In this document: piece after piece, positions 1 through 64,000 of the stretch | Layout: each line of letters begins with the position of its first letter | Numbering within the stretch: the stretch's first letter is position 1 | Origin: Lachnospiraceae bacterium | GTDB lineage: Bacteria; Bacillota; Clostridia; Lachnospirales; Lachnospiraceae | Direction of reading: 5' to 3' | NCBI GenBank assembly: GCA_024692905.1 | Contig: JAILLY010000083.1 | Coordinates: 1-64,000, forward strand | DNA: 64,000 nt | Made by a program: the position numbers and the translations under genes | The notes under the pieces: model-generated | Told to the model about the DNA's origin: nothing | The model's database searches: none | The model's input: only the letters and a program-made list of their open reading frames with translations

Positions 1-105
1 ACTTATGCATGCCTAAATCTAAAGAAGTTAGCAAAGATGCTTCAAAGAAAGGGGATAATAGGACCGCCATATGATCAATTATCTGGTTGTCCGATGGCTG
101 CATGA
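1..105 (+). CDS. C-terminal end of a probable transposase (cut by window edge)
   Basis: Frame 1 is open from the first base to a TGA at 103-105 and encodes 34 residues containing ACLNLKKLAKML. An NLKKLA-type helix near the C terminus is typical of DDE transposases of the IS1182/IS4-like groups, where it follows the last catalytic region. The real gene lies mostly left of the window, so neither the catalytic residues nor the length can be judged. Two hairpins follow (132-158 and 176-205); the second is a plus-strand terminator that fits this gene. The family assignment rests on one short motif and is tentative; it could be another plus-strand protein ending here. Confidence 0.5.
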   Translation, partial: TYACLNLKKLAKMLQRKGIIGPPYDQLSGCPMAA

Positions 106-116
106 TGAAAAATCCT

Positions 117-158
117 TTTAAAGCAGAAAACGGGAGTGGAACTCGAAGTTCCACTCCC
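117..158 (-). terminator. Hairpin downstream of sufB, probable minus-strand terminator
   Basis: A perfect 12-bp stem (132-143 with 147-158) closes a 3-base loop. Read on the minus strand it is followed by GTTTTCTGCTTTT (131-119), a moderate U-rich tail. It lies 46 bases after the sufB stop and is the best candidate for ending the suf transcript. It might instead be part of the end of the adjacent transposable element. Confidence 0.5.
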
Positions 159-175
159 ACTTTGTCTACAGTCTG

Positions 176-205
176 ACAGGAGGCGCCATGCGCCTCCTGT
201 TTTTT
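176..205 (+). terminator. Rho-independent terminator, plus strand
   Basis: An 11-bp perfect GC-rich stem (176-186 with 190-200), a 3-base loop, then a run of T on the plus strand that overlaps the sufB stop codon. The T run is only on the plus side, so it serves the plus-strand transposase-like gene arriving from the left edge. Confidence 0.75.
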
Positions 206-1130
206 ATTTAAGAAATCCGTTTATTATCTGCTCTTCCGCCTCTTCCTCGGTAAGTCCCAGAGTCATGAGCTTTATGATCTGGTCTCCGGCTATCTTGCCT
301 ATCGCAGCTTCGTGTACCAGGGCCGCATCAACATCATTTGCTTCAAGCCCCGGCACGGCAAGTATCCTTCCTTCGTCCATGATTATCGCATCACACTCGG
401 TGTGCCCCGAACACGGGGCGTTTCCGGTAATGACCGCGTCAAATTTCTGATAAGACTTATCCCTTGCGACCGACCTTGATACGACATCGGCATTCGATCC
501 TTCACCGTTTAAGTTAACGACATATGTACTTACGGCATTCTGGTCTCCGTGCGTCATGAGCCTCTCCCTGACGGCGAGCCCCGCGCCTGCCTTGAGTTCT
601 GCCTTTGTCACACGGTCGGTATCATCCACGCCCTTTATCTGGACCATCTCCATCTCGGCATGACTGTCTTCTTCCATAAATACCTCGGTAACTGGGTTTA
701 ATATCCTCTTGCCCGTACCCGTTCCCGAGCCGTAATGCTTCTCGACATATTTGATCCTTGCCCCTTTGCCGACAAAGAACCGGTGTACACCGTCATGCTG
801 CGAATCGCCGCTTCCGCAGTTATCGATGCCGCATCCCGCAACGATGAGCACATCGGATCCTTCACCTATATAGAAATCATTATATACCGTCTCCTTAAGT
901 CCGGTCTGAGTCATCACGACAGGTATATGAACGCTCTCATGTACGGTGCCGGGCTTTATCTTTATCGTGAGTCCCGCACCGTCTTCCCTCGGTATTATCT
1001 CTATGTTGCCGGTGGAAGCCCTTCCCGCGGATGCTCCGTTGACACGTATGTTATATGCACCTTCCGGAACCTCATGAAGTCCGGCGACCTCATTTAATAT
1101 CCTCTTCTGTATCTCATCCATGTTAAGCAT
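204..1130 (-). CDS. sufB: SufB/SufD-family Fe-S cluster scaffold protein
   Basis: Scaffold subunit of a SUF-type iron-sulfur assembly complex; it pairs with the ATPase encoded just upstream. The protein has about 308 residues, much shorter than classical SufB (about 470-495) and SufD (about 420), but has the right-handed beta-helix style of the family and a C-terminal VHEAAIG motif matching the conserved HEA region. An in-frame ATG at 1136 sits only one base from the GGAGGTG ribosome site, so the ATG at 1130, with a 7-base spacer and a TGATG overlap with the sufC stop, is the better start. No second SufBD paralogue, SufS or SufU is nearby, so this is the two-gene 'minimal' sufCB arrangement known from anaerobic Firmicutes and archaea. 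Confidence 0.85.
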   Translation of the reverse strand: MLNMDEIQKRILNEVAGLHEVPEGAYNIRVNGASAGRASTGNIEIIPREDGAGLTIKIKPGTVHESVHIPVVMTQTGLKETVYNDFYIGEGSDVLIVAGCGIDNCGSGDSQHDGVHRFFVGKGARIKYVEKHYGSGTGTGKRILNPVTEVFMEEDSHAEMEMVQIKGVDDTDRVTKAELKAGAGLAVRERLMTHGDQNAVSTYVVNLNGEGSNADVVSRSVARDKSYQKFDAVITGNAPCSGHTECDAIIMDEGRILAVPGLEANDVDAALVHEAAIGKIAGDQIIKLMTLGLTEEEAEEQIINGFLK

Positions 1131-1891
1131 CAGCATTCACCTCCCTTCCCGACGGCGGCAGGTGTCCTTAATGCCTCGCACTCCCTGACTGCCGAAGGTG
1201 TGCTTATGAGTCCCGGCAGGATCTCATCGCGCGGTCCCTTTGAAGCAATGCTTCCGTCCTTTATCACTATTATCTCGTCCGCGATCTCAAGTATGCGTTC
1301 CTGATGCGAGATGATAAGTATCGAACTTCCCTTTATATCCCTGCGCATCCCTTCAAACACCTCGATCAGGTTTTTGAAGCTCCAAAGATCGATCCCGGCC
1401 TCGGGTTCGTCGAAGATCGCAAGCGACGGTGCCTTTGCAAGTATGGTCGCTATCTCTATCCTCTTAAGTTCACCTCCGGAAAGGCTGGAATCCACCTCAC
1501 GTTTAACGTAATCCCTTGCACACAGCCCGACCGCCGACAGGTATCCGCAGGCGTCGGATATCGTTATCGAGCGCCCCGTTGCGAGCCTTATAAGATCGAA
1601 GACCTCAATCCCTTTAAACCGTACCGGCTGCTGGAACGCAAATCCGATACCCGCTTTTGCACGTTCCGTCACCGACGTTTCCGTGATGTCCTTTCCGTTA
1701 AAGATTATCGATCCCTTGTCGGGTTTCTCGATACCGGCGATCAGCCTTGCAAGGGTTGACTTTCCCCCTCCGTTCGGGCCCGTGACCACCACAAGCTTAT
1801 CATCGGGCACAGTCACGGAGACGTCCCTTATTATCTCCTTCTGTCCGCCATCGGCTTCAACTCCGAAGGATATATTGTGTAATTCAAGCAT
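1130..1891 (-). CDS. sufC: SufC-type ABC ATPase for Fe-S assembly
   Basis: Cytosolic ATPase that drives Fe-S cluster assembly on the SufB scaffold. About 253 residues, normal for SufC. It shows Walker A (GPNGGGKST), the ABC signature (LSGGE), Walker B with the DEPEAGID loop, and the ISHQ switch histidine. The ORF can be extended 26 codons upstream to 1969, but that part runs through a 26-bp promoter palindrome and has no ribosome site. The start at 1891 (MLELHNISF) follows AAAGGA. The gene is translationally coupled to sufB by a one-base overlap. Confidence 0.9.
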   Translation of the reverse strand: MLELHNISFGVEADGGQKEIIRDVSVTVPDDKLVVVTGPNGGGKSTLARLIAGIEKPDKGSIIFNGKDITETSVTERAKAGIGFAFQQPVRFKGIEVFDLIRLATGRSITISDACGYLSAVGLCARDYVKREVDSSLSGGELKRIEIATILAKAPSLAIFDEPEAGIDLWSFKNLIEVFEGMRRDIKGSSILIISHQERILEIADEIIVIKDGSIASKGPRDEILPGLISTPSAVRECEALRTPAAVGKGGEC

Positions 1892-1948
1892 TATACATTG
1901 ATTCCTTTCCGCATATGGGCAGTTTGCCCGTTTGCTGTGATAGGCTCC

Positions 1949-1974
1949 CTCATATGAAGGACCCTTCATATGAG
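1949..1974 (-). promoter_or_regulatory. 26-bp perfect dyad over the sufCB start of transcription
   Basis: Two 12-base arms (1949-1960 and 1963-1974, CTCATATGAAGG and its reverse complement) are separated by two bases. The dyad begins inside the probable -10 box and covers the expected start of transcription, the position of a repressor operator. It does not resemble the published IscR or Fur boxes closely. An RNA hairpin is less likely because transcription would begin near its centre. Confidence 0.6.
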
Positions 1975-2002
1975 TATACCACTCTTAACACCATAAAACC
2001 AA
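1973..2002 (-). promoter_or_regulatory. Probable sigma-A promoter of sufCB
   Basis: On the minus strand, TTGGTT (2002-1997), an 18-base spacer and TATACT (1978-1973). The -35 box is weak and the -10 box is good. It lies between the fliW terminator and sufC. Confidence 0.5.
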
Positions 2003-2012
2003 GAAGGAGTAT

Positions 2013-2047
2013 AAAAAAACTTCCCATCCCGTATCCCGGGATGGGAA
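2013..2047 (-). terminator. Terminator after fliW
   Basis: An 11-bp perfect stem (2021-2031 with 2037-2047), a 5-base loop, then seven U on the minus strand (complement of 2013-2019). It lies 36 bases after the fliW stop and separates fliW from sufCB. Confidence 0.9.
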
Positions 2048-2083
2048 ATCTTTAAGGTACACACATCAGAAGATCATGTACGG

Positions 2084-2527
2084 TTATTTTTTAAGCTTAT
2101 CATAGATGGGATACTTAACATCGTATTCCTCATTCTCAACAACCGACTGAACACCCTTCTTCGTATCGGCATTTATAACGATGGGTGCATTCAGATTGAC
2201 CGTCATCTTGGTAACATCAGCCGGGATGGTCATCGTTACGAGCAGAAGCACGTTATCTTCCGTAAGCTTTCCGATCGTGCTTTCGATATCCTCGGTGAAC
2301 TTGGGAGAATATCCGTCCTGAACGACAAGTGCCGGTACAACAGGCATCGCAAAAGCAGGCTCATCAAGCGAAACAAGGAAGTTCATTCCACCTGCGGTGT
2401 TCTTCTCGTTATCATACATAAGTGTAAACTTCTTGAGTTCCGGGAACCCGAGTATACCTTCCGGGAATTCGATGATCTTATCTTCGCCGACATCAATAGA
2501 ACCGAATAACTTAGTTGAAACCTGCAT
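2084..2527 (-). CDS. fliW: Flagellar assembly factor FliW
   Basis: FliW binds newly made flagellin and, when freed, inhibits the translational repressor CsrA, matching flagellin synthesis to export. The 147-residue product has the family's IIEFPEGILGFPELKKF opening and the late NLNAPIVIN motif. The ATG at 2527 follows AAAGGAGAGGG, so the 10-codon upstream extension is rejected. In most Firmicutes fliW is followed by csrA; here it is followed by a terminator, and no csrA is in the window. It lies 30 bases after the phosphoribosyltransferase gene and probably shares its promoter. Its presence says the organism makes, or once made, flagella. Confidence 0.92.
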   Translation of the reverse strand: MQVSTKLFGSIDVGEDKIIEFPEGILGFPELKKFTLMYDNEKNTAGGMNFLVSLDEPAFAMPVVPALVVQDGYSPKFTEDIESTIGKLTEDNVLLLVTMTIPADVTKMTVNLNAPIVINADTKKGVQSVVENEEYDVKYPIYDKLKK

Positions 2528-2557
2528 AATCCCTCTCCTTTCGTAATACCAATACAT

Positions 2558-3196
2558 TTACAGTGTCGAATAACCGAATCCGTTACAGATCGCATCCACA
2601 GGTGTTCCCGCTTCACACAACGGACAGTTTGACGGCTTATAACTGATATAATCGGGAAGATCCCTCGTCGAATAAAGAGATCTTATCTGGAAGCCCTCGA
2701 TCTGAGTTGCAACCGTAAATATAGCCGAAATACCAACCACCTGGCCGCCGTAAAACCTGACCGATCCCACAGCGCTCCTCAAGGTATCACCTGTCGTAGC
2801 AGTATCGATAAGAATAAGCACTTTCTTGGCCCTTATCATATGCTGATTGTTCTCACGGAACATCATCTGGCCGCTCACATTGTATTCCGGGCTGGTGATG
2901 TACATGGTCTGATGACGGTTTGCCGAGATGATCCCGGCCTTCGTAAGCTTGTTTGCAAGGTACGAACCGACTACCTCCATGCCGTTTAAGCATAAGATGG
3001 TATCGATGACATCAGATGAAAGATACATCTCCGCCAGTTCCTCACCGGTAGCTCTCGCCTCACGCTGGCGTGACTTCATATCGGTAAGATCCATGTAATA
3101 GTTTACATGTGAGTTGGGCGTAATGAAGTGCCCCGGGATATATCGGAGCACAACATCCTTGTTCTTGGCGTAATCAATCTTCTTGTAGTCCTGCAT
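2558..3196 (-). CDS. Type I phosphoribosyltransferase (orotate PRTase-like)
   Basis: The PRPP-binding loop is recognisable as VLILIDTATTGDTL, with DTATTGDT replacing the usual DDvxTTG of orotate phosphoribosyltransferase. The 212-residue protein ends in a CPLC-x14-C region (about residues 191-210) that could bind a metal and is not part of standard PyrE. Homologues are usually named orotate phosphoribosyltransferase, but no pyrimidine genes are nearby, so the substrate is uncertain. Start: ATG at 3196 after a run of seven G and AG. It precedes fliW and has its own promoter at 3260-3289. Confidence 0.7.
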   Translation of the reverse strand: MQDYKKIDYAKNKDVVLRYIPGHFITPNSHVNYYMDLTDMKSRQREARATGEELAEMYLSSDVIDTILCLNGMEVVGSYLANKLTKAGIISANRHQTMYITSPEYNVSGQMMFRENNQHMIRAKKVLILIDTATTGDTLRSAVGSVRFYGGQVVGISAIFTVATQIEGFQIRSLYSTRDLPDYISYKPSNCPLCEAGTPVDAICNGFGYSTL

Positions 3197-3259
3197 ACTC
3201 CCCCCCCTAAACGATTATTTGTATACGCATTTTATGTACAACTGCGCTTTACGGAAATA

Positions 3260-3289
3260 AGTATAACACAATTATGGGGAAATGCACAA
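3260..3289 (-). promoter_or_regulatory. Probable promoter of the phosphoribosyltransferase-fliW pair
   Basis: Minus strand: TTGTGC (3289-3284), 18-base spacer, TATACT (3265-3260), about 60 bases before the start codon. Both boxes are reasonable sigma-A matches. Confidence 0.55.
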
Positions 3290-3303
3290 ATTTTTTGACT
3301 TTT

Positions 3304-3966
3304 TTATATTTTTTTGTACAATTTCTCACGTTTTAACCTGGATTTTGGAAGAATGAGATATTCGCAGCCGGCGTTTTGCGCTGCCAGCCCGTCCCGTGAC
3401 ATGCGGTCTCCCACCATAATGATATCCGCAGGGGTAAGTGAATGGTCGCTCATTATAAGATTAAGCCCCTTCGGGCTTGGCTTGAGCTCATTAAGCCTCT
3501 CATCCGTGGCAGCATACATTCCGTCTGCGCTCACCCCGAGCACTGCCGCCTTTTCTTCTATCGGATAGTCTGAAAATATGAAGACAGGGATATCCTTATC
3601 CCTTAATCCTTTGATGATATTAAGAAGGGTTACGTCCCTTGTATCATATACAGCCTTAAGCGGGCGTTTGTATATCCACTCTTCAACTATATCCTTTACA
3701 AGTCCGGGACTGCTGCCTGTAATGGCGGCAACATGGGCATACTGCTCATCCTCAAGCGATCCCGAGGCTTCAGATCCGGATATCCCGTCCCATTTTTCGC
3801 GCACTTCACGAAACTTCTTGACTATAAGCAGCTCCTTTAAACGCCAAAAATGGCACAGATAATAGCTAAAAAGCATCCATGCCATCTTAAGGCGCAGCCG
3901 GCGCTGATAGTAAAGAGTACCGTCAAGATCGAAAACGACTGCTTTGTATTCCGAAAGTTTCTTCAT
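3304..3966 (-). CDS. HAD-family phosphatase next to UbiA prenyltransferase
   Basis: A 220-residue haloacid dehalogenase-superfamily hydrolase. Motif I is DLDGT near the N terminus, motif II lies in FIFSDYP, the lysine is in LKPSPKGL and motif III is VGDRMSRDG. The ATG at 3966 follows AAAGGGG; the upstream extension to 4047 runs into the previous gene and lacks a ribosome site. It lies 10 bases after the UbiA-type gene. In mycobacteria a prenyl-phosphoribosyl synthase of the same UbiA subgroup is paired with a separate phosphatase, so this enzyme may remove the 5-phosphate from the lipid-linked sugar phosphate; that is inference. Confidence 0.8.
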   Translation of the reverse strand: MKKLSEYKAVVFDLDGTLYYQRRLRLKMAWMLFSYYLCHFWRLKELLIVKKFREVREKWDGISGSEASGSLEDEQYAHVAAITGSSPGLVKDIVEEWIYKRPLKAVYDTRDVTLLNIIKGLRDKDIPVFIFSDYPIEEKAAVLGVSADGMYAATDERLNELKPSPKGLNLIMSDHSLTPADIIMVGDRMSRDGLAAQNAGCEYLILPKSRLKREKLYKKI

Positions 3967-3976
3967 ATATACCCCT

Positions 3977-4906
3977 TTATTGAGCAGGCAGAAGGAAAGG
4001 ATCCATCCAGAAGTTAAGGAAATCAAGATCCACGAACGTAAGTGCAACGAGTACCACGCACATAAATGCTATATAAAGAAGAAGCTTCTTTTCCCTATAG
4101 AGCTTCTCGGGTTTCTGGACCGCGGAATCGGGCTTGAAGCTGATCCACAGATAGAAGCAGAACAGCCCGAAAACAAGCGGCATCGCAAGAAGGTATTCAA
4201 TACGGTATTTCACCATGAAAATGCCGATGAAGAAAGTGGCCGTCATTGCGTAAAAGAAGGTCGAAACAAGGAGTGAATTCTCGCTGTAATGCTTAAATGA
4301 CTTACGATAAAGTCCCGCCCTCTCGGGATCTCCTATCATCCTGTATTCGGCAAACCTCTTGGTAGCCATAAGGAAGGCTCCGGCAAACCAGTAGCCGATC
4401 AGTATCGAACTGGGCGGCTGGAACTCCGGAGTGATGATGAACCATCCGATAAGAAGCCTTATCATGTTGTTGACGGATTCACTTAAAACATCAAGATAAG
4501 GGATATCCTTGGTCCTCACCGGCTTGACGTTATAGAGCACACCCATTATAAGGAGCCATATCTCCATAAAAAGGAACGGCCTGTTTATCGGGATCGCAAG
4601 ACCTATGCCTATCACTATGCAGATGGCATATTCGAGCATGACGAGCGAAAACTTCATATTCTCGGATACGACCGGCCTGTTCTTCTTGGTCGGATGGAAC
4701 CTGTCAAACTCGGCGTCAAGCCATTCGTTTATAACGTAATTGGCAGATGCTATAAAACAAGTGGAAAAGAACCCGAGTATAAACTTCCATATGTATTCGA
4801 CCGAAAAAGTAACATCGCACAGGAGCACGGCTATGACTATGCCGGGCAGTATGAAGGCATTCTTGACCCAGTGATCGGGCCTGGCTATCTTTATATATTT
4901 CTTCAT
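3977..4906 (-). CDS. UbiA-family prenyltransferase, decaprenyl-phosphate phosphoribosyltransferase-like
   Basis: A 309-residue polytopic membrane protein. The first Asp-rich motif is NEWLDAEFD (N60, D64, D68). The second conserved region reads ATKRFAEY...SFKHYSE, which matches the KR-AE...YS block of the subgroup that transfers phosphoribose from PRPP to polyprenyl phosphate (mycobacterial Rv3806c type), not the quinone or heme branches. It would act in the membrane and make a lipid-linked pentose phosphate for a surface glycan. It is the penultimate gene of the priA-rpe cluster, two bases after rpe and followed by a HAD phosphatase. The substrate is inferred from the motif only. Confidence 0.75.
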   Translation of the reverse strand: MKKYIKIARPDHWVKNAFILPGIVIAVLLCDVTFSVEYIWKFILGFFSTCFIASANYVINEWLDAEFDRFHPTKKNRPVVSENMKFSLVMLEYAICIVIGIGLAIPINRPFLFMEIWLLIMGVLYNVKPVRTKDIPYLDVLSESVNNMIRLLIGWFIITPEFQPPSSILIGYWFAGAFLMATKRFAEYRMIGDPERAGLYRKSFKHYSENSLLVSTFFYAMTATFFIGIFMVKYRIEYLLAMPLVFGLFCFYLWISFKPDSAVQKPEKLYREKKLLLYIAFMCVVLVALTFVDLDFLNFWMDPFLLPAQ

Positions 4907-4908
4907 TA

Positions 4909-5580
4909 TCAGACCACATCCCCCTTATATTCGGCAAAATATTTCTTAAAGTAAGCTACATTATCCCTTATATCCCCGTTAAACACCGAGGAACCCATAA
5001 CGATAACATTCGCTCCCGCATCAAGGACGGTATCGACGTTATCCCGAGTTATCCCGCCGTCAACCTCTATATAACTTTCAAGCCCGCGCTCGTTTAACAT
5101 GGCGCGCAGCGCCGATATCTTCGCAGTGCATTTATTCATGTACTTCTGACCGCCGAACCCCGGTTCAACCGTCATTATAAGGAACAGATCGTATTCATCA
5201 AGGAACGGCTCGAGCACGGAGGTATCGGTTCCCGGCTTTATGGATATCCCGGCCTTACACCCGCATTCATGTATGAGTGCGGCGGCAGCGTTTATATCAT
5301 CGCATGCCTCATAATGAACCGTGATTATATCTGCTCCGACACGTGCAAACTCCCTTATATATCTCTCGGGACGCACTATCATTAAATGAACGTCTATGGG
5401 AGTATGTGTGATCTTCCTTACGGATTCCATGATGGGTATCCCAAAGGAGATATTGGGAACGAACATGCCGTCCATTACATCAACATGGAACATATCCGTC
5501 CCTGCGGCATCTGCCAGCCTCATATAATCGCCCAGGCAGGCAAAGTCAGCCGCCAGGATCGAAGGTGATAAAAGGATCAT
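4909..5580 (-). CDS. rpe: Ribulose-phosphate 3-epimerase
   Basis: Interconverts ribulose-5-phosphate and xylulose-5-phosphate in the pentose phosphate pathway. At 223 residues it is the usual length for this TIM barrel. Signature segments are LSPSILAADF at the N terminus, FHVDVMDGMFVPNISFG with metal-binding His and Asp, VEPGFGGQK and EVDGGI. The start is one base after the rsgA stop. Placement after rsgA is conserved across Firmicutes; in Bacillus the next gene is a thiamine gene, here it is a UbiA-type prenyltransferase. Confidence 0.95.
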   Translation of the reverse strand: MILLSPSILAADFACLGDYMRLADAAGTDMFHVDVMDGMFVPNISFGIPIMESVRKITHTPIDVHLMIVRPERYIREFARVGADIITVHYEACDDINAAAALIHECGCKAGISIKPGTDTSVLEPFLDEYDLFLIMTVEPGFGGQKYMNKCTAKISALRAMLNERGLESYIEVDGGITRDNVDTVLDAGANVIVMGSSVFNGDIRDNVAYFKKYFAEYKGDVV

Positions 5581-5581
5581 A

Positions 5582-6457
5582 TCAGTACCTCCTTGAGCTT
5601 TTTATCTCATTATATATCTGCACGTAGTTTTCGTATCTTTCGTTGTTTATGAGCCCTTCCTCCACTGCCTGCTTGACCGCGCAGCCGGGTTCATGCGTAT
5701 GGGAACACGGCTTGAACTTACATCCTTCATACGGTGTGAATTCGTTGTAATACGAAGCCAGTTCACCTTCGTCCTTTAACAGGACATCAAAAGAATAAAA
5801 ACCCGGGGTATCCATGATGAAGGTGCCGGATGAAATGGGTATGATCTCCGAATGCCTGGTGGTATGCTTACCCCGTGCGATCTTTTTGCTTATCGCCCCG
5901 GTCTGTACCTTCACGGAATCCTGAAGGCAGTTGACCAGCGATGATTTGCCGACACCCGAAGGCCCTGCAACGCAACTTAAGCGTCCCTTAAGCGCTTCCT
6001 TTAATTCGTCAATGCCTTTACCCTGTGACGCACAGGTAATGAAGGTCCTGCAGCCGCAGTCCTTATATATGGAGAGTACCCGGTTTACATCATCATCCGT
6101 GACCAGATCATCCTTATTAAAACATAAAACAACCGGGAGATCCTGAGCAAAGAACTGGAGAAGCAGCTTATCAAGCAGGATAAGATCGGGCCTCGGATCC
6201 GCAAGCGAGAATACGATAAGCGCCTGGTCCACATTGGCCGCCTCCGGCCTTATCAGCTCACTTGTCCTGGGAACAAGGGAAGATATACTGCCGGTCATCT
6301 CCTTATCATCAAGTATCCCGATATCCACGATATCGCCAACAAGTATCTTGCGGCCGTCCTTGCGGAATATGCCCCTTGCCCTGCATTCATACGTCCTGCC
6401 GTCATCACAGTATACGTAATAAAATCCGGCGATACCCTTGATGATCCTGCCTTGCAT
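5582..6457 (-). CDS. rsgA: Ribosome small-subunit biogenesis GTPase RsgA
   Basis: Circularly permuted GTPase that assists late 30S maturation. The 291-residue protein has an N-terminal OB fold, then G4 (FNKDD), G1 (GPSGVGKSS), G3 (DTPGF), and a C-terminal zinc region CKFKPCSHTHEPGC. Motif order 4-1-3 confirms the permutation. The ATG lies 3 bases after the prkC stop, with AAGGAA overlapping that stop. In Bacillus the neighbouring PrkC phosphorylates RsgA (CpgA), so the linkage may be functional as well as positional. Confidence 0.95.
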   Translation of the reverse strand: MQGRIIKGIAGFYYVYCDDGRTYECRARGIFRKDGRKILVGDIVDIGILDDKEMTGSISSLVPRTSELIRPEAANVDQALIVFSLADPRPDLILLDKLLLQFFAQDLPVVLCFNKDDLVTDDDVNRVLSIYKDCGCRTFITCASQGKGIDELKEALKGRLSCVAGPSGVGKSSLVNCLQDSVKVQTGAISKKIARGKHTTRHSEIIPISSGTFIMDTPGFYSFDVLLKDEGELASYYNEFTPYEGCKFKPCSHTHEPGCAVKQAVEEGLINNERYENYVQIYNEIKSSRRY

Positions 6458-6460
6458 ATG

Positions 6461-8911
6461 CTATTCCTTATTGAACATTACGGGAGCCGGCGGTGATGTC
6501 TGCCACTGACCGTCTACAGTCTGATAAGTGACCGTGATCGCTCCTCCGGGAGAACTGGTGATACCGGTCTTGACCGCCGTATATGGGAAGGTCGTTGTAC
6601 TGAACCTCTGAAGTTCGGCACCCGAAGCATCTATAAGGACTATGATCGCCTCGGAACCGGGAAGGTATCCTTCAGGCGCCTGTACGGTAGCATTGCATGT
6701 AAATCCCGAAGGTCCCTTGCTTATCTTGATGCTGACGCTCGAACCCTTTTCGACCGTCGTACCCGCAGCAACAGACTGGGATATGATGTTCCCCTTCGGC
6801 ACCGTATCATTATCTTCCTCGGAAGCTTCACAGTTAAGCCCGGCCTCGAGCAGCAAAGCCCTTGCCGTGGCTTCATCCTTACCGTTTAAATCGGGTACCT
6901 GCACCTGCTCAATATTCGAACCGGAACTTATATAAACCTGAACGGAACTTCCTATGGGCGCATTGGTCGCACCAAGGGGATTCTGGGATATTATCCTTCC
7001 CTTCTCTACCGTTTCGGATGACTGTTCTATTGAAGTAAATACAAAGCCTTCGCCCTCAAGCGCAACCCTTGCTTCGGCTTCGGTCTTTCCGACGACATCG
7101 GGCACGGCGGCTCCTCCCACGGGAGCATCCGTGTTTTCTTCGGGTTTATCCGCGCCCGCGACTTTACCGCTGCTCACTATGAGCACGATCTGGGTATCCT
7201 CATCAACAACGGTACCTTCCTCGGGATCCTGCGAATCTATGTAATCCTTATCATACATGGTCGATTCGGCATATGATGCCTTAGCCTTAAGCTTGGCACT
7301 CTTAAGCTCCTTCTCGGCATCCTGAAGCGAGAGTCCGACCAGATTGGGAACCCTCGTCTTGCCCTCGGGCAGGGTATCTTCATCGCTTCCGCCCATGGGA
7401 TTGAATACCTTGAACAGAATGATGATAGCAAATACCCCGAGGATAACTGCGGCAACGATCATGAGTATGGTCATTACCTTCTCCATCCTGGGATCTACGT
7501 CATTATCATCGATCACGCGGTCATCATATCTGGGATCGCGCGGATTCTCTGTCTTGCGGGGCGGCTTGCGGTTCGTCCTTTCCTGTTCACGGTAACGCGT
7601 GGGAGGTTCCTTCCTTGCGGGGGCACTTCCGCGCTGCTTGTTCCTTAATCCTTCGGCCTGGTCGGGTACCGCGGGCCTTCCCTGCTGCTTGCGGTTCCTG
7701 GCAGCCCTGGGATCCATCACATAATACGGATCTTCGTAGCCTTCCTCACCCATGCCGTCATACTGCCCGGGGCCGTACTGGTTCCCGTAGCCCTGCTGGG
7801 GAGGATAAGGCTGATCACCGTATCCGCCCTGATAACCCTGATTGGCATAATAGGGATCGTTATATACACCGCCTGCCTGATACTGGCCCTGATAACCCTG
7901 GCCATAGGCACCCGGTTCATCATAGGAACCGTACTGGCCGGCCTTGTTGTAACCCGCATATGCGGATTCAAATGATTCTCCGCCATACATGTTCGATGAC
8001 GTCTGCTGCCTTATCTCCTTGCGGTCTTCATCGGTGATGGCCTTGGTCCCTTCGGAGCTTGCGGGATCCTGGATCACCACAAAATTCTCATCGGGGCTTA
8101 TAAGCGAACGCTTAAGATCCTGCATGAGTTCACTGACATTTGAATATCTCCTGTCAGGATTCTTCTGCGTACATTTCATTATTATCTGCTCAACGCTTAT
8201 GGGGATCTCGGGAACATATATCCTCGGCGAAGGCATCTCTTCCTGGATATGCTTGATCGCGATCGCGACCGTGGTCTCACCGTCAAACGGAACACGTCCG
8301 GTCACCATCTCAAACAGCGTGATACCTATCGAATATATATCACTCTTGGTATCCGAATAACCTCCGCGGGCCTGCTCGGGCGAAGTGTAATGAACGGAAC
8401 CCATGGCATGCGAAGTCTGGGTATCCGAACTTGCGGCACGGGCAATGCCGAAGTCCGCGACCTTGACTTTGCCTTCCTTGGATATGATTATGTTCTGGGG
8501 CTTTATATCCCTGTGTATAATGCCGTTATTATGCGCCGACTCTATACCCATGGACACCTGAATGGCGATACTGACGGCCTCCTTGACCGACAGCCTTATC
8601 TTCTTCTCGATATAACGCTTAAGCGTGATGCCCTCAACGAGTTCCATCACGAAATAATACAGTCCGTTTTCATCTCCGACGTCATATACATTAACGATAT
8701 TCGGATGCATAAGGCCTGCCGCCGCCTGGGCTTCCGCCCTGAACTTACTCACAAAGCTCTTGTTCTCGGCGAATTCATCCTTAAGCACCTTGATCGCCAC
8801 AAACCTGTTTAACTTATGACACTTGGCCTTATAAACATCGGCCATTCCGCCGGCACCGATCTTTTCAAGTATCTCATATCGATTGCCCAGTATGGTTCCG
8901 GGATTTAACAT
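6461..8911 (-). CDS. prkC: PASTA-domain Ser/Thr protein kinase (PrkC/Stk1)
   Basis: Membrane kinase that senses muropeptides or lipid II with its outer PASTA repeats and controls growth and sporulation or germination. Of 816 residues, 1-270 form the kinase: GAGGMADVY loop, K41, catalytic D135 in HRDIKPQN, and D153 in DFG. Residues about 308-400 are an unusual Tyr/Gly/Gln-rich low-complexity stretch. A basic region precedes one transmembrane helix (about 474-500). Three PASTA domains follow (roughly 510-575, 590-655, 660-730), each with a VPxLxGxxxxxA-type start, then an 85-residue C-terminal tail with a non-PASTA beta-type sequence. It overlaps the prpC stop by one base. Confidence 0.95.
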   Translation of the reverse strand: MLNPGTILGNRYEILEKIGAGGMADVYKAKCHKLNRFVAIKVLKDEFAENKSFVSKFRAEAQAAAGLMHPNIVNVYDVGDENGLYYFVMELVEGITLKRYIEKKIRLSVKEAVSIAIQVSMGIESAHNNGIIHRDIKPQNIIISKEGKVKVADFGIARAASSDTQTSHAMGSVHYTSPEQARGGYSDTKSDIYSIGITLFEMVTGRVPFDGETTVAIAIKHIQEEMPSPRIYVPEIPISVEQIIMKCTQKNPDRRYSNVSELMQDLKRSLISPDENFVVIQDPASSEGTKAITDEDRKEIRQQTSSNMYGGESFESAYAGYNKAGQYGSYDEPGAYGQGYQGQYQAGGVYNDPYYANQGYQGGYGDQPYPPQQGYGNQYGPGQYDGMGEEGYEDPYYVMDPRAARNRKQQGRPAVPDQAEGLRNKQRGSAPARKEPPTRYREQERTNRKPPRKTENPRDPRYDDRVIDDNDVDPRMEKVMTILMIVAAVILGVFAIIILFKVFNPMGGSDEDTLPEGKTRVPNLVGLSLQDAEKELKSAKLKAKASYAESTMYDKDYIDSQDPEEGTVVDEDTQIVLIVSSGKVAGADKPEENTDAPVGGAAVPDVVGKTEAEARVALEGEGFVFTSIEQSSETVEKGRIISQNPLGATNAPIGSSVQVYISSGSNIEQVQVPDLNGKDEATARALLLEAGLNCEASEEDNDTVPKGNIISQSVAAGTTVEKGSSVSIKISKGPSGFTCNATVQAPEGYLPGSEAIIVLIDASGAELQRFSTTTFPYTAVKTGITSSPGGAITVTYQTVDGQWQTSPPAPVMFNKE

Positions 8912-9651
8912 TATCTCACCTCATCCGCAAACGGTTCGATTATTACCACCGCTATATTATCTTTGCCGCCGTTATGGTTGGCAACTCTTATCAATTCCTC
9001 AACGATCTGGACCACATCCCTTCCGGCCTTGACCACCATGAGGATATCATCATCCTCAACCATGTTGGTGAGTCCGTCGGAGCACATCAGGATATGATCG
9101 CCTTTCTTAATATCAACTTCAAAGAAATCCACCTCGACCTTCGGGGCAACTCCTATCGCCCTCGTGATTATGTTCTTGTCGGGATGGATCCTTGCCGATT
9201 CCCTGTCGATCTCGCCCATCTTGATCATTTCCTCAACAAGGGAATGATCCCTGGTTATCTGGCGTATATCGTCATTTATGACGTAGAGCCTGCTGTCACC
9301 GACATTGGCCACATACATAACATCATCAACGATCGTAGCAACGACCGCAGTGGTCCCCATGCCCTGGAAATCAGCCTCGGCCTCGGCCTTCCTGAATATC
9401 TCGGAATTGGCGCATTCTATGGCTTCCTTGATGACCTTGACCGGTTCATCGGAATCATTTATCATGACCTCGCGCTCTATGGCCTTTACCGTATATGAAG
9501 ACGCATAATCACCCGCGTTATGTCCGCCCATTCCGTCCGCGACTATGAACAGGTTGGGGAGGTTTCCGAGCGGAACCTCACAGGAGAAAATGCAGTCCTG
9601 ATTGATCTTTCTCTTGCGGCCGATATCGGTCTTAGAGAACGTTTTAAGCAT
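8911..9651 (-). CDS. prpC: PP2C-family protein phosphatase, partner of PrkC
   Basis: Metal-dependent phosphatase expected to reverse PrkC phosphorylation. The 246-residue product has FSKTDIGRKRKINQD at the start, ADGMGGHNAGDYAS, NVGDSRLY, RDHSLVEEM, CSDGLTNM and GGKDNIAVV, the full PP2C motif series with metal-binding aspartates. The ATG at 9651 follows AAAGGAT. The in-frame extension to 9711 would read into rlmN and is rejected. It precedes prkC in the conserved rlmN-prpC-prkC-rsgA order. Confidence 0.95.
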   Translation of the reverse strand: MLKTFSKTDIGRKRKINQDCIFSCEVPLGNLPNLFIVADGMGGHNAGDYASSYTVKAIEREVMINDSDEPVKVIKEAIECANSEIFRKAEAEADFQGMGTTAVVATIVDDVMYVANVGDSRLYVINDDIRQITRDHSLVEEMIKMGEIDRESARIHPDKNIITRAIGVAPKVEVDFFEVDIKKGDHILMCSDGLTNMVEDDDILMVVKAGRDVVQIVEELIRVANHNGGKDNIAVVIIEPFADEVR

Positions 9652-9665
9652 CGTTTTGTATCCTT

Positions 9666-10706
9666 TCAGCGGCCTTCTTCCTTCAGTACCCTTCGTCTCA
9701 GCTGGCCGCATGCGCCGTCAATATCCCGGCCCATTTCTCTTCTAATAGTAACATTTATATTATTTTTTTCAAGTTTATTTTTAAATGCAAGAACCGCCTG
9801 TTTTGGGGATTGTACGTAGTTTCTCTCCTCTATGGGATTGACCGGGATGAGGTTTATATGGCAGTTAAGCCCGGATACCAAAGACGCCAGTCCTTTGGCA
9901 TCTTCATCCCTGTCATTAACGCCTCCGATCAGGCTGTATTCAAATGTCAGCCTCCGCCCGGTCTTTTCAAACCAGTACCTGCAGGCATCCATCACCTCAT
10001 CAAGTCCGTATCTGTTGGCGACCGGCATGATCCTTTTGCGGTCCTCATCGGTGCAGGCATGCAGTGACAGGGCAAGAGTCACGGGAAGCCCCTCACCGGC
10101 AAACTTCCTTATCCCCGGGACTATCCCGCAGGTTGATACGGTTATGTTCCTCGCGCTTAAGCCAAGGCCCCTCTCATCCGTAATGAGCCTTATGAACCTG
10201 ACTGTTTCATCGTAATTGTCGAAGGGTTCACCGGATCCCATAAGGACTATGTTTGATATCCTCTCGCCGGTCTCCTTCGTGATGCCGTATACCTGGCCGA
10301 GCATCTCACCGGCACTTAAGTTCCTTACAAGCCCGTCTATGGTCGATGCACAGAACTTACAGCCCATACGGCAGCCGACCTGCGTCGATATACATACGGA
10401 ATTGCCGTGCTCGTAACGCATTAAAACGCTCTCTATAAGATTGCCGTCATGAAGCGCGAACAGGTATTTTCCGGTGCCGTCATGCGCCGACTTAAGCACC
10501 CGGTTGACTTTCACGGGATATATTTCATATTCCCGTGCAAACGCCTCCCTTAACGAAAGGGGAACGTTTGTCATCTCATCGAAGCTCTCCGCCCCTTTTG
10601 CATGAAGCCAGCCGAATATCTGATCCGTCCTGAATCTCTTTTCAGACAGTCCCTCCACGATCTTTCCAAGATCCTTATATTCTATTGAACGGATATCACT
10701 TTTCAC
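9666..10706 (-). CDS. rlmN: Dual-specificity 23S rRNA/tRNA A2503/A37 methyltransferase RlmN
   Basis: Radical-SAM enzyme that makes 2-methyladenosine in 23S rRNA and tRNA. The 346-residue protein has the 4Fe-4S motif CRMGCKFC and, near the C terminus, the second catalytic cysteine in DIDGACGQLR. Start codon is GTG at 10706, in a GTGA overlap with the rsmB stop. It belongs to the fmt-rsmB-rlmN translation block. Confidence 0.95.
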   Translation of the reverse strand: MKSDIRSIEYKDLGKIVEGLSEKRFRTDQIFGWLHAKGAESFDEMTNVPLSLREAFAREYEIYPVKVNRVLKSAHDGTGKYLFALHDGNLIESVLMRYEHGNSVCISTQVGCRMGCKFCASTIDGLVRNLSAGEMLGQVYGITKETGERISNIVLMGSGEPFDNYDETVRFIRLITDERGLGLSARNITVSTCGIVPGIRKFAGEGLPVTLALSLHACTDEDRKRIMPVANRYGLDEVMDACRYWFEKTGRRLTFEYSLIGGVNDRDEDAKGLASLVSGLNCHINLIPVNPIEERNYVQSPKQAVLAFKNKLEKNNINVTIRREMGRDIDGACGQLRRRVLKEEGR

Positions 10707-12016
10707 TTATCTTTGATCCTTCTGAACCTCGAGATAAAAAATCCGTCACACTCGTCTACTCCCGGAATGAACTGTACATATCCTTCCGGCAGGAGTCCGG
10801 GTACAGCCACGGGTTCAAACGGCAGTTCCTTTGCGATCCAGCGGAAATTATCCTCATTCTCGGCCCGGTGCACCGTGCAGGTTGAATATACGAGCGTACC
10901 GCCGGGCTTAACATACCGGCTCACATTCGCAAGTATCTCCCTCTGGATCTTCACAAGAGCCACTTCCCGTTCGGGAGTCAGGTTATACTTAATATCATTC
11001 TTGCGGCCCATGACCCCTATTCCCGAGCAGGGAAGATCGGCTATGAGCACATCCGCCATGCCTTCGTAACGGGGATCAAACACAGAAGCATCCGCCTTCA
11101 TTATATCGATATTTGAATATCCGCTCCTTGCCGCATTATCCTTTATAAGTTCCAGCTTTCTGTCGGAAATGTCAAAAGAATACAGATGCCCGCTCCCGTT
11201 AAGGATATCGAGCGCATGCATCGATTTGCCGCCGGGCGCCGCGCAGACATCAAATACCGTGTCTCCTTTGTTTATCCCGGCCAATTCCGTAACGAGCATC
11301 GAACCCAGATCCTGGACATTGAACAATCCCCTGTCATATCCCGGAAGTGCTGTTACCGTATCGATATCATCAACTGTCATCGCGCAGGAAAGCCGCGGCA
11401 CGGATCCGTGCCTGATACCTGCTTCATCAAGCATTGCGGCGTATTGTGAAGGCGTGATCTTTGATACGTTTATACGGATATACAGACGGGACGGCCTTAA
11501 TGCGGCCTTTAACATGGCTTCGGTGTTATCCCTTCCGATCTCACCGGCAAGCTGGGTTACGAGCCAGAGAGGGCATGAATATCTTACCGATAAACCCTCA
11601 TCCGTACCGGGATCCGGATATTCAATATCATCAAGGCCTGACGAGACCGACCTTAATACTCCGTTCACAAAACCCTTAAGTCCCGAGAAACCCTTACTTA
11701 CCGCAAGCTTTACCGCCTCATTGCACACTGCGGACGAAGGGACCGAATCCATATATTTAAGCTGGTAGACACTCATCCTCATGATCGCCCTGATAACGGG
11801 CTTCATCTTTGATACCGGCGTGCGGCTCTTTTGATCTGTGATGTAGTCAAGTTCTATCCTACGCTCGATGCAGCCTTCAAGCACCCTCTTTATAAAGGCC
11901 CTGTCGCGACGGTCAAGATAAGCATATTTATCAAGCACCTGACCTATGATGGCATAACTTTTATCATCCTTTTCCATCGCAAGGAGCGTTTCAAGAATGA
12001 TCCTTCTCAGATCCAT
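10703..12016 (-). CDS. rsmB: 16S rRNA m5C967 methyltransferase RsmB
   Basis: Two-domain, 437-residue enzyme: an N-terminal NusB-like RNA-binding domain (about 1-140) and a SAM-dependent C-terminal domain. The catalytic cysteines are visible in DLPCSGIGVMGRKNDIKY and VYSTCTV, and the SAM loop is FDVCAAPGGKSMH. It overlaps fmt by 10 bases and rlmN by 4 bases, so translation of all three is probably coupled. Confidence 0.95.
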   Translation of the reverse strand: MDLRRIILETLLAMEKDDKSYAIIGQVLDKYAYLDRRDRAFIKRVLEGCIERRIELDYITDQKSRTPVSKMKPVIRAIMRMSVYQLKYMDSVPSSAVCNEAVKLAVSKGFSGLKGFVNGVLRSVSSGLDDIEYPDPGTDEGLSVRYSCPLWLVTQLAGEIGRDNTEAMLKAALRPSRLYIRINVSKITPSQYAAMLDEAGIRHGSVPRLSCAMTVDDIDTVTALPGYDRGLFNVQDLGSMLVTELAGINKGDTVFDVCAAPGGKSMHALDILNGSGHLYSFDISDRKLELIKDNAARSGYSNIDIMKADASVFDPRYEGMADVLIADLPCSGIGVMGRKNDIKYNLTPEREVALVKIQREILANVSRYVKPGGTLVYSTCTVHRAENEDNFRWIAKELPFEPVAVPGLLPEGYVQFIPGVDECDGFFISRFRRIKDK

Positions 12017-12966
12017 CCAAGCTTCTCCCCCGTTTCGACCCGGCAGCCCATCAGGAAATCCCCTGCTGCCATCTTCTTCTTCCCCTCAAGCTGGAGCTGC
12101 GTTATCTTAAGAAGGCCGTCGGACGTCATTACATATAAACCGTCTCCAAAGGCACCTGCCGCGCATCCGGCGCTCACACCAAGATCCATGCCTTCCCTGT
12201 CCGCACCTTTTAAAGCAACGGCTTCGGCCTTTATGACCTTTAACATCTTTCCGCGCAGATAAGTGTATGTGCCGGGCCACGGAGTGAAGGCTCTTACAAG
12301 CCTTTCAAGGTTTACCGCCGGCAGGTTAAAGTCAAGCCTTCCCATTTCCTTTTTGAGCATACCGGCATAGGTTGCCTCGGCATTATTCTGCTTAACCGGA
12401 GTTATGTCACCCGCTTCGATCCTGTCGAGTGCTTCAACTATAAGTGATTCTCCTGCCTCTGCAAGCTTATCAAAAAGACTCTTTCCGGTCTCATCATTAG
12501 TTATGTTAACCTTACGAACGTACAGTATGTCTCCTGTGTCAAGCCCCTCATCCATCTGCATTATCGTAACGCCTGTCTCCTTCTCACCGTCGGCTATGGC
12601 CCGCTGGATAGGCGCTGCTCCCCTGTACTTTGGCAGGAGCGAGGCATGCGTGTTTATGCACCCGTATCTGGGGATATCAAGTATTTCCCGGGACAGTATC
12701 TGCCCGTATGCCGCCACCACAAAGATATCGGCCTCGTATTCTTTAAGCCTGCGTACGGCTTCGGCATCCTTTATCCTGTGCGGCTGGAATACTTCTATGC
12801 CATGTTCCAGGGCACATTCCTTTACCGGCGGAGCAATGAGCTTATCGCTCCTTCCTTTTGGCTTGTCTTCCTGAGTAACAACGAGCACGACTTCATGCCG
12901 CGATCTGATTATCGCATTTAAGATATTCCCGGCAAAATCGGGAGTACCCATGAATAAAACCTTCAT
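12007..12966 (-). CDS. fmt: Methionyl-tRNA formyltransferase
   Basis: Formylates initiator Met-tRNA with 10-formyltetrahydrofolate. The 319-residue length is typical. Visible motifs are MGTPDFAG at the start, CINTHASLLPKYRGAAPI with the catalytic Asn-His pair, and a DTGDIL segment followed by the C-terminal OB-type domain. It lies 21 bases after def, the deformylase that acts on the same formyl group later. Confidence 0.96.
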   Translation of the reverse strand: MKVLFMGTPDFAGNILNAIIRSRHEVVLVVTQEDKPKGRSDKLIAPPVKECALEHGIEVFQPHRIKDAEAVRRLKEYEADIFVVAAYGQILSREILDIPRYGCINTHASLLPKYRGAAPIQRAIADGEKETGVTIMQMDEGLDTGDILYVRKVNITNDETGKSLFDKLAEAGESLIVEALDRIEAGDITPVKQNNAEATYAGMLKKEMGRLDFNLPAVNLERLVRAFTPWPGTYTYLRGKMLKVIKAEAVALKGADREGMDLGVSAGCAAGAFGDGLYVMTSDGLLKITQLQLEGKKKMAAGDFLMGCRVETGEKLGWI

Positions 12967-12987
12967 ATTACCTCTTTATCCCGGATA

Positions 12988-13470
12988 TCATTCTTCTTCG
13001 TCATCTTCGAGAGCTTCAACGTCTTTAAGTTCCCCTTCGACCTTCTCAACATACAGCTTTCCGTCAAGATGATCGATCTCATGGAGCATGGCGCGGGCCT
13101 TAAGCTCCGTCCCCTCGATCTCGACAGGCTCCATATCTTCGTTATACGCAAGGACCTTCGCATAATTCGGCCTGGTCACTATACCGCATTTTCCGGGAAC
13201 GCTTAAGCATCCTTCCGTCCCCGTCTGCTCACCCGAAGTCTCGAGCACCCTCGGATTTATCATAACGAACGGGCCTTCACCCACATCGATGACAACTATC
13301 CTCTTGAGTATCCCGACCTGCGGAGCGGCAAGTCCGACTCCCTCGGCATCATACATTGTTTCCTTCATATCCTCGATGAGTGTCCTGATCCTCGGTGTTA
13401 CTTCCTTTACCGGCTTGCACACCTTAGTCAGTACATCATCACCCATTGTCCTTATTGTCCTGAGTGCCAT
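12988..13470 (-). CDS. def: Peptide deformylase
   Basis: Removes the N-formyl group from new proteins. The 160-residue product has all three metal-site motifs: GVGLAAPQVG, EGCLS and HEIDH. The ATG at 13470 (MALRTIRTMG) follows AAAGGAATTATT; five more codons upstream are possible but lack a proper site. The C terminus extends past the catalytic core with an acidic tail (LEDDEEE). Confidence 0.96.
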   Translation of the reverse strand: MALRTIRTMGDDVLTKVCKPVKEVTPRIRTLIEDMKETMYDAEGVGLAAPQVGILKRIVVIDVGEGPFVMINPRVLETSGEQTGTEGCLSVPGKCGIVTRPNYAKVLAYNEDMEPVEIEGTELKARAMLHEIDHLDGKLYVEKVEGELKDVEALEDDEEE

Positions 13471-13491
13471 AATAATTCCTTTCAAAAAAGA

Positions 13492-15729
13492 TCAATACCC
13501 TTTAAGCGGATCCACATCAAAGCTTACCCTTATGCCCTTTTCCCTGTGCTCATCCGTGTATTTCTCGGCGGCATCCCTTATCCTTACGATAACGGACATA
13601 TCCGGCGCCTTTAAATAGAACAGCTTCCTGTATATATCATTTATCCTTCCGACAGTGGCATCCGAGGGCCCGATAAGGGCTGCGCCGCCGCCGTAACGAC
13701 CCTTGATTATATCATATCTGAGTGTTTCTGCCAACGCTTCGCAATATCTGCGCGCATCATCCTGCGATGCGGATTCGGTAAGTACCGCAAGCATATGACC
13801 TGCCGGAGGATATCCGGCTAAGGACCTGTACGCTATCTCGCGGTCGTAGAATCCCCTGTAATCCTGCGCCGCCGCACACTTAACGGCATAATGCTCCGGC
13901 TGGTAGGTCTGTATTATTACCTCTCCCTTAAGATCTGCTCTTCCGGCACGGCCTGCCGCCTGGGTAAGCAGCTGGAACGTCCTTTCCGCGGCCCTGTGAT
14001 CGCCTGCGTTGAGCGACATGTCGGCAATAAGGACTCCCATCAGGGTAACATAGGGAAAATCATGCCCCTTAACGATCATCTGTGTCCCTATCAGTATATC
14101 CGCTTCACGGTTTGAAAAGGCCGAAAGTATCCTTTCATAGCTGTCTTTCTGCCTTGTGGTGTCGGCATCCATCCTTAATACCGAAGCATACGGGAACATT
14201 TTCTTTACGTTCATCTCGACCTGCTCGGTACCGGCCCGCATGGCTCCGATGCTTCCGGAACCGCACTGCGGGCAGACATTCGTATCTTCCCGCTCATATC
14301 CGCAGTAATGGCACATAAGCTTCCTTCCGCCGTGCCTTGCAAGGGAAACATCGCAATGGGGGCATTTTATAACATGGCCGCAGCTTCGGCAGGATACAAA
14401 TCCCGCATAACCGCGCCTGTTTAAAAAGAGCATTATCTGTTCGCCCCTTGAAAGCCGCTCTTCCATGGCTTTTTTGAGTTCTTCGCCAAACATCGACCTG
14501 TTCCCGTTCTTAAGTTCCTGCTTAAGATCCGTTACGGTCACCTTCGGAAGAGTCGCATCCCCTATCCTTTTGCTCAGGGTAAAAAGTTTATACTCACCGT
14601 CAAGAGCTTTTTTATATGCTTCAAGGGACGGAGTCGCCGAACCGAGTATGACCGATGCCCCGTGAAGATGCGCAAGTTCGATCGCGGTCTCACGCGCATG
14701 GTATTTCGGCGAGTTATCGCTCTTATATGAACCCTCGTGCTCCTCATCTATCACTATGAGCCCAAGATCCTCAAACGGAGTGAAAAGAGCCGAGCGCGGT
14801 CCTATCATCACTGATATCTCGCCCTTTCTCGCTCTCTCAAACTGGTCAAATCTCTCACCGTCGGAAAGACGTGAATGCATCATTGAGACCCGGTCACCGA
14901 ACCGTTTCAGGAAACGCATGACTGTCTGATAGGTCAGAGCTATCTCGGGGATGAGGACGATAGCCTGCCGTCCCTGTCTTATCACAGCATCGATGACCTC
15001 CATGTAAACCTCGGTCTTGCCGCTGCCGGTTATCCCGTGAATGAGATATGTCTTCCTGATCCCGCTATTGATATCGTTTATTATGGAGGATGCGGCTTCC
15101 TGCTGCTCATCGTTAAGGACCACGGCATCTGCCCTCTTTCCGGCATTTGCGGCATTGCGGTAGACACGTTTCTTCTCGATGCTTAATACCTCCTGCTTTT
15201 CCATAGCCTTTATGGTCGCGGGCGATACGTTCAGTTTGGCCGTTACGAGCCTGTAATCGAGCCGGCCTTCGCTTATGAGCTCCTTAAGCAGCCTCTCCCT
15301 TGCGGTCTGGTGCTTCTTTGCATACATCGCAAGACGCTCACCGGCCTCATCGGATCCCAGTCGGAGGACTATGCTCTTTTCCTCCTTCTCCTTAACGAGT
15401 TTCTTGATGGGAAGCACGACCTTCAGCGCATTTATCATGGTCGAGCCGTATGTCTGTTTCATCCATGAGGCGAGCTTTATCAGCTTATGTTCAACGAGAC
15501 GGCTGTCCGTATCAATCGAGACAACACTCTTAAGCCTTAAAGGGTCGCAGGCAGCCTCATCTGTGAGCTCAAGGACATATCCCTTTATGAGCTTATTGCC
15601 TCTTCCGAAGGGTATCGTCACATAGTCGCCCACACTGATGACACCGGCCATATCTTCGGGCACGGTGTATTGAAAAGTCTTATCCAGGTTTTCATGTGAA
15701 ATATTCACAATTATATTTGCATATTTCAT
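13492..15729 (-). CDS. priA: Primosomal replication restart helicase PriA
   Basis: 3'-5' DNA helicase that reloads the replisome at collapsed forks. About 745 residues. It shows Walker A (GITGSGKTEVY), the DEEH box (IVIDEEHEGSYK), and an inserted zinc region with eight cysteines (FVSCRSCGHVIKCPHCD to VCPQCGS). First gene of the conserved priA-def-fmt series. The chosen ATG at 15729 (MKYANIIVN) matches the family N terminus but lacks a strong ribosome site; an in-frame ATG at 15765 is the alternative. Confidence 0.94.
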   Translation of the reverse strand: MKYANIIVNISHENLDKTFQYTVPEDMAGVISVGDYVTIPFGRGNKLIKGYVLELTDEAACDPLRLKSVVSIDTDSRLVEHKLIKLASWMKQTYGSTMINALKVVLPIKKLVKEKEEKSIVLRLGSDEAGERLAMYAKKHQTARERLLKELISEGRLDYRLVTAKLNVSPATIKAMEKQEVLSIEKKRVYRNAANAGKRADAVVLNDEQQEAASSIINDINSGIRKTYLIHGITGSGKTEVYMEVIDAVIRQGRQAIVLIPEIALTYQTVMRFLKRFGDRVSMMHSRLSDGERFDQFERARKGEISVMIGPRSALFTPFEDLGLIVIDEEHEGSYKSDNSPKYHARETAIELAHLHGASVILGSATPSLEAYKKALDGEYKLFTLSKRIGDATLPKVTVTDLKQELKNGNRSMFGEELKKAMEERLSRGEQIMLFLNRRGYAGFVSCRSCGHVIKCPHCDVSLARHGGRKLMCHYCGYEREDTNVCPQCGSGSIGAMRAGTEQVEMNVKKMFPYASVLRMDADTTRQKDSYERILSAFSNREADILIGTQMIVKGHDFPYVTLMGVLIADMSLNAGDHRAAERTFQLLTQAAGRAGRADLKGEVIIQTYQPEHYAVKCAAAQDYRGFYDREIAYRSLAGYPPAGHMLAVLTESASQDDARRYCEALAETLRYDIIKGRYGGGAALIGPSDATVGRINDIYRKLFYLKAPDMSVIVRIRDAAEKYTDEHREKGIRVSFDVDPLKGY

Positions 15730-15916
15730 AGGGATGATCCGTCTTTCGCGGTGAAAATGCCCCATACGGGCGCCGAATATTCACCAAAAGAAACGTTCGT
15801 AATTGCGTTTACATAAACTTTATCTGTCACATCGGCTCTTCAACATGACATGATTTCTTTGCAGATTGTTCATTTAACGTTCACAATTTGTGCATTACAG
15901 GGTCACAAACTCCCAA

Positions 15917-16036
15917 TATACTTACATCATAGAAATTAATAATTCTTTTTCATAAAGTGAGGTAAGACCTCACATCCTCCCTCTAATAAATTTATATAAA
16001 GGAAGGTTCGACCGGCGGGTCGGACCTTTTTCTTGT
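15917..16036 (+). ncRNA. Candidate small RNA in the 380-base gap between priA and the MATE gene
   Basis: No coding frame was recognised between 15730 and 16109. On the plus strand there is ATTACA (15894-15899), a 17-base spacer and TATACT (15917-15922), predicting a start near 15929. Then comes a perfect 7-bp hairpin (15957-15963 with 15967-15973), a CCTCCCTC stretch that could pair with ribosome-binding sites, and a terminator-like stem (about 16003-16029, 11 bp with one wobble) followed by CTTTTTCTTG. No plus-strand gene exists to own this terminator. An RNA of roughly 100 bases is inferred. Alternatively the stem is a weak bidirectional terminator for the minus-strand operon ending at 16110. 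Confidence 0.4.
16003..16036 (+). terminator. Rho-independent terminator without an upstream plus-strand gene
   Basis: Stem AAGGTTCGACC / GGTCGGACCTT with one G-T pair, then TTTTTCTTG on the plus strand. On the minus strand the stem is followed by CCTTTATATAAATTT, a weaker tail, so it may also help end the MATE-distal operon. Confidence 0.6.
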
Positions 16037-16109
16037 CTTTGGCCTTCATACCCTAAAAGCCGGCCTGCCCCGGATCATAAAGACTGTCCCTGCCTTCTGC
16101 TCCGCAAAG

Positions 16110-17543
16110 TCATGCCAGATCCGGTACCCTGCTTATGATCTCCCTGTTTATCCTGTACAGGAAATAACAGGTGACGATAAAGGACATAAGCTCCGCGATC
16201 GGGAAACACCACCAGATCAGGGCAAGTCCTCCTATCCTTGCAAGTATATAGGCCGCAGGGATGAGCACAACAAGCTGTCTGGCGACCGATACGATAAGGG
16301 AATATACTCCGTTGCCGAGAGCCTGGAATACGGTTCCTCCCACGATACAGAACCACGCAATAAGATAATGGAACGCAATGATCTTAAGCGCCGGTACACC
16401 GTAGGTAAGAAGGGACGGGTCACCCGTATTGAATATGAGAAGCAGCTTATCGGGTATCACTTCAAACAGGATAAAACCTATCGCAACAAATCCCAAAGCA
16501 TACGCCATGGCAACCTTTATCGCCCTGATCATGCGGCTTCTCTTCTGCGCGCCGTAATTATACGCAAGTATGGGGATAAGGCCGTTATTAAGTCCGAAGA
16601 CAGGCATAAAGAACAGGCTCTGGAGCTTGAAATATACAGTGAACACGGCTACTGCAGCCGAGTTCAGCGAAACCAGTATCCTGTTCATGCAGTATGTCAT
16701 CACGGAACCTATGCACATCATGATTATGGAAGGAACACCGACGGAATAGATCCTGCCGATGGTACGCATATCGGGCTTAAAGCCCTTAAAGCTTATCTCA
16801 ACTTCCGGATTCTTCTTAAGGTTTATTATAAATGCGAAAAGAGCCGCTGCTATCTGGCCCGTGACCGTTGCAACGGCAGCACCCGCAACCTTCATCTCGG
16901 GGAAGCCGAAAAGGCCGAATATGAGTATCGGATCCAGGATGATATTTATGATGGCACCCGTCATCTGGGTGATCATGGAATAAAACGACCGGCCGGTTGC
17001 CTGAAGCAGGCGTTCGAAGATAAACTGCATATAGATCCCGAAAGAAAACATGCAGACAATGGAAAGATACGCCGTTCCGTATTCAAGAGTCAGACCTTCC
17101 CCGCCCTGTGAACGTATCAGTGTACCGGCAAAGAAACGGCCTATTATAAAAAAGACCGCGGCGCAGACGATCGATACGAATATGCCGTTATTGGCCGCCT
17201 TTTTGACTGTTGCGGGATCCTTCTCACCGAGTGCCTTGCTTAACATCGCGTTAACGCCGACGCCGGTTCCCGATCCGAACGCTATGAGCAGCGTCTGAAA
17301 AGGGAATGCCATACCCACGGCTACCAGAGCCGCCGTGCCGGCAGAACCCGCGGCGGAATCATCGGATATCCTTGCAACGAAATAACTGTCGACGATATTA
17401 TAAAATGCCTGCACAAGCATCGACAGTATCATCGGCAGTCCTATATTTATGATAAGCCTGTTGACGGGCATCGTACCCATCTTGTTCTCGGCAGGCTTAT
17501 CCTTCGTTATCTCTTCTTCGTCAAACGTTTCCTTATCACTCAT
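16110..17543 (-). CDS. MATE-family multidrug/metabolite efflux pump
   Basis: A 477-residue polytopic membrane protein of the MATE family (about 12 helices), with the typical N-terminal block INIGLPMILSMLVQAFYNIVDSYFV and the second-half repeat PSIIMMCIGSVMTYCMN. The first 28 residues are charged and cytoplasmic. The start is two bases after the preceding stop (TGATAATG). It is the last gene of the apparent uronate operon. Export of a drug, or of a toxic intermediate or sugar acid, cannot be told apart from sequence. Confidence 0.88.
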   Translation of the reverse strand: MSDKETFDEEEITKDKPAENKMGTMPVNRLIINIGLPMILSMLVQAFYNIVDSYFVARISDDSAAGSAGTAALVAVGMAFPFQTLLIAFGSGTGVGVNAMLSKALGEKDPATVKKAANNGIFVSIVCAAVFFIIGRFFAGTLIRSQGGEGLTLEYGTAYLSIVCMFSFGIYMQFIFERLLQATGRSFYSMITQMTGAIINIILDPILIFGLFGFPEMKVAGAAVATVTGQIAAALFAFIINLKKNPEVEISFKGFKPDMRTIGRIYSVGVPSIIMMCIGSVMTYCMNRILVSLNSAAVAVFTVYFKLQSLFFMPVFGLNNGLIPILAYNYGAQKRSRMIRAIKVAMAYALGFVAIGFILFEVIPDKLLLIFNTGDPSLLTYGVPALKIIAFHYLIAWFCIVGGTVFQALGNGVYSLIVSVARQLVVLIPAAYILARIGGLALIWWCFPIAELMSFIVTCYFLYRINREIISRVPDLA

Positions 17544-17545
17544 TA

Positions 17546-18184
17546 TCAGTCAAGCCGTGCCCTGATAGTCATATCCACACGGTCCTTCTTCACTCCTACT
17601 GTCACGTCATCGGCAAGACTTGCGACGATCGATTCTTCAAGTTCATCCCAGGCTTCCTTTGCGACATCATCATTTCCCGCGGCATCTTCAAGCTTTGACT
17701 TGTAATTGCTAAGAGACCAAACGAACTGGGGATTGTTTACCGAAAGTTCGCCCGGAACACCGAAGCCCATGGCCGCATAATCAAGATATCCGTTTCCGAA
17801 TTTCTGCTGAAGCTTCATGACGTCATTATAATCAAGCAACCCGTTCTCAATGATCTCTCCGACCTTCCCCATAAGGCCCCTGACGGAAGCATTCTTTCCG
17901 GATGTCGACACGGACAGCAGGCTGTCCTTCTTCTCCCTGCTCATCCTGGTATTAGCGGTAAGCCTTACCTTATACTCCCCGTCGGCATGCTCAAGCCGGA
18001 AAATGGCTTCAAAATCACCCGTCATCGCCCTGACCATCCCTATGGTCTCCTCGGCAAGAAGCCGAAGGTGCATCGCTTTCCTGCCCTCAAGGCCCTGCTG
18101 CTTTATAAACTCATCGGTAAGCTCAAGCGCCTGTGCGGCAGCTGCTTCATCATTGCTTATGCATAAGTCTCTGGTCGTCTCCAT
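17546..18184 (-). CDS. Unknown protein, possible degenerate GHKL/anti-sigma ATPase fold
   Basis: A 212-residue soluble protein with no confident family. Residues 15-60 (ALELTDEFIKQQGLEGRK, then LRLLAEETIGMVRAM) resemble the helix carrying the N box in RsbW/SpoIIAB-like ATP-binding proteins, but clear G1/G2 glycine boxes are missing. The C-terminal half is acidic and helical. It is coupled to the MATE gene by a two-base gap and lies 19 bases after GH115, so it is the penultimate gene of the uronate operon. Its role is unknown. Confidence 0.65.
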   Translation of the reverse strand: METTRDLCISNDEAAAAQALELTDEFIKQQGLEGRKAMHLRLLAEETIGMVRAMTGDFEAIFRLEHADGEYKVRLTANTRMSREKKDSLLSVSTSGKNASVRGLMGKVGEIIENGLLDYNDVMKLQQKFGNGYLDYAAMGFGVPGELSVNNPQFVWSLSNYKSKLEDAAGNDDVAKEAWDELEESIVASLADDVTVGVKKDRVDMTIRARLD

Positions 18185-18203
18185 AGTCTTCTCCTGTGTA
18201 TTA

Positions 18204-21167
18204 TTATACTTCCTGTTCCTTCGCCGTTATACGGTAGGTCTCCTTCGGACCGAGATACGATCCGGATAAGTCCGTTCCTACCACGGCGATCACGATCTTC
18301 TCAAGCACAAATCCGGGTGTAACGGCAAATATCCTGAGCGTGTTCATTCCCTTGGCAAGGATCACCCTCACGCGGCTCACCCTGATATTTTCAAGTACAC
18401 CGTTCCCCCACAGGTCGTTATCGTCACCGACCTTAAATCCGTCGGGGATCGTATTCTTTATCTCTGTCTCCCCGTCCCATTCAGGGTCTCCGGCCCTGTC
18501 GCCCGGCTCCGTGGATATCCCGAAGAGTATCTTTCCTTCTGCCGAGACCGGATTGGAAGGTGATGTGTAAAGATATACTTCATATTCGTCTTCCTTATCC
18601 GTCCAGATCCTGTAATCAATACCCGGCGCATCATCACCGGGTTTAAAATATCCAGTGACCGGAAAAGCCTTCATAGCCGACAGAGTACGTCCGTGACCGG
18701 GAAGTTCAACGAACCGGCCGTGATCCGTATCGTTTACGGCCGCATAATGAGCCGCTTCGATGGAAACATATCCCATGCCGCATCCACCGGCCGAAAAGAT
18801 ATAGGTGTCCGCAGGCAGACCGGAATGATCCTTCGTATCGACGGATACATCTATCTCGGTATCCCCGTATTCACCATGTATCCTTATAACGGTATTATTG
18901 TCACCGTTTATGGCCGTCCTGTCAAGTTTAACATATATATGCTCATACATTCCCGCGTGGCATATTCCCTTATTTCCGCCTCCGAATGAAAGCCATGGTG
19001 CATCGCATATTATCTCATATGAGGCATCCTCCCTGCCGGCGGCATATAAGGTGATCCTTGCACTGTCACGGGAAGGATCGGTAAAATCATCAAGCTTAAG
19101 CCTCTTTCCGGTCCATGGCCCGCCCTCTGTGTGCAGGTTCGTACCGGGTATGGTAACTATGAGCCTTGCCTTATTTGCAGGCTCGACATCATACAGCAAC
19201 GGGAAAAGGCACTCCTCTTCATTCCAGTGTCTGAATCCCACATGCTCTGATAAACCCATTCCGTACCATTTGCCGTCCTTAAGTTCATGCAGCTTACCGG
19301 TAAGTGCCCTGTCAAGCTTCAAACGGTTCCTTGCCTCCATGGCAAGCTTTTGAGCAAAGCCCGCACCGATACCGGCAAGATAATGATTCTCGGTCACGGC
19401 AAGCCACATGCGCATGAGATTAAGAGTTGCTATGAGCGGATAACCTACAAGTTCAAAGAAAACAAATGAAGATCCTTCATCGAAACGGGTACTCACTTCA
19501 TCCGTAAGTTCCATAAGCTCATTTATCCTAAACGACAGGTCTTCAAGTTCACCGAAGGCTGTCGCATCAAATACCCGGTCGTTCATGGCTTCGGGACGCC
19601 TCAGGGATGATATCCTCGTATACTCCTTAAGAAGCCGGGCGATGATCTGCCTGTCCGGCAAGCTCACGGAATTCCCGAACTGGCGCTCTACGAAAGCGGC
19701 GTTAAATTCATCGACACTGTTTAAGTTGCCGATCCCCCACTTATCATAATCATAAGCAAGTTCCATAAAGTACGATAAAGGGTACTCATTTGTAAATATG
19801 TCACCGACGTTTACGATCCACAGCTCCCTTATACCGAATTCATATGCGGTGGTCATCTGCTCCCATACCTTCGGAAGATAGGTGCTGTTAACCCATTCAT
19901 ACGAGACGGGCCATCCATGGTAGTCGAAATGATAATACATCCCGTAACCGCCCCTGTGTCCCCTCATATGTTCATCCGGGAGCGTCCTTAAATTCCCGAA
20001 GTTATCATCGCAGAGCATGAGAGTCACACCCTCGAGCTCGGGATCGTCCATAAGTCCCTTCGTGTCCTCGTCACCGTAGAAGAAGGGTTCGACCTCCTTA
20101 TACAGCGCAAGCATCCTCGGGACCTTATCAAGATCTTTATTGACGTTCTCACGGATCAGGGAATTCTGTGTCCTTAACACGTCGCGAAGAAGATCGATAT
20201 TGTCCGAAAGCGTTGCCTCCTTACCAAGAAGGATGGAATCAAACTCCCCGCGCATGCCTACGGTGATAACGTTTTCAAACTTTCCGGAGCGCTTAAGCCC
20301 GTCTTCCCAGAATCGTATTATGCCCTCTCTGTTGGACTTAAAATCCCAGGCATCACCGTATACCGACTCAGGTCCCCTCAAATGCTTATATTCCTCGCCC
20401 TGTCTTAAGCACGGTTCGTGATGGGACATCCCCATGATCACACCAAGCTCATCGGCAAGTTCGGCATTCTTAAGTCCGGGGCCGTCTTCCGGAAATACAG
20501 CGCTCCACATCGCAGGCCACAGATAATTGCCCTTAAGCCTTAAGAGAAGTTCAAATACATGCTCATACATAGCGGCGTTGAAACCGCCGAAATTCTTTCC
20601 GGCCCAATTGCCGAAAGCGGGCCACTCATCATTTATAAAGAAGCCCCTGTATCTTACGGAGGGTTCCTTTGAAGTAAAGCCGTCTTCTTCGCTTATGACA
20701 AATGTATCCCGTTTATCGGGCATAACGTCGCACCAGTCAACGAGAGGGGAAACCCCGAGGAGCTCGGAAAGATGAAAAAGGCCGTAGATCGTACCGCGCT
20801 TATCAGACCCTGCTATCACAAGAGCAGTGCACTCTCCCTTGGCGGGTACGCTTACGACCCTGAACGTATATACTTCACGCCTGCCTCTTATCCCGTCAAG
20901 GCTTATAAGCTTCTTTTCTTCAAGTTCGGAAAGCAGGTGACTCTTCCCTGCCGTACCGAATATGACAGGATACACAGCCTGACCGGCAGCATCTTCAAGC
21001 CCGGCATCCTGCTTAACCGTCACGGCTTGCGGCAAGACGTCAAAGACGAGAGAGAGATCCTTTCTGACTTTATCTGCGATCCTCTTAACGCCGACTAAGG
21101 CTTCCTCCTCATACAGGAAGGAAACCTTAGCGGATGAAACATTATTCCTATTTAAAACAAATTCCAT
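18204..21167 (-). CDS. GH115 alpha-1,2-glucuronidase
   Basis: Releases (4-O-methyl-)glucuronic acid from glucuronoxylan or its oligosaccharides. The 987-residue length fits family GH115. Recognisable blocks are YGLFHLSELLGVSPLVDW, EPSVRYRGFFINDEWPA, LLLRLKGNYLWPAMW and GVIMGMSHHEPCLR. There is no signal peptide (MEFVLNRNNVSS start), so it should act in the cytoplasm on imported aldouronic oligosaccharides. It lies 18 bases after kdgK in the uronate operon and would supply glucuronate directly to UxaC. The C-terminal 250 residues are beta-rich accessory domains usual in the family. Confidence 0.92.
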   Translation of the reverse strand: MEFVLNRNNVSSAKVSFLYEEEALVGVKRIADKVRKDLSLVFDVLPQAVTVKQDAGLEDAAGQAVYPVIFGTAGKSHLLSELEEKKLISLDGIRGRREVYTFRVVSVPAKGECTALVIAGSDKRGTIYGLFHLSELLGVSPLVDWCDVMPDKRDTFVISEEDGFTSKEPSVRYRGFFINDEWPAFGNWAGKNFGGFNAAMYEHVFELLLRLKGNYLWPAMWSAVFPEDGPGLKNAELADELGVIMGMSHHEPCLRQGEEYKHLRGPESVYGDAWDFKSNREGIIRFWEDGLKRSGKFENVITVGMRGEFDSILLGKEATLSDNIDLLRDVLRTQNSLIRENVNKDLDKVPRMLALYKEVEPFFYGDEDTKGLMDDPELEGVTLMLCDDNFGNLRTLPDEHMRGHRGGYGMYYHFDYHGWPVSYEWVNSTYLPKVWEQMTTAYEFGIRELWIVNVGDIFTNEYPLSYFMELAYDYDKWGIGNLNSVDEFNAAFVERQFGNSVSLPDRQIIARLLKEYTRISSLRRPEAMNDRVFDATAFGELEDLSFRINELMELTDEVSTRFDEGSSFVFFELVGYPLIATLNLMRMWLAVTENHYLAGIGAGFAQKLAMEARNRLKLDRALTGKLHELKDGKWYGMGLSEHVGFRHWNEEECLFPLLYDVEPANKARLIVTIPGTNLHTEGGPWTGKRLKLDDFTDPSRDSARITLYAAGREDASYEIICDAPWLSFGGGNKGICHAGMYEHIYVKLDRTAINGDNNTVIRIHGEYGDTEIDVSVDTKDHSGLPADTYIFSAGGCGMGYVSIEAAHYAAVNDTDHGRFVELPGHGRTLSAMKAFPVTGYFKPGDDAPGIDYRIWTDKEDEYEVYLYTSPSNPVSAEGKILFGISTEPGDRAGDPEWDGETEIKNTIPDGFKVGDDNDLWGNGVLENIRVSRVRVILAKGMNTLRIFAVTPGFVLEKIVIAVVGTDLSGSYLGPKETYRITAKEQEV

Positions 21168-21185
21168 AAAACGGCTCCTGGTATC

Positions 21186-22211
21186 TTATCTCTGGACACG
21201 TCCGGAAGCATCACCGCCCGCAAGCTTTAATACCTCGTCGACGGTGACCATATTGTAATCACCCTCGATCGAATGCTTAAGGCAGCTTGCCGCCACTGCA
21301 TACTCTATTGTATCCTGTCCTTTGAAATCATTCAAGCATGCATATATAAGTCCGCCGCCGAAGGAGTCGCCGCCGCCTACACGGTCAACTATCCTTACGG
21401 AATACTGCTTGCTCAGATAATATTCGGATCCGTCATAAAGCAATCCCTGCCATAAGTTGTCGCTTGCCGAAAGAGATGTACGAAGCGTCATCGCAACCTT
21501 CTTGAATCCGAACTTCTCAACCAGCTGTCTTGCAACATCCTTATAACCTTCGCTGTTTATCTTACCGCCGGTTATATCGGTATCGGAAGCGCATATCCCG
21601 AAAACATCCTTGGCATCTTCTTCATTTGAGATGCAGACATCCACGTACTTGCAGATCTCCGACATCGTCTTTCCGGCCTCTTCCCTGGTCCAGAGCTTGT
21701 TCCTGTAATTTAAGTCGCAGCTCACCGTGATGCCCTTTTCCCTTGCCTTTTTGCATGCCTCAAGGCAGATACCCGCAAGGTTCTTTGAAAGAGCGGGAGT
21801 GATACCGGTAAAGTGGAACCAGTCAGCTCCTTCAAATATCTTATCCCAGTCAAAATCAGACGGCTCGGCTTCGGCTATGGCCGAACCCGCACGGTCGTAG
21901 ATGACCTTGCTCGGACGCTGGCTTGCGCCCTTCTCAACGAAATAAATACCTACCCTGCTGCCGCCGCGGACTATAAGCGAAGTATCAACTCCGAACTTCC
22001 TGAGCGAATTGACTGCAGCCTGTCCTATCTCGTGCTTGGGAAACTTGGTGACATAGGCAGCGTCTATACCGTAATTTGCGAGCGATACCGCCACGTTTGC
22101 CTCACCGCCTCCGTAGGTTGCCATATATTTCTCTGCCTGAACGAACCTGTAATATCCTTCAGGTGCAAGCCTTAACATCAGTTCTCCGAATGTAATGACT
22201 CTTTTACTCAT
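21186..22211 (-). CDS. kdgK: 2-keto-3-deoxygluconate kinase
   Basis: PfkB/ribokinase-family enzyme that phosphorylates KDG to KDPG, the step after UxuA and UxaA. The 341-residue protein starts VITFGELMLRLAPEG, has the GGGEANVAVSLANYG substrate region and the RVGGGDSFGGGLIYA anion hole with the catalytic Asp. It is followed in the operon by GH115 and preceded by uxuB with a 13-base gap. Confidence 0.93.
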   Translation of the reverse strand: MSKRVITFGELMLRLAPEGYYRFVQAEKYMATYGGGEANVAVSLANYGIDAAYVTKFPKHEIGQAAVNSLRKFGVDTSLIVRGGSRVGIYFVEKGASQRPSKVIYDRAGSAIAEAEPSDFDWDKIFEGADWFHFTGITPALSKNLAGICLEACKKAREKGITVSCDLNYRNKLWTREEAGKTMSEICKYVDVCISNEEDAKDVFGICASDTDITGGKINSEGYKDVARQLVEKFGFKKVAMTLRTSLSASDNLWQGLLYDGSEYYLSKQYSVRIVDRVGGGDSFGGGLIYACLNDFKGQDTIEYAVAASCLKHSIEGDYNMVTVDEVLKLAGGDASGRVQR

Positions 22212-22224
22212 TTTTACCCTCCCT

Positions 22225-23841
22225 TTATTTATTCGTTACGGTTTCGTGCAATACCTTCCTTACCATGCCGGGGCCTTCGTTCATCCTGTTGAACAGCCCG
22301 GTTATTATCTGTGCAAGCCCTGCCTCATAAAGGTCTACCGCAAATATGTCCTTCCTTGAAAGCACAGGCTTAAGTGACTCTGCGTCAGCTGCCTTATAAC
22401 CCCTGAATGCGGCCATGATTCCGGTAAGTTCAGAAAGCAGCGGATCGGGGCTTAAGTCAAACTCATTACCCTCATCGTTTATACCGGTCAGGTATCTTAA
22501 ATATCCGGCAAGCACTACGGGGATATAATGAAGCCCTGAAACATCTTCGCCCTTGGCCATATATGCCTTTAAGGTCTCGCCGAAACGGATGGGAAGCTTC
22601 TGCGAGGTGTCGCATGCTATCCTCTGGGGCGTATCGGGCATGAACGGATTGACAAGACGTTTGTTGAGTACCTCGTCAATGAAAGTTGCGGGCTTGATGA
22701 TACCGGGATCTATCACAACCGGCATGCCTTCCTTATAACCCATTTCCCTTACGAAGGATGAAAGATCCTCATCCTTCATCTCCTTCCATATAGTATCATA
22801 GGAAAGAAGACATCCGAATACAGCCAGTGCGGTATGGAGCGGGTTCAAGCAGGTGCAGACCTTCATCTTCTCAACCTTATCAACCGTCTCCCTGTCGGTG
22901 AAATATACACCGCCCTTATCAAAAGGAGGCCTTCCGTTAGGGAACTTGTCTTCAACTACAAGGTACTGGGTCTCCTCCGCGTTAACGAAGGCTGCCGTGT
23001 AGGTATTCTTATCGGTGATGATTATATCCGTATCCTCAAAGCCGTCCTTCTTAAGCATTTCAACAACATTGCCGTCAGGCCTCGGGGTTATCTTGTCTAT
23101 CATGCTCAGAGGGAAGGATACCTTGCTCTCATCCTTAAGATAACTTATGAACCCTTCATCCACAAGCCCCTGTTCCAACCACTTCTCGGCATAGGCAAAT
23201 ACAGCTGCCTTGAGCTTATCGCCGTTGTGTGAGCAGTTATCCATGCTCGCCATGGCAACGGGATATCCGCCCGCCTTATATCTTTCATTGAGAAGATAAG
23301 CGATCTTACCCATGAGATGCTTGGGCGGGAAGCATTTGTTGTCATAATCATCCTTAACGACTCCGGCAAGCGAACCGTCGGGACCGTTTAAGGAATAACC
23401 CTTTTCGGTGATCGTAAAGCTTACCATCTGAAGTGACTGAGCCGTGAATATCTCCTTAAGCCTTGCAAAGTCATTCTCCCTGGAAAAATCAGCAGTCAGG
23501 GATTCCGTTACGGAACCGACCACCTTCTTTTCGATGCTTCCGTCACTCTTAAGAGTAACAAGAAGGCTTAAGTCATCAAAGGGCTTGTATGCCTTTGATA
23601 TGATATCGTAATCAAATCCTTCAACCGCAATGACACCCTTGTCATACATGCTTGAGTTGAGCAGTGAATCGATCACTGCGGCAGGGAATGCGCGGAAGAT
23701 ATTACCGGTCCCGAAATGAACCCAGACAGGCTCATTCGCCGTTGATGCACGAACCTCGTCGCGGTCATATGCCGGGAGCTTATATCCTTTATCCGCAAAT
23801 TCCTTTCTGATCTCTTCATTATTTATCTGTACCAGTTTCAT
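22225..23841 (-). CDS. uxuB: Fructuronate reductase (mannonate oxidoreductase)
   Basis: NAD-dependent long-chain polyol dehydrogenase that reduces D-fructuronate to D-mannonate. The 538-residue product has VHFGTGNIFRAFPAAVID near residue 40, the conserved MASMDNCSHNGDKL segment and a KVCTCLNPLHTALAVFG active-site region. It is distinct from the UxaB paralogue in the same operon (495 residues). The pairing with uxuA next door fixes the assignment. Confidence 0.92.
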   Translation of the reverse strand: MKLVQINNEEIRKEFADKGYKLPAYDRDEVRASTANEPVWVHFGTGNIFRAFPAAVIDSLLNSSMYDKGVIAVEGFDYDIISKAYKPFDDLSLLVTLKSDGSIEKKVVGSVTESLTADFSRENDFARLKEIFTAQSLQMVSFTITEKGYSLNGPDGSLAGVVKDDYDNKCFPPKHLMGKIAYLLNERYKAGGYPVAMASMDNCSHNGDKLKAAVFAYAEKWLEQGLVDEGFISYLKDESKVSFPLSMIDKITPRPDGNVVEMLKKDGFEDTDIIITDKNTYTAAFVNAEETQYLVVEDKFPNGRPPFDKGGVYFTDRETVDKVEKMKVCTCLNPLHTALAVFGCLLSYDTIWKEMKDEDLSSFVREMGYKEGMPVVIDPGIIKPATFIDEVLNKRLVNPFMPDTPQRIACDTSQKLPIRFGETLKAYMAKGEDVSGLHYIPVVLAGYLRYLTGINDEGNEFDLSPDPLLSELTGIMAAFRGYKAADAESLKPVLSRKDIFAVDLYEAGLAQIITGLFNRMNEGPGMVRKVLHETVTNK

Positions 23842-23879
23842 ACCGTTCCTCCTTAATTTCTTCTTACGGGCATGACAGG

Positions 23880-24947
23880 TTATTTAGCGCTCTTTTCGAT
23901 AGCTTCCCAGAGGCCGTTTAAATAGGTCGCACCAAGCGCCCTGTCGTAGAGTCCGTAACCGGGCATGGCAACCTCATCCCATATCATCCTTCCGTGGTCC
24001 GGACGGACAGGGCCGTCGAAGCCGATGTCATACAGAGCCTTCATGATCTCATAGAGGTCAAAGTCACCGTCACGCGATAAATGTGCTGCTTCTTCGAAAT
24101 CGTCATCGGAATTGAACTTTAAGTTTCTTACATGTGCAAAATGGATCCTTCCCTTAAGCGCTCTTATCATACCCGGAAGATCGTTCTCCCTGTTTGTACC
24201 GTATGAACCCGAGCAGAAAGTCACGCCGTTATGGGGATCGTCCACCATCTTCATCATGCGCTGGATATTCGGAAGATTGATGATTATCCTCGGAAGACCG
24301 AATACAGACCATGCGGGATCGTCGGGATGGATCGCCATCTTGATATCATATTCATTGCATACAGGCATTATCCTCTCAAGGAAATATTTAAGGTTATCAA
24401 AAAGCTTCTCTTCGTCTACTTCCTTATAATCCTCAAAGAGCTGCTTGATAACGGCCATCCTCTCAGGTTCCCAGCCCGGAAGTATCGCTCCGTTCGCATC
24501 ATTCTTGATGGAATCAAACATGCTCTCGGGATCGAGCGCATCGATCGCTTTCTGGGAATATGCAAGTACGGTCGAACCGTCGGGACGCTTCCTAGCGAGC
24601 TCGGATCTGGTCCAGTCAAAGACCGGCATGAAGTTATAGCATACAAGATGTATATCTTCTTCACCGAGGTTCTTAAGAGTCTCGATATAATTATCAATAT
24701 ACTTATCCCGGTCGGGTGAACCGATCTTAATGGAATCATGTATATTGACGGATTCGATGCCCGATATGTGAAGACCCGATGCTTCAACTTCATCCTTTAG
24801 GGCACGTATCCTCTCACGGCTCCAGACTTCACCCGGTGTGGTGTCATAGAGCGTCGTGATAACTCCCGTAACTCCCGGAACCTGCCTTATCTGCTTAAGG
24901 CTTACCGTATCGAATCCGGTTCCGAACCATCTCATTGTCATTTCCAT
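23880..24947 (-). CDS. uxuA: Mannonate dehydratase
   Basis: Dehydrates D-mannonate to 2-keto-3-deoxygluconate; a TIM-barrel, metal-dependent enzyme. The 355-residue protein starts MEMTMRWFG and carries HPDDPAW, NGVTFCSGSYGTN, the metal-side HFAHVRN, and RPDHGRMIW. Start 24947 follows AGAGGAT with a 7-base spacer; the 26-codon extension is rejected. The 91-base gap to uxaA is the largest inside the catabolic block and holds only a weak imperfect hairpin. Confidence 0.95.
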   Translation of the reverse strand: MEMTMRWFGTGFDTVSLKQIRQVPGVTGVITTLYDTTPGEVWSRERIRALKDEVEASGLHISGIESVNIHDSIKIGSPDRDKYIDNYIETLKNLGEEDIHLVCYNFMPVFDWTRSELARKRPDGSTVLAYSQKAIDALDPESMFDSIKNDANGAILPGWEPERMAVIKQLFEDYKEVDEEKLFDNLKYFLERIMPVCNEYDIKMAIHPDDPAWSVFGLPRIIINLPNIQRMMKMVDDPHNGVTFCSGSYGTNRENDLPGMIRALKGRIHFAHVRNLKFNSDDDFEEAAHLSRDGDFDLYEIMKALYDIGFDGPVRPDHGRMIWDEVAMPGYGLYDRALGATYLNGLWEAIEKSAK

Positions 24948-25038
24948 CTCATCATCCTCTTTCTTTCTATGGGCATCAGTTTCTCCGAAGGCGGCGGAGG
25001 AAAAGTGCCTGTTAATAGTTTCCAAAAAACCGTATTTT

Positions 25039-26541
25039 CTAAAGAGTCACTCCATCCTTGAATATCGCGATATCCCTGTATCCGTTCAGTTCCTGTCTGG
25101 TACATTTGCCCGAAGCGGTCAGCATGACCTGCTCAAACAGCATATGCGCGACTTCATCTCCTGTCTTAGTGCCGTCTGCTATCGCTCCGGCATTTATATC
25201 GATCCACTTTTCTTTTCTGGCATAAAGATCACTGTTGCTTGATATCCTGATCGTCGGAACCGGCGTGCCAAGCGGAGTACCGCGTCCCGTTGTGAACAGG
25301 ATCATATGTACGCCGGCTGCGGCAAGTGCGGTCGTTGATACGATATCATTGCCCGGACCCGACAGCAGCGTAAGCCCGCGTGACCTGACCGCTTCCCCGT
25401 ACTTAAGGACATCGGTCACCACAGCTCTCCCGCCCTTCTGAACACATCCGCATGACTTGTCTTCGAGAGTGGTTATGCCTCCCGCCTTGTTTCCGGGACT
25501 CGGGTTTTCATATACCACCTGGCCGTGATCTATAAAATATTTCTTGAAATCATTTATCATACCGACTGCTTTATCAAATATCTCCCTGTCAGCGCAGCGG
25601 TTAAGGAGCATTTCTTCGGCTCCGAACATCTCGGGGACCTCCGTAAGTACGGCAGAGCCTCCCATGGAAGTGATCATATCCGTGATCCTTCCCGCGACAG
25701 GGTTGGCAGTTATGCCCGATAGGCCGTCAGAACCGCCGCATTTAAGTCCTATGACAAGTTCTCCGGCATCCCTCTCGGTTCGTTTGAAGGTTCCCGCGTA
25801 TTCACTGAGCTCCATAAGCAGCTGCCTGCCTTCGGCAAGCTCATCATCCAAGTTCTGGCATACGAGGAATTTAACCCTGTCCTCATCCCATTCCTTAAGC
25901 TCCTCCTTAAACATTTCCATGGTAAGGTTTTCACAGCCCAAAGAAAGGACCAGTACCCCTCCGGCATTGGGATGCCGTACAAGTGAGGTGAGTATCTTCT
26001 TAGTGGCGGCAAGGTCATCCGAAAGCTGCGAACAGCCGTATGGATGAGTGAAACAGTAAAGACCGTCCACGGAACCCCTTACAAGATCCTGATTACCGGC
26101 GGCAAGTCTTTGCGCCACGGAATTGACACAACCCACGGTGGGGATTATCCATATCTCATTACGTATCCCGGTCTTACCGTCCGGACGTTTGTATCCCATA
26201 AAGGTCCGTTTAGGGAGCACGGGCAGTTCATTAACGGAAGGTTCATATTTATAATCCCCCTCCCCTGAAAGTGCTGTCCTTGTATTATGTGTATGAACAT
26301 GGCTGCCGCATTTTACCGGAGAGGTTGCGATACCTATCCTTGTACCGTATTTTATGACGGGCCCGCCGGCCTCTATATCCTTTATCGCGATCTTATGGCC
26401 CCTTGCAACGTCGTCTGTCAGCGTTACGCAGCTACCGCCAATATCCGTCTTTTCGCCCCGTTTCATATCACGCAGCGCAACCGCCACGTTATCGAGGGGA
26501 TTGATAATCACAGCGTCCAAAACATTCCTCCGGATCTTCAC
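25039..26541 (-). CDS. uxaA: Altronate dehydratase
   Basis: Fe-dependent dehydratase that converts D-altronate to 2-keto-3-deoxygluconate. The 500-residue product has the N-terminal SAF-like domain (to about residue 90, with CGSHVHTHN) and the long C-terminal domain beginning GYKRPDGKTGIRNEIWI, with HPYGCSQL, LGCENLTM and LKCGGSDGLSGITANP. It overlaps uxaB by 4 bases. Confidence 0.94.
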   Translation of the reverse strand: MKIRRNVLDAVIINPLDNVAVALRDMKRGEKTDIGGSCVTLTDDVARGHKIAIKDIEAGGPVIKYGTRIGIATSPVKCGSHVHTHNTRTALSGEGDYKYEPSVNELPVLPKRTFMGYKRPDGKTGIRNEIWIIPTVGCVNSVAQRLAAGNQDLVRGSVDGLYCFTHPYGCSQLSDDLAATKKILTSLVRHPNAGGVLVLSLGCENLTMEMFKEELKEWDEDRVKFLVCQNLDDELAEGRQLLMELSEYAGTFKRTERDAGELVIGLKCGGSDGLSGITANPVAGRITDMITSMGGSAVLTEVPEMFGAEEMLLNRCADREIFDKAVGMINDFKKYFIDHGQVVYENPSPGNKAGGITTLEDKSCGCVQKGGRAVVTDVLKYGEAVRSRGLTLLSGPGNDIVSTTALAAAGVHMILFTTGRGTPLGTPVPTIRISSNSDLYARKEKWIDINAGAIADGTKTGDEVAHMLFEQVMLTASGKCTRQELNGYRDIAIFKDGVTL

Positions 26542-28025
26542 TCTTGCCGGATAAGGCGCATGGCTTCATACATTCCCTTATCCGCGATCAGCTTAAGATA
26601 TCCTGTCACGGCTTCTTTAAAGCCCGCGATATCCTTAAGTGCACTGCCCCACATCTTCTCATTGCCGATGATCGCTTCGGCAAGCGTATCATCATCCGCG
26701 TCCTTAAGGCTTAAGAATTCCTCAAGTACATATTCATCATCCTTAATAAGGAAAGTATCGCTGCCTCTTAAACCCTTAAGCGCCCCGTCTTCCATCTCAT
26801 ATCCCGAATGATAGAAGCTTAGGTATGCCGCAAATGAAAAAGTCAGCATCTTAGGCAGGGTTCCCTTTGCCGCATGATATTCGATAAGCGTGGGCATGAC
26901 TCTTGCCTTCCATTTGGCTGTCGAATTGAGCGCGATGGATAAAAGTTCATGATCCATGAAGGGATTTAAGAACCTGTCCCTTACAGCGGCCGCGAAATCC
27001 TTAACTTCCTTTTCATCAAGATCGGAAAGGACCGGTATTATCTCATCGTTTACCGCAGCCATAAGATATCCGCTTATCACATCATCTTCCATACAGTCCC
27101 TGACGATATCCTTACCTGCAAGATAAGCACCCAGAGCCATGGATGTATGTGCTCCGTTAAGTATCCTGACCTTGCGTTTCTTATAAGGATCGACATTGCT
27201 TACGAAGGTGACCGGCAATGAAGCCCTGTCGGCAGGGAATTCATCACTTACAAAACCCGGCCCTTCTATCACCCAGGAGCCGAATACTTCGGCAGAATCA
27301 AGAAGTCCGTCCGAGTATCCGAAACTTTCGCAAAGAGCACCGGCCTCCGCTTTCGGATATCCCGGTACGATCCTGTCTACAAGGGTTGAGCAGAATATGT
27401 TCTCATCCCTTACCCACGCAGAAAAATCTGCGGGGAGTTTCCAAAGACTTATATATTCTTCCACACATTCCCTCAGCACATCACCGTTCCTGTCTATGAG
27501 TTCACAGGGAAGGATGATAAAGCCGGGAAGGCCTGAGTTATATCTTTCATAAAGGAACCGGGTGAGCTTTGCGGGAAAACCTGCAGGCGGTTCATCCGTA
27601 AGCGAACAGCCGGGGTCAAATGTAATGCCCGCCTCAGTCGTATTGCTCACGATGAACCTAAGTTCCGGATTATGCGCGCATTCCAAAAATCCCTTATGAT
27701 CGGTATACGGATTTATACATCTTGAAATGCATGAGATCACGCGTTTGATCTCCTGCTTCCTGCCGTCATTAACGCCGCGCAGAAGGAGCGTATAGAGGCC
27801 CTCCTGCTCATTTATGACATTGCCTACCCTGCCGCCCGAACGCGGCTTTACAACGACGACCTTACCGTTAAAGCCGGCTGTTTCATTCATGACATCAATG
27901 AAATGATCCGTAAAAGCCCTTAGAAAATTGCCTTCTCCGAACTGCAGGACCTTTTCCGGCGCATCCTTAAGGATGAACCCGTCATAACCCGATCTGTTAA
28001 GTGATTGATAATTTAATGTGTCCAA
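26538..28025 (-). CDS. uxaB: Tagaturonate reductase
   Basis: NADH-dependent reductase of the mannitol dehydrogenase superfamily that turns D-tagaturonate into D-altronate. The 495-residue protein has VLQFGEGNFLRAFTDHFID, PCELIDRNGD and KVRILNGAHTSMALGAYLAG, typical of UxaB. The start codon appears to be TTG at 28025, 6 bases after GAGGT; no ATG fits better. It lies 21 bases after the aldolase-VOC gene and is coupled to uxaA. Confidence 0.92.
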   Translation of the reverse strand: MDTLNYQSLNRSGYDGFILKDAPEKVLQFGEGNFLRAFTDHFIDVMNETAGFNGKVVVVKPRSGGRVGNVINEQEGLYTLLLRGVNDGRKQEIKRVISCISRCINPYTDHKGFLECAHNPELRFIVSNTTEAGITFDPGCSLTDEPPAGFPAKLTRFLYERYNSGLPGFIILPCELIDRNGDVLRECVEEYISLWKLPADFSAWVRDENIFCSTLVDRIVPGYPKAEAGALCESFGYSDGLLDSAEVFGSWVIEGPGFVSDEFPADRASLPVTFVSNVDPYKKRKVRILNGAHTSMALGAYLAGKDIVRDCMEDDVISGYLMAAVNDEIIPVLSDLDEKEVKDFAAAVRDRFLNPFMDHELLSIALNSTAKWKARVMPTLIEYHAAKGTLPKMLTFSFAAYLSFYHSGYEMEDGALKGLRGSDTFLIKDDEYVLEEFLSLKDADDDTLAEAIIGNEKMWGSALKDIAGFKEAVTGYLKLIADKGMYEAMRLIRQE

Positions 28026-28046
28026 TTTATACCTCTGTTTGAGATC

Positions 28047-29006
28047 TCATTTCCTCAAAAGATGTATGGCAAAGCCGCCGAATTCACCGTTTAAGTATAT
28101 GGATTTGGTGCCTTTGTCATCCCTGTTTGCGGATGCCTCCTCAAATGACGCGCCCGCATGTTTAAGATGGTATACCGCCCTGTCAACATCATTTGTGCCA
28201 ATGGCTATGTGACCGTGGGTACCCCTGCCCTTTTTCTTCATAATCTCGAATCCCGAGCCTGCAAATATCGAACTGTTTCCGGGCTTGTATTCAAGATCAA
28301 AAAGAGCGCTTATGGTCTTTGCGGTTGACTCTGCTTCAGCTTCATCCGCACTGTTTATTCCTATATGAACAAGCTCGAGCCCTAGCATGTTCTTAACCGC
28401 AGCCTTGCATATAGCCGTGATCTCATCCCATTTTTCACCTGCGATAAGATCCTTCTTTACCATCCATGTACCGCCGCAGGCAAGTACCTGGTGGAAGCTT
28501 AAGTAATCGGCAAGATTACCCGTATTTACTCCGCCCGTAGGCATCCATTTAAGGTTTCTGTAAGGTCCGGCAAGTGCCTTTAACTTGGCAACTCCGCCGT
28601 TCTGCTCTGCCGGGAAGAACTTGACAGCATCAAGACCCATGGCCATGGCCTGCTCCATTTCGCCAGCGGTTGCGGTTCCGGGGAGCATGCATACGCCCTT
28701 ATCAAGGACATATCTTACTATCTCGGGATTAAAGCCGGGACTTACCACGAAGCTTACACCGGCTGCTATGGCCCGGTCTGCCTGTTCCTTTGTAAGAACG
28801 GTCCCTGCTCCGAGTATCATCTCGGGAACCTCGGCCGCTATCGCCTTAATGGCTTCTTCGGCTGCTTCCGTCCTGAAAGTCACTTCCGCGACCGGAAGTC
28901 CTCCCTTTACAAGTGCCCTTGCAAGCGGGACCGCCTTCCCCGCATCGTCAATTGCTATAACGGGCACTATACCTATGTCATGGATCTTACTCAGTAACTC
29001 ATTCAC
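28047..29006 (-). CDS. eda: KDPG/KHG aldolase fused to a VOC (glyoxalase-like) domain
   Basis: Residues 1-208 are a class I KDPG aldolase that splits 2-keto-3-deoxy-6-phosphogluconate into pyruvate and glyceraldehyde-3-phosphate: E41 in EVTFRT, Schiff-base K129 in DAVKFFPAE, and PTGGVN at 156-161. Residues about 211-319 form a separate VOC domain (ELVHIGINS, HGHIAIGTNDVDRAV, a closing FGGFAIHLLRK) of unknown activity. Total 319 residues against about 210 for plain Eda. The start is GTG at 29006, 8 bases after GGAGGG; a nearby ATG is out of frame. The VOC part could be a lactoylglutathione-lyase-like enzyme, an epimerase or a regulatory module. Confidence 0.93.
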   Translation of the reverse strand: MNELLSKIHDIGIVPVIAIDDAGKAVPLARALVKGGLPVAEVTFRTEAAEEAIKAIAAEVPEMILGAGTVLTKEQADRAIAAGVSFVVSPGFNPEIVRYVLDKGVCMLPGTATAGEMEQAMAMGLDAVKFFPAEQNGGVAKLKALAGPYRNLKWMPTGGVNTGNLADYLSFHQVLACGGTWMVKKDLIAGEKWDEITAICKAAVKNMLGLELVHIGINSADEAEAESTAKTISALFDLEYKPGNSSIFAGSGFEIMKKKGRGTHGHIAIGTNDVDRAVYHLKHAGASFEEASANRDDKGTKSIYLNGEFGGFAIHLLRK

Positions 29007-29045
29007 TTTTTCATCCCTCCGAACCTAAATGAATCTGCCGTCTTA

Positions 29046-30479
29046 TCAGATACCGAAGTATCTCTTGGCGTTGTAATAGGATATACCGCTGACTATACGC
29101 TTAAGCGTTTCCTCGTCATCCGGATACTCTCCGTTCTCAACCCATCCGCCGATAAGGCTGCACATTATCCTCCTGAAATAATCATGTCTCGTATATGACA
29201 GGAATGAGCGCGAATCGGTGAGCATTCCTATGAAGTTGCCGAGAAGTCCGAGATTTGCAAGTGACTTCATCTGCTCTTCCATTCCGCTCTTATTGTCATT
29301 GAACCACCATGCGGGTCCCTGCTGGATCTTTCCGGGCACCTCAGACGACTGGAAGCATCCGAGTATGGTGCCTATCTGCTCGTTGTCGGCAGGGTTTAAT
29401 GAAAAGATGATCGTCTTGGGAAGTTCATCCGTCTTATCAAGCTCACTTAATAATCCGGCCACGCTTCCTCCGCATGTGTTCTGGGCGATCATATCATAGC
29501 CTGTATCGGGACCGAGAAGCTTATACATCCTCTCATTCATGTTCCTTAAGCACGAATAATGAAGTTCCATTGCGATACCGTGCTTATGGTATGCCTTTCC
29601 GAGTGCGATGAGTACGGCGGTCTGGTATCCTTCGGCTTCTTCAATGCCGACCTTCTCACCCTCCATCGCTTTTTTGAAGGCTGCATCGCAGACTTCCATA
29701 GGAAGCTTCCTGAACGGAACATAATCAAGTCCGTGATCAGAAGCAACACATCCGCAAGATGCGAAGAACTCAAGCCTCTTTGTGAGCGCATCGATGACAT
29801 CCTGAGTTGAATCAAGGCTGTCCTTTCCGACCGATGCCGCAAGCTTCATGATATAATCCTTGAAGCCGTCTTTTGTTATATTTATGGCCTTATCGGGCCT
29901 GAACGAAGGCCTTACAAGGAAATCAATGTTCTTATCCTGTGCTATCTTTTCATGCCATTCAAGACTGTCTATGGGATCGTCCGTGGTGCCGACATAGGCA
30001 ACGTTACTCTGCCTTATCAGTCCGCGTGCGCTCATATCGGGATCGTTCTTTAACCTGTCGTTGCATTTATCCCATATCCTTTCGGCGCTTGCGGGCGTTA
30101 ACGGCTCGTTTATCCCGAAGTATTTCTTAAGTTCAAGATGGCACCAGTGGTGCATCGGATTTCCGATCGCCATGCTTAAGGCATCCGCAAATCCCTTAAA
30201 CCTTTTAAGTTCATCCGACCTTCCGGTCACGAGCTCCTCCGGCATTCCGTGCGAACGCATGAGCCTCCACTTATAGTGGTCTCCGAAGCAGCTCCCGTCT
30301 TCCTGCCTGCCGCCGAACCATACATCACCGAGGCTTGCAAACCTTACATCGTCGTATATCTCCTTCGGAGACAGGTGACAATGATAATCGATGATCGGAA
30401 GATCCTCGGAATGATCGTGAAAGAGATGCCTTGCGGTATCGTTCACGAGTATAAAATCATCATCCATAAACTGTTTCAT
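29046..30479 (-). CDS. uxaC: Glucuronate (uronate) isomerase
   Basis: First step of the pathway: D-glucuronate to D-fructuronate and D-galacturonate to D-tagaturonate. The 477-residue amidohydrolase-fold protein has IDYHCHLSPKEI near the N terminus, HHWCHLELKKYFG, VGTTDDP and DSRSFLSYTRHDYFRR at the C terminus. It starts within a 4-base ATGA overlap with the YcxB-like gene. Confidence 0.96.
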   Translation of the reverse strand: MKQFMDDDFILVNDTARHLFHDHSEDLPIIDYHCHLSPKEIYDDVRFASLGDVWFGGRQEDGSCFGDHYKWRLMRSHGMPEELVTGRSDELKRFKGFADALSMAIGNPMHHWCHLELKKYFGINEPLTPASAERIWDKCNDRLKNDPDMSARGLIRQSNVAYVGTTDDPIDSLEWHEKIAQDKNIDFLVRPSFRPDKAINITKDGFKDYIMKLAASVGKDSLDSTQDVIDALTKRLEFFASCGCVASDHGLDYVPFRKLPMEVCDAAFKKAMEGEKVGIEEAEGYQTAVLIALGKAYHKHGIAMELHYSCLRNMNERMYKLLGPDTGYDMIAQNTCGGSVAGLLSELDKTDELPKTIIFSLNPADNEQIGTILGCFQSSEVPGKIQQGPAWWFNDNKSGMEEQMKSLANLGLLGNFIGMLTDSRSFLSYTRHDYFRRIMCSLIGGWVENGEYPDDEETLKRIVSGISYYNAKRYFGI

Positions 30480-30964
30480 ATCTGATCCCTCTTATTTTCA
30501 TGAAGCATCTTATTTACAAAATCATAAAGATCGTTTCGGGTTTCCTTCAGTACGCTGTTCCTTAATATATATCCGTTGCCGTCCGTCATATAAACGATCA
30601 TGATGGTCGGCTTTTTGACTATGCTTAAGACCTCCTGCCATTTCACGTTCTGTTCCTTCCAGTCTGTCAATATGCTCACCCCCGCCCGAGAGAAGGTCAA
30701 CTCGAGCTCGGGACGGCCGTTCTTCAAGGAAGAAAAAGCCCGCAAAAGGATCAGGGAAGGCTGGATCACCGTGAACAGCATCAGGAACAGCACCATTACC
30801 GTTCTGAAGATATCCGATGAATCCCTCCACCTGCTGACTATCAGGACGATCGCGGCAAAAATGCAAACCGCATTTACCACACCCATGTACGATGAATATG
30901 CATAATACATCGATGCCTGCCACAGATCCGAAACCCTGACTTTATATTTATAGGTAAACTGCAT
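30476..30964 (-). CDS. YcxB-like small membrane protein in the uronate operon
   Basis: A 162-residue protein with two transmembrane helices (about 28-45 and 55-78) and a C-terminal soluble domain with a TFSRAGVSI...WQEVLSIVKKPTIMIVYM pattern typical of the YcxB-like family. No function is known for that family. It is placed between the TRAP permease (17-base gap) and uxaC (4-base overlap), so it is made with the uronate genes, but nothing in the sequence links it to transport. Confidence 0.7.
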   Translation of the reverse strand: MQFTYKYKVRVSDLWQASMYYAYSSYMGVVNAVCIFAAIVLIVSRWRDSSDIFRTVMVLFLMLFTVIQPSLILLRAFSSLKNGRPELELTFSRAGVSILTDWKEQNVKWQEVLSIVKKPTIMIVYMTDGNGYILRNSVLKETRNDLYDFVNKMLHENKRDQI

Positions 30965-30981
30965 ACCGGTCCTTTCTTATA

Positions 30982-32277
30982 TCAATGCCCGAAAAGGTTC
31001 GGAAGGGACATTGCTATTGCCGGGAAGAAGGTTACGAGCAGCAGCGTTGCTATCATGCAAAGATAGAACGGCAGGGTTGCCTTTACTACCTTCTCCATCT
31101 TGCAGTGTCCTACGGCGGAACCTATAAAGAGCACAGCTCCTACGGGAGGGGTCAGAAGACCGATACCGCAGTTAAGTACCATTATTATTCCGAACTGCAC
31201 CGGATGGATACCGATGGAAGTAGCTATCGGAAGAAGTATGGGTGTTGCAATAAGGATGATCGGCGCCATATCCATGATACATCCGAGTACAAGGAGGATA
31301 AGGTCGATCAGAAGCGCTATCACGTAGGGATTTGATGACATACCGAGTATCGCGCGGCTTGCCATATCCGGAACATGAAGCCTGGTAAGACAGAATCCGA
31401 AGATCGCCGAAGTCGATATAAGGATAAGTACTATTGCCAGGGTATCAACACACTTGTCAAGAACATTCCAGACACCCTTCCAGTCAAGACCCTTATATAT
31501 GAATACGGAAACGATAAGGCTGTATATAACGGCGATAGCTGCCGATTCCGTAGCGGTGAAAACACCCGCAACGACACCGATAACGACTATGATGACTGCC
31601 GCCAGCGCCCAGAATGACTGAACGAACTGCTTGCACATACGGATAAAAGAGAACTTGTCGCCCTTGGGATATTTACGCTTCTTTGAGATGATAAACGATC
31701 CTATCATAAGCGATAAGGCAAGCAGGGCTCCGGGAATATAGCCGGCAAGGAAAAGAGCTCCGACCGACACACCGCCTGCACTCATCGCATAGATGACCAT
31801 GTTATGGCTGGGCGGTACAAGAAGTCCTTCACATGAGGAAGTGATCGTGACTGCGGTTGAAAAATCATCATCATATCCCTGATCTACCATCATGGGGATC
31901 ATGATGGATCCTATTGAAGCCGTATCCGCTGCGGCGGATCCGGAGATGCCGCCGAAGAAATATGATGCAACGATATTAACCATTGCCATTCCGCCTGTCA
32001 TCCATCCAACGATGGAATCCGCAAGCGCTATGAGTTTTTCGGATATACCTCCCGTTCCCATCAATACACCCATGGTGATAAAGAAAGGAACCGCCATCAG
32101 TGAAAATGAACTTATTCCCTTGACCATATACTGGCATATGGTCGCAAGTGACTGTCCCTGTACCAGAAGACAAAGTACCGATGAAAAACCTACGGCAAAT
32201 GCGATCGGGAAACGGAGCAGAACCATGAGCAGAAAGCTACCGAGCAATACGATTATCGCTAACGTCTGAACACTCAT
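30982..32277 (-). CDS. dctM: TRAP transporter large permease DctM
   Basis: The 431-residue, about 12-helix channel subunit of a tripartite ATP-independent importer. Opening residues FLLMVLLRFPIAFAVGFSSV and the GGISGSAAADTASIGSIMIPMM block are family signatures. It overlaps dctQ by one base (TAATG). With DctP and DctQ it should import a sugar acid driven by an ion gradient; the downstream genes point to glucuronate and galacturonate. Confidence 0.95.
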   Translation of the reverse strand: MSVQTLAIIVLLGSFLLMVLLRFPIAFAVGFSSVLCLLVQGQSLATICQYMVKGISSFSLMAVPFFITMGVLMGTGGISEKLIALADSIVGWMTGGMAMVNIVASYFFGGISGSAAADTASIGSIMIPMMVDQGYDDDFSTAVTITSSCEGLLVPPSHNMVIYAMSAGGVSVGALFLAGYIPGALLALSLMIGSFIISKKRKYPKGDKFSFIRMCKQFVQSFWALAAVIIVVIGVVAGVFTATESAAIAVIYSLIVSVFIYKGLDWKGVWNVLDKCVDTLAIVLILISTSAIFGFCLTRLHVPDMASRAILGMSSNPYVIALLIDLILLVLGCIMDMAPIILIATPILLPIATSIGIHPVQFGIIMVLNCGIGLLTPPVGAVLFIGSAVGHCKMEKVVKATLPFYLCMIATLLLVTFFPAIAMSLPNLFGH

Positions 32278-32888
32278 TACTGATCACCCTCCTTTCCTTT
32301 CATTTCTTTTTCCTCTTCTTCTGCCTTCTTAATGGCAGCTGTTATCTCATCGTTCTTATCTTCAACGGCTCCTGCCATATATTCCGTCTTGAGTACTATA
32401 GACTTGATATGTGCATAGAGCGTTTCGAGTTCGAATACTATCATCGCGACACCTGCAACCGGTACCGGAAGATACATCCAGATCCTTGACAGCCAGGGCA
32501 TCGATACGTATGTACCCTTGGAGCCTATTGTCGCGGCATACTGGCTTCCGACCACGAGCATTATCGCCGCAAATGTCAGGACCATGAGGTCACCGAGCAG
32601 ATCGAGAATCTTTAAAACGTTCTTGGGAAGAAATCTGTCAAATGCGGTCATTCTTATATGAGCTCCCCGCCTTATCGCAAGAGCGGCGGACAGCACTGCC
32701 ATATAAGACATGAGCGTAAGGATAACTTCTTCGCTCCATGAAGGGTCGGGGATGAATGATATATAACGTCCCATGACCGACATGGTTGTGATCAGTATGT
32801 CTGCGATAAGGAATATCTTACAGACGAATAAGACCACCTTGTAAACCCCGTCATATACAGGTTTGATCCTGTCTAATTTTTCAAACAT
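32277..32888 (-). CDS. dctQ: TRAP transporter small permease DctQ
   Basis: A 203-residue four-helix membrane subunit with the characteristic PSWSEEVILTLMSYMAVLSAALAIRRGAHIRM block in the middle of the protein. The cytoplasmic C terminus is highly charged (EEEEKEMKGKEGD), a longer tail than usual. It sits between dctP, from which it is separated by a 12-bp hairpin, and dctM. Confidence 0.92.
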   Translation of the reverse strand: MFEKLDRIKPVYDGVYKVVLFVCKIFLIADILITTMSVMGRYISFIPDPSWSEEVILTLMSYMAVLSAALAIRRGAHIRMTAFDRFLPKNVLKILDLLGDLMVLTFAAIMLVVGSQYAATIGSKGTYVSMPWLSRIWMYLPVPVAGVAMIVFELETLYAHIKSIVLKTEYMAGAVEDKNDEITAAIKKAEEEEKEMKGKEGDQ

Positions 32889-32902
32889 AGTACCTACCTT
32901 CT

Positions 32903-32938
32903 TTTAAAATCGGGGCACTGCACTCCGTGCAGTGCCCC
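32903..32938 (-). terminator. Intercistronic hairpin between dctP and dctQ
   Basis: A 12-bp perfect GC-rich stem (32912-32923 with 32927-32938) with a 3-base loop, followed on the minus strand by ATTTTAAAAG. The U tract is short, so it probably terminates only part of the transcripts or protects the dctP mRNA end, giving more binding protein than permease. Confidence 0.65.
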
Positions 32939-32955
32939 ATGATCCAGCCATGTTA

Positions 32956-32985
32956 CAATTCCAATTCCAATTACAATTCCAATTT
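32956..32985. repeat. Five-copy CAATTC-like hexamer repeat after dctP
   Basis: Five tandem hexamers (CAATTC, CAATTC, CAATTA, CAATTC, CAATTT) lie in the gap between the dctP stop (33003) and the dctP/dctQ hairpin. They contain no reading frame in common with a gene. Such a short array can change length by slippage and would shift the spacing between stop codon and hairpin. Confidence 0.85.
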
Positions 32986-33002
32986 ATAGGGAGAGTTCCT
33001 TC

Positions 33003-34145
33003 TTACTGAAGGTCAAGAAGCTGCTGGTAGAGAGCCTTAAGCTCGTCTGTGTTAACCTGCTCCTCGATAACCTTAGCAACAGCATCCTGCCAAGGCTTGA
33101 TATCGGTAACTTCGATGACATTGCATCCCTCATCCTTAAGCTGCTGAAGAACTTCTGCTTCCTTGTCGGCTGAGATCTCCTTGCAGTACTGGCCTGCAAG
33201 CTTACCGGCTTCCATCATTGCCTCCTGCTGAGCGGGAGTCATCTTATTCCATGCGGAATCGGTGATAACAACTTCGATAGCACCAAGAGTATGTCCGTCA
33301 AGGATTATGGTGTTTGCAACCTCAGGGAATGCGTTTGACTTATAGTTTGCGATAGGCTGCTCAGCTGCGTCTACAACGCCGGTCTGAAGTGCTGAATAAA
33401 GCTCGCCGAATGCTACAACTGTAGGAGAAGCACCAAGACCTTCAACAAGACCGTTCATAACAGGGTCGTTGGAAACACGGATCTTCATGCCTGCAAGATC
33501 CTCGATACCCTTGATTTCCTTACCTGTAAAGAAGTGACGGAAGCCTTCCTCACCGTAGAAGAGGCCGCGTACGCCTGCGCCGTTCTTCTGGGGCTCCTCA
33601 AGGAATTCCTGTGCAAGATCGCTCTGTGCGAAATTCCAGAAATGTTCCCTGCTTACGAATGTATAAGGAAGTGAAAGAAGCAGTGACTTCGTTCCGCCGT
33701 AGCTCGTAAGTGAGAATGCAGAGATACGGGAGATATCACAGATACCGTTGTCTGCAAGCATACCGTCAAGTATGTCGTTCTCTGAACCGAGAACACCGCC
33801 TGCCTGAAGGTCTATCTCGATAGAACCGCCTGAAAGCCTCTCAACCTCTTCCTTGAACTTGGAGTCGGTCATACCAACGATGGTGTCAAGAGGGTTAACC
33901 TCTGCCATAACGAAAGTAACCTTGGGATCGTTTGCTGCCGCATACTCAGGTGCTTCTTCCTTGGGCTCTTCAGCAGGTGCTTCTTCCTTGGGAGCTTCTT
34001 CCTTAGGCTCCTCAGCGGGTGCTGCTTCCTGCGCCGGTGCTGCGGGTGCAGCTGCACCGGTATCCGCGCTCTGCAGACCACATGCACTGAGCATCGAAGC
34101 GATCATTGTTGATGCCAATACGATTGCTAATACTTTCCTCTTCAT
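33003..34145 (-). CDS. dctP: TRAP transporter substrate-binding lipoprotein DctP (uronate type)
   Basis: Extracytoplasmic receptor of the TRAP importer. The 380-residue product has a lipoprotein signal ending LSAC (Cys22), a Pro/Glu/Lys-rich spacer with PAEEPKEEAP repeats (about 30-68), and the DctP domain with GLFYGEEGFRHFFTGK, GMKIRVSNDPVMNG and GVVDAAEQPIANY, including the conserved substrate-carboxylate Arg in KIRVS. It is the first gene of the uronate operon, directly downstream of an operator-rich promoter. A terminator-like hairpin follows. Other sugar acids cannot be excluded, but uxaC-uxuAB-uxaAB in the same transcript favour hexuronates. Confidence 0.93.
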   Translation of the reverse strand: MKRKVLAIVLASTMIASMLSACGLQSADTGAAAPAAPAQEAAPAEEPKEEAPKEEAPAEEPKEEAPEYAAANDPKVTFVMAEVNPLDTIVGMTDSKFKEEVERLSGGSIEIDLQAGGVLGSENDILDGMLADNGICDISRISAFSLTSYGGTKSLLLSLPYTFVSREHFWNFAQSDLAQEFLEEPQKNGAGVRGLFYGEEGFRHFFTGKEIKGIEDLAGMKIRVSNDPVMNGLVEGLGASPTVVAFGELYSALQTGVVDAAEQPIANYKSNAFPEVANTIILDGHTLGAIEVVITDSAWNKMTPAQQEAMMEAGKLAGQYCKEISADKEAEVLQQLKDEGCNVIEVTDIKPWQDAVAKVIEEQVNTDELKALYQQLLDLQ

Positions 34146-34194
34146 AAAAAATTCCTCCTGTTTTATTTTGAGATAATCGCCCGCGTTGCACGGA

Positions 34195-34206
34195 CTAACA
34201 TGTTAA
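34195..34206. promoter_or_regulatory. Operator site A (CTAACATGTTAA) downstream of the dctP start site
   Basis: Near-palindromic 12-mer, one mismatch from CTAACATGTTAG. It lies about +4 to +15 relative to the predicted dctP transcription start. Only the dctP promoter has this third site. Confidence 0.6.
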
Positions 34207-34215
34207 TACAATAAG

Positions 34216-34245
34216 ACTATAACACCCTAACATGTCAGATGTAAA
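34216..34245 (-). promoter_or_regulatory. Promoter of the uronate operon (dctP)
   Basis: Minus strand: TTTACA (34245-34240), 18-base spacer, TATAGT (34221-34216). Operator B fills the spacer. The box spacing and operator placement are the same as at the gntR promoter (39971-40000). Confidence 0.7.
34227..34238. promoter_or_regulatory. Operator site B (CTAACATGTCAG) in the dctP promoter spacer
   Basis: 12-mer with one mismatch from a perfect CTAACATGTTAG palindrome; its reverse complement is identical to site D at 39982-39993. It lies between -35 and -10, a classic repressor position, and its centre is 43 bp from site C. Confidence 0.7.
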
Positions 34246-34269
34246 TATGTAAAAATATACATAAAACAA

Positions 34270-34281
34270 CTAACATTTTAG
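34270..34281. promoter_or_regulatory. Operator site C (CTAACATTTTAG) upstream of dctP
   Basis: Identical to site E at 40025-40036, with the same 43-bp centre-to-centre distance to the spacer site. The flanking bases (GTTGTxTTATGT on the minus strand) are also shared with the gntR promoter. Probably a second binding site for the same regulator. Confidence 0.7.
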
Positions 34282-34322
34282 TTAAAAATGACAGTACCGG
34301 GGATCGGACATGACATCCTGCG

Positions 34323-37019
34323 TCAGTCGAGCTTATCAAGCCTTACCGCACATACCTTGTATTCCGGTATCCTTGCGTACTTGTCAAGGGCGGCATTGGT
34401 AAGCACGTTCGCATTTCCGTCCGGGAAGTGGAAAGGCATCCATGTCTCACCCGGGGATACCTTATCACCGACCCTGGCCGTGGTGACCAGAGCCCCGCGC
34501 CTCGATGACACTCTTATTAGTTCGCCGTCACGTATATCCAGACGGCCGGCATCCTCTTTATTCATCTCGATAAAGGAATGTCCTTCCCTCTCCATGAGTC
34601 CCGGTGTCCTGCCGGTCATCGCACGGGTATTATAGTGATACAGTATACGTCCGGTCATGAGTATCATGGGATACTCTTCATCGGGCAGTTCCGCGCTCGG
34701 GATATATCTTGCGGGATAGAACCATCCGAGACCTCTTGTAAAGGTTCCGACATGCATTATGGGTGTTCCGGGATGCTTCCTTCCGGTACACGGCCACTGA
34801 AGACCGTTCTTTTCACGGTCGAGCCTTCTGTGGCTTATACCGGCAAAGCTCGGGGTCACGGACGCGATCTCGTCCATGATCTCATCCGGAGTGAGATAAG
34901 GCTGGTCATATCCCATATGGTTCATAAGATCTATAAATATGCTGGTATCGGCACGCATCTCTCCTTCGAGCCTTACCGCTCTCCTGACTCTCTGGACCCG
35001 GCGCTCGGTATTTGAGAACGTTCCTTCCTTTTCGGCATAACTGATACCCGGAAGCACAACATCGGCAAGTTTCGCGGTCTCTGTCATGAACAGATCGTCC
35101 ACAACAAGAAAATCAAGGCTCTTAAGTGCCTTCTTAACATGATTCTGATCGGCATCCGTTACCACAGGATCCTCTCCGAATATGAACAGGCCGCGTATCT
35201 CCTTCCTTATCGCAGCACTGAAAACATCCGTCGCGAACACACCGGTCTTCTTATTAAGAGTCACTCCCCAGGCCTTTTCGAATTTCTCCATTACAGCCGG
35301 ATCGGTCACCTTCTGGTATCCCGGGAAATGTCCGGGCATGGCACCCATGTCGCAGGCGCCCTGAACATTATTCTGCCCGCGCAGCGGATTGACTCCGCAG
35401 CCGCTTCGTCCGAGCTTGCCTACCATCATTGCAAGGTTGCTCATCGACATGACACCTTCGGTGCCGGTGGAATGTTCGGTAACTCCGAGGCAGTATATGA
35501 TCGGAGCCTTTGCAGCCTTGGCATACATAAGAGCGGCCTCCCTTAAATGATCGGGATCTATATGACAGATCTCTCCGACCTTTTCGGGCGTGTACTCCAT
35601 GACTATCTCCTTAAGCTCCTCAAAGCCCTCGGTACGTGTCTTTATAAATTCCTCATCACACAGGCCTTCGTTTATGATAACGTTCATCATACCGTTTGCG
35701 AATGCCACGTTGGTTCCAGGTTTTATCTTAAGATGTACATCCGCCTGTTTTGACAGACCGATATCACGCGGATCGACCACTATAAGACGGGTTCCCCTGG
35801 CAACGGCCTGACGTATCTGCATACCGACAACGGGGTGAGCTTCCTCGGGATTGGAACCCACGAGCATGATGACATCAACATCCCCGGTTATATCCCCTAT
35901 GGGATTCGTCATGGCACCGGATCCAAGCGTCATCGCAAGTCCGTGCACCGATGCCGAATGGCATACCCTTGCACAGTTATCCACGTTATTTGTCCCGAAT
36001 GCGCAGCGCACCATCTTCTGGAACATATAGATATCTTCATTGGTCGAGCGCGAGCAGGCAAAGCCCGCAAGTGCATCGGCCCCGTATTCATCCTTTATCT
36101 TGAGAAGCCTTTCCGCGATCAGGTTCATCGCCTGCTCCCAGGTGGCCTGTTTAAACTCTCCGGTTGCTTTGTCCTTTATCATGGGATGTTTCAGACGGTC
36201 CGGCGAATGCACGAAATTAAAGGATCCGAACCTTCCCTTGACGCACAGCATTCCCTTATTTGAGGGGCCGTTTGCCGGTTCCGTATCCACGATCACGTTA
36301 TTCTTTACTATAAGATAATACTGGCATCCGGTCGCACAGTGCGGGCAGGTCGTAAGGACCTTCTCCACACGTCCGGGCTGGTATTTTTTCTTATTCTTGG
36401 CAATGAGCGCCCCGGTGGGACAGGCCTGTGCACAGTTACCGCAGGATTCACAGGCAGTGCTCTTCCAGTCGGGGCCGAAAGGAGCATCGATAAGGGTCCG
36501 CGTGCCGAGCTTGGCATTATGGAGGACTCCGTTTCCCGTAACCTTGTTGCAAACGCTGACGCAGCGCTGGCAGTTTATGCACAGTTCGGGATAATAAGTC
36601 AGGAAAGGATTCTCCTTTTTGGCGGGTATATGCGCTTCATGGGGCTCATATACCGAACCGGTTATCTCATAATCGTTGGCAAGATCCTGGAGCTTGCAGC
36701 TGCCGGATTTCGCACAGGAAAAACATCTGACATCATGATTTGCAAGAAGAAGATTAAGCACCTGTCTCCTGCTGTTCGTGACTCTCTCGGTGCAGGTGTT
36801 TATCACCATTCCTTCCTTAATGCGGGTATTGCATGAAGTCACAAGATGCTCATGTCCCTCCACTTCGACCACGCACATCTTGCATGCACCGACCTCATTT
36901 ACATCCTTAAGATAGCATAAGGTCGGTATATCGATATTCAAAAGACGGGCTGCCTCGAGTATGGTCAGGCTGTCGTCAACGGTAAGCTTATTTCCGTCTA
37001 TGGTGATATTTATCTTCAT
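34323..37019 (-). CDS. fdhA: Formate dehydrogenase alpha subunit (Mo/W-bisMGD, cysteine type, NuoG-like N terminus)
   Basis: An 898-residue iron-sulfur molybdoenzyme. Order: [2Fe-2S] ferredoxin domain (C35, C46, C49, C63), NuoG-type Cys/His cluster (C99-C108), two [4Fe-4S] sets (CINCQRC from C147 and CESCGNCAQAC from C190), the catalytic-domain [4Fe-4S] CPHCATGC (from C225), then the bisMGD domains. The active-site block CARVCHSASVHG has Cys353-His354; the codon is TGC, so it is the cysteine and not the selenocysteine form. The start at 37019 is in a 4-base overlap with the upstream fusion gene. No fdhD or fdhE is nearby. It should oxidise formate and pass electrons to the partner flavoprotein. 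Confidence 0.88.
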   Translation of the reverse strand: MKINITIDGNKLTVDDSLTILEAARLLNIDIPTLCYLKDVNEVGACKMCVVEVEGHEHLVTSCNTRIKEGMVINTCTERVTNSRRQVLNLLLANHDVRCFSCAKSGSCKLQDLANDYEITGSVYEPHEAHIPAKKENPFLTYYPELCINCQRCVSVCNKVTGNGVLHNAKLGTRTLIDAPFGPDWKSTACESCGNCAQACPTGALIAKNKKKYQPGRVEKVLTTCPHCATGCQYYLIVKNNVIVDTEPANGPSNKGMLCVKGRFGSFNFVHSPDRLKHPMIKDKATGEFKQATWEQAMNLIAERLLKIKDEYGADALAGFACSRSTNEDIYMFQKMVRCAFGTNNVDNCARVCHSASVHGLAMTLGSGAMTNPIGDITGDVDVIMLVGSNPEEAHPVVGMQIRQAVARGTRLIVVDPRDIGLSKQADVHLKIKPGTNVAFANGMMNVIINEGLCDEEFIKTRTEGFEELKEIVMEYTPEKVGEICHIDPDHLREAALMYAKAAKAPIIYCLGVTEHSTGTEGVMSMSNLAMMVGKLGRSGCGVNPLRGQNNVQGACDMGAMPGHFPGYQKVTDPAVMEKFEKAWGVTLNKKTGVFATDVFSAAIRKEIRGLFIFGEDPVVTDADQNHVKKALKSLDFLVVDDLFMTETAKLADVVLPGISYAEKEGTFSNTERRVQRVRRAVRLEGEMRADTSIFIDLMNHMGYDQPYLTPDEIMDEIASVTPSFAGISHRRLDREKNGLQWPCTGRKHPGTPIMHVGTFTRGLGWFYPARYIPSAELPDEEYPMILMTGRILYHYNTRAMTGRTPGLMEREGHSFIEMNKEDAGRLDIRDGELIRVSSRRGALVTTARVGDKVSPGETWMPFHFPDGNANVLTNAALDKYARIPEYKVCAVRLDKLD

Positions 37020-38848
37020 ACTCTGCCCCCTTCCAGCGTGCCGCATCCGTAATGATCGCACCTTAAGCATTTACCGCATTCCTGCATGGCTTCGTCATAT
37101 GACATTCCGTTCTCGACCGGTCCGAAATCCTTTTTGCGTTCTCTTGCGGACCTGTCCGTCAGGTGAACACGGCCGATATGTGTCCTGTCATTTTCCCTCG
37201 GTACAGGATAGTCTATCGAGCCGAGGATCTTATGATGATACCCCAGAAATTCATCAATATTGACGGCGGCCACCTTGCCGGCTCCTATGGCCTTAATGAC
37301 GGTTGAAGGGCCGAAGACACAGTCACCCCCGGCAAATATCTTCTGATATGATTTGAGCCTTGCGCTCTCGGTGGTATTAAACGTCTTCCTCTTGGGATTT
37401 ACGTCGAAGCTTGCAAACGGTTCGGAATAGATATCCTGACCGACGGCCATAAGCACTATGTCGCAGGGATGTACTCTCTTTTGTTCATTTGCCGGCCTTA
37501 CCGTAGGCTTGCCGTTACGGTGTACGGACGTTATCTGGGGCTGCATCCCGAGGCCCGTGACTCTGTTGTTTTCATCCACCTCAACGGAATCGGGTGCGTT
37601 CATGGTAAGAAGCTCGACTCCTTCCTCTATGGCACCCTGCACCTCGGAGGGGAGTGCTGTCATATCCACCTGTCTCCTGCGGTAGATGATCGTAACCTCG
37701 TCTGCCTTACAGCGCACGGCGCTTCTTGCCGCGTCCATCGCAACGTTTCCGCCGCCGACAACGACCACCCTCTTGCCGCTGTAATCGGGTATATTGCCCC
37801 TGCCGATCTCACCGAGTACTTCAACGGCGGAATATACTCCGTCCGCATGTGCTCCGGTTATATCAACCGTCCTTCCAAGCTGGGCTCCTATCGCTATATA
37901 TACCGCGTCGTATTCATTTACAAGCTGTTCCATCGTTATATCTTCGGGAATGCTTACGTTATTCCTGACTTCTATGTTCCCGGTCGAAAGGATGGCATTT
38001 ATATCCTGGTCGAGACGTTCCTTTGGCAGCCTGTAATTGGGAATGCCGTATCTTAACATGCCCCCGAGCTTCTCCCTTCCTTCAAACACTATGACCTTAT
38101 GGCCCATAAGAGAAAGGTAGTAGGCCGCAGTAAGTCCCGAGGGGCCGCCTCCTATTACCGCAACCCTCTTACCGGTGGCGACATTGCATTTGGGTACCTT
38201 AACCTTGTCGGCGGAAACCTGATCAACGGCAAACTTCTTAAGCCCCCTTATGTTTACGGGACTGTCAAGAAGATCTCTTCTGCACTTTTCCTCACAGGGA
38301 TGCTCGCAAATGAACGCGCATGCGGTCGGGAAAGGATTGTCAAGACGGATACAGTTTATCGCATCCGCATATCTGTGTTCGCCGATAAGGGCGATGTAAT
38401 TGGGTATATCGACATGGGCAGGACAATATGAAACACAGGGGATCTTCTGACCCACATCGGCCTGGCACCTGTGTTCGTTTATATGACTTATGTACTCGTC
38501 CCTGAACAGATCGATACTCTCAAGCACAACACGGGCCGCTTCATATCCTATGGCACAGTCAGCCGTATCCTCAATGATATGACACAGATCCGTCATGGCT
38601 TCGAGGGTCTTCATATCGGCCTTGCCTTCGACAATATCCTTCATCATCAGCTCAACCTGGTAGAGTCCGTCACGGCAGGGCACACATTTGCCGCAGGTCT
38701 GGCTTCTTGCACTCTGAAGGAAGGATAACTGTACCGCTATCGGGCACACGCCGGGCGGATTGCCCTTTACGCGCTTGACAAAACGGTCAAGAAACTTCAT
38801 CGTCTTTTCGTTCATCTCGTTTTTGTAAATGACTGTCCGCTTATACAT
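37016..38848 (-). CDS. NuoF-type Fe-S domain fused to GltD-like NAD(P)H/FAD oxidoreductase, FDH partner
   Basis: A 610-residue fusion. Residues 30-120 match only the C-terminal [4Fe-4S] part of NuoF (CGKCVPC at 52-58 and C98 in TADCAIGYEAA), without its NADH/FMN domain. Residues about 130-225 are the Cys-rich GltD/DPD N-terminal domain (C138, C142, C177, C181, C185, C189). After that come an FAD motif (VIGGGPSGLTAA, 231-242) and an NAD(P) motif (VVVVGGGNVAMDAARSA). A short Cys cluster (CGKCLRCDHYGC) closes the protein. The start ATG follows GAGGT. Coupled to fdhA by ATGA, so it is the likely electron-transfer subunit to NAD(P). NAD versus NADP cannot be told. Confidence 0.85.
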   Translation of the reverse strand: MYKRTVIYKNEMNEKTMKFLDRFVKRVKGNPPGVCPIAVQLSFLQSARSQTCGKCVPCRDGLYQVELMMKDIVEGKADMKTLEAMTDLCHIIEDTADCAIGYEAARVVLESIDLFRDEYISHINEHRCQADVGQKIPCVSYCPAHVDIPNYIALIGEHRYADAINCIRLDNPFPTACAFICEHPCEEKCRRDLLDSPVNIRGLKKFAVDQVSADKVKVPKCNVATGKRVAVIGGGPSGLTAAYYLSLMGHKVIVFEGREKLGGMLRYGIPNYRLPKERLDQDINAILSTGNIEVRNNVSIPEDITMEQLVNEYDAVYIAIGAQLGRTVDITGAHADGVYSAVEVLGEIGRGNIPDYSGKRVVVVGGGNVAMDAARSAVRCKADEVTIIYRRRQVDMTALPSEVQGAIEEGVELLTMNAPDSVEVDENNRVTGLGMQPQITSVHRNGKPTVRPANEQKRVHPCDIVLMAVGQDIYSEPFASFDVNPKRKTFNTTESARLKSYQKIFAGGDCVFGPSTVIKAIGAGKVAAVNIDEFLGYHHKILGSIDYPVPRENDRTHIGRVHLTDRSARERKKDFGPVENGMSYDEAMQECGKCLRCDHYGCGTLEGGRV

Positions 38849-38894
38849 ATGTTTACCTCGCTTATTGGAGTATCATCTATCTGAAAACATTCTG

Positions 38895-39218
38895 TTACAG
38901 AAAATCCTCCCTCTTTGGAGTGAAGATATCAAGGAGTTTGACCCTGGTAATGCATTCTATGCCGTGAAGAACGTTTGGCCCTACTATATAGGTATCTCCG
39001 GCACTTAATACCGTATCCTCCCTGCCTTCCTCCTTATAGATCAAGGAGCCTTCGACCACATATCCGATCTGCTCGTGAGGATGCCGGTGCATGGCGCCGC
39101 CCGAACCTTTCTCAAACAAAAGTTCAACATTCATTATATTGTCGCTGTATGCCAGGACCTTTCTTAAGACCCCTCCGCCGATATCCTTGTATTCTTTTTC
39201 ATTATTGTATACATGCAT
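38895..39218 (-). CDS. kdgF: KdgF-like cupin (unsaturated uronate linearisation)
   Basis: A 107-residue single cupin. The metal motif is HRHPHEQIGYVVEG (His44, His46, Gln/Glu) with a later PNVLHGIE histidine, as in KdgF, which opens 4,5-unsaturated galacturonate from pectin or alginate breakdown to 5-keto-4-deoxyuronate. It lies 28 bases after gntR. The usual next enzymes KduI and KduD are not in the window. A general cupin role is possible, but context in a uronate regulon favours KdgF. Confidence 0.75.
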   Translation of the reverse strand: MHVYNNEKEYKDIGGGVLRKVLAYSDNIMNVELLFEKGSGGAMHRHPHEQIGYVVEGSLIYKEEGREDTVLSAGDTYIVGPNVLHGIECITRVKLLDIFTPKREDFL

Positions 39219-39246
39219 GGCAGCTGTCCTCCGTTATATTATCCCG

Positions 39247-39918
39247 TCAGTCCATGAACAGTTCGGGTTTACTCTTCATAAGTTCCTCTATATCACTCTT
39301 AAAATAGGATATATGCTTATACAGAAGCGTCCTGTAGCTCTCCTTGTCCTTCTGCTCGATGCACTTTATCAGCTGGCTGTGTGCATTAAGGGTCCTGTCT
39401 TTATTGACATTCTCCATATCTATCAGAAGACGGATCCTGTTATAGTGTGTCATCGAATTGGACGCAAGCTCGGATGCGAGCTTCTGGCCGGCAACTATAT
39501 AGGCAACGGTATGGAACTCATTATCACACATCAGATATTCGTATATCATACCGGGATCCCTCATCTTGGCCGCAACCCTGCGCATGTTCTCGTTAAATTC
39601 CCTCATGGTCTCGATATCAGCCTCCGTGACATGTTCAAACAGTCCGTCGACCACACCCATCTCAAGAGTCCTTCTGACAAACCATTCCTGCTCGGCACGG
39701 TCAACATCTATCTTGGATATGACCGATCCCGACTGAGGGTATATGTCAATAAGTGCTTCCCTTTCAAGCTTGACTATCGCTTCACGCGCCGGCGTCCTGC
39801 TGACATTGTAACGTTCGGCTATCTTCGCGGCGGATACGGGTTCACCCGGCATGAGCTCAAGAGTCATGATATCTCTTTTCAGGTTCTCATATGTCTGCAT
39901 GTTTAACGAATTATTCAT
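39247..39918 (-). CDS. GntR/FadR-family (FCD) regulator of uronate use
   Basis: A 223-residue repressor-type protein: N-terminal winged helix (about 6-75) with VSAAKIAERYNVSRTPAREAIVKLEREALI, then an FCD ligand domain with metal-type histidines (EFHTVAYI, HSQLIKCIE, KHISYF). The ATG follows AGGAGAGGATAT. It is the first gene of gntR-kdgF-fdh and is preceded by operators D and E, so it is probably autoregulated and also controls dctP, whose promoter carries the same sites. Closest functional analogues are UxuR and ExuR; the inducer may be a hexuronate, fructuronate or tagaturonate. Confidence 0.88.
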   Translation of the reverse strand: MNNSLNMQTYENLKRDIMTLELMPGEPVSAAKIAERYNVSRTPAREAIVKLEREALIDIYPQSGSVISKIDVDRAEQEWFVRRTLEMGVVDGLFEHVTEADIETMREFNENMRRVAAKMRDPGMIYEYLMCDNEFHTVAYIVAGQKLASELASNSMTHYNRIRLLIDMENVNKDRTLNAHSQLIKCIEQKDKESYRTLLYKHISYFKSDIEELMKSKPELFMD

Positions 39919-39970
39919 ATATCCTCTCCTTTACCTTCCTTTCTCCCACAGTAAAAGTACGGTTATAGTT

Positions 39971-40000
39971 AATATATCACGCTGACATGTTAGTGGTAAA
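39971..40000 (-). promoter_or_regulatory. Promoter of gntR-kdgF-fdh operon
   Basis: Minus strand: TTTACC (40000-39995), 18-base spacer, TATATT (39976-39971). Operator D occupies the spacer. Architecture matches the dctP promoter base for base in spacing. Confidence 0.7.
39982..39993. promoter_or_regulatory. Operator site D (CTGACATGTTAG) in the gntR promoter spacer
   Basis: The exact reverse complement of site B at the dctP promoter, in the same place relative to the -35 and -10 boxes. Confidence 0.7.
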
Positions 40001-40024
40001 GACGGAATATTTCACATAATACAA

Positions 40025-40036
40025 CTAACATTTTAG
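40025..40036. promoter_or_regulatory. Operator site E (CTAACATTTTAG) upstream of gntR
   Basis: Identical to site C, 43 bp from site D between centres. It lies in the divergent region and also overlaps the possible promoter of the plus-strand lipoprotein gene, so the regulator could affect both directions. Confidence 0.7.
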
Positions 40037-40125
40037 TGAAAGATGACGATAAGTGATTTTGTTTACAAACCGTATTACGTTATGTTATTTTTTAAATGTA
40101 GTATTTTATCATTGGGTAATATGCC

Positions 40126-41172
40126 ATGAAGAGAAAAACAGCTTACATACTGCTTATCTGCCTGACTTTTCTGTGTATAACGTTATGTCCGGCATGCAGC
40201 GGCAAAAAAGATAATAATGCGCCCCTTCCCATCTCTCATTTTGAACCTTTGAATGAGATAAAGGCCGGGCGGAAGAATGTTTACCTTATCATAAAGGTAA
40301 TGGATTCGAGTTATTGGAAGGTCATCGTAAACGGTGCCAGGGATGCGGGCGAGGTCCTTGACTGTAACATATATTACGGCGGGACCACAATAGAGACCGA
40401 CTGGGAAGGCCAGCAGGTCCTTATAAACGAGGCTCTCGAATCCAAGGCCGATGCCATGATCATTGCACCGGACGATTCTATCGAGCTTGCCGCCGATATA
40501 AACAGGATCCACGATCTCGGCAAACCCGTCGTGCTCATCGATACCGCAGCCAATACCAACAGTTTCGATATCTGCTATATGACCGATAATCTGCTCGCAG
40601 GCCAGCAGGCTGCCGCCGAAATGCTAAACCAGCTTAAGAGAACGGGCCACGACACTGAAGCCGTATTAAGCGTGGGGATCATGGTGGGATCCGCGAAATC
40701 CCAGACGATAAACGAGCGTCTTGCGGGCTTCTATAAATACTGGACCGAGAACGCCCCTGAGAAATGGACCATCATATCCGATATCATGAACTGTAACGGT
40801 AAGGTGGATCTGGGGTTTGACCTTGCAAGGGATTTTCTTAAACAGCATCCGGAAACGGCAGGATTATACGGCACGAACAACGGTCCTACACGCGCAATAT
40901 GCGGTGTCGTAAAGGAACAGTCAAGGACCGATCTTGTAGTTGTCGGTTTTGACTATTCGGATGAAATGAAGGAACTTATAGAGCTTCCCGAATACCCGGC
41001 CTCCACCATGCTGCAGCGTCAGTATGACATGGGAAACCTTGCGGTGGGATCTGTCATGGATCTGCTAAACGGCGATACTCCCCCGCTTAAATTTGTGGAT
41101 ACCGGAGTCGTAACCGTAAATACGGATACCCTCTCGGACCCCGAAGTTACCGAGGTTCTTGAACGCAACTAG
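40126..41172 (+). CDS. Periplasmic-type sugar-binding lipoprotein, partner of diguanylate cyclase
   Basis: A 348-residue type 1 periplasmic binding protein (RbsB-like): NVYLIIKVMDSSYWKVIVNGARDAG at the start of domain 1, ALESKADAMIIAPDD, KPVVLIDTAAN, a domain-2 block GLYGTNNGPTRAICGVV and VVVGFDYSDEM. The N terminus is a lipoprotein signal with Cys24 after LCPA. No ABC ATPase or permease is next to it. Instead the next gene, 6 bases on, encodes a membrane diguanylate cyclase, so it probably senses a sugar outside the membrane and signals through that enzyme. Divergent from gntR. Confidence 0.85.
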   Translation: MKRKTAYILLICLTFLCITLCPACSGKKDNNAPLPISHFEPLNEIKAGRKNVYLIIKVMDSSYWKVIVNGARDAGEVLDCNIYYGGTTIETDWEGQQVLINEALESKADAMIIAPDDSIELAADINRIHDLGKPVVLIDTAANTNSFDICYMTDNLLAGQQAAAEMLNQLKRTGHDTEAVLSVGIMVGSAKSQTINERLAGFYKYWTENAPEKWTIISDIMNCNGKVDLGFDLARDFLKQHPETAGLYGTNNGPTRAICGVVKEQSRTDLVVVGFDYSDEMKELIELPEYPASTMLQRQYDMGNLAVGSVMDLLNGDTPPLKFVDTGVVTVNTDTLSDPEVTEVLERN

Positions 41173-41178
41173 GAAGAC

Positions 41179-42795
41179 ATGAAGAGAAAAGCAGGAAACG
41201 TAATAAGACCCAAAAACACAAATGACGAAAAAGACATAAGCTTTATCAAGGGCGGACGTTCATTTTACATGACCCTGATCTTATGCCTTATCATATTCTT
41301 TGCGGCCATAGCCCTGCTCATCGCCGCTTTCAACAGGCTTATCTCAAGGCATGACCAGAAGCTTTCGGGTGAGATCTGCACTCTTATGTCCGAAAAGATG
41401 AACTCTTCGATCGAATTCATGACAGAGACCACGCACGGCATGGCCAGTGTCTTATCCGCGCAGGCTTTTAACTCACCCAAAGATATATACAATGTATTAA
41501 AAGGAAACACGAAAGCCGATTACTTAAGTGTAGGTTTCATAGATGCGGCAATGCATATTTACGCGACCCCGGAGGAAATGGAGGAGTTTGAAAAATGGGA
41601 GCTCCTTGAAACAGCCAAGGTTGCCCATCCGGTATCGATGTCCGCACCCTACCGCTCTTCGGTCTTCGGTCAGCCCGTTATCACCCTGTTTTCCGATTTT
41701 CAATACGGAAACAACCAGCGCGGATATATGTTTACCACTTATCTGCTCAAGGATCTCCAGGAAGTTGCAGTGACCGAATCACTGGGAGACAAGATAGAGA
41801 TATGGCTCATGGATGCCAACTCCGCCAACACGATACAGTGCGTAGGTGCCGACGAACATGCTACCGGAAGCTGGACAAATGCCTATCTTACGATGCAGAA
41901 CGTAAGCCGCAAAGATGTTAATGTTTACGAAGACTGGCTTAAAAGGGTACGTAATCTTGAGGATAACATAGGCACATCCTATTCAACGTCCGAAACCTTC
42001 TATTCGCAGTACTGCTCGAAGATCTCAAGTCTTCCCGGATGGTATGTCGTTGTAAGAATACCCGGAGATGCACTCTCTGCGACCATGACCGCCTTCAGGA
42101 CCTACATATTCCTGTTCCTGGCCGTACTGCTCGTGGTCGTCATCGTGCTCATCGGAAACATGTACCGGTTATCAAAGAGAGATAACGAAATGCTCAAGAG
42201 CTTATCGATACATGATCCCCTTACCGGAGCCTTTAACCGCAGGGCCTTCGATCTTGCGGCCGAAAAGCTTCTGTTCCGCGGAAAGAACAGCGGAAGGAGC
42301 TGCGCTCTCATATTCTTTGATATCGATTATTTCAAGCAGGTAAACGACCAGTTCGGACATGATGCCGGTGACCAGCTTCTTATAGCCTTCTGCGATGCTC
42401 TCAGGAAGAACTTCTCAGACACAGGTATAATCGCCAGATTCGGCGGTGATGAATTCGTAGTACTTACAGAAATGGAAAATATCCGTGCCATAGCATCAAA
42501 GCTTGACCAGACGACAGAAGATGTTCATGCCATCGACCTTAATGATGACAAGCATGAAGGCCGGGGATTCATGATAAGCTTCTCGGCGGGTGCGGCAAAT
42601 TTCCCCGATGACTCGGCTGATCTGTCCGGTCTTAAGAAATGTGCGGATGCCGCCCTTTACGAAACAAAGGAGAAGGGACGGAATGGCTATCTGTGGTACA
42701 GCGAGATAGGATCCTCCGCCCCTCCGAAGAAGAAAGTAGTGAAAAAAATAATCCGAAAGAAGATCATCAAAAAAACAGTGAAAACCCAGGATTAA
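41179..42795 (+). CDS. Membrane diguanylate cyclase with extracytoplasmic (dCache-like) sensor and basic tail
   Basis: A 538-residue protein. Helix 1 (about 29-51), a large outer sensor domain (about 52-305, dCache-like with a YFTTY-style YMFTTYLLKD strand and SLPGWYVVVRIP end), helix 2 (about 306-329), then a GGDEF domain (about 340-510). The active site RFGGDEF (422-426) is intact, so it should make c-di-GMP from GTP. The inhibitory I-site RxxD is absent (SDTG in that place). The last 23 residues are very basic (KKKVVKKIIRKKIIKK), unusual for the family. The start follows AGGA just after the lipoprotein stop. It converges on the esterase gene with a 4-base overlap. Confidence 0.9.
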   Translation: MKRKAGNVIRPKNTNDEKDISFIKGGRSFYMTLILCLIIFFAAIALLIAAFNRLISRHDQKLSGEICTLMSEKMNSSIEFMTETTHGMASVLSAQAFNSPKDIYNVLKGNTKADYLSVGFIDAAMHIYATPEEMEEFEKWELLETAKVAHPVSMSAPYRSSVFGQPVITLFSDFQYGNNQRGYMFTTYLLKDLQEVAVTESLGDKIEIWLMDANSANTIQCVGADEHATGSWTNAYLTMQNVSRKDVNVYEDWLKRVRNLEDNIGTSYSTSETFYSQYCSKISSLPGWYVVVRIPGDALSATMTAFRTYIFLFLAVLLVVVIVLIGNMYRLSKRDNEMLKSLSIHDPLTGAFNRRAFDLAAEKLLFRGKNSGRSCALIFFDIDYFKQVNDQFGHDAGDQLLIAFCDALRKNFSDTGIIARFGGDEFVVLTEMENIRAIASKLDQTTEDVHAIDLNDDKHEGRGFMISFSAGAANFPDDSADLSGLKKCADAALYETKEKGRNGYLWYSEIGSSAPPKKKVVKKIIRKKIIKKTVKTQD

Positions 42796-44726
42796 AGCTT
42801 ATATATGCCCGGGCTCATCGGGAGGCCTTCCGAATTATAGATAAGCGCCCCGCTGTTGCTCTGGGCATAGCAATATCTTATCTCCCGTGCCGAACGGTTC
42901 AGTCCGGGCACATTAAGGATGAGCTTATCCTTTGCGGCACTTACCGCGGCCCTTAAATGATTCCCCGCATCATCGACTATATACATATCGGTGACCTTTA
43001 AGTCATCTCCCTTTCCGTTTGCGGCTTTTATCACGATCCCGTCCGAAACATGAGACATACTGAGTGTTATTACCGCACCGTCAGCGCTCTTGACACATAC
43101 GGATTTCTCGATCCTCGGTCCGCTGTATTCAATATCCGTTCCGCAGCGAAAATGTGCGGCGACAAGCGCAAGCCTTCTGCCGAGTTCCTTCTTTCCGACC
43201 GGATGAAGATCGTTATCCTCTCCGAGATCTATCGCCGTAACACTTTCGCAGTCTTTGATCTGCTCTCCGAGCGCACGGAGCGTTTCCCTCATCCTCTGCC
43301 ATGCCTCGCTGCAGGGATCGTTATCTATCGTAAAATTCGGAAGCTGGACAATAGAGGCAAACAGGGTCTCATCATCCCATTCCTTCCTGTATCCGTCGAT
43401 CATACGCAAAAACAGATCCTTATAAAGCCCGGTCTCCTCACAGTCCGACTCTCCCTGATACCAGTTAAAGCCGCCTATCGTATATTTATGGCAGGGAGCG
43501 GTCATGGCATTATAAAGCCCGACCGGCTTCCAGCTCACGAAATTCTGCCTGTAAAATTCAACATCGGTGACAGCACCCACACGATACTTCCATTCACCGG
43601 TAAGATCGATAGAATACTCTTCATCAAACAGCTTGTATTCCTTGCCCGGTGTAAACCTCGCAGCCGAATGCACCGCGCCGGGAAAACCCTCAAGGTATTC
43701 GCAGTTCATCCTTACCGTGACCGTATTTCTGCCTTCACGAAGAAGACCTTCGGGTATATCATACTTTCTCGGAGGATACTGGTAATCGGTCTGCCCGACA
43801 TAAACACCGTTTACGTAGGTCTTATCGCTGTCAACTATTGTCCCAAGCCACAACTTCGCGCTCTTCCCGGCCATCTTTGCGGGAACGTTAAATGACTTCC
43901 TAAACCAGATACATCCGAACATATCTCCTATTTCGGTATCCTTAAAGAACGCGGGCAGCGTGATCTCCTTCCATTCCCTGTCATCCGTATCATCGGATTC
44001 CCAGTGTTCCTTAAGCCCCTCATCCATGGCATCGACCATCGCATGCCAATCGTCCATGCCCTTTATATTTGCCTCATTTACGGCATCACGGACGGCCTTT
44101 GGTGCATACTCATCCGCAATGGCAAGCTTATCATCATACCCTTTCAGCATTTCGCGGCTCATCCAGCATTCGATCTTCGAACCGCCGAGGCTTGCATCAA
44201 TAAATCCCACCGGTATGCCGGTCAGTATATTCAATTCCTTTGCAAAGAAATATGCGGTTGCGGAAAAAGACCCCAGATACGATCTGTCCGGCCTTCTCCA
44301 GCATCCGGTACGGACCTCATCAAGCGGTGCGGTAAAATCAACATCCTCGGTTATCTTGAATTCACGTACATTCGGATAGTCACACTCGTCAAATTCTTCG
44401 GGATACCTGTCCTTAACCCTGTCCATCGGAAGCTCCATATTGGACTGGCCGGAACACAGCCACACCTCACCGACAAGGACATCCGATACAGTAAACGACT
44501 CATCTGCATCGTCACATACGGTGACAGTATACGGGCCGCCGAAAGGTACAGGTTCGAGCCATACCTCAAAGCGGCCGTTTGGATCCGTAACGGTCTTATA
44601 TACGTCATCGATGAACGAGACCGTGATGTTCCTGCCCGGAACGTCATAACCCCATATATGATTCTTTCTGTCTCTCTGAAGTACCATGCCGTCGCTTATA
44701 AGCCTCGGCAGTCTGAGATTGCTCAT
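42792..44726 (-). CDS. SASA-family carbohydrate acetylesterase
   Basis: A 644-residue sialate-O-acetylesterase-type enzyme (SGNH-like), of the kind that deacetylates hemicellulose sugars in plant-degrading bacteria. The nucleophile Ser is in LCSGQSNMELPM, a second block is GGFNWYQGESD, and the Asp-His dyad is in DNDLHPVGKKELG. A jelly-roll-like insert lies between the two halves of the catalytic domain. No signal peptide, so intracellular. The ATG at 44726 has AAGGTG six bases upstream; a GTG at 44735 is less likely. Last gene of the LplABC-GH43-esterase operon. Target acetyl position is unknown. Confidence 0.85.
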   Translation of the reverse strand: MSNLRLPRLISDGMVLQRDRKNHIWGYDVPGRNITVSFIDDVYKTVTDPNGRFEVWLEPVPFGGPYTVTVCDDADESFTVSDVLVGEVWLCSGQSNMELPMDRVKDRYPEEFDECDYPNVREFKITEDVDFTAPLDEVRTGCWRRPDRSYLGSFSATAYFFAKELNILTGIPVGFIDASLGGSKIECWMSREMLKGYDDKLAIADEYAPKAVRDAVNEANIKGMDDWHAMVDAMDEGLKEHWESDDTDDREWKEITLPAFFKDTEIGDMFGCIWFRKSFNVPAKMAGKSAKLWLGTIVDSDKTYVNGVYVGQTDYQYPPRKYDIPEGLLREGRNTVTVRMNCEYLEGFPGAVHSAARFTPGKEYKLFDEEYSIDLTGEWKYRVGAVTDVEFYRQNFVSWKPVGLYNAMTAPCHKYTIGGFNWYQGESDCEETGLYKDLFLRMIDGYRKEWDDETLFASIVQLPNFTIDNDPCSEAWQRMRETLRALGEQIKDCESVTAIDLGEDNDLHPVGKKELGRRLALVAAHFRCGTDIEYSGPRIEKSVCVKSADGAVITLSMSHVSDGIVIKAANGKGDDLKVTDMYIVDDAGNHLRAAVSAAKDKLILNVPGLNRSAREIRYCYAQSNSGALIYNSEGLPMSPGIYKL

Positions 44727-44759
44727 ATCTCCCACCTTTTGATCCTTCCGCCGGAAACC

Positions 44760-46298
44760 TTAGATCAGTTCAAAATCCAGAAGATGAAGGTTACTCTCAC
44801 CCCTGAACACAAAATACAGCGCGTAGATACCGTCCTCTATATCAACGTTTCCCTCGTATCTTGTGAAATTATTCCTTGAAGTAACGGGTATGCTCCCGAT
44901 AAGTTTCCTTTTCCCGGGCTCGTCCCTTCGCGATGCATATATCTCCATCCGGCCGCGCCCGTAGCCCTTTGCTCTTATCGCAATGCTCTTAAGGCCTTTT
45001 ATATCAAAGTACTTGAAACCGGCGACAACTCCGTCCCTTATATTGGAAATGTAGGAGTGTATCCCCTTATCAAGTCCGCTCGAAGTATCAATGATATCGG
45101 GCCTTGATATCTTATCAAACTCATCCGGGTCAACATCCGAATGATCCTGTACTATCCTGGGATATCTGTCTTCAAGCCATCCGATCCAGGGGATCAGCAT
45201 ATGGCGCGGCTTAAATACATCATATACATTAAGATCATCCCTGTTTTCATCCTCCGAAAGATAAAGGCTGCATGCAATATAAGCAGGATAAACGCCGGTA
45301 CCCTTAAGAGGCGTTCCCTGACAGGAGGTTATCTCAGCCTGAACGATGCTTCCGTCTCCCGAAATGCTTATCCTTTCTATGCATCCCTGACGGCTGTAAT
45401 TATGGCCGTTTGTATGTCTGTGATAGAATATATACCACTCTCCGTTTATGAATTCCATGCTTCCGTGGTTATTTGCGTACGGAACGGAAGGCATCGAAGC
45501 CTTCTTATAGGTATCAATGCCGATATCGCAGTTGCTGACTATGACCCCTCCGTACTCAAACGGGCCCTCGGGAGAATCACCGAGAGCATAGCACAGCTCA
45601 TGGTTTACGACTGATGAATAGATGAAATAATACCGTCCCTGTGCCTTTCTCATCGAAGGTGCTTCAAAGAACGGATGCTCTTCAAATGACGTGCCCCTAC
45701 AGTAACGTTCGCCCGGAGCGATAAATACCGGTGCCTTTACAACCGTGAGCATATCGCTGTCAAGAACAGTCAGCATCGCGCCGTGCCTGTTAACGTCACC
45801 CGGGCCGCAGAAACCGGTATACAGATATGTAACACCGCCCTCGGTAAGGACTCCGGGATCGAACTGCGGTTCATCACCCTCTCTCTCACCGAGAGCGGTT
45901 CCGTCCTTATAACGGACGAAACCGTAATATTCATACTTTCCCGCCGGCTCATCGCATACCGCAACGGATACACGCCCCATTGAGCTTAGCGAATAATAAA
46001 GATAATACCTGCCGTCGGGGCCGACGGTAACATCGGGCGCGTACAGATTTCCGTCAAGTTCACCGTTTGAGGGGTCCTGATTCTTCTTAAATATCACTCC
46101 CTCATATCTCCAGTCACCGAGATCGTTAACGGGGGCCGACCAGCATACATAGTCAAGTTCGCAGTAAACATCACCGTTATACTTATCGTGTGAGCCGTAC
46201 ACATATACCCTGTCGCCGAACACATAGGGTTCACCGTCGGGTATATATTCGTACGAAGGCAGGTATGGATTAAGCGGCTGTTTAAACTCTGAAGCCAT
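44760..46298 (-). CDS. GH43 glycosidase with C-terminal CBM6
   Basis: A 512-residue protein: a five-bladed beta-propeller GH43 domain (about 1-320) and a CBM6-type beta sandwich (about 380-512). Likely catalytic residues are Asp in YEYIPDGEPYVF, Asp in LYAPDV and Glu in FFEAPSMRK. Substrates in this family are beta-1,4-xylosides or alpha-L-arabinofuranosides; which one is not visible. No signal peptide, so it acts on imported oligosaccharides. It lies 3 bases after an ABC permease. Confidence 0.9.
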   Translation of the reverse strand: MASEFKQPLNPYLPSYEYIPDGEPYVFGDRVYVYGSHDKYNGDVYCELDYVCWSAPVNDLGDWRYEGVIFKKNQDPSNGELDGNLYAPDVTVGPDGRYYLYYSLSSMGRVSVAVCDEPAGKYEYYGFVRYKDGTALGEREGDEPQFDPGVLTEGGVTYLYTGFCGPGDVNRHGAMLTVLDSDMLTVVKAPVFIAPGERYCRGTSFEEHPFFEAPSMRKAQGRYYFIYSSVVNHELCYALGDSPEGPFEYGGVIVSNCDIGIDTYKKASMPSVPYANNHGSMEFINGEWYIFYHRHTNGHNYSRQGCIERISISGDGSIVQAEITSCQGTPLKGTGVYPAYIACSLYLSEDENRDDLNVYDVFKPRHMLIPWIGWLEDRYPRIVQDHSDVDPDEFDKISRPDIIDTSSGLDKGIHSYISNIRDGVVAGFKYFDIKGLKSIAIRAKGYGRGRMEIYASRRDEPGKRKLIGSIPVTSRNNFTRYEGNVDIEDGIYALYFVFRGESNLHLLDFELI

Positions 46299-46301
46299 TT
46301 A

Positions 46302-47201
46302 TCACTCCTTAACGCCGCCGATCGTAAGACCGGTTACGAAGTATCTCTGAAGGAACGGGTAGAGGCAGACGATGGGAAGCATCGTTACTACCGTTGCGGC
46401 GGCACGGATGGTCACCGGCGTGATGGTTGCCGCACCGTTCTTGGCGTTCTCGGCACTTCCGCTCTGCTGCATAACCGATGAGAGGAGCTTCATAAGCTCA
46501 TACTGAAGCGTTGTATACTTCGTCTTCATACGGTTATAGAGCATTGCATCAAACCATGAATTCCACTGCCACACAGCGATGAAAAGCGCTATCGTCGCAT
46601 ATACAGGTTTACATAACGGCGATATGATGTCCTTGAATATCGTGAAATAACCTGCACCGTCAAGCTGGGCCGATTCCTCAAGACTCTCGGGAATACCCTC
46701 CATATAGGTCCTCATAACAAGCATGTTGAAAGCGCTTATCATTCCGGGGATCCAGTAAACGTGGAAAGTTCCGGTAAGGCCGAGGTTCTTATACAGCAGG
46801 AAGATCGGGATCATACCGCCGTTAACATACATCGTTATTACCCAGAACAGCGAAAGACCTGACTTGAAAAGGAACCTCTTACGGCTTACAACAAATGCAA
46901 GCAGCGCATTTGCGAACAGCGAAGTTAAGGTTGCCAGCACGGTCCTTCCCACAGTGATCTTCGCTCCCGTCCAGATATTCTGCATCGCGAGAACCGTCTT
47001 GTAGTTCTTGAGCGAGAACTTGCGGGGCCATAAATAGATATTTCCTCTTACCGCATCTATACCGTCATTAAAGGACAGCACAATCGTATTTAAAACAGGA
47101 TAAAGCGTGATTATAACGAAGGAGGTTAAGAAAAGGAAAACTACGACCGCAAATATCTTATCGCTTATCGGTTTACTTACTTTATATTCTTTATCATGCA
47201 T
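46302..47201 (-). CDS. Sugar ABC transporter permease, LplC type
   Basis: A 299-residue, six-helix inner permease of the carbohydrate uptake 1 family. The EAA loop, which contacts the ATPase, reads ESLEESAQLDGAGYFTIF. The ending FVTGLTIGGVKE is characteristic of the LplC/YtcP group, which imports complex oligosaccharides. No ATPase gene is present here; these systems share a common MsmX/MsiK-type ATPase encoded elsewhere. Confidence 0.92.
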   Translation of the reverse strand: MHDKEYKVSKPISDKIFAVVVFLFLTSFVIITLYPVLNTIVLSFNDGIDAVRGNIYLWPRKFSLKNYKTVLAMQNIWTGAKITVGRTVLATLTSLFANALLAFVVSRKRFLFKSGLSLFWVITMYVNGGMIPIFLLYKNLGLTGTFHVYWIPGMISAFNMLVMRTYMEGIPESLEESAQLDGAGYFTIFKDIISPLCKPVYATIALFIAVWQWNSWFDAMLYNRMKTKYTTLQYELMKLLSSVMQQSGSAENAKNGAATITPVTIRAAATVVTMLPIVCLYPFLQRYFVTGLTIGGVKE

Positions 47202-47218
47202 CTTTCCTTCCCTCCTTT

Positions 47219-48160
47219 CTAGAACAGTCTCTGTTCACTGTATCTCTTGGCAATCGCATTCGCAATGACTATGAGCAGGATACTTACCGCACTCTTGAAC
47301 AGACCCGCAGCAGTACCGAGCGAATAGTCATTCTGGGAAATACCCCATTTCAGAACATAGATGTCGATCGTCTGGGATACCGACTGGACCAGACCGTTAC
47401 CGAGGAGGTACTGAACCTCGAATCCGGCATTCAGTACGTTTCCGACATTCATAAGAAGAAGTATGAGGAATGTCGGTTTGATACCGGGAAGGGTTATATA
47501 TCTTATCTTCTGTAACCTGTCCGCGCCGTCGATCGAGGCCGCTTCATAAAGAGCCGGGTCGATCGCGGTGATCGCCGCAAGATAGATTATCGCATTCCAA
47601 CCTGTTTCCTTCCAGCATTGCGCAAATGCGACAATGGGCCAGAAGTATTTAGGAAACGCGAAGAAGTTGATTGCCTGCTTTATTATTCCGAACTTAAGTA
47701 AAAGATCGTTTACGATACCGGTCGCGGAAAGCGAATCATGGAGTATACCGGTAACTACTATCCATGAAAGGAAGTGAGGCAGATAGGATATGGTCTGAAT
47801 GGGCTTCTTTAACCATGTCTTCCTTACTTCATTAAGTATTATCGCAAACAGGACCGCCATTATCGTAGTTGATACGAGGTTGATGACACCCATCGCGAAC
47901 GTATTTCTTATAACCTTTATAAATACGGCATCCTCAAAGAGGAATTTGAACTTGTCAAGACCCACGAACTTGGATCCGAATATACCCTTCTTGGGCTTAT
48001 AGTTCTCAAATGCCATGAGCCAGCCCGTAAGAGGCCAGTAATAGAATATGATACCGTAGACCACGATGAAGAAAGAAACTATCATTAAGAAGCTCTGCTT
48101 CTTCATTTCCTTCCACGTTACCTTCACCTTTTTGGTGTTCTCATTTTTTACCCGGGCCAT
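47219..48160 (-). CDS. Sugar ABC transporter permease, LplB type
   Basis: A 313-residue, six-helix permease. The EAA loop is ALYEAASIDGADRLQKI. The N terminus is basic and cytoplasmic, followed by YWPLTGWLMAFENYKPKKG, a hallmark of LplB/YtcP-type transporters. It pairs with the LplC-type permease 17 bases downstream. Confidence 0.92.
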   Translation of the reverse strand: MARVKNENTKKVKVTWKEMKKQSFLMIVSFFIVVYGIIFYYWPLTGWLMAFENYKPKKGIFGSKFVGLDKFKFLFEDAVFIKVIRNTFAMGVINLVSTTIMAVLFAIILNEVRKTWLKKPIQTISYLPHFLSWIVVTGILHDSLSATGIVNDLLLKFGIIKQAINFFAFPKYFWPIVAFAQCWKETGWNAIIYLAAITAIDPALYEAASIDGADRLQKIRYITLPGIKPTFLILLLMNVGNVLNAGFEVQYLLGNGLVQSVSQTIDIYVLKWGISQNDYSLGTAAGLFKSAVSILLIVIANAIAKRYSEQRLF

Positions 48161-48205
48161 AATGATTCTCCTATTATTATGGTTACACCTTTTTCTGATC
48201 TTCTT

Positions 48206-48249
48206 TAAAAAAGGGGCAGCAACCTCAAAGCCGCAAAGTTGCTGCCCCT
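48206..48249 (-). terminator. Hairpin between binding protein and permeases
   Basis: A 12-bp perfect stem (48212-48223 with 48238-48249), 14-base loop, then six U and AAAG on the minus strand. As the only clear terminator in the operon it probably lets a fraction of transcripts continue, so the binding protein is made in excess over the permeases. Confidence 0.8.
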
Positions 48250-48277
48250 ATTTATAATTGGTTCAAGAAAGCGCAGC

Positions 48278-50008
48278 TTACTTGAATCCGTCAAGGATCT
48301 CCTGCATTTCGGCAAGGAAGTCTTCAGGCTTGCATGCATTATATGCTTCCATATAATCAGCCCATCCCTTATCGAAGTCCTTAGCCATAACTACCTTAGG
48401 TAACCACTCGTGCTTAACCTCACCCATCTTAGCCCAGGCTACACCACCGGGAGTCTCGGTCGTGAAGTTGTTGGAGTATGAGTACATCGGGAACCAAGGA
48501 CCATTGGTCTCAACTACGGAACCGATCATCTGAGGATAAGTTGTTACTCCGTATGCATCGAAGCAGTTCTTAAGAGGTGCTGCCATATCGTTCATGAACT
48601 CTGAAGGCTGCTCCTCGGGCTTGTTGGCGTTCTTGCCGTCGCGGCTTGTTCCATGCCACTGAGGGAAGTATGAGTACTGGCACCTGTGAGCTGCCTGATA
48701 AGAGGTATCAGCCCAGTTCTGCCTCTGCTCATCGGTACGATAGAATAATCCTTCGTCATCTACGTTGTAGTCAACGCCTTCAACACCCCAGAAACGGAGA
48801 TCATGAAGCTCCTGATCCATAGCACAGTCTACAAGGAACTTGAAAGCTGCATCGGGATCTTCGCAATCGGTCGTGATAGCGATACCTGAAGCCTGGTTAA
48901 CGGTATCATCATATGTATGCCACCTGTTCTCCATACCTTCCTTGGTCGTAAGGCCGAGAGGAACATAGTTGCAGCCCTTCTGGTCAAGACCTGACTGCTT
49001 GAAGGAATCATTTACGGTGTAAGCGAAATCCCACCACTGGTCAACCATACCAAGTACGCGGCCGGTTGAAAGCTTTGCAATGTACTCATCATAGGTCTGG
49101 GTGAATGACTCGGGATCTACGAAGCCCTTGTTGTACTCTTCATTAAGCTTCTTGAAGTAAGCGATCGTATCTTCAGAGGTATTGTAATCCTTGATGGTCA
49201 TATCTGTCTTATCAACGATAACCGAACCGTCATTGGGATATCCTGCAAGGAACTGACCTGCATTCTCAAGACAGAAGTATCTCCAGTCTTCGCAGAGGAT
49301 GGTGTAAGCCATGTTCTCTGTGCCGTCATCCATCGTAGGATTCTCAGCTATATAGCTCTCGAGAAGGTCGAAGTACTGATCCATCGTCTCGATCTTCGGA
49401 TATCCTGCCCACTCAAGGACACGAACCTGGATCCAGAATGCTTCGTCATTATGTGTGGTCTGCTTGGTCTCTCCAAGAGTGTTTCCGAAAGGATTGATCC
49501 AATAGATATGACCATCGGGCTGACGGAACTTATCCCACTCTTCGGGTGTGAACCACAGATCCCTGAACTCGGGATACTGATCGATATAATCATCAAGGGG
49601 AATAAGTGCATCTGCATCAACAAGAAGGTTCATTTCATCGGAATCGATGAAGTCGGGATACTCACCGCCTGCGATGAGAGTACCGGTAGCTTCTGAAGCG
49701 GTCTGACCGGTAAGCCATGTTTCCTTAACCTTTACGCCCCACTTGTCAGCGATCATCTGAGCGATCTCATTGTCGTCATTGATCTCGGAACCGGGCATCG
49801 TGATGAACATGGTGAATTCCTTAACATCACCCGAAGCGGCAGCGCCGTCATCACCGGCATCGCCTGCATCAGCTGCGGGTGCAGCTTCGGTTGCTCCTGC
49901 ATCTGCTGCGGGTGCGCCTGTATCAGCTGCATTTCCGCCGCATCCTGCAAGCATGGAAGCTATCATAGCCGTGCCTAACAATAATGCAGTAATCTTCTTA
50001 AATCTCAT
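48278..50008 (-). CDS. Extracellular oligosaccharide-binding lipoprotein, LplA type
   Basis: A 576-residue solute-binding protein of the large family used with LplBC permeases. The lipoprotein signal ends MLAGC (Cys23), followed by an Ala/Asp/Gly-rich spacer (about 24-60). WGVKVKETWLTGQTASEATG and GEYPDFIDSDEMNLL are typical of the group. The ATG at 50008 follows GGGAGG; the ORF extension to 50095 is rejected. First gene of the operon with both permeases, GH43-CBM6 and an acetylesterase, so the ligand is probably a substituted xylo-oligosaccharide. Confidence 0.92.
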   Translation of the reverse strand: MRFKKITALLLGTAMIASMLAGCGGNAADTGAPAADAGATEAAPAADAGDAGDDGAAASGDVKEFTMFITMPGSEINDDNEIAQMIADKWGVKVKETWLTGQTASEATGTLIAGGEYPDFIDSDEMNLLVDADALIPLDDYIDQYPEFRDLWFTPEEWDKFRQPDGHIYWINPFGNTLGETKQTTHNDEAFWIQVRVLEWAGYPKIETMDQYFDLLESYIAENPTMDDGTENMAYTILCEDWRYFCLENAGQFLAGYPNDGSVIVDKTDMTIKDYNTSEDTIAYFKKLNEEYNKGFVDPESFTQTYDEYIAKLSTGRVLGMVDQWWDFAYTVNDSFKQSGLDQKGCNYVPLGLTTKEGMENRWHTYDDTVNQASGIAITTDCEDPDAAFKFLVDCAMDQELHDLRFWGVEGVDYNVDDEGLFYRTDEQRQNWADTSYQAAHRCQYSYFPQWHGTSRDGKNANKPEEQPSEFMNDMAAPLKNCFDAYGVTTYPQMIGSVVETNGPWFPMYSYSNNFTTETPGGVAWAKMGEVKHEWLPKVVMAKDFDKGWADYMEAYNACKPEDFLAEMQEILDGFK

Positions 50009-50168
50009 TTTTTTCCTCCCTATAAAATGAATATTGTTCCGGGGTTCCTTTCTCCCCGTGATATCATCATATAAAATCAGGCCTTTCACAAACAACCGAT
50101 AAATTATATTTTAAAGGGGGGAAAATTATTGTTGTGTGTCCCGGGCTGTTTTTTTCCCCGTACGGGAT

Positions 50169-50176
50169 GCTATAAT
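50169..50176 (+). promoter_or_regulatory. Extended -10 promoter of the carboxylesterase gene
   Basis: TGCTATAAT, a perfect -10 hexamer (50171-50176) with an upstream TG; a poor -35 (CTGTTT) lies 19 bases before. It is 32 bases before the start codon. Confidence 0.65.
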
Positions 50177-50207
50177 CATAAGGAAAAACGGATCGGGAGG
50201 TATGATC

Positions 50208-51527
50208 ATGCTTAGGGAAACAAGGGTAAAGAACGGAAATCTTAAGGGTTTGCCGGGTAACGATCCGAGGGTGACCGTATATAAGGGAATACCGTTTGCA
50301 GCCCCTCCTTTGGGGGATTTAAGATGGCATAAGCCGGAACCTGCGCCTGACTGGGAAGGCACTCTTAACGCCTACACCTTCGGTCCGATATCCATGCAGG
50401 ACCGTCCGGGCGTCGGAGATGATATATATTGCAGAGAATGGCATGTCGATAAGGATATCCCGATGGACGAGGACTGTCTGTACCTTAATGTATGGACTCC
50501 CGCTATGAGCACAAAAGACCGCCTCCCCGTCCTTGTATGGTACTTCGGGGGCGCTTTCCAATGGGGTTATACCGCCGAGATGGAATTTAACGGCGAACGT
50601 CTTGCACGCCGCGGTATCATCGTTGTAAGCGTCAATTACAGGCTGCAGGCCTTCGGATTCCTTGCCCATCCGGGGCTTACCGCGGCGGATCCCGGTTCTC
50701 CCGCAAATTTCGGGCTTCTTGACCAGCAGGCGGGACTTAAATGGGTATATGAGAATATCGAGGCCTTTGGCGGCGATCCTAAAAATATAACTGTAGCGGG
50801 ACAGTCAGCCGGCGGCGGCAGTGTTCTTAACCAGATCTGCGATCCCGAAAACTACGGCATGATAAAGGGTGCCGTGGTGTTAAGCGGGATGATCCGCTTC
50901 CCGGGCGATGATATACTGACTCCCGCAAGCCTTGAAAAGGCCTGTGAAAAGGGCGAAGACTTCCTTAGATATCTCGGGGCATCTTCAATAAATGAGGCAA
51001 GAAGTATCGATAAGGTCCGCATAAGAGATGCATACGGCGAATATGTCAAGGATAATCCGAGGTTCGCACCGGTACTTGATAAGACCCACTACAGGTATGA
51101 TCCTTATGAGTGTTTTATGAACAATAAACGGGCAGATATACCCGTGATCACGGGATATACACCGGATGAATTTGTGATAGGAGGGGTAAACCGGGTAAAG
51201 GAATCCGTACACAATGCCGTTAAAGGTGCACTTGCAGCCGGCGGGGATCCCGAAATTTATGTGTACGAGTTTGCGCCCACGATACCGGGGCCGGATGATC
51301 CGGGCGTATTCCACTCTTCGGATCTGTGGTTCTGGTTCGAAACACTAAATATGTGCTGGCGTCCGTTTGGCGGTGCGCATTTTGAGCTGGCACGCAGGAT
51401 GTGTGACTGTTTTGCCGATTTCGTTAAATACCACACACCGAATCCGCCACAAAGGCCTAAGGACGATCCGCAGTACTGGCACCCGGCCTGCGAAAACAGC
51501 CTTAATATAATGCAGTTTAAATGCTGA
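50208..51527 (+). CDS. Type-B carboxylesterase
   Basis: A 439-residue alpha/beta-hydrolase of the carboxylesterase family. The oxyanion block is VLVWYFGGAFQWGY, the nucleophile elbow is AGQSAGGGSV, and a late His sits in PGVFHSSDLWFWF. The N-terminal YKGIPFAAPPLGDLRW is a family signature. It is shorter than most members (about 500) and has no signal peptide. The start ATG 7 bases after GGGAGG is preferred over two closer or earlier ATGs. Next to a xylan locus it may remove acyl or aromatic esters from imported oligosaccharides. It converges with the response-regulator gene with no gap. Confidence 0.88.
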   Translation: MLRETRVKNGNLKGLPGNDPRVTVYKGIPFAAPPLGDLRWHKPEPAPDWEGTLNAYTFGPISMQDRPGVGDDIYCREWHVDKDIPMDEDCLYLNVWTPAMSTKDRLPVLVWYFGGAFQWGYTAEMEFNGERLARRGIIVVSVNYRLQAFGFLAHPGLTAADPGSPANFGLLDQQAGLKWVYENIEAFGGDPKNITVAGQSAGGGSVLNQICDPENYGMIKGAVVLSGMIRFPGDDILTPASLEKACEKGEDFLRYLGASSINEARSIDKVRIRDAYGEYVKDNPRFAPVLDKTHYRYDPYECFMNNKRADIPVITGYTPDEFVIGGVNRVKESVHNAVKGALAAGGDPEIYVYEFAPTIPGPDDPGVFHSSDLWFWFETLNMCWRPFGGAHFELARRMCDCFADFVKYHTPNPPQRPKDDPQYWHPACENSLNIMQFKC

Positions 51528-52604
51528 TCACGCCGTTCCCCCGTTCTTACGGTACCTGGCCGGGGTACAGCCTTTTAACTCGATGAACTTCTGTATAAAG
51601 TAATCGGTATCCTTGTATCCGACCTCCTCGGCTATCAGGGATATCTTGTCATCCGTCTTTATGAGCAGCTGGGCAGCCTCGTTTATCCTTACCGAACACA
51701 GATAATCCTTAAAGGACTGGTCATATTTCTTCCGGAAGATCTGGCCAAGGTATGAGGGGTTTACATAATATTTCCTGCTCAGATCCTTAAGAGTCAGGTT
51801 CTCGGCATAATTCTGCCTGATCTCACGTTCTATCTCCTGAAGGACCCCGCGTGAAACATTCTTCCGAAGGCCCGCAAGATAATCCGCATAACTTAACGCA
51901 AACCGCTTAAGGTGAGTCCTTGTTCCCTTGGTCCTGCCAGCATCATAGACATTTTCATTTATGAAATTAAGGATCTCCTCCTGATCAACGCTCTCATCCT
52001 GCTCGACCGCCAGATGGATGAGCCTTACCTGAAGATAATTTATGTTCATCGCAAGGATCTCTTCATTCATGCCGGCTGCATACATGGCATCATAGAGCGC
52101 ATCAACGCTCGCGTTCATCCTGGTAACCTCATTAAGATCGATCGCGGATACCAAAGAATCAAGTTCATCCTTGAAAAGAACAACCTTGCCTGCCGGTTCA
52201 TCTGTACCCTCATCATTTTTTGAGCCCATGCGTCCGGTCAGCGATACACGCTTTAATATCCCGGTAAGCTCTTCACGGCTTACAGGCTTTAACATATATT
52301 CCATGCATGAATACCGTATTGCCTGCTGGGCATAATTAAAATCATTATAGCCGCTTAAGATAACGAAGTACGCATCGGAAAGCTTCTCTTCCCTTATCTT
52401 TTTAAGCAGTTCAAGTCCCGTCATCACCGGCATGCTTATGTCGGCTATGATCAGATCCACCTTATCATTCTTAAGATATTCGTATGCTTCTCCGCCGTCA
52501 TTGGCACATTTGACGATCTCATAACCGAGAGCCTCCCAGTCTATGAGTACCGACAGGCCCTGCATTATGAACGGTTCGTCATCTACGAGCATTACCTTGA
52601 GCAT
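51528..52604 (-). CDS. AraC-type response regulator (YesN family)
   Basis: A 358-residue regulator: receiver domain (1-120) with phospho-acceptor Asp in DLIIADISMP, and a C-terminal AraC/XylS helix-turn-helix pair (about 255-355) with LKDLSRKYYVNPSYLGQIFRKK and SLIAEEVGYKDTDYFIQKF. The linker is of the usual YesN kind. The gene lies 25 bases after its kinase and beside the LplABC-GH43 operon, which it most likely activates. Confidence 0.93.
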   Translation of the reverse strand: MLKVMLVDDEPFIMQGLSVLIDWEALGYEIVKCANDGGEAYEYLKNDKVDLIIADISMPVMTGLELLKKIREEKLSDAYFVILSGYNDFNYAQQAIRYSCMEYMLKPVSREELTGILKRVSLTGRMGSKNDEGTDEPAGKVVLFKDELDSLVSAIDLNEVTRMNASVDALYDAMYAAGMNEEILAMNINYLQVRLIHLAVEQDESVDQEEILNFINENVYDAGRTKGTRTHLKRFALSYADYLAGLRKNVSRGVLQEIEREIRQNYAENLTLKDLSRKYYVNPSYLGQIFRKKYDQSFKDYLCSVRINEAAQLLIKTDDKISLIAEEVGYKDTDYFIQKFIELKGCTPARYRKNGGTA

Positions 52605-52629
52605 TATATTTCCTCCGAGCTGATACTGA

Positions 52630-54414
52630 TTATACGAAACGCGTGGTCAATGTATCAACGGGGATACGTATCAGGATAGTGGTACCCACACCCTTCTCGC
52701 TCTCGACCACAACGCTTGCCCTGCCGTTTGTCTGCATCTTGAGACGCAGGCAGGCATTTATCATACCTATATGCTTATCTGTCTTGAGGCTGTCAATTGT
52801 ACAGTTTTTAAGCTTATCGTTAAGGAGGGCGGTCTCTTCCTCTTCCATTCCGTCACCGGTATCCTCCACTTCCATGAACAGGTTCTCGTCCTGCTCATAT
52901 ACCCTGACATAGATGTATGTTGTGCCGGCCTTGTGCTCAGCGCCGTGAACACAGGCATTCTCGACAAATGTTTCGAGAGTGAGCTTGGGCATATAATAAT
53001 TCTCGCACCCGTTCCGCAGGCTTATCTGATAAGAAAGCTTGTCACCGAAGCGGTATTTCTGAAGGTCAAGATACGCTTCAACAAACCTGAGTTCATCCTT
53101 GATCTTTACATTATCCTCGGACCAGTCAACGTTCTGCCTCTGAAGCAGCGCGAGACGTTCGATCATCCCTGCCGTTTCTTCCTCGCGTTTTATGATACTG
53201 TGCATCCTTATGCTCTCAAGGACATTGAAAAGAAAATGCGGATTGATCTGCGAATGGAGGGCAAGCAGCTCGGCCTGCTGGCGTGCAAGGTCCGTCTCCT
53301 GCTTCTTAAGTCTCTCCTCATACACCGTTTTTATGAGTTCCTTAAGCCTTAAGACCATCTGATTGTAATTACGCATAAGCGAGCCGATCTCATCACGGCC
53401 CGCAGCGTTTTCAATGGGCTCTAAGCTGTCGGAACCTTCATTTACGTTGTCAAACGCCTCGCTAAGGGTCTTAAGACGGCGGACAAACGACTGGTTTATC
53501 ATGTACATGAGTACTACCGGCAAAAGGATGTTTACCAAAACGAGCAGCACAAGCAGCATGATATTGCCGCGTGTAAAATGCATGAGCTTATCATCCGGAT
53601 CTTTTATAAGGACACGTAAGTTCATACCATATATTTCAAAGTCATTCTCATATGCAAAGGTCTCATTTCCGTTCAGCCTGTAGAACGGCGTGATCGCATC
53701 CGAATAACCCTCATTTGAATACAGTATCCTGGTGCCCTCGCATACATAGACCGGCATCGAATACTTCATGTCGTTAAACCTTCTTACCATGCTGCCGTAA
53801 TCTATGTCGACCTTAACGAGCTTCTCATACTTAAGATCCTTAAAATAGTTAAGCCTTCTTACAATGGACAGGCGCTTCCTGAACGTCTCCGTCCTGTGTT
53901 CATCTCCCACGAAATAACTTGTGAAGATTACATCATTTTCGGCCTTTTTTATCGCCTTATACCATTCCTCCTTCTCCTGAGGCGCAAGAGTCGCAAACGG
54001 ACCTCCGCTTACTATAGTCGGATTGGCGGTGTACATTACGATGCCAAGATCGCTGTTTGATAAGTTCATCTCGGCGAACGGGTTGCTTAGTATCGCATAT
54101 CTGGCAAGATAGAAATCTTCCGCTGTCTCGTATTCAATATCAAGATATTCGTTTAAGGACCTGTTTATGAACAGTCCCATTGTCGGCCTTACCGCTCCGT
54201 CCACCATATTGCGCATATCCGCTTCAACGGCGCTGGCAATGTTTCCCATCTCATAATTCATGCGCTCCCTGTCTTCCTTCCCCGCAATGTTCAGTATCAC
54301 GGCGTCGGTAACGAACAAAGGGAGGAGCACACACACCACGAACAGGACCACAAGCTTGCGCGTTATGGTAAGATCATCCATTATTCCCGTTATATGTCCC
54401 GATCTCTTTTTCAT
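52630..54414 (-). CDS. Sensor histidine kinase (YesM family)
   Basis: A 594-residue membrane kinase: helix 1 (about 17-40), outer sensor domain (about 41-290), helix 2, HAMP-like region, His_kinase domain with HSQINPHFLFNVLESIRMH, and an ATP-binding domain with ENACVHG and DTGDGM. The family senses carbohydrates. The ATG at 54414 is chosen; a TTG two codons upstream is possible and no strong ribosome site is seen for either. Confidence 0.92.
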   Translation of the reverse strand: MKKRSGHITGIMDDLTITRKLVVLFVVCVLLPLFVTDAVILNIAGKEDRERMNYEMGNIASAVEADMRNMVDGAVRPTMGLFINRSLNEYLDIEYETAEDFYLARYAILSNPFAEMNLSNSDLGIVMYTANPTIVSGGPFATLAPQEKEEWYKAIKKAENDVIFTSYFVGDEHRTETFRKRLSIVRRLNYFKDLKYEKLVKVDIDYGSMVRRFNDMKYSMPVYVCEGTRILYSNEGYSDAITPFYRLNGNETFAYENDFEIYGMNLRVLIKDPDDKLMHFTRGNIMLLVLLVLVNILLPVVLMYMINQSFVRRLKTLSEAFDNVNEGSDSLEPIENAAGRDEIGSLMRNYNQMVLRLKELIKTVYEERLKKQETDLARQQAELLALHSQINPHFLFNVLESIRMHSIIKREEETAGMIERLALLQRQNVDWSEDNVKIKDELRFVEAYLDLQKYRFGDKLSYQISLRNGCENYYMPKLTLETFVENACVHGAEHKAGTTYIYVRVYEQDENLFMEVEDTGDGMEEEETALLNDKLKNCTIDSLKTDKHIGMINACLRLKMQTNGRASVVVESEKGVGTTILIRIPVDTLTTRFV

Positions 54415-54450
54415 ATTCAAACTATACCACGGTCCATAATTTACTTCAAA

Positions 54451-54486
54451 CAGAAGAGCCGAACACTTATGTGTCCGGCTCTTCTG
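54451..54486 (-). terminator. Long hairpin before the sensor kinase
   Basis: A 16-bp stem with one A-C mismatch (54451-54466 with 54471-54486) and a 4-base loop. On the minus strand it is followed by TTTGAAG, a weak U tract. It follows the 99-residue gene and separates it from yesM. Confidence 0.6.
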
Positions 54487-54510
54487 TCAGAACGATATGA
54501 AATATCAGGC

Positions 54511-54810
54511 CTATTCATTCATATTATCATATACGTTCCTTACCGCTTCATCCTCGAACGGATTAACATCCATGACTCTTGATGCATTCAGCTTGCCCAT
54601 CTGCATTTGCATTCCCACAATGTCTACGAAATTCTTCGTCTCGCCGAGCTTAAGAGGATTCTCATTAACGGCACCCTGCGCAAGGCCCGAGAAATCAGAT
54701 CTCGAGGACGTTAGATCATTGCCGATCCCACTTATCCTGTTAAGACTCTTAGAGCTTACCGCATTCGTATTATACACATACGGGCTTACTCCCACAGCAC
54801 CAACTCTCAT
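54511..54810 (-). CDS. Unknown 99-residue protein
   Basis: A small soluble protein beginning MRVGAVGVSPYVYNTN, with many Asn and Ser and a VGMQMQMGKLNASRVMDVNPFE segment. No family recognised. The ATG at 54810 follows GGGAG with a 7-base spacer, which supports real translation, and a hairpin follows the gene. It lies 69 bases after trmD. Function unknown. Confidence 0.65.
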   Translation of the reverse strand: MRVGAVGVSPYVYNTNAVSSKSLNRISGIGNDLTSSRSDFSGLAQGAVNENPLKLGETKNFVDIVGMQMQMGKLNASRVMDVNPFEDEAVRNVYDNMNE

Positions 54811-54879
54811 AAGTATCTCCCACGATAGAGTCACATTTGCTATCCTATGTAACCATTCTACCTTAAGGGCCTCTTAAAG

Positions 54880-55638
54880 TCAATCATTTTTTTGCCGTTT
54901 TTCATTATTTTCATCATCCGTAACGGCCGAACGTTTAAGAAGGTCGGGACGACGCTCCGCTGTGCGTTTGAGTGACTGTTCATGACGCCATTTTTCTATG
55001 TTCGCATGATGTCCCGAGAGGAGTATCTCCGGCACTCTCTTGCCGTGCCAGACCTCAGGCCGTGAGTACTGGGGATATTCAAGCAGATCGTCCTTAAAAG
55101 TCTCAAACTCGGCGGATACATCGTTGTTAAGAACGCCGGGTATCAACCGTGATACGGCATCCACGATCGTCATTGCCGGAAGTTCACCTCCGGTGAGAAC
55201 GAAATCCCCGATAGAAACATTGTCCGTGACTATCTCCTCAAGTACCCTCTCATCTATACCCTCATAGTGGCCGCAAAGAAGTATGAGTTCCTCCTCCTTT
55301 GCGAATTCCTCTGCCATCTTCTGGTTAAACACCCTGCCCTGGGGCGTTAAATATATAACCCTCGGGCTGACCGGTTCCTTACCGTCACGGCCCCTGCCTT
55401 CATTTATCCTCCTTACCACGTCCTCATGGCACAGATAAACAGGCTCGGCCTGCATGAGCATACCGGCACCGCCGCCGTAAATATAGTCATCCACCTTATT
55501 ATGCTTGTTAAACGCATAATCCCGGATGTTTACGGCCTCAATATCAATGATCCCGTTCTCCATGGCCCGTCCGATGATGCTCGTATCAAGTCCCTGCATC
55601 ACCATTTCCGGGAAAAGAGTCATTATATGAAAGTTCAT
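54880..55638 (-). CDS. trmD: tRNA (guanine37-N1)-methyltransferase
   Basis: SPOUT-fold, knotted methyltransferase that makes m1G37 and prevents frameshifting. The 252-residue protein has MNFHIMTLFPEMV, GGGAGMLMQAEPV, LLCGHYEGIDERV and FVLTGGELPAM. The usual gene order rpsP-rimM-trmD-rplS is not seen: an unknown 104-residue gene lies where rimM would be, 9 bases upstream. Confidence 0.96.
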   Translation of the reverse strand: MNFHIMTLFPEMVMQGLDTSIIGRAMENGIIDIEAVNIRDYAFNKHNKVDDYIYGGGAGMLMQAEPVYLCHEDVVRRINEGRGRDGKEPVSPRVIYLTPQGRVFNQKMAEEFAKEEELILLCGHYEGIDERVLEEIVTDNVSIGDFVLTGGELPAMTIVDAVSRLIPGVLNNDVSAEFETFKDDLLEYPQYSRPEVWHGKRVPEILLSGHHANIEKWRHEQSLKRTAERRPDLLKRSAVTDDENNEKRQKND

Positions 55639-55647
55639 AACACCTCG

Positions 55648-55962
55648 TCAGTCAAGTATATTCTCTATGCTCGTGCGCAGCGCAACGACTGCTTTTTTCA
55701 GCTTATCGCGGTTCTTTTCGGTACTCCGGCCCTTTTTTATATCCTTTGACAACTCGATGATGAGCTTTTGAACGAGCTTCGTGGTATCGCTTATCTGGAT
55801 CTTCTCGGCCATCGTCACCGGGGATCTGTCACCCTTAACGCCCTGCCCGGCGCGTTCAACAAGCGCCCCTGCTTCACCAAGAAGAGCGGCAAGCTCCTCA
55901 TCCTTTATCTCACCGGCACCGTTTAACTTTGATCTTTCGTACTGTTTCCTGAATATGATCAT
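55648..55962 (-). CDS. Unknown 104-residue helical protein upstream of trmD
   Basis: A small, charged, mostly helical protein (DEELAALLGEAGALVERAGQG, LVQKLIIELSKDIKKG). No family recognised, no membrane segment, no signal. It lies 35 bases after the binding-lipoprotein gene and 9 bases before trmD, so it is probably co-transcribed with trmD. Not RimM, which is about 170 residues with a different fold. Confidence 0.6.
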   Translation of the reverse strand: MIIFRKQYERSKLNGAGEIKDEELAALLGEAGALVERAGQGVKGDRSPVTMAEKIQISDTTKLVQKLIIELSKDIKKGRSTEKNRDKLKKAVVALRTSIENILD

Positions 55963-55997
55963 ATCTTCACCTTGATCCGTCCGTCAGGGACGGGCAT

Positions 55998-56966
55998 TTA
56001 CTTAAGTGCTTCCTTAAGGACGTTAAGATCGTCCTCCATTACCGAAAGATATGTTACTCCGTTCTTAATATCCCGTGAAGTAACTGACTGCAGCGAATCA
56101 AGAGTCAGTATCTTTAAGTCCTTATCTGCCGTATTGTTCACAACCGACTCCGCAAGCCTGTGATCGGTCCCTTCAATGGTCATGACCGCATTAAGAGACA
56201 GTTCGTCCGCCTTGTCTGCAAGGAACGTGATAGTCTCAAAACTCGCCTCCGTTTCGGCCGAGCATCCCGCAAATGCGGCATAATACGTAAGCCCGTAGTC
56301 GGCCGTCATATAAGCAAAAGGAAACCTGTCTGCAAAAAGAAGGGTCTTTACAGGGGCATTTACCGTCACATCCCTGTATTCAGCATCCAGAGCGTTCAGC
56401 TTTTCTATATATGCGGTCGCATTTGCACTGTATGTTTCCGCATTTGAAGGATCCGCTCCGGCAAGGGCTTTTGCTATGCTGTCTGTAAGGACTGCGGCAT
56501 TCTTAAGGGACAGCCATACATGTTCATCGTATTCCTTCTCCCCTTCTTCCGCTTCTTCGCTGTGATCCTCCTGCATTCCTTCCACGGTCTCCTCTTCCCT
56601 GACAGAATCACCGAGCACATCAAGCAGGTTAATGACAACCATGTCCTTATTGACCGCCTCTTTAAGAGCATCTTTGACCCATTCGTCTGATTCTCCCCCT
56701 ACATATATAAAAATATCGCACGAAGAGATCTTCAGGATGTCAGAAGCGGTTGGCTGGTAACTGTGAAGATCCACACCGTTATCAAGAAGCAAAGTCACAT
56801 CGGCACCCCCGGAAGCATCTCCCAGGATGTTCATTACCCAGTCATATTCAGGGAAAATGGTGGTTACGATACTTATCCTGTCATCCCCTGCACCGGGAAC
56901 GGAACCACACGCATTAAGACCGCCGGCCAAAAGGACGGCAATTACGATCAGAATATATTTTTTCAC
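55998..56966 (-). CDS. Metal (zinc-type) ABC substrate-binding lipoprotein, divergent
   Basis: A 322-residue member of the ZnuA/cluster A-I family. Lipoprotein signal with LNAC (Cys20); first metal His in VDLHSYQPTASD; second in EHVWLSLKNAAV; preceded by an acidic loop with few His (EEETVEGMQEDHSEEAEEGEKEYDE region). Where other members have a third His (SHxAFxY), this one reads ADRFPFAY, so that ligand is missing. Start is GTG, 8 bases after AAGGGGG. No permease or ATPase gene adjoins it; it follows a tRNA and precedes trmD. Metal identity is uncertain. Confidence 0.82.
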   Translation of the reverse strand: MKKYILIVIAVLLAGGLNACGSVPGAGDDRISIVTTIFPEYDWVMNILGDASGGADVTLLLDNGVDLHSYQPTASDILKISSCDIFIYVGGESDEWVKDALKEAVNKDMVVINLLDVLGDSVREEETVEGMQEDHSEEAEEGEKEYDEHVWLSLKNAAVLTDSIAKALAGADPSNAETYSANATAYIEKLNALDAEYRDVTVNAPVKTLLFADRFPFAYMTADYGLTYYAAFAGCSAETEASFETITFLADKADELSLNAVMTIEGTDHRLAESVVNNTADKDLKILTLDSLQSVTSRDIKNGVTYLSVMEDDLNVLKEALK

Positions 56967-56988
56967 TATAAAGCCCCCTTAGGACCAA

Positions 56989-57071
56989 TGCCGGCGATGG
57001 GACTTGAACCCATACGTGGTTGCCCACAACAGATTTTGAGTCTGCCTCGTCTGCCATTCCGACACGCCGGC
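56989..57071 (-). tRNA. tRNA-Leu (anticodon CAA)
   Basis: An 83-base cloverleaf on the minus strand: 7-bp acceptor stem GCCGGCG/CGCCGGC, anticodon stem GCAGA/TCTGT around loop CTCAAAA (anticodon CAA at 57038-57036), a long variable arm with GTGG-GCAA-CCAC as in leucine tRNAs, and T arm ATGGG-TTCAAGT-CCCAT. Discriminator A; CCA is not encoded. It lies 60 bases after lysA and 22 bases before the binding-lipoprotein gene. Confidence 0.96.
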
Positions 57072-57131
57072 CAACCGGGATAACCCCGATCCCAAACAGC
57101 CATTTGATGATAGCATAACAATAACGATTTA

Positions 57132-58388
57132 TCAAGTAAAGTCATATAATGCGAACATATCATCAAAGGTCTCGCGCCTTCTTATGAGCTTAGCCGTTCC
57201 GTCGGAGGTTATAAGAACCTCGGCAGGACGGAGACGCGTATTATATGACGAACACATGGAATAACCGTATGCTCCGGCATCGAGCACGCATATAAGGTCG
57301 TCATCCTTTACAACAGGCAGTTCGCGGTCCTTGCAGAGTACATCTCCGGATTCACAGATATTGCCGCATACGGTAACCTTTTCCATTAAGCCGTCCTCAC
57401 GGCCAACCACACTGCCGTTCCTTATTATCTCAATATCATGCCAGGAATCATACATTGACGGGCGGACAAGGACGTTCATCCCGACATCCGTTCCCACGTA
57501 TTTTATACCGGAATTCTCCTTTATGGAATATACCCTGCCAAGGATAACACCGCCCTCGGCAACGCAGAACCTTCCGGGCTCACTCTTAAACAGCGGGGCA
57601 CTCCCGTATTCGGCCACAAACCTGTCAAGCTTTGCCGTAAATTCCCTTGAGAATTGATCCATATCGAATTCCTTCTCATCATCAAGCTTATGATAAGGTA
57701 TCCCGTATCCGCCGCCGAAATCGATGAACTCAAGATCTTTAAACCGCATCGCTATACGAAGCAGGTTATCAACTGCCGCAAGGAACGGTGCGGGATCCAA
57801 AAACTGAGAACCCACATGCTGGTTGATGCCGGTTATCTTAAGGTCATATTCCGCCGCGATCTTAAATATGCTGTCTATATCCTCTTCCGATATCCCGAAT
57901 TTGGTCTTCTTGCCGGCAGTGACCACCTTCTCATGATGTCCGGCGCCTACTCCGGGGTTTATCCTTACACTGCAGCTTCCGCCACGGTTTATCGATCCGA
58001 AGAGCTTAAGCTGGTCGAGACTGTCAAGGCTTACCGTTATACCGTTGTCTATCGCGAACTTCATCTCATCCGCGGATACGTTATTGCATACATAGAATAT
58101 GCGGTCCGGCGTGAAGCCTGCCTTAAGGAGCATTCGCATCTCGCCTTCGCTCATCGCATCGGCATTCAAGCCGGTCTCAATCGCTATCTTTAATACGGAC
58201 AGGTTTGTGTTCGTTTTACAGGAATAATTGGCCCTGTACGGATATTTAGTTATCACATTGGCAACTTTCGTCATCCTGTCCCGGATAATATCCTCGTTAT
58301 AAACATAGAGCGGTGTTCCGAACTTTTTTGCAAGTTCCTCCGGGTCATTTCCCTTAAAATAATCGATCCTTTCGATAAACGATCTCAT
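57132..58388 (-). CDS. lysA: Diaminopimelate decarboxylase
   Basis: PLP enzyme for the last step of lysine synthesis. The 418-residue fold-type III protein has the PLP lysine in YSCKTNTN, the phosphate loop DFGGGYGIPYH, EPGRFCVAEGG and the dimer-interface CESGDVL motif. The last gene of the hisHF-ung-MORN series before tRNA-Leu. A carboxynorspermidine decarboxylase is a related alternative but less likely given CESGD. Confidence 0.9.
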   Translation of the reverse strand: MRSFIERIDYFKGNDPEELAKKFGTPLYVYNEDIIRDRMTKVANVITKYPYRANYSCKTNTNLSVLKIAIETGLNADAMSEGEMRMLLKAGFTPDRIFYVCNNVSADEMKFAIDNGITVSLDSLDQLKLFGSINRGGSCSVRINPGVGAGHHEKVVTAGKKTKFGISEEDIDSIFKIAAEYDLKITGINQHVGSQFLDPAPFLAAVDNLLRIAMRFKDLEFIDFGGGYGIPYHKLDDEKEFDMDQFSREFTAKLDRFVAEYGSAPLFKSEPGRFCVAEGGVILGRVYSIKENSGIKYVGTDVGMNVLVRPSMYDSWHDIEIIRNGSVVGREDGLMEKVTVCGNICESGDVLCKDRELPVVKDDDLICVLDAGAYGYSMCSSYNTRLRPAEVLITSDGTAKLIRRRETFDDMFALYDFT

Positions 58389-58430
58389 AATATTTCTCCT
58401 TTGGTCATTCCTTTAGCAGTCATCCTGCCT

Positions 58431-59600
58431 TCAGTCTCCGAGAAAGCCTTCAACGCCGCGAAGCGAGCCGTCTGAAGTAAGATTTGATTTTCCGTCAGAC
58501 GATTTGGCTATTATATACTGTCCCTTTACTCCCGAATCCTCATCGCTTATCTTCTTGGCGACACCGTTCTCGGAAGTATATGTATACTTAACGCCCCCGC
58601 CTGCCTTGGATATTCCCTCAAGCGTCATGGAGCCGTTCTCAAGCCCGTTTGAATAAGTTCCCTTTATGACCTGCTTGGAAAGCCCCGATGCTCCTATCTT
58701 GTCCTTGTAATAATTCGAGGTACAGGTTCCTTCACCGTTTGGCTTGTCATCGCTCCACTTTCCGTCATACACGAATGAACCTATCGCCGATGACTCTGCA
58801 TATACGGCTCTCATCAGTATACCCTGTCCGCTTCGTACATTTGAGGCAAAATCACCGTAATAGTAGTAACCGTCGCTGTAGATGGCTATACCCTTTCCTT
58901 CTCTTACACCGTCTGCCGTCTTCGTTCCGTAATAAAACGAATTATCACCGACAACTTCATCCGCAAGATCCGTGAATTCTTCGGTCCTCATAAGTTCTTT
59001 TACATCATCAAGGTCGCCCGCCTCGAAACAGTCAAGCATCTTCTTTAAAGTATCATTATGTGACTCTTCAAGCGCCGCGCGCTCCTCTTCCTCCCTTGCG
59101 GCTTCTTCCTCTTCGGCCTGCTGCCTTGCCTTTATCTCCTCAACAGCCGCTATCTTCTGCATCATGGCCTCATCTCCGGTATTGTCATAACCGGTCTGAA
59201 GCGCCGTCATCATATTGGTCTCATCGCCGAGTTCCTCGTAAATATTTGCAATTCCCCAATACGGTGTCTTATTCTCCTTATTATACAGAAGCGACTGCTG
59301 ATAAGCCTCGACCGCATCCGCGGTTTCGGAACTGCTCTCGGCTATCTTGATGTAGGCATATGCCATGGCATTCCGTATCTCGGTGCTCTCGGGCTCATAA
59401 TTGAGCGCATCGTCAAAATACCTGACCGCGGTCTGATAATCTCCCTGATCCATATATTCGTTTCCGGTCCTTATCAGGTCTGCGAGTCTGTTTGCCTGCG
59501 AAAAATAACTCACTCCATAATATACAGCCATAATTATCACGGCGATCAGCAGTAAACCGGTGGCAACCGCAAGGATCACCCTTGCCCTTTTTGTGTTCAA
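58431..59600 (-). CDS. Membrane-anchored TPR and MORN-repeat protein
   Basis: A 389-residue protein: one N-terminal helix (about 8-32), two or three TPR units (about 40-150, EYMDQGDYQTAVRYFDDALNYEP), an acidic coiled coil (about 155-195, EEEEAAREEEER), then MORN-type repeats (about 225-330) with GKGIAIYSDGYYYYGDF, GQGILM and YDGKWSDDKPNGEGT. Start codon appears to be TTG at 59600, after GGAGGA with a 7-8 base spacer. No enzymatic domain seen. MORN repeats often bind lipid or mark cell-envelope proteins; here the role is unknown. Confidence 0.8.
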   Translation of the reverse strand: MNTKRARVILAVATGLLLIAVIIMAVYYGVSYFSQANRLADLIRTGNEYMDQGDYQTAVRYFDDALNYEPESTEIRNAMAYAYIKIAESSSETADAVEAYQQSLLYNKENKTPYWGIANIYEELGDETNMMTALQTGYDNTGDEAMMQKIAAVEEIKARQQAEEEEAAREEEERAALEESHNDTLKKMLDCFEAGDLDDVKELMRTEEFTDLADEVVGDNSFYYGTKTADGVREGKGIAIYSDGYYYYGDFASNVRSGQGILMRAVYAESSAIGSFVYDGKWSDDKPNGEGTCTSNYYKDKIGASGLSKQVIKGTYSNGLENGSMTLEGISKAGGGVKYTYTSENGVAKKISDEDSGVKGQYIIAKSSDGKSNLTSDGSLRGVEGFLGD

Positions 59601-59604
59601 TTAT

Positions 59605-60285
59605 TTATCCTCCAATGTTTTCGATCTGCCAGTCTATAGGCTCAAGACCGTTTTCCTCAAGAAACTTATTTGCCCTGTCAAAATGCCCGCATCCGAAAAA
59701 CCCTCTGTATGCCGAAAGCGGACTCGGATGTGGTGCCGTAAGTATGAGCTGGCGTTTATTGTCAAGCATAGACATCTTGGCCTTTGCGGGGCTCCCCCAG
59801 AGCATATAGACGATCGGACGGTCCTGTGCGTTAAGTATCCTTATCGCAGCATCTGTGAACTGTTCCCAGCCTATCCCCTTATGTGAATTGGCCTGATGGC
59901 AGCGCACGGTCAGCACCGTATTAAGCAGAAGTACCCCCTGTTTCGCCCATTTTTCAAGATATCCGTTATCGGGGATATAGCACCCGAGCTCATCATGAAG
60001 CTCCTTATATATATTCATAAGTGATGGGGGGATGTCAATACCCGGCCTGACGGAAAATGAAAGGCCGTGCGCCTGACCCGGTTCGTGATACGGATCCTGG
60101 CCGAGGATCAGCACTCTGACCTTTTCAAGCGGTGTCAGCGCAAATGCATTGAAAATATCATCCGAAGGGGGATATACCGTTCCTGACTTGTATTCGTTCC
60201 TGACCCTGTCATATAACGCCCTGTAATAGGGCTTCTTAAATTCCGCTGAAAGCGGAGTTAACCAATCGTTATCAATTGCAGCCAT
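59605..60285 (-). CDS. ung: Uracil-DNA glycosylase (family 1)
   Basis: Removes uracil from DNA. The 226-residue product has the water-activating loop GQDPYHEPGQAHGLSFSV, the DNA-minor-groove loop HPSPLSAYRG and the VLLLNTVLTV block. It shares one base with the hisF stop. Confidence 0.97.
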   Translation of the reverse strand: MAAIDNDWLTPLSAEFKKPYYRALYDRVRNEYKSGTVYPPSDDIFNAFALTPLEKVRVLILGQDPYHEPGQAHGLSFSVRPGIDIPPSLMNIYKELHDELGCYIPDNGYLEKWAKQGVLLLNTVLTVRCHQANSHKGIGWEQFTDAAIRILNAQDRPIVYMLWGSPAKAKMSMLDNKRQLILTAPHPSPLSAYRGFFGCGHFDRANKFLEENGLEPIDWQIENIGG

Positions 60286-61046
60286 TATAACCTCACCGGC
60301 ACACCCTTATCAGCCAGATATTTCTTAAGTTCTCCTATCTCAAGTTCTTTGTAATGGAATAGCGATGCCGCAAGCGCCGCATCCGCGCATCCGTCGGTGA
60401 GAGCCTCAAGAAAATGCTCCTTACTCCCCGCTCCGCCCGAGGCTATGACGGGTATATTCACTTTCTCGGAAACAAGCCGGGTCAATTCGATATCATAACC
60501 GGCCTTGGTCCCGTCGCAATCCATACTTGTGAGCAGTATCTCACCTGCTCCGAGCCCACATGCCTTAACGGCCCATTCAACGGCATCAATGCCCATATCG
60601 ACTCTTCCGCCGTTTTTATATATGTTCCAGCCGCTGCCGTCTTCCCGGCGTTTGGCATCGATCGCAACTACCACGCACTGGCTTCCGAACTTGTCGGCAG
60701 CACGCGAAATAAGCTCAGGATCCATTATCGCAGCCGAGTTTACCGCCACCTTGTCGGCTCCCTCCCTGAGGATCATACGGAAATCATCCACGGAACGTAT
60801 GCCTCCGCCAACGGTAAACGGGATAAAGATATTCTGAGCTATCCTTCTTACGAGTTCGGCCTTGATATCCCTCGAATCCGATGATGCGGTAATATCAAGA
60901 AACACGAGTTCATCGGCACCGGCACTGTCATACAGTTTGCTGACTTCGATAGGATCTCCCGCATCCCTTAAGTTTATGAAATTCGTTCCCTTTACAACGC
61001 GTCCGTTATTTACATCAAGACAGGGGATTATTCGTTTTGTATACAT
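60285..61046 (-). CDS. hisF: Imidazole glycerol phosphate synthase subunit HisF
   Basis: Cyclase subunit that uses ammonia from HisH to form imidazole glycerol phosphate and AICAR. The 253-residue TIM barrel has the catalytic Asp in [14 protein letters not shown] and AIDAKR, plus phosphate loops GGIRSVDD and [10 protein letters not shown]. It lies 3 bases after hisH. Other his genes are not in the window. Confidence 0.97.
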
Positions 61047-61049
61047 ATC

Positions 61050-61655
61050 TCAAACCTTCAGGAAATTTTCAAGCATCTTAAGTCCCGCAGACGAACTCTT
61101 CTCCGGATGAAACTGGCACCCGAACAGGTTATCCTTTTCAACCGATGCGTGGATCTTCGTATTATAATCGGTCACTGCGGTAACTATGCTCTCATCCGCC
61201 GCTTTCAGATAATACGAATGTACGAAATAAACATAAGGTTCCTTTCCGGTCCCTTCAAACAGGCGTCCGTCATTTATAAGAGTCAGTGAATTCCATCCCA
61301 TATGGGGGATCTTGGTGTATTCACCGTCAGGTATCCTGAGTATCCGCCCTTTAAGCAGGGCAAGCCCCCTGACACCGGGTGACTCTTCGCTCTCCTCAAA
61401 CAAGAGCTGAAGGCCCAGGCATACCCCGAGGAACGGCGTCCCTTTGCTGACTGTCTCTGCTATCGTTTCATCAAGCCCGCTGCTCCTTAACCGTCCCATA
61501 GCATCACCGAAAGCACCAACGCCCGGCAGGATCACCCTGTCCGCGTTAAGGATCTTATCCCTGTCATTCGTAATGATATGATCGGCACCGAGATATTTGA
61601 GTGCGTTCACGACACTCCTTATATTTCCGGCATCATAATCTATAACTGCAACCAT
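61050..61655 (-). CDS. hisH: Imidazole glycerol phosphate synthase glutaminase HisH
   Basis: Class I glutamine amidotransferase that makes ammonia for HisF. The 201-residue protein has the nucleophile Cys in GVCLGLQLLFE and the His-Glu pair in QFHPEKSS. The start is 16 bases after the large acidic membrane protein gene. Confidence 0.96.
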   Translation of the reverse strand: MVAVIDYDAGNIRSVVNALKYLGADHIITNDRDKILNADRVILPGVGAFGDAMGRLRSSGLDETIAETVSKGTPFLGVCLGLQLLFEESEESPGVRGLALLKGRILRIPDGEYTKIPHMGWNSLTLINDGRLFEGTGKEPYVYFVHSYYLKAADESIVTAVTDYNTKIHASVEKDNLFGCQFHPEKSSSAGLKMLENFLKV

Positions 61656-61671
61656 TCTTTTCCCTCAGTCG

Positions 61672-64000
61672 TTACTGTCCGTCCGTAAACTCGGATTCTT
61701 CGCCTTCTATAACGTTATTTGTTGTTCCGGGCGCAGGCCCCTGCATCCCGCTCTCTTCCGTAAGCGGTGCGGCAGGAACATAATCAGGATTGACGTACTC
61801 ATATATTGCTCTGGTATAATCGCCGCTGTCTTCAAGCTCAAGCCAGCTCCTTGCCTCATCCTCGGACACTCCAAAGGTATTATCAAGCTCATATTTTATC
61901 TCATCGGCATATCCGTTGAATTCATCCTGTATCCCGTATTGTTCCGCACTCTCCCCGTACTCATCAACATCCCCGAGTCCGCGTACAAGCGAATTAAGAG
62001 CATCCGGCATCATGCCGAGTTTCAGATAATTCCTGAATGACTTGATCTTCTGCTGGAGCTTATACAGTATGAGGTTCTTATTGTACAATTCCTGCTGTTC
62101 CTCATTAAGTTTATGCCCGGTCAGCGCCATGAATGTTGTCTGGTAATCACCGTCTTCAAAGGAAACGCGGGCAGTCCGGATATCCGTATAATAAGGCAGG
62201 ATCATCGAAGCCACGCCGATGAGTACACCGATCGACAACGTGCACAGCATTATGAGGGCAACTCTCTTCTTGGGAAGCCTCGGCATCTTGAAGAGTTCAT
62301 TCGGGCCCTTCTCTTTTTTCTCCTTTTTGGGCTTCTTCTCTTTCTTTTCCTTCTTTTCTTTCTTGCCCTTTTTACCCTTCTTGCCTTCGGGCTCTTCCTC
62401 CCCCTCCATTTCCTTAAGGATCTGCTCGTTATCCTCGGCACCGGCCTTGGCTATATCCTTCGCAGACTCCTCGGCAAATACTTCATTCTGGGGTTCTTTA
62501 TGCTCTTTATCCTGCTTATCCTGTTTCCCGGGCTCCTCTTCTTCCCCATCCATAGGCTCGAAAAGGCTTCTTGCGATCCTATGGAGCAAGCCGTTCTTTT
62601 TCTTTCTTGAAGGAGCTTCATCGCCCTTTTCCACTACTTCAAGATCAACACCCTCATATTCAGGGATATCATTAAACTTCACATCCGCAAGGGCCTCATC
62701 CATATCGGCCTTAAGCGCGATCTCCTCCTCGGTGAGGTCAGTTTCCTGTTCTTTGACCTCTATCTCAGGATTTAATGAATCCCTGCGTTTCTTCTTTCTC
62801 TTCTTTTCTTCTTTTTCTTTTCGCTTCTGTTCTTTCTTCGCTTCTTTCTCTCTGCGTTTCTGCTCCTTTTTATCTACCGCTTCCGTTTCTTCATCGTTTA
62901 ACAGGGCATCGATGTCAGGAGCTGCCTCTTCATCCGCATCATTGCTCACAAGCGAAGGATCAACAGCTTCAAAATTATCGTTTTTATCAAGGAGTTCACC
63001 GATCTCGGCTATATCCGCATCATCGGAGCCGGCTATTATGTCGTTAAGCTCGGCTTCCTCGGATATGGAAGATTCGGTGGGATCGCCCATCTCCTCTATG
63101 GACTTAAGAAGTTCATCGACCTGATCTTCCGACATCATCTGATCGGAAGCCGCTTCATCCTCAGTTTCTTCAGTCTTTTCTCCGGCAGATCCTTCTTCGT
63201 CAGACGCCGCTTCTTCAGGTGACGAGTCCTCAGATGATGATCCTTCGGATGATGTGTCTTCAGGTGATGATTCTTCGGATGACTCATCGGACGATGTTTC
63301 TTCGGAATCCGTCTCTTCAGATCCGGCTTCTTCAACTTCACCGGCGTCTTCTGATACATCCGCGGCAATGGCGCTCAGATCGCCGATCTCAGCCTCAATG
63401 TCAGCTTCTTCGCCTGCAGGGGCCTCTTCCGCTTCTTCATCCTTTGACGTATCACCGTCATCGTCCGGCGCCTCAGTCTCTGCGGCAGCATCGCCCTCTT
63501 TGAAATCAATATCATCATCGGGCATTGTAATATTTTCCGGCCCTTCAATGATATCAGGGATCTCAATATTTTCGATCTCTGCCATGATCTCAGCCATTTT
63601 GGGATCATCGGGAATTTCCGTGCCCTCAGCCGGAACAACTTCTACCGCTGCTTCGTCCTTTTTGGCATCAGCATCTATATCCAGAGGCGGTATATCGGAA
63701 AGGATCTCATTTACAACATCCTTTACGCCTTCTTCCTTCATACGGTCGAAGATGGCCTCGATCTCTGCCTGCTCCTCTTTCTCGTGTTTTCTCTCCTCTT
63801 TCTTGTCGAAGGCCGCAAGAAGTTCATCCATCTCGGCTTCGGACATCATATCATCGGTGAGCTCACCATCCGAACCCGAAAGGAGTACCTTATCCATTAT
63901 GGAATTCTCATCATGACCTATGAGATCCTCTGCGGTATTTATCTTCTCGAGGCTCTTGGCCAGTTCCTCATCTGAATTAAGCTCCGCCTGCTTCCTTTCA
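61672..64000 (-). CDS. Large acidic single-pass membrane protein, N terminus beyond window
   Basis: The frame is open from the stop at 61672 to the right edge, so the protein has at least 776 residues; the ATG at 63897 is internal and not the start. N-terminal part: very acidic, with Asp/Glu/Ser-rich runs (positions 63160-63420 encode EETSS/EESSPED-type repeats). Then a Lys/Glu-rich basic stretch (about 62330-62400), one transmembrane helix (about 62190-62280, VALIMLCTLSIGVLIGVASMI), and an outer C-terminal domain of about 170 residues with helical repeats. No catalytic motif seen. It precedes hisH by 16 bases. Function unknown; it may tether or sense at the envelope. Confidence 0.8.
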   Translation of the reverse strand, partial: ERKQAELNSDEELAKSLEKINTAEDLIGHDENSIMDKVLLSGSDGELTDDMMSEAEMDELLAAFDKKEERKHEKEEQAEIEAIFDRMKEEGVKDVVNEILSDIPPLDIDADAKKDEAAVEVVPAEGTEIPDDPKMAEIMAEIENIEIPDIIEGPENITMPDDDIDFKEGDAAAETEAPDDDGDTSKDEEAEEAPAGEEADIEAEIGDLSAIAADVSEDAGEVEEAGSEETDSEETSSDESSEESSPEDTSSEGSSSEDSSPEEAASDEEGSAGEKTEETEDEAASDQMMSEDQVDELLKSIEEMGDPTESSISEEAELNDIIAGSDDADIAEIGELLDKNDNFEAVDPSLVSNDADEEAAPDIDALLNDEETEAVDKKEQKRREKEAKKEQKRKEKEEKKRKKKRRDSLNPEIEVKEQETDLTEEEIALKADMDEALADVKFNDIPEYEGVDLEVVEKGDEAPSRKKKNGLLHRIARSLFEPMDGEEEEPGKQDKQDKEHKEPQNEVFAEESAKDIAKAGAEDNEQILKEMEGEEEPEGKKGKKGKKEKKEKKEKKPKKEKKEKGPNELFKMPRLPKKRVALIMLCTLSIGVLIGVASMILPYYTDIRTARVSFEDGDYQTTFMALTGHKLNEEQQELYNKNLILYKLQQKIKSFRNYLKLGMMPDALNSLVRGLGDVDEYGESAEQYGIQDEFNGYADEIKYELDNTFGVSEDEARSWLELEDSGDYTRAIYEYVNPDYVPAAPLTEESGMQGPAPGTTNNVIEGEESEFTDGQ

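Follow-up and report, generated by a model that had tools for sequence, protein, structure and literature searches.

A phased operator array, probably read by an FCD-type GntR regulator, at the formate dehydrogenase and uronate operons of a Lachnospiraceae bacterium

The uronate genes of Escherichia coli are acted upon by the regulators ExuR and UxuR. As far as the available parts of the cited papers go, both are GntR repressors of the FadR subfamily (PMC4494728), which also includes UxaR (TM0439) of Thermotoga maritima (PMC4494728), a GntR-family regulator whose targets are pectin, galacturonate and glucuronate genes (PMC3750489). UxaR governs a uronate regulon (kdgA-kdgK-uxuB-uxuA) with several operators, which in some species comprises the transport system uxaPQM; the sugar regulators studied alongside it are autoregulated, and UxaR itself was unresponsive to the uronates tried (PMC3750489). 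NanR of E. coli is likewise a GntR repressor, of which several dimers bind to a repeated operator (PMC8012715).

Here, we describe a locus in a stretch of 64,000 nucleotides from a Lachnospiraceae bacterium, referred to as the window, in which an FCD-type GntR gene, a formate dehydrogenase (FDH) and a set of uronate genes lie behind two promoters of the same build. Judged from its sequence, the system works like the UxaR and ExuR/UxuR uronate regulons, yet its regulator is no ExuR orthologue by the NCBIfam cut-off (26.2 bits for ExuR vs. a cut-off of 396). UxaR differs in its own 17-nt motif, in belonging to another phylum and in that no FDH is named for it in the available text (PMC3750489); the window regulator and chain 3sxy, which is TM0439 according to the accessible part of PMC4494728, match weakly (E 6e-8). 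ExuR and UxuR are set apart by that same cut-off and by the polarity of the window site, which is not GT-AC (PMC4494728, accessible part). NanR acts on GGTATA repeats and in response to sialic acid (PMC8012715, accessible part), whereas the window has separate palindromes phased by three and four helical turns. As for the enzyme, the molybdenum- or tungsten-dependent formate dehydrogenase alpha subunit of PDB entry 6tg9 is a clear relative of the window FdhA over its length (E 1e-224); unlike in FDHs of this type, the partner in the window is GltD/NuoF-like and the pair is placed under a putative uronate regulator. Literature searches on GntR and uronates, as well as on FDH and either uronates or pectin, gave no link between FDH and a uronate regulator in the titles and abstract openings among the matches listed, in which subscription titles are sparse.

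The genes of interest form two runs on the minus strand. The first starts with gntR (39247..39918; Pfam GntR 1e-14, FCD 2.4e-14), followed by a KdgF-like cupin (38895..39218), a protein combining a NuoF-type 4Fe-4S domain with a GltD/Nfn-like NAD(P)H oxidoreductase (37016..38848; Pfam NADH_4Fe-4S, Fer4_20, Pyr_redox_2), and fdhA (34323..37070), which joins a NuoG-like N-terminus to a molybdopterin formate dehydrogenase alpha subunit in its cysteine form (TIGR01591). The gaps between these four genes are 28, 46 and -55 bases, which places FDH within the gntR operon; an ATG 51 bases downstream of the annotated fdhA start (37019) is a possible better start. The cupin matches solved KdgF and pectin degradation proteins (5fpz/5fpx at residues 3-107, 5fq0 at residues 4-107; E 1e-19 to 2e-17) and is predicted to be KdgF-like in activity, that is, in the ring opening of unsaturated uronates. 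A gap of 177 bases separates fdhA from the second run, which consists of the TRAP transporter genes dctP-dctQ-dctM (30982..34145; Pfam DctP, DctQ, DctM), a small hypothetical gene, a block of uronate pathway genes (21186..30479) and a GH115 gene of the alpha-glucuronidase family (18204..21167; Pfam Glyco_hydro_115 1.4e-122). The block holds uxaC, kdgA, a tagaturonate reductase gene, an altronate dehydratase-like gene, uxuA, a fructuronate reductase-like gene and a KDG kinase-like gene; the names altronate dehydratase, fructuronate reductase and KDG kinase rest on NCBIfam scores that stay under the cut-off, on Pfam and on context. Neighbours within the block are at most 39 bases apart, and GH115 continues the run, 18 bases after the KDG kinase-like gene. 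Throughout both runs, gaps do not exceed 46 bases except for the 114 bases between dctP and dctQ. Matches to a promoter consensus within the first run (9 of 12 positions at 39549 and 39230 on the minus strand, between the gntR start and FDH; 10 of 12 at 34658 within fdhA) belong to a total of 13 against a shuffle mean of 9.4 (sd 3.2), which is close to chance; internal promoters in the gntR-FDH run are possible. The KDPG aldolase of the window (28047-29006) is extended at its C-terminus by a segment that weakly matches a glyoxalase-like domain (E 0.0009); its homologues in the related loci L031, L033 and L034 are of similar length (320-328 aa), and L035 has a short form of 212 aa.

Both runs are preceded by promoters with an 18-base spacer, TTTACA-18-TATAGT for dctP (hexamers within 34216..34245, minus strand) and TTTACC-18-TATATT with a TG preceding the -10 hexamer for gntR (39971..40000, minus strand). 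An earlier note on this DNA had reported a 12-mer in each spacer, and the coordinates hold on checking: the dctP spacer contains CTGACATGTTAG in gene direction (CTAACATGTCAG on the forward strand; 34227..34238), and the gntR spacer its reverse complement, CTAACATGTCAG in gene direction (CTGACATGTTAG in forward-strand letters; 39982..39993). The 12-mer can be refined to the palindrome CTAACATGTTAG. As had also been noted, an identical element CTAACATTTTAG, reading CTAAAATGTTAG in gene direction, lies upstream of both (34270..34281 for dctP, 40025..40036 for gntR, minus strand), in each case 43 bp from the spacer site, start to start, and the additional dctP site, TTAACATGTTAG in gene direction (CTAACATGTTAA on the forward strand), was found at 34195..34206. 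Relative to predicted transcription starts at about 34209 (dctP) and 39964 (gntR), inferred from the hexamers, the sites are centred at about +8.5 (dctP start site), -23.5 (both spacer sites) and -66.5 (both upstream elements). The spacings of 32 and 43 bp correspond to about three and four helical turns.

Other features surround these promoters. Between the dctP upstream element and the -35 hexamer lies an inverted repeat rich in A and T (34246-34263; TATGTATATTTTTACATA in gene direction); imperfect versions are present at dctP in the close relatives RGIG7959 (L031) and UBA3641 (L032), and the gntR promoters keep its TATGT half only. Divergently from gntR, the window carries a gene for a Peripla_BP_4 sugar-binding protein and a GGDEF gene (40126-42795, plus strand), and the same pair is divergent from gntR in L031 (6074-8857) and L032 (5931-8814). 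The gntR upstream element lies roughly midway between the gntR promoter and a predicted divergent promoter at 40062-40091; the pair may belong to the regulon, which would link uronates with c-di-GMP.

The operator layout shared by the two promoters is exact and far beyond chance. Two promoter regions of 220 bp contain five sites with at most one mismatch to CTAACATGTTAG, where 2000 dinucleotide shuffles average 0.0025, and share seven exact 12-mers, where 5000 shuffles average 0.02 (at least one in 84 of them). When the genome (2.6 Mb, 92% complete) was scanned with one mismatch allowed, as the earlier note had proposed, exact sites proved to be confined to gntR and dctP, so that the motif is not a frequent one spread over genes unrelated to uronates: the degenerate 12-mer CTRACATKTYAG occurs exactly at four places, all in these two promoters. 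One-mismatch matches number 18 on the forward and 15 on the reverse strand, below the 19 and 30 of a reversed-pattern control. A wider regulon in this genome was considered and rejected, since 17 of the 19 other one-mismatch places have no partner site at 20-60 bp and the other two, on contig C129 and outside that partner check, lie inside open reading frames. Of these places, L014 and L022 fall where an open frame begins, L008 falls between genes and L017 close to the end of a contig; some of these four may be promoters with a single site. Within the window, matches with two mismatches are as frequent as expected (20 vs. 22.6), and only near-exact copies are distinctive. The pair of sites 43 bp apart, searched with up to three mismatches, is restricted within its own genome to the gntR and dctP promoters; across the family sample it appears in 14 of 299 genomes, with 0-1 mismatch in its own genome only, and its occurrence in the 13 others (2-3 mismatches) is attributed to chance, the reversed control hitting about as many (12 genomes). 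Additional matches in the relatives G299 and G300 are fewer than those of the reversed-pattern control; of three inspected, L172 and L175 are inside open frames and L177 is at a frame end, 53 bases before the next frame, where a real single-site promoter is possible.

The protein encoded by gntR comprises 223 residues and scores 54.4 bits for GntR (cut-off 27) and 54.3 bits for FCD (cut-off 24.3), and is thus a FadR/FCD member. Many FCD domains hold residues of the metal-ligand type, one Asp and three His; D132, H136, H180 and H202, candidate metal binders of this protein, are unchanged in all 11 homologues aligned, and so is the helix-turn-helix stretch VSRTPAREA. At an E-value of 1e-40, the regulator is present in eight of the 299 sampled family genomes, its own included, and a contig search added RGIG7959 (81% identical) and UBA3641 (78%). 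In eight of the nine other genomes with this GntR (33-81% identical), CTAACATGTTAG with at most one mismatch stands next to gntR, dctP or uronate genes, in intergenic places of the loci L031, L032, L034, L035, L037, L038, L039 and L040. The content of these loci varies. At L035, the operator heads an operon of KduI, a short-chain reductase (KduD-like by context), kdgA, a cupin and gntR, which extends the theme to uronates from pectin; at L040, the site precedes a lipoprotein-type start and then DctP-like sequence, as judged by eye. In G008 (L039), the palindrome is found upstream of a gene for an AraC-type regulator and of a uxuA homologue (8072-8106 and 13357-13368). UBA3641 has a second GntR inside a uronate operon (L033, 8893-9669; 69% identical), for which no operator was found within 220 bases upstream.

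In 12 of the 15 relative promoters (all except two of L039 and that of L040), 13 sites with at most one mismatch were counted in nine promoters, compared to a shuffle mean of 0.0135; two of the 12, those of L036 and of the second UBA3641 copy, were known beforehand to be site-free, and L031 and L032, as near relatives of the window, do not count as fully independent. The third promoter without a one-mismatch site belongs to UBA3641 gntR; each of the three copies there has two mismatches. Eight promoters, chosen for this layout (dctP of the window, L031, L032, L035 and L037; gntR of the window, L031 and L032), have the operator 0-1 base after a TTTAC-type -35, filling a spacer of 17-18 bases. 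All five of these dctP promoters have another copy 32-34 bp further downstream, where it covers the predicted start; weaker copies are located 33 bp downstream in the gntR promoters of L031 and L032, and the window gntR has none. By eye, four operons further removed from the window (L034, L035, L037 and L038) each show a single GTAACATGTTAG close after a -10-like box. On these comparisons, the spacer and start sites are taken as the core of the operator array. Recent duplication of a promoter as the sole cause of the shared layout was rejected, because operators recur with different flanks in distant genera (L034, L035, L037, L038); a longer match around the upstream element of the two window promoters is compatible with an old duplication.

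Genomes without the regulator provide the complementary view. Homologues of dctP at an E-value of 1e-60 amount to 25 loci in 23 of the 299 genomes. The operator precedes dctP in three of the four loci from genomes with this GntR (one of the three is the window; the miss is in G205) and is absent from all 21 loci of genomes without it at E 1e-40, within 1.5 kb on each side or up to the contig end (Fisher p ~0.002, or 0.01 minus the window, with related genomes counted as independent). Within the genus itself, only G193 was sampled; it has neither such a GntR (E 1e-40) nor such a dctP (E 1e-60), which speaks against conservation, though it has a uxaC and an FDH. Upstream of uxaC homologues, no site was found within 400 bases in 30 loci (three with GntR, 27 without), one from each of 30 of the 146 matching genomes, which says little, as uxaC is an internal operon gene in the window. 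That FDH operons bear the operator on their own was likewise rejected: 34 other genomes have an FdhA at E 1e-200, and in the 15 of them whose FDH loci were examined it is absent at up to one mismatch, a two-mismatch site in L102 being left uncounted.

The operators thus stand at the regulator's own promoter and at that of the pathway and are rare elsewhere, as for an autoregulated local repressor. As the site tracks this GntR and is absent from the compared loci of genomes without it, the FCD-type protein is, as candidate owner of the operators, very probably the one that binds the palindrome. The earlier proposal of a single GntR controlling both operons is supported by the co-occurrence across genomes, by the site-free sets without the regulator, by the spacing kept in two close relatives and by the lack of exact sites in the rest of the genome. 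The palindrome could instead belong to a different transcription factor encoded elsewhere, with the GntR as a mere neighbour, for which we see a small chance. Such a factor would fit L036 (G190), where a 51% identical GntR has no site nearby, and the polarity of the site, CTAAC-AT-GTTAG, whose AC-N2-GT order is unlike the FadR-subfamily consensus NyGTM-N0-1-KACNy, with GT before AC (PMC4494728, accessible part). The 19.8 kb covered at L036 contain no match to the uronate genes of the window. Against it, the site follows the GntR across genera, and none of the 21 dctP-homologue loci in genomes lacking the regulator has it; the survey of relatives' loci for regulators compared them with the window's own genes only. 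Exceptions to the GT-AC consensus, e.g. BioR, exist (PMC4494728, accessible part), so the polarity speaks against a typical motif, not against membership of the FadR subfamily.

The upstream element is less readily assigned to the GntR. It is seen in the clade of the window only, where it departs from the palindrome in the same way in six of six promoters (CTAAAATG) and always in one orientation; this restriction and this constancy make its role less certain, and it could serve as an auxiliary operator or have another function. Its spacing of 43-44 bp keeps the helical phase and five of its six copies are within two mismatches of the palindrome, both of which favour a further GntR site. A UP-type element or a site of another factor, conserved along with the operator, is a less favoured but serious option. 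It would fit the fixed orientation of CTAAAATGTTAG and its conserved flanks (TTTMAC, and TATGT downstream), the loss of the right half in L031 gntR and the lack of the element in the more distant dctP promoters of L035 and L037. The earlier note had allowed for looping or side-by-side contact between the two sites. Looping is unproven because the upstream site is clade-specific and imperfect; 43 bp would be short for a free loop, and side-by-side contact is the better guess.

Formate dehydrogenase is the unusual member of the putative regulon. FdhA reaches 845.9 bits for TIGR01591 (Fdh-alpha; cut-off 666.25), and its active site, ..NCARVCHSAS.., has the cysteine that such enzymes carry as an alternative to selenocysteine. 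In 28 of the 29 loci outside its own genome (all but L086), the position is Cys in 23 and TGA in five, L076, L077, L082, L083 and L084, the latter as expected of selenocysteine forms. The solved relatives of the partner protein include NfnA and glutamate synthase small chains; its GGGNVAMDAARSA together with an RRR stretch resembles NADPH-binding GltD-type domains, of which we take this combination to be a signature, and hints at NADPH as the cofactor. The genome has a single FdhA (E 1e-200), a single FdhD and a single PFL-like gene, so that formate can probably be made and the enzyme matured; an in-frame TGA in FdhD, considered as selenocysteine, turned out to be merely the end of the match.

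The tie between FDH and uronate catabolism that the earlier note had drawn from the window stands in part. In two of the three members of the close group, the window and UBA3641, FDH with a GltD/NuoF-like partner is part of the gntR-kdgF operon; the exception is RGIG7959, which keeps the regulator and the operators, has dctP directly after the cupin and carries its FDH (64% identical) elsewhere. In UBA3641, the operon FDH is 89% identical and in the same gene order, and a second FDH (66%) is located elsewhere; an oppositely directed short-chain dehydrogenase gene (L032 14532-15398; KduD-like by context) sits between its fdhA and the dctP promoter. The pair was thus either gained once and then lost or gained twice. 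Four FDH loci scanned with their neighbours (L088, L089, L090, L094) are all near molybdenum-cofactor or fdhD genes, which, set beside the operon FDH of the window and UBA3641, points to recruitment of FDH into the uronate regulon, plausibly for redox balance. At E 1e-200, FdhA is found in 35 of the 299 family genomes, and the window genome is the only one among the eight with the GntR. It is conceivable, if rather unlikely, that FDH was caught in the operon by a chance rearrangement and that uronate control of it is metabolically meaningless, as its presence in only two of the three close-group members and the absence of an FdhA match (E 1e-200) in the seven other GntR genomes of the family sample would allow. 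This is countered by the gene order and identity retained in UBA3641 despite its second FDH, and by the window genome having no other FdhA at that threshold, so that expression would hang on the gntR promoter or internal ones.

Formate can be obtained from the O-methyl group of 4-O-methylglucuronate. With GH115, which would release this compound, in the same gene run as the uronate genes, FDH might serve to dispose of that formate; no demethylase was recognised among the window proteins scanned (part of its ORFs), and we regard this explanation as very improbable. The reading preferred here is that formate from pyruvate formate-lyase would be oxidised by FDH to yield NAD(P)H. In the accessible part of PMC7000372, the conversion of galacturonate to pyruvate is redox-cofactor neutral, and in Ca. 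Galacturonibacter, also a member of the Lachnospiraceae, the FDH transcript is very low on galacturonate. FDH is accordingly not generally needed on uronates, and the redox reading is plausible without being general. We propose that FDH is co-induced because the breakdown of uronates to pyruvate gives no spare reductant; operation in reverse, with CO2 as electron sink, is possible.

Taken together, we consider it likely that the GntR is an autoregulated repressor acting on CTAACATGTTAG and co-inducing the FDH and uronate operons for redox reasons. GntR dimers on the spacer and start sites would exclude RNA polymerase, with the upstream copy contributing side-by-side contacts instead of a free loop. 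A uronate or a uronate-derived acid, as candidate effector, would bind to the FCD domain and release the protein, whereupon the gntR-kdgF-FDH and the TRAP/uronate/GH115 operons would be induced jointly; the effector is a guess, since none of the uronates tried elicited a response from Thermotoga UxaR. More tentatively, and at slightly less than even chance, a Lachnospiraceae branch of FCD regulators reads the reversed AC-N2-GT order in a phased series of sites, and in one clade it has captured the sole FDH detected in the genome as a substrate-specific redox module.

In the rumen and the gut, formate is important both as a fermentation product and in cross-feeding. The findings supply a specific, testable operator and a putative regulon for an uncharacterised regulator of the use of uronates from plant fibre (glucuronoxylan, pectin) in Lachnospiraceae, and the operator polarity would widen the rules of DNA recognition in the FadR subfamily. 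If the reading is true, the supply of NAD(P)H from formate would be wired to the arrival of oxidised sugars. This would link a diet signal to formate turnover and suggests that the cell would re-tune its electron balance on sugar acids; if formate is burnt only on uronates, this would bear on which members of such communities are formate makers and which are formate eaters.
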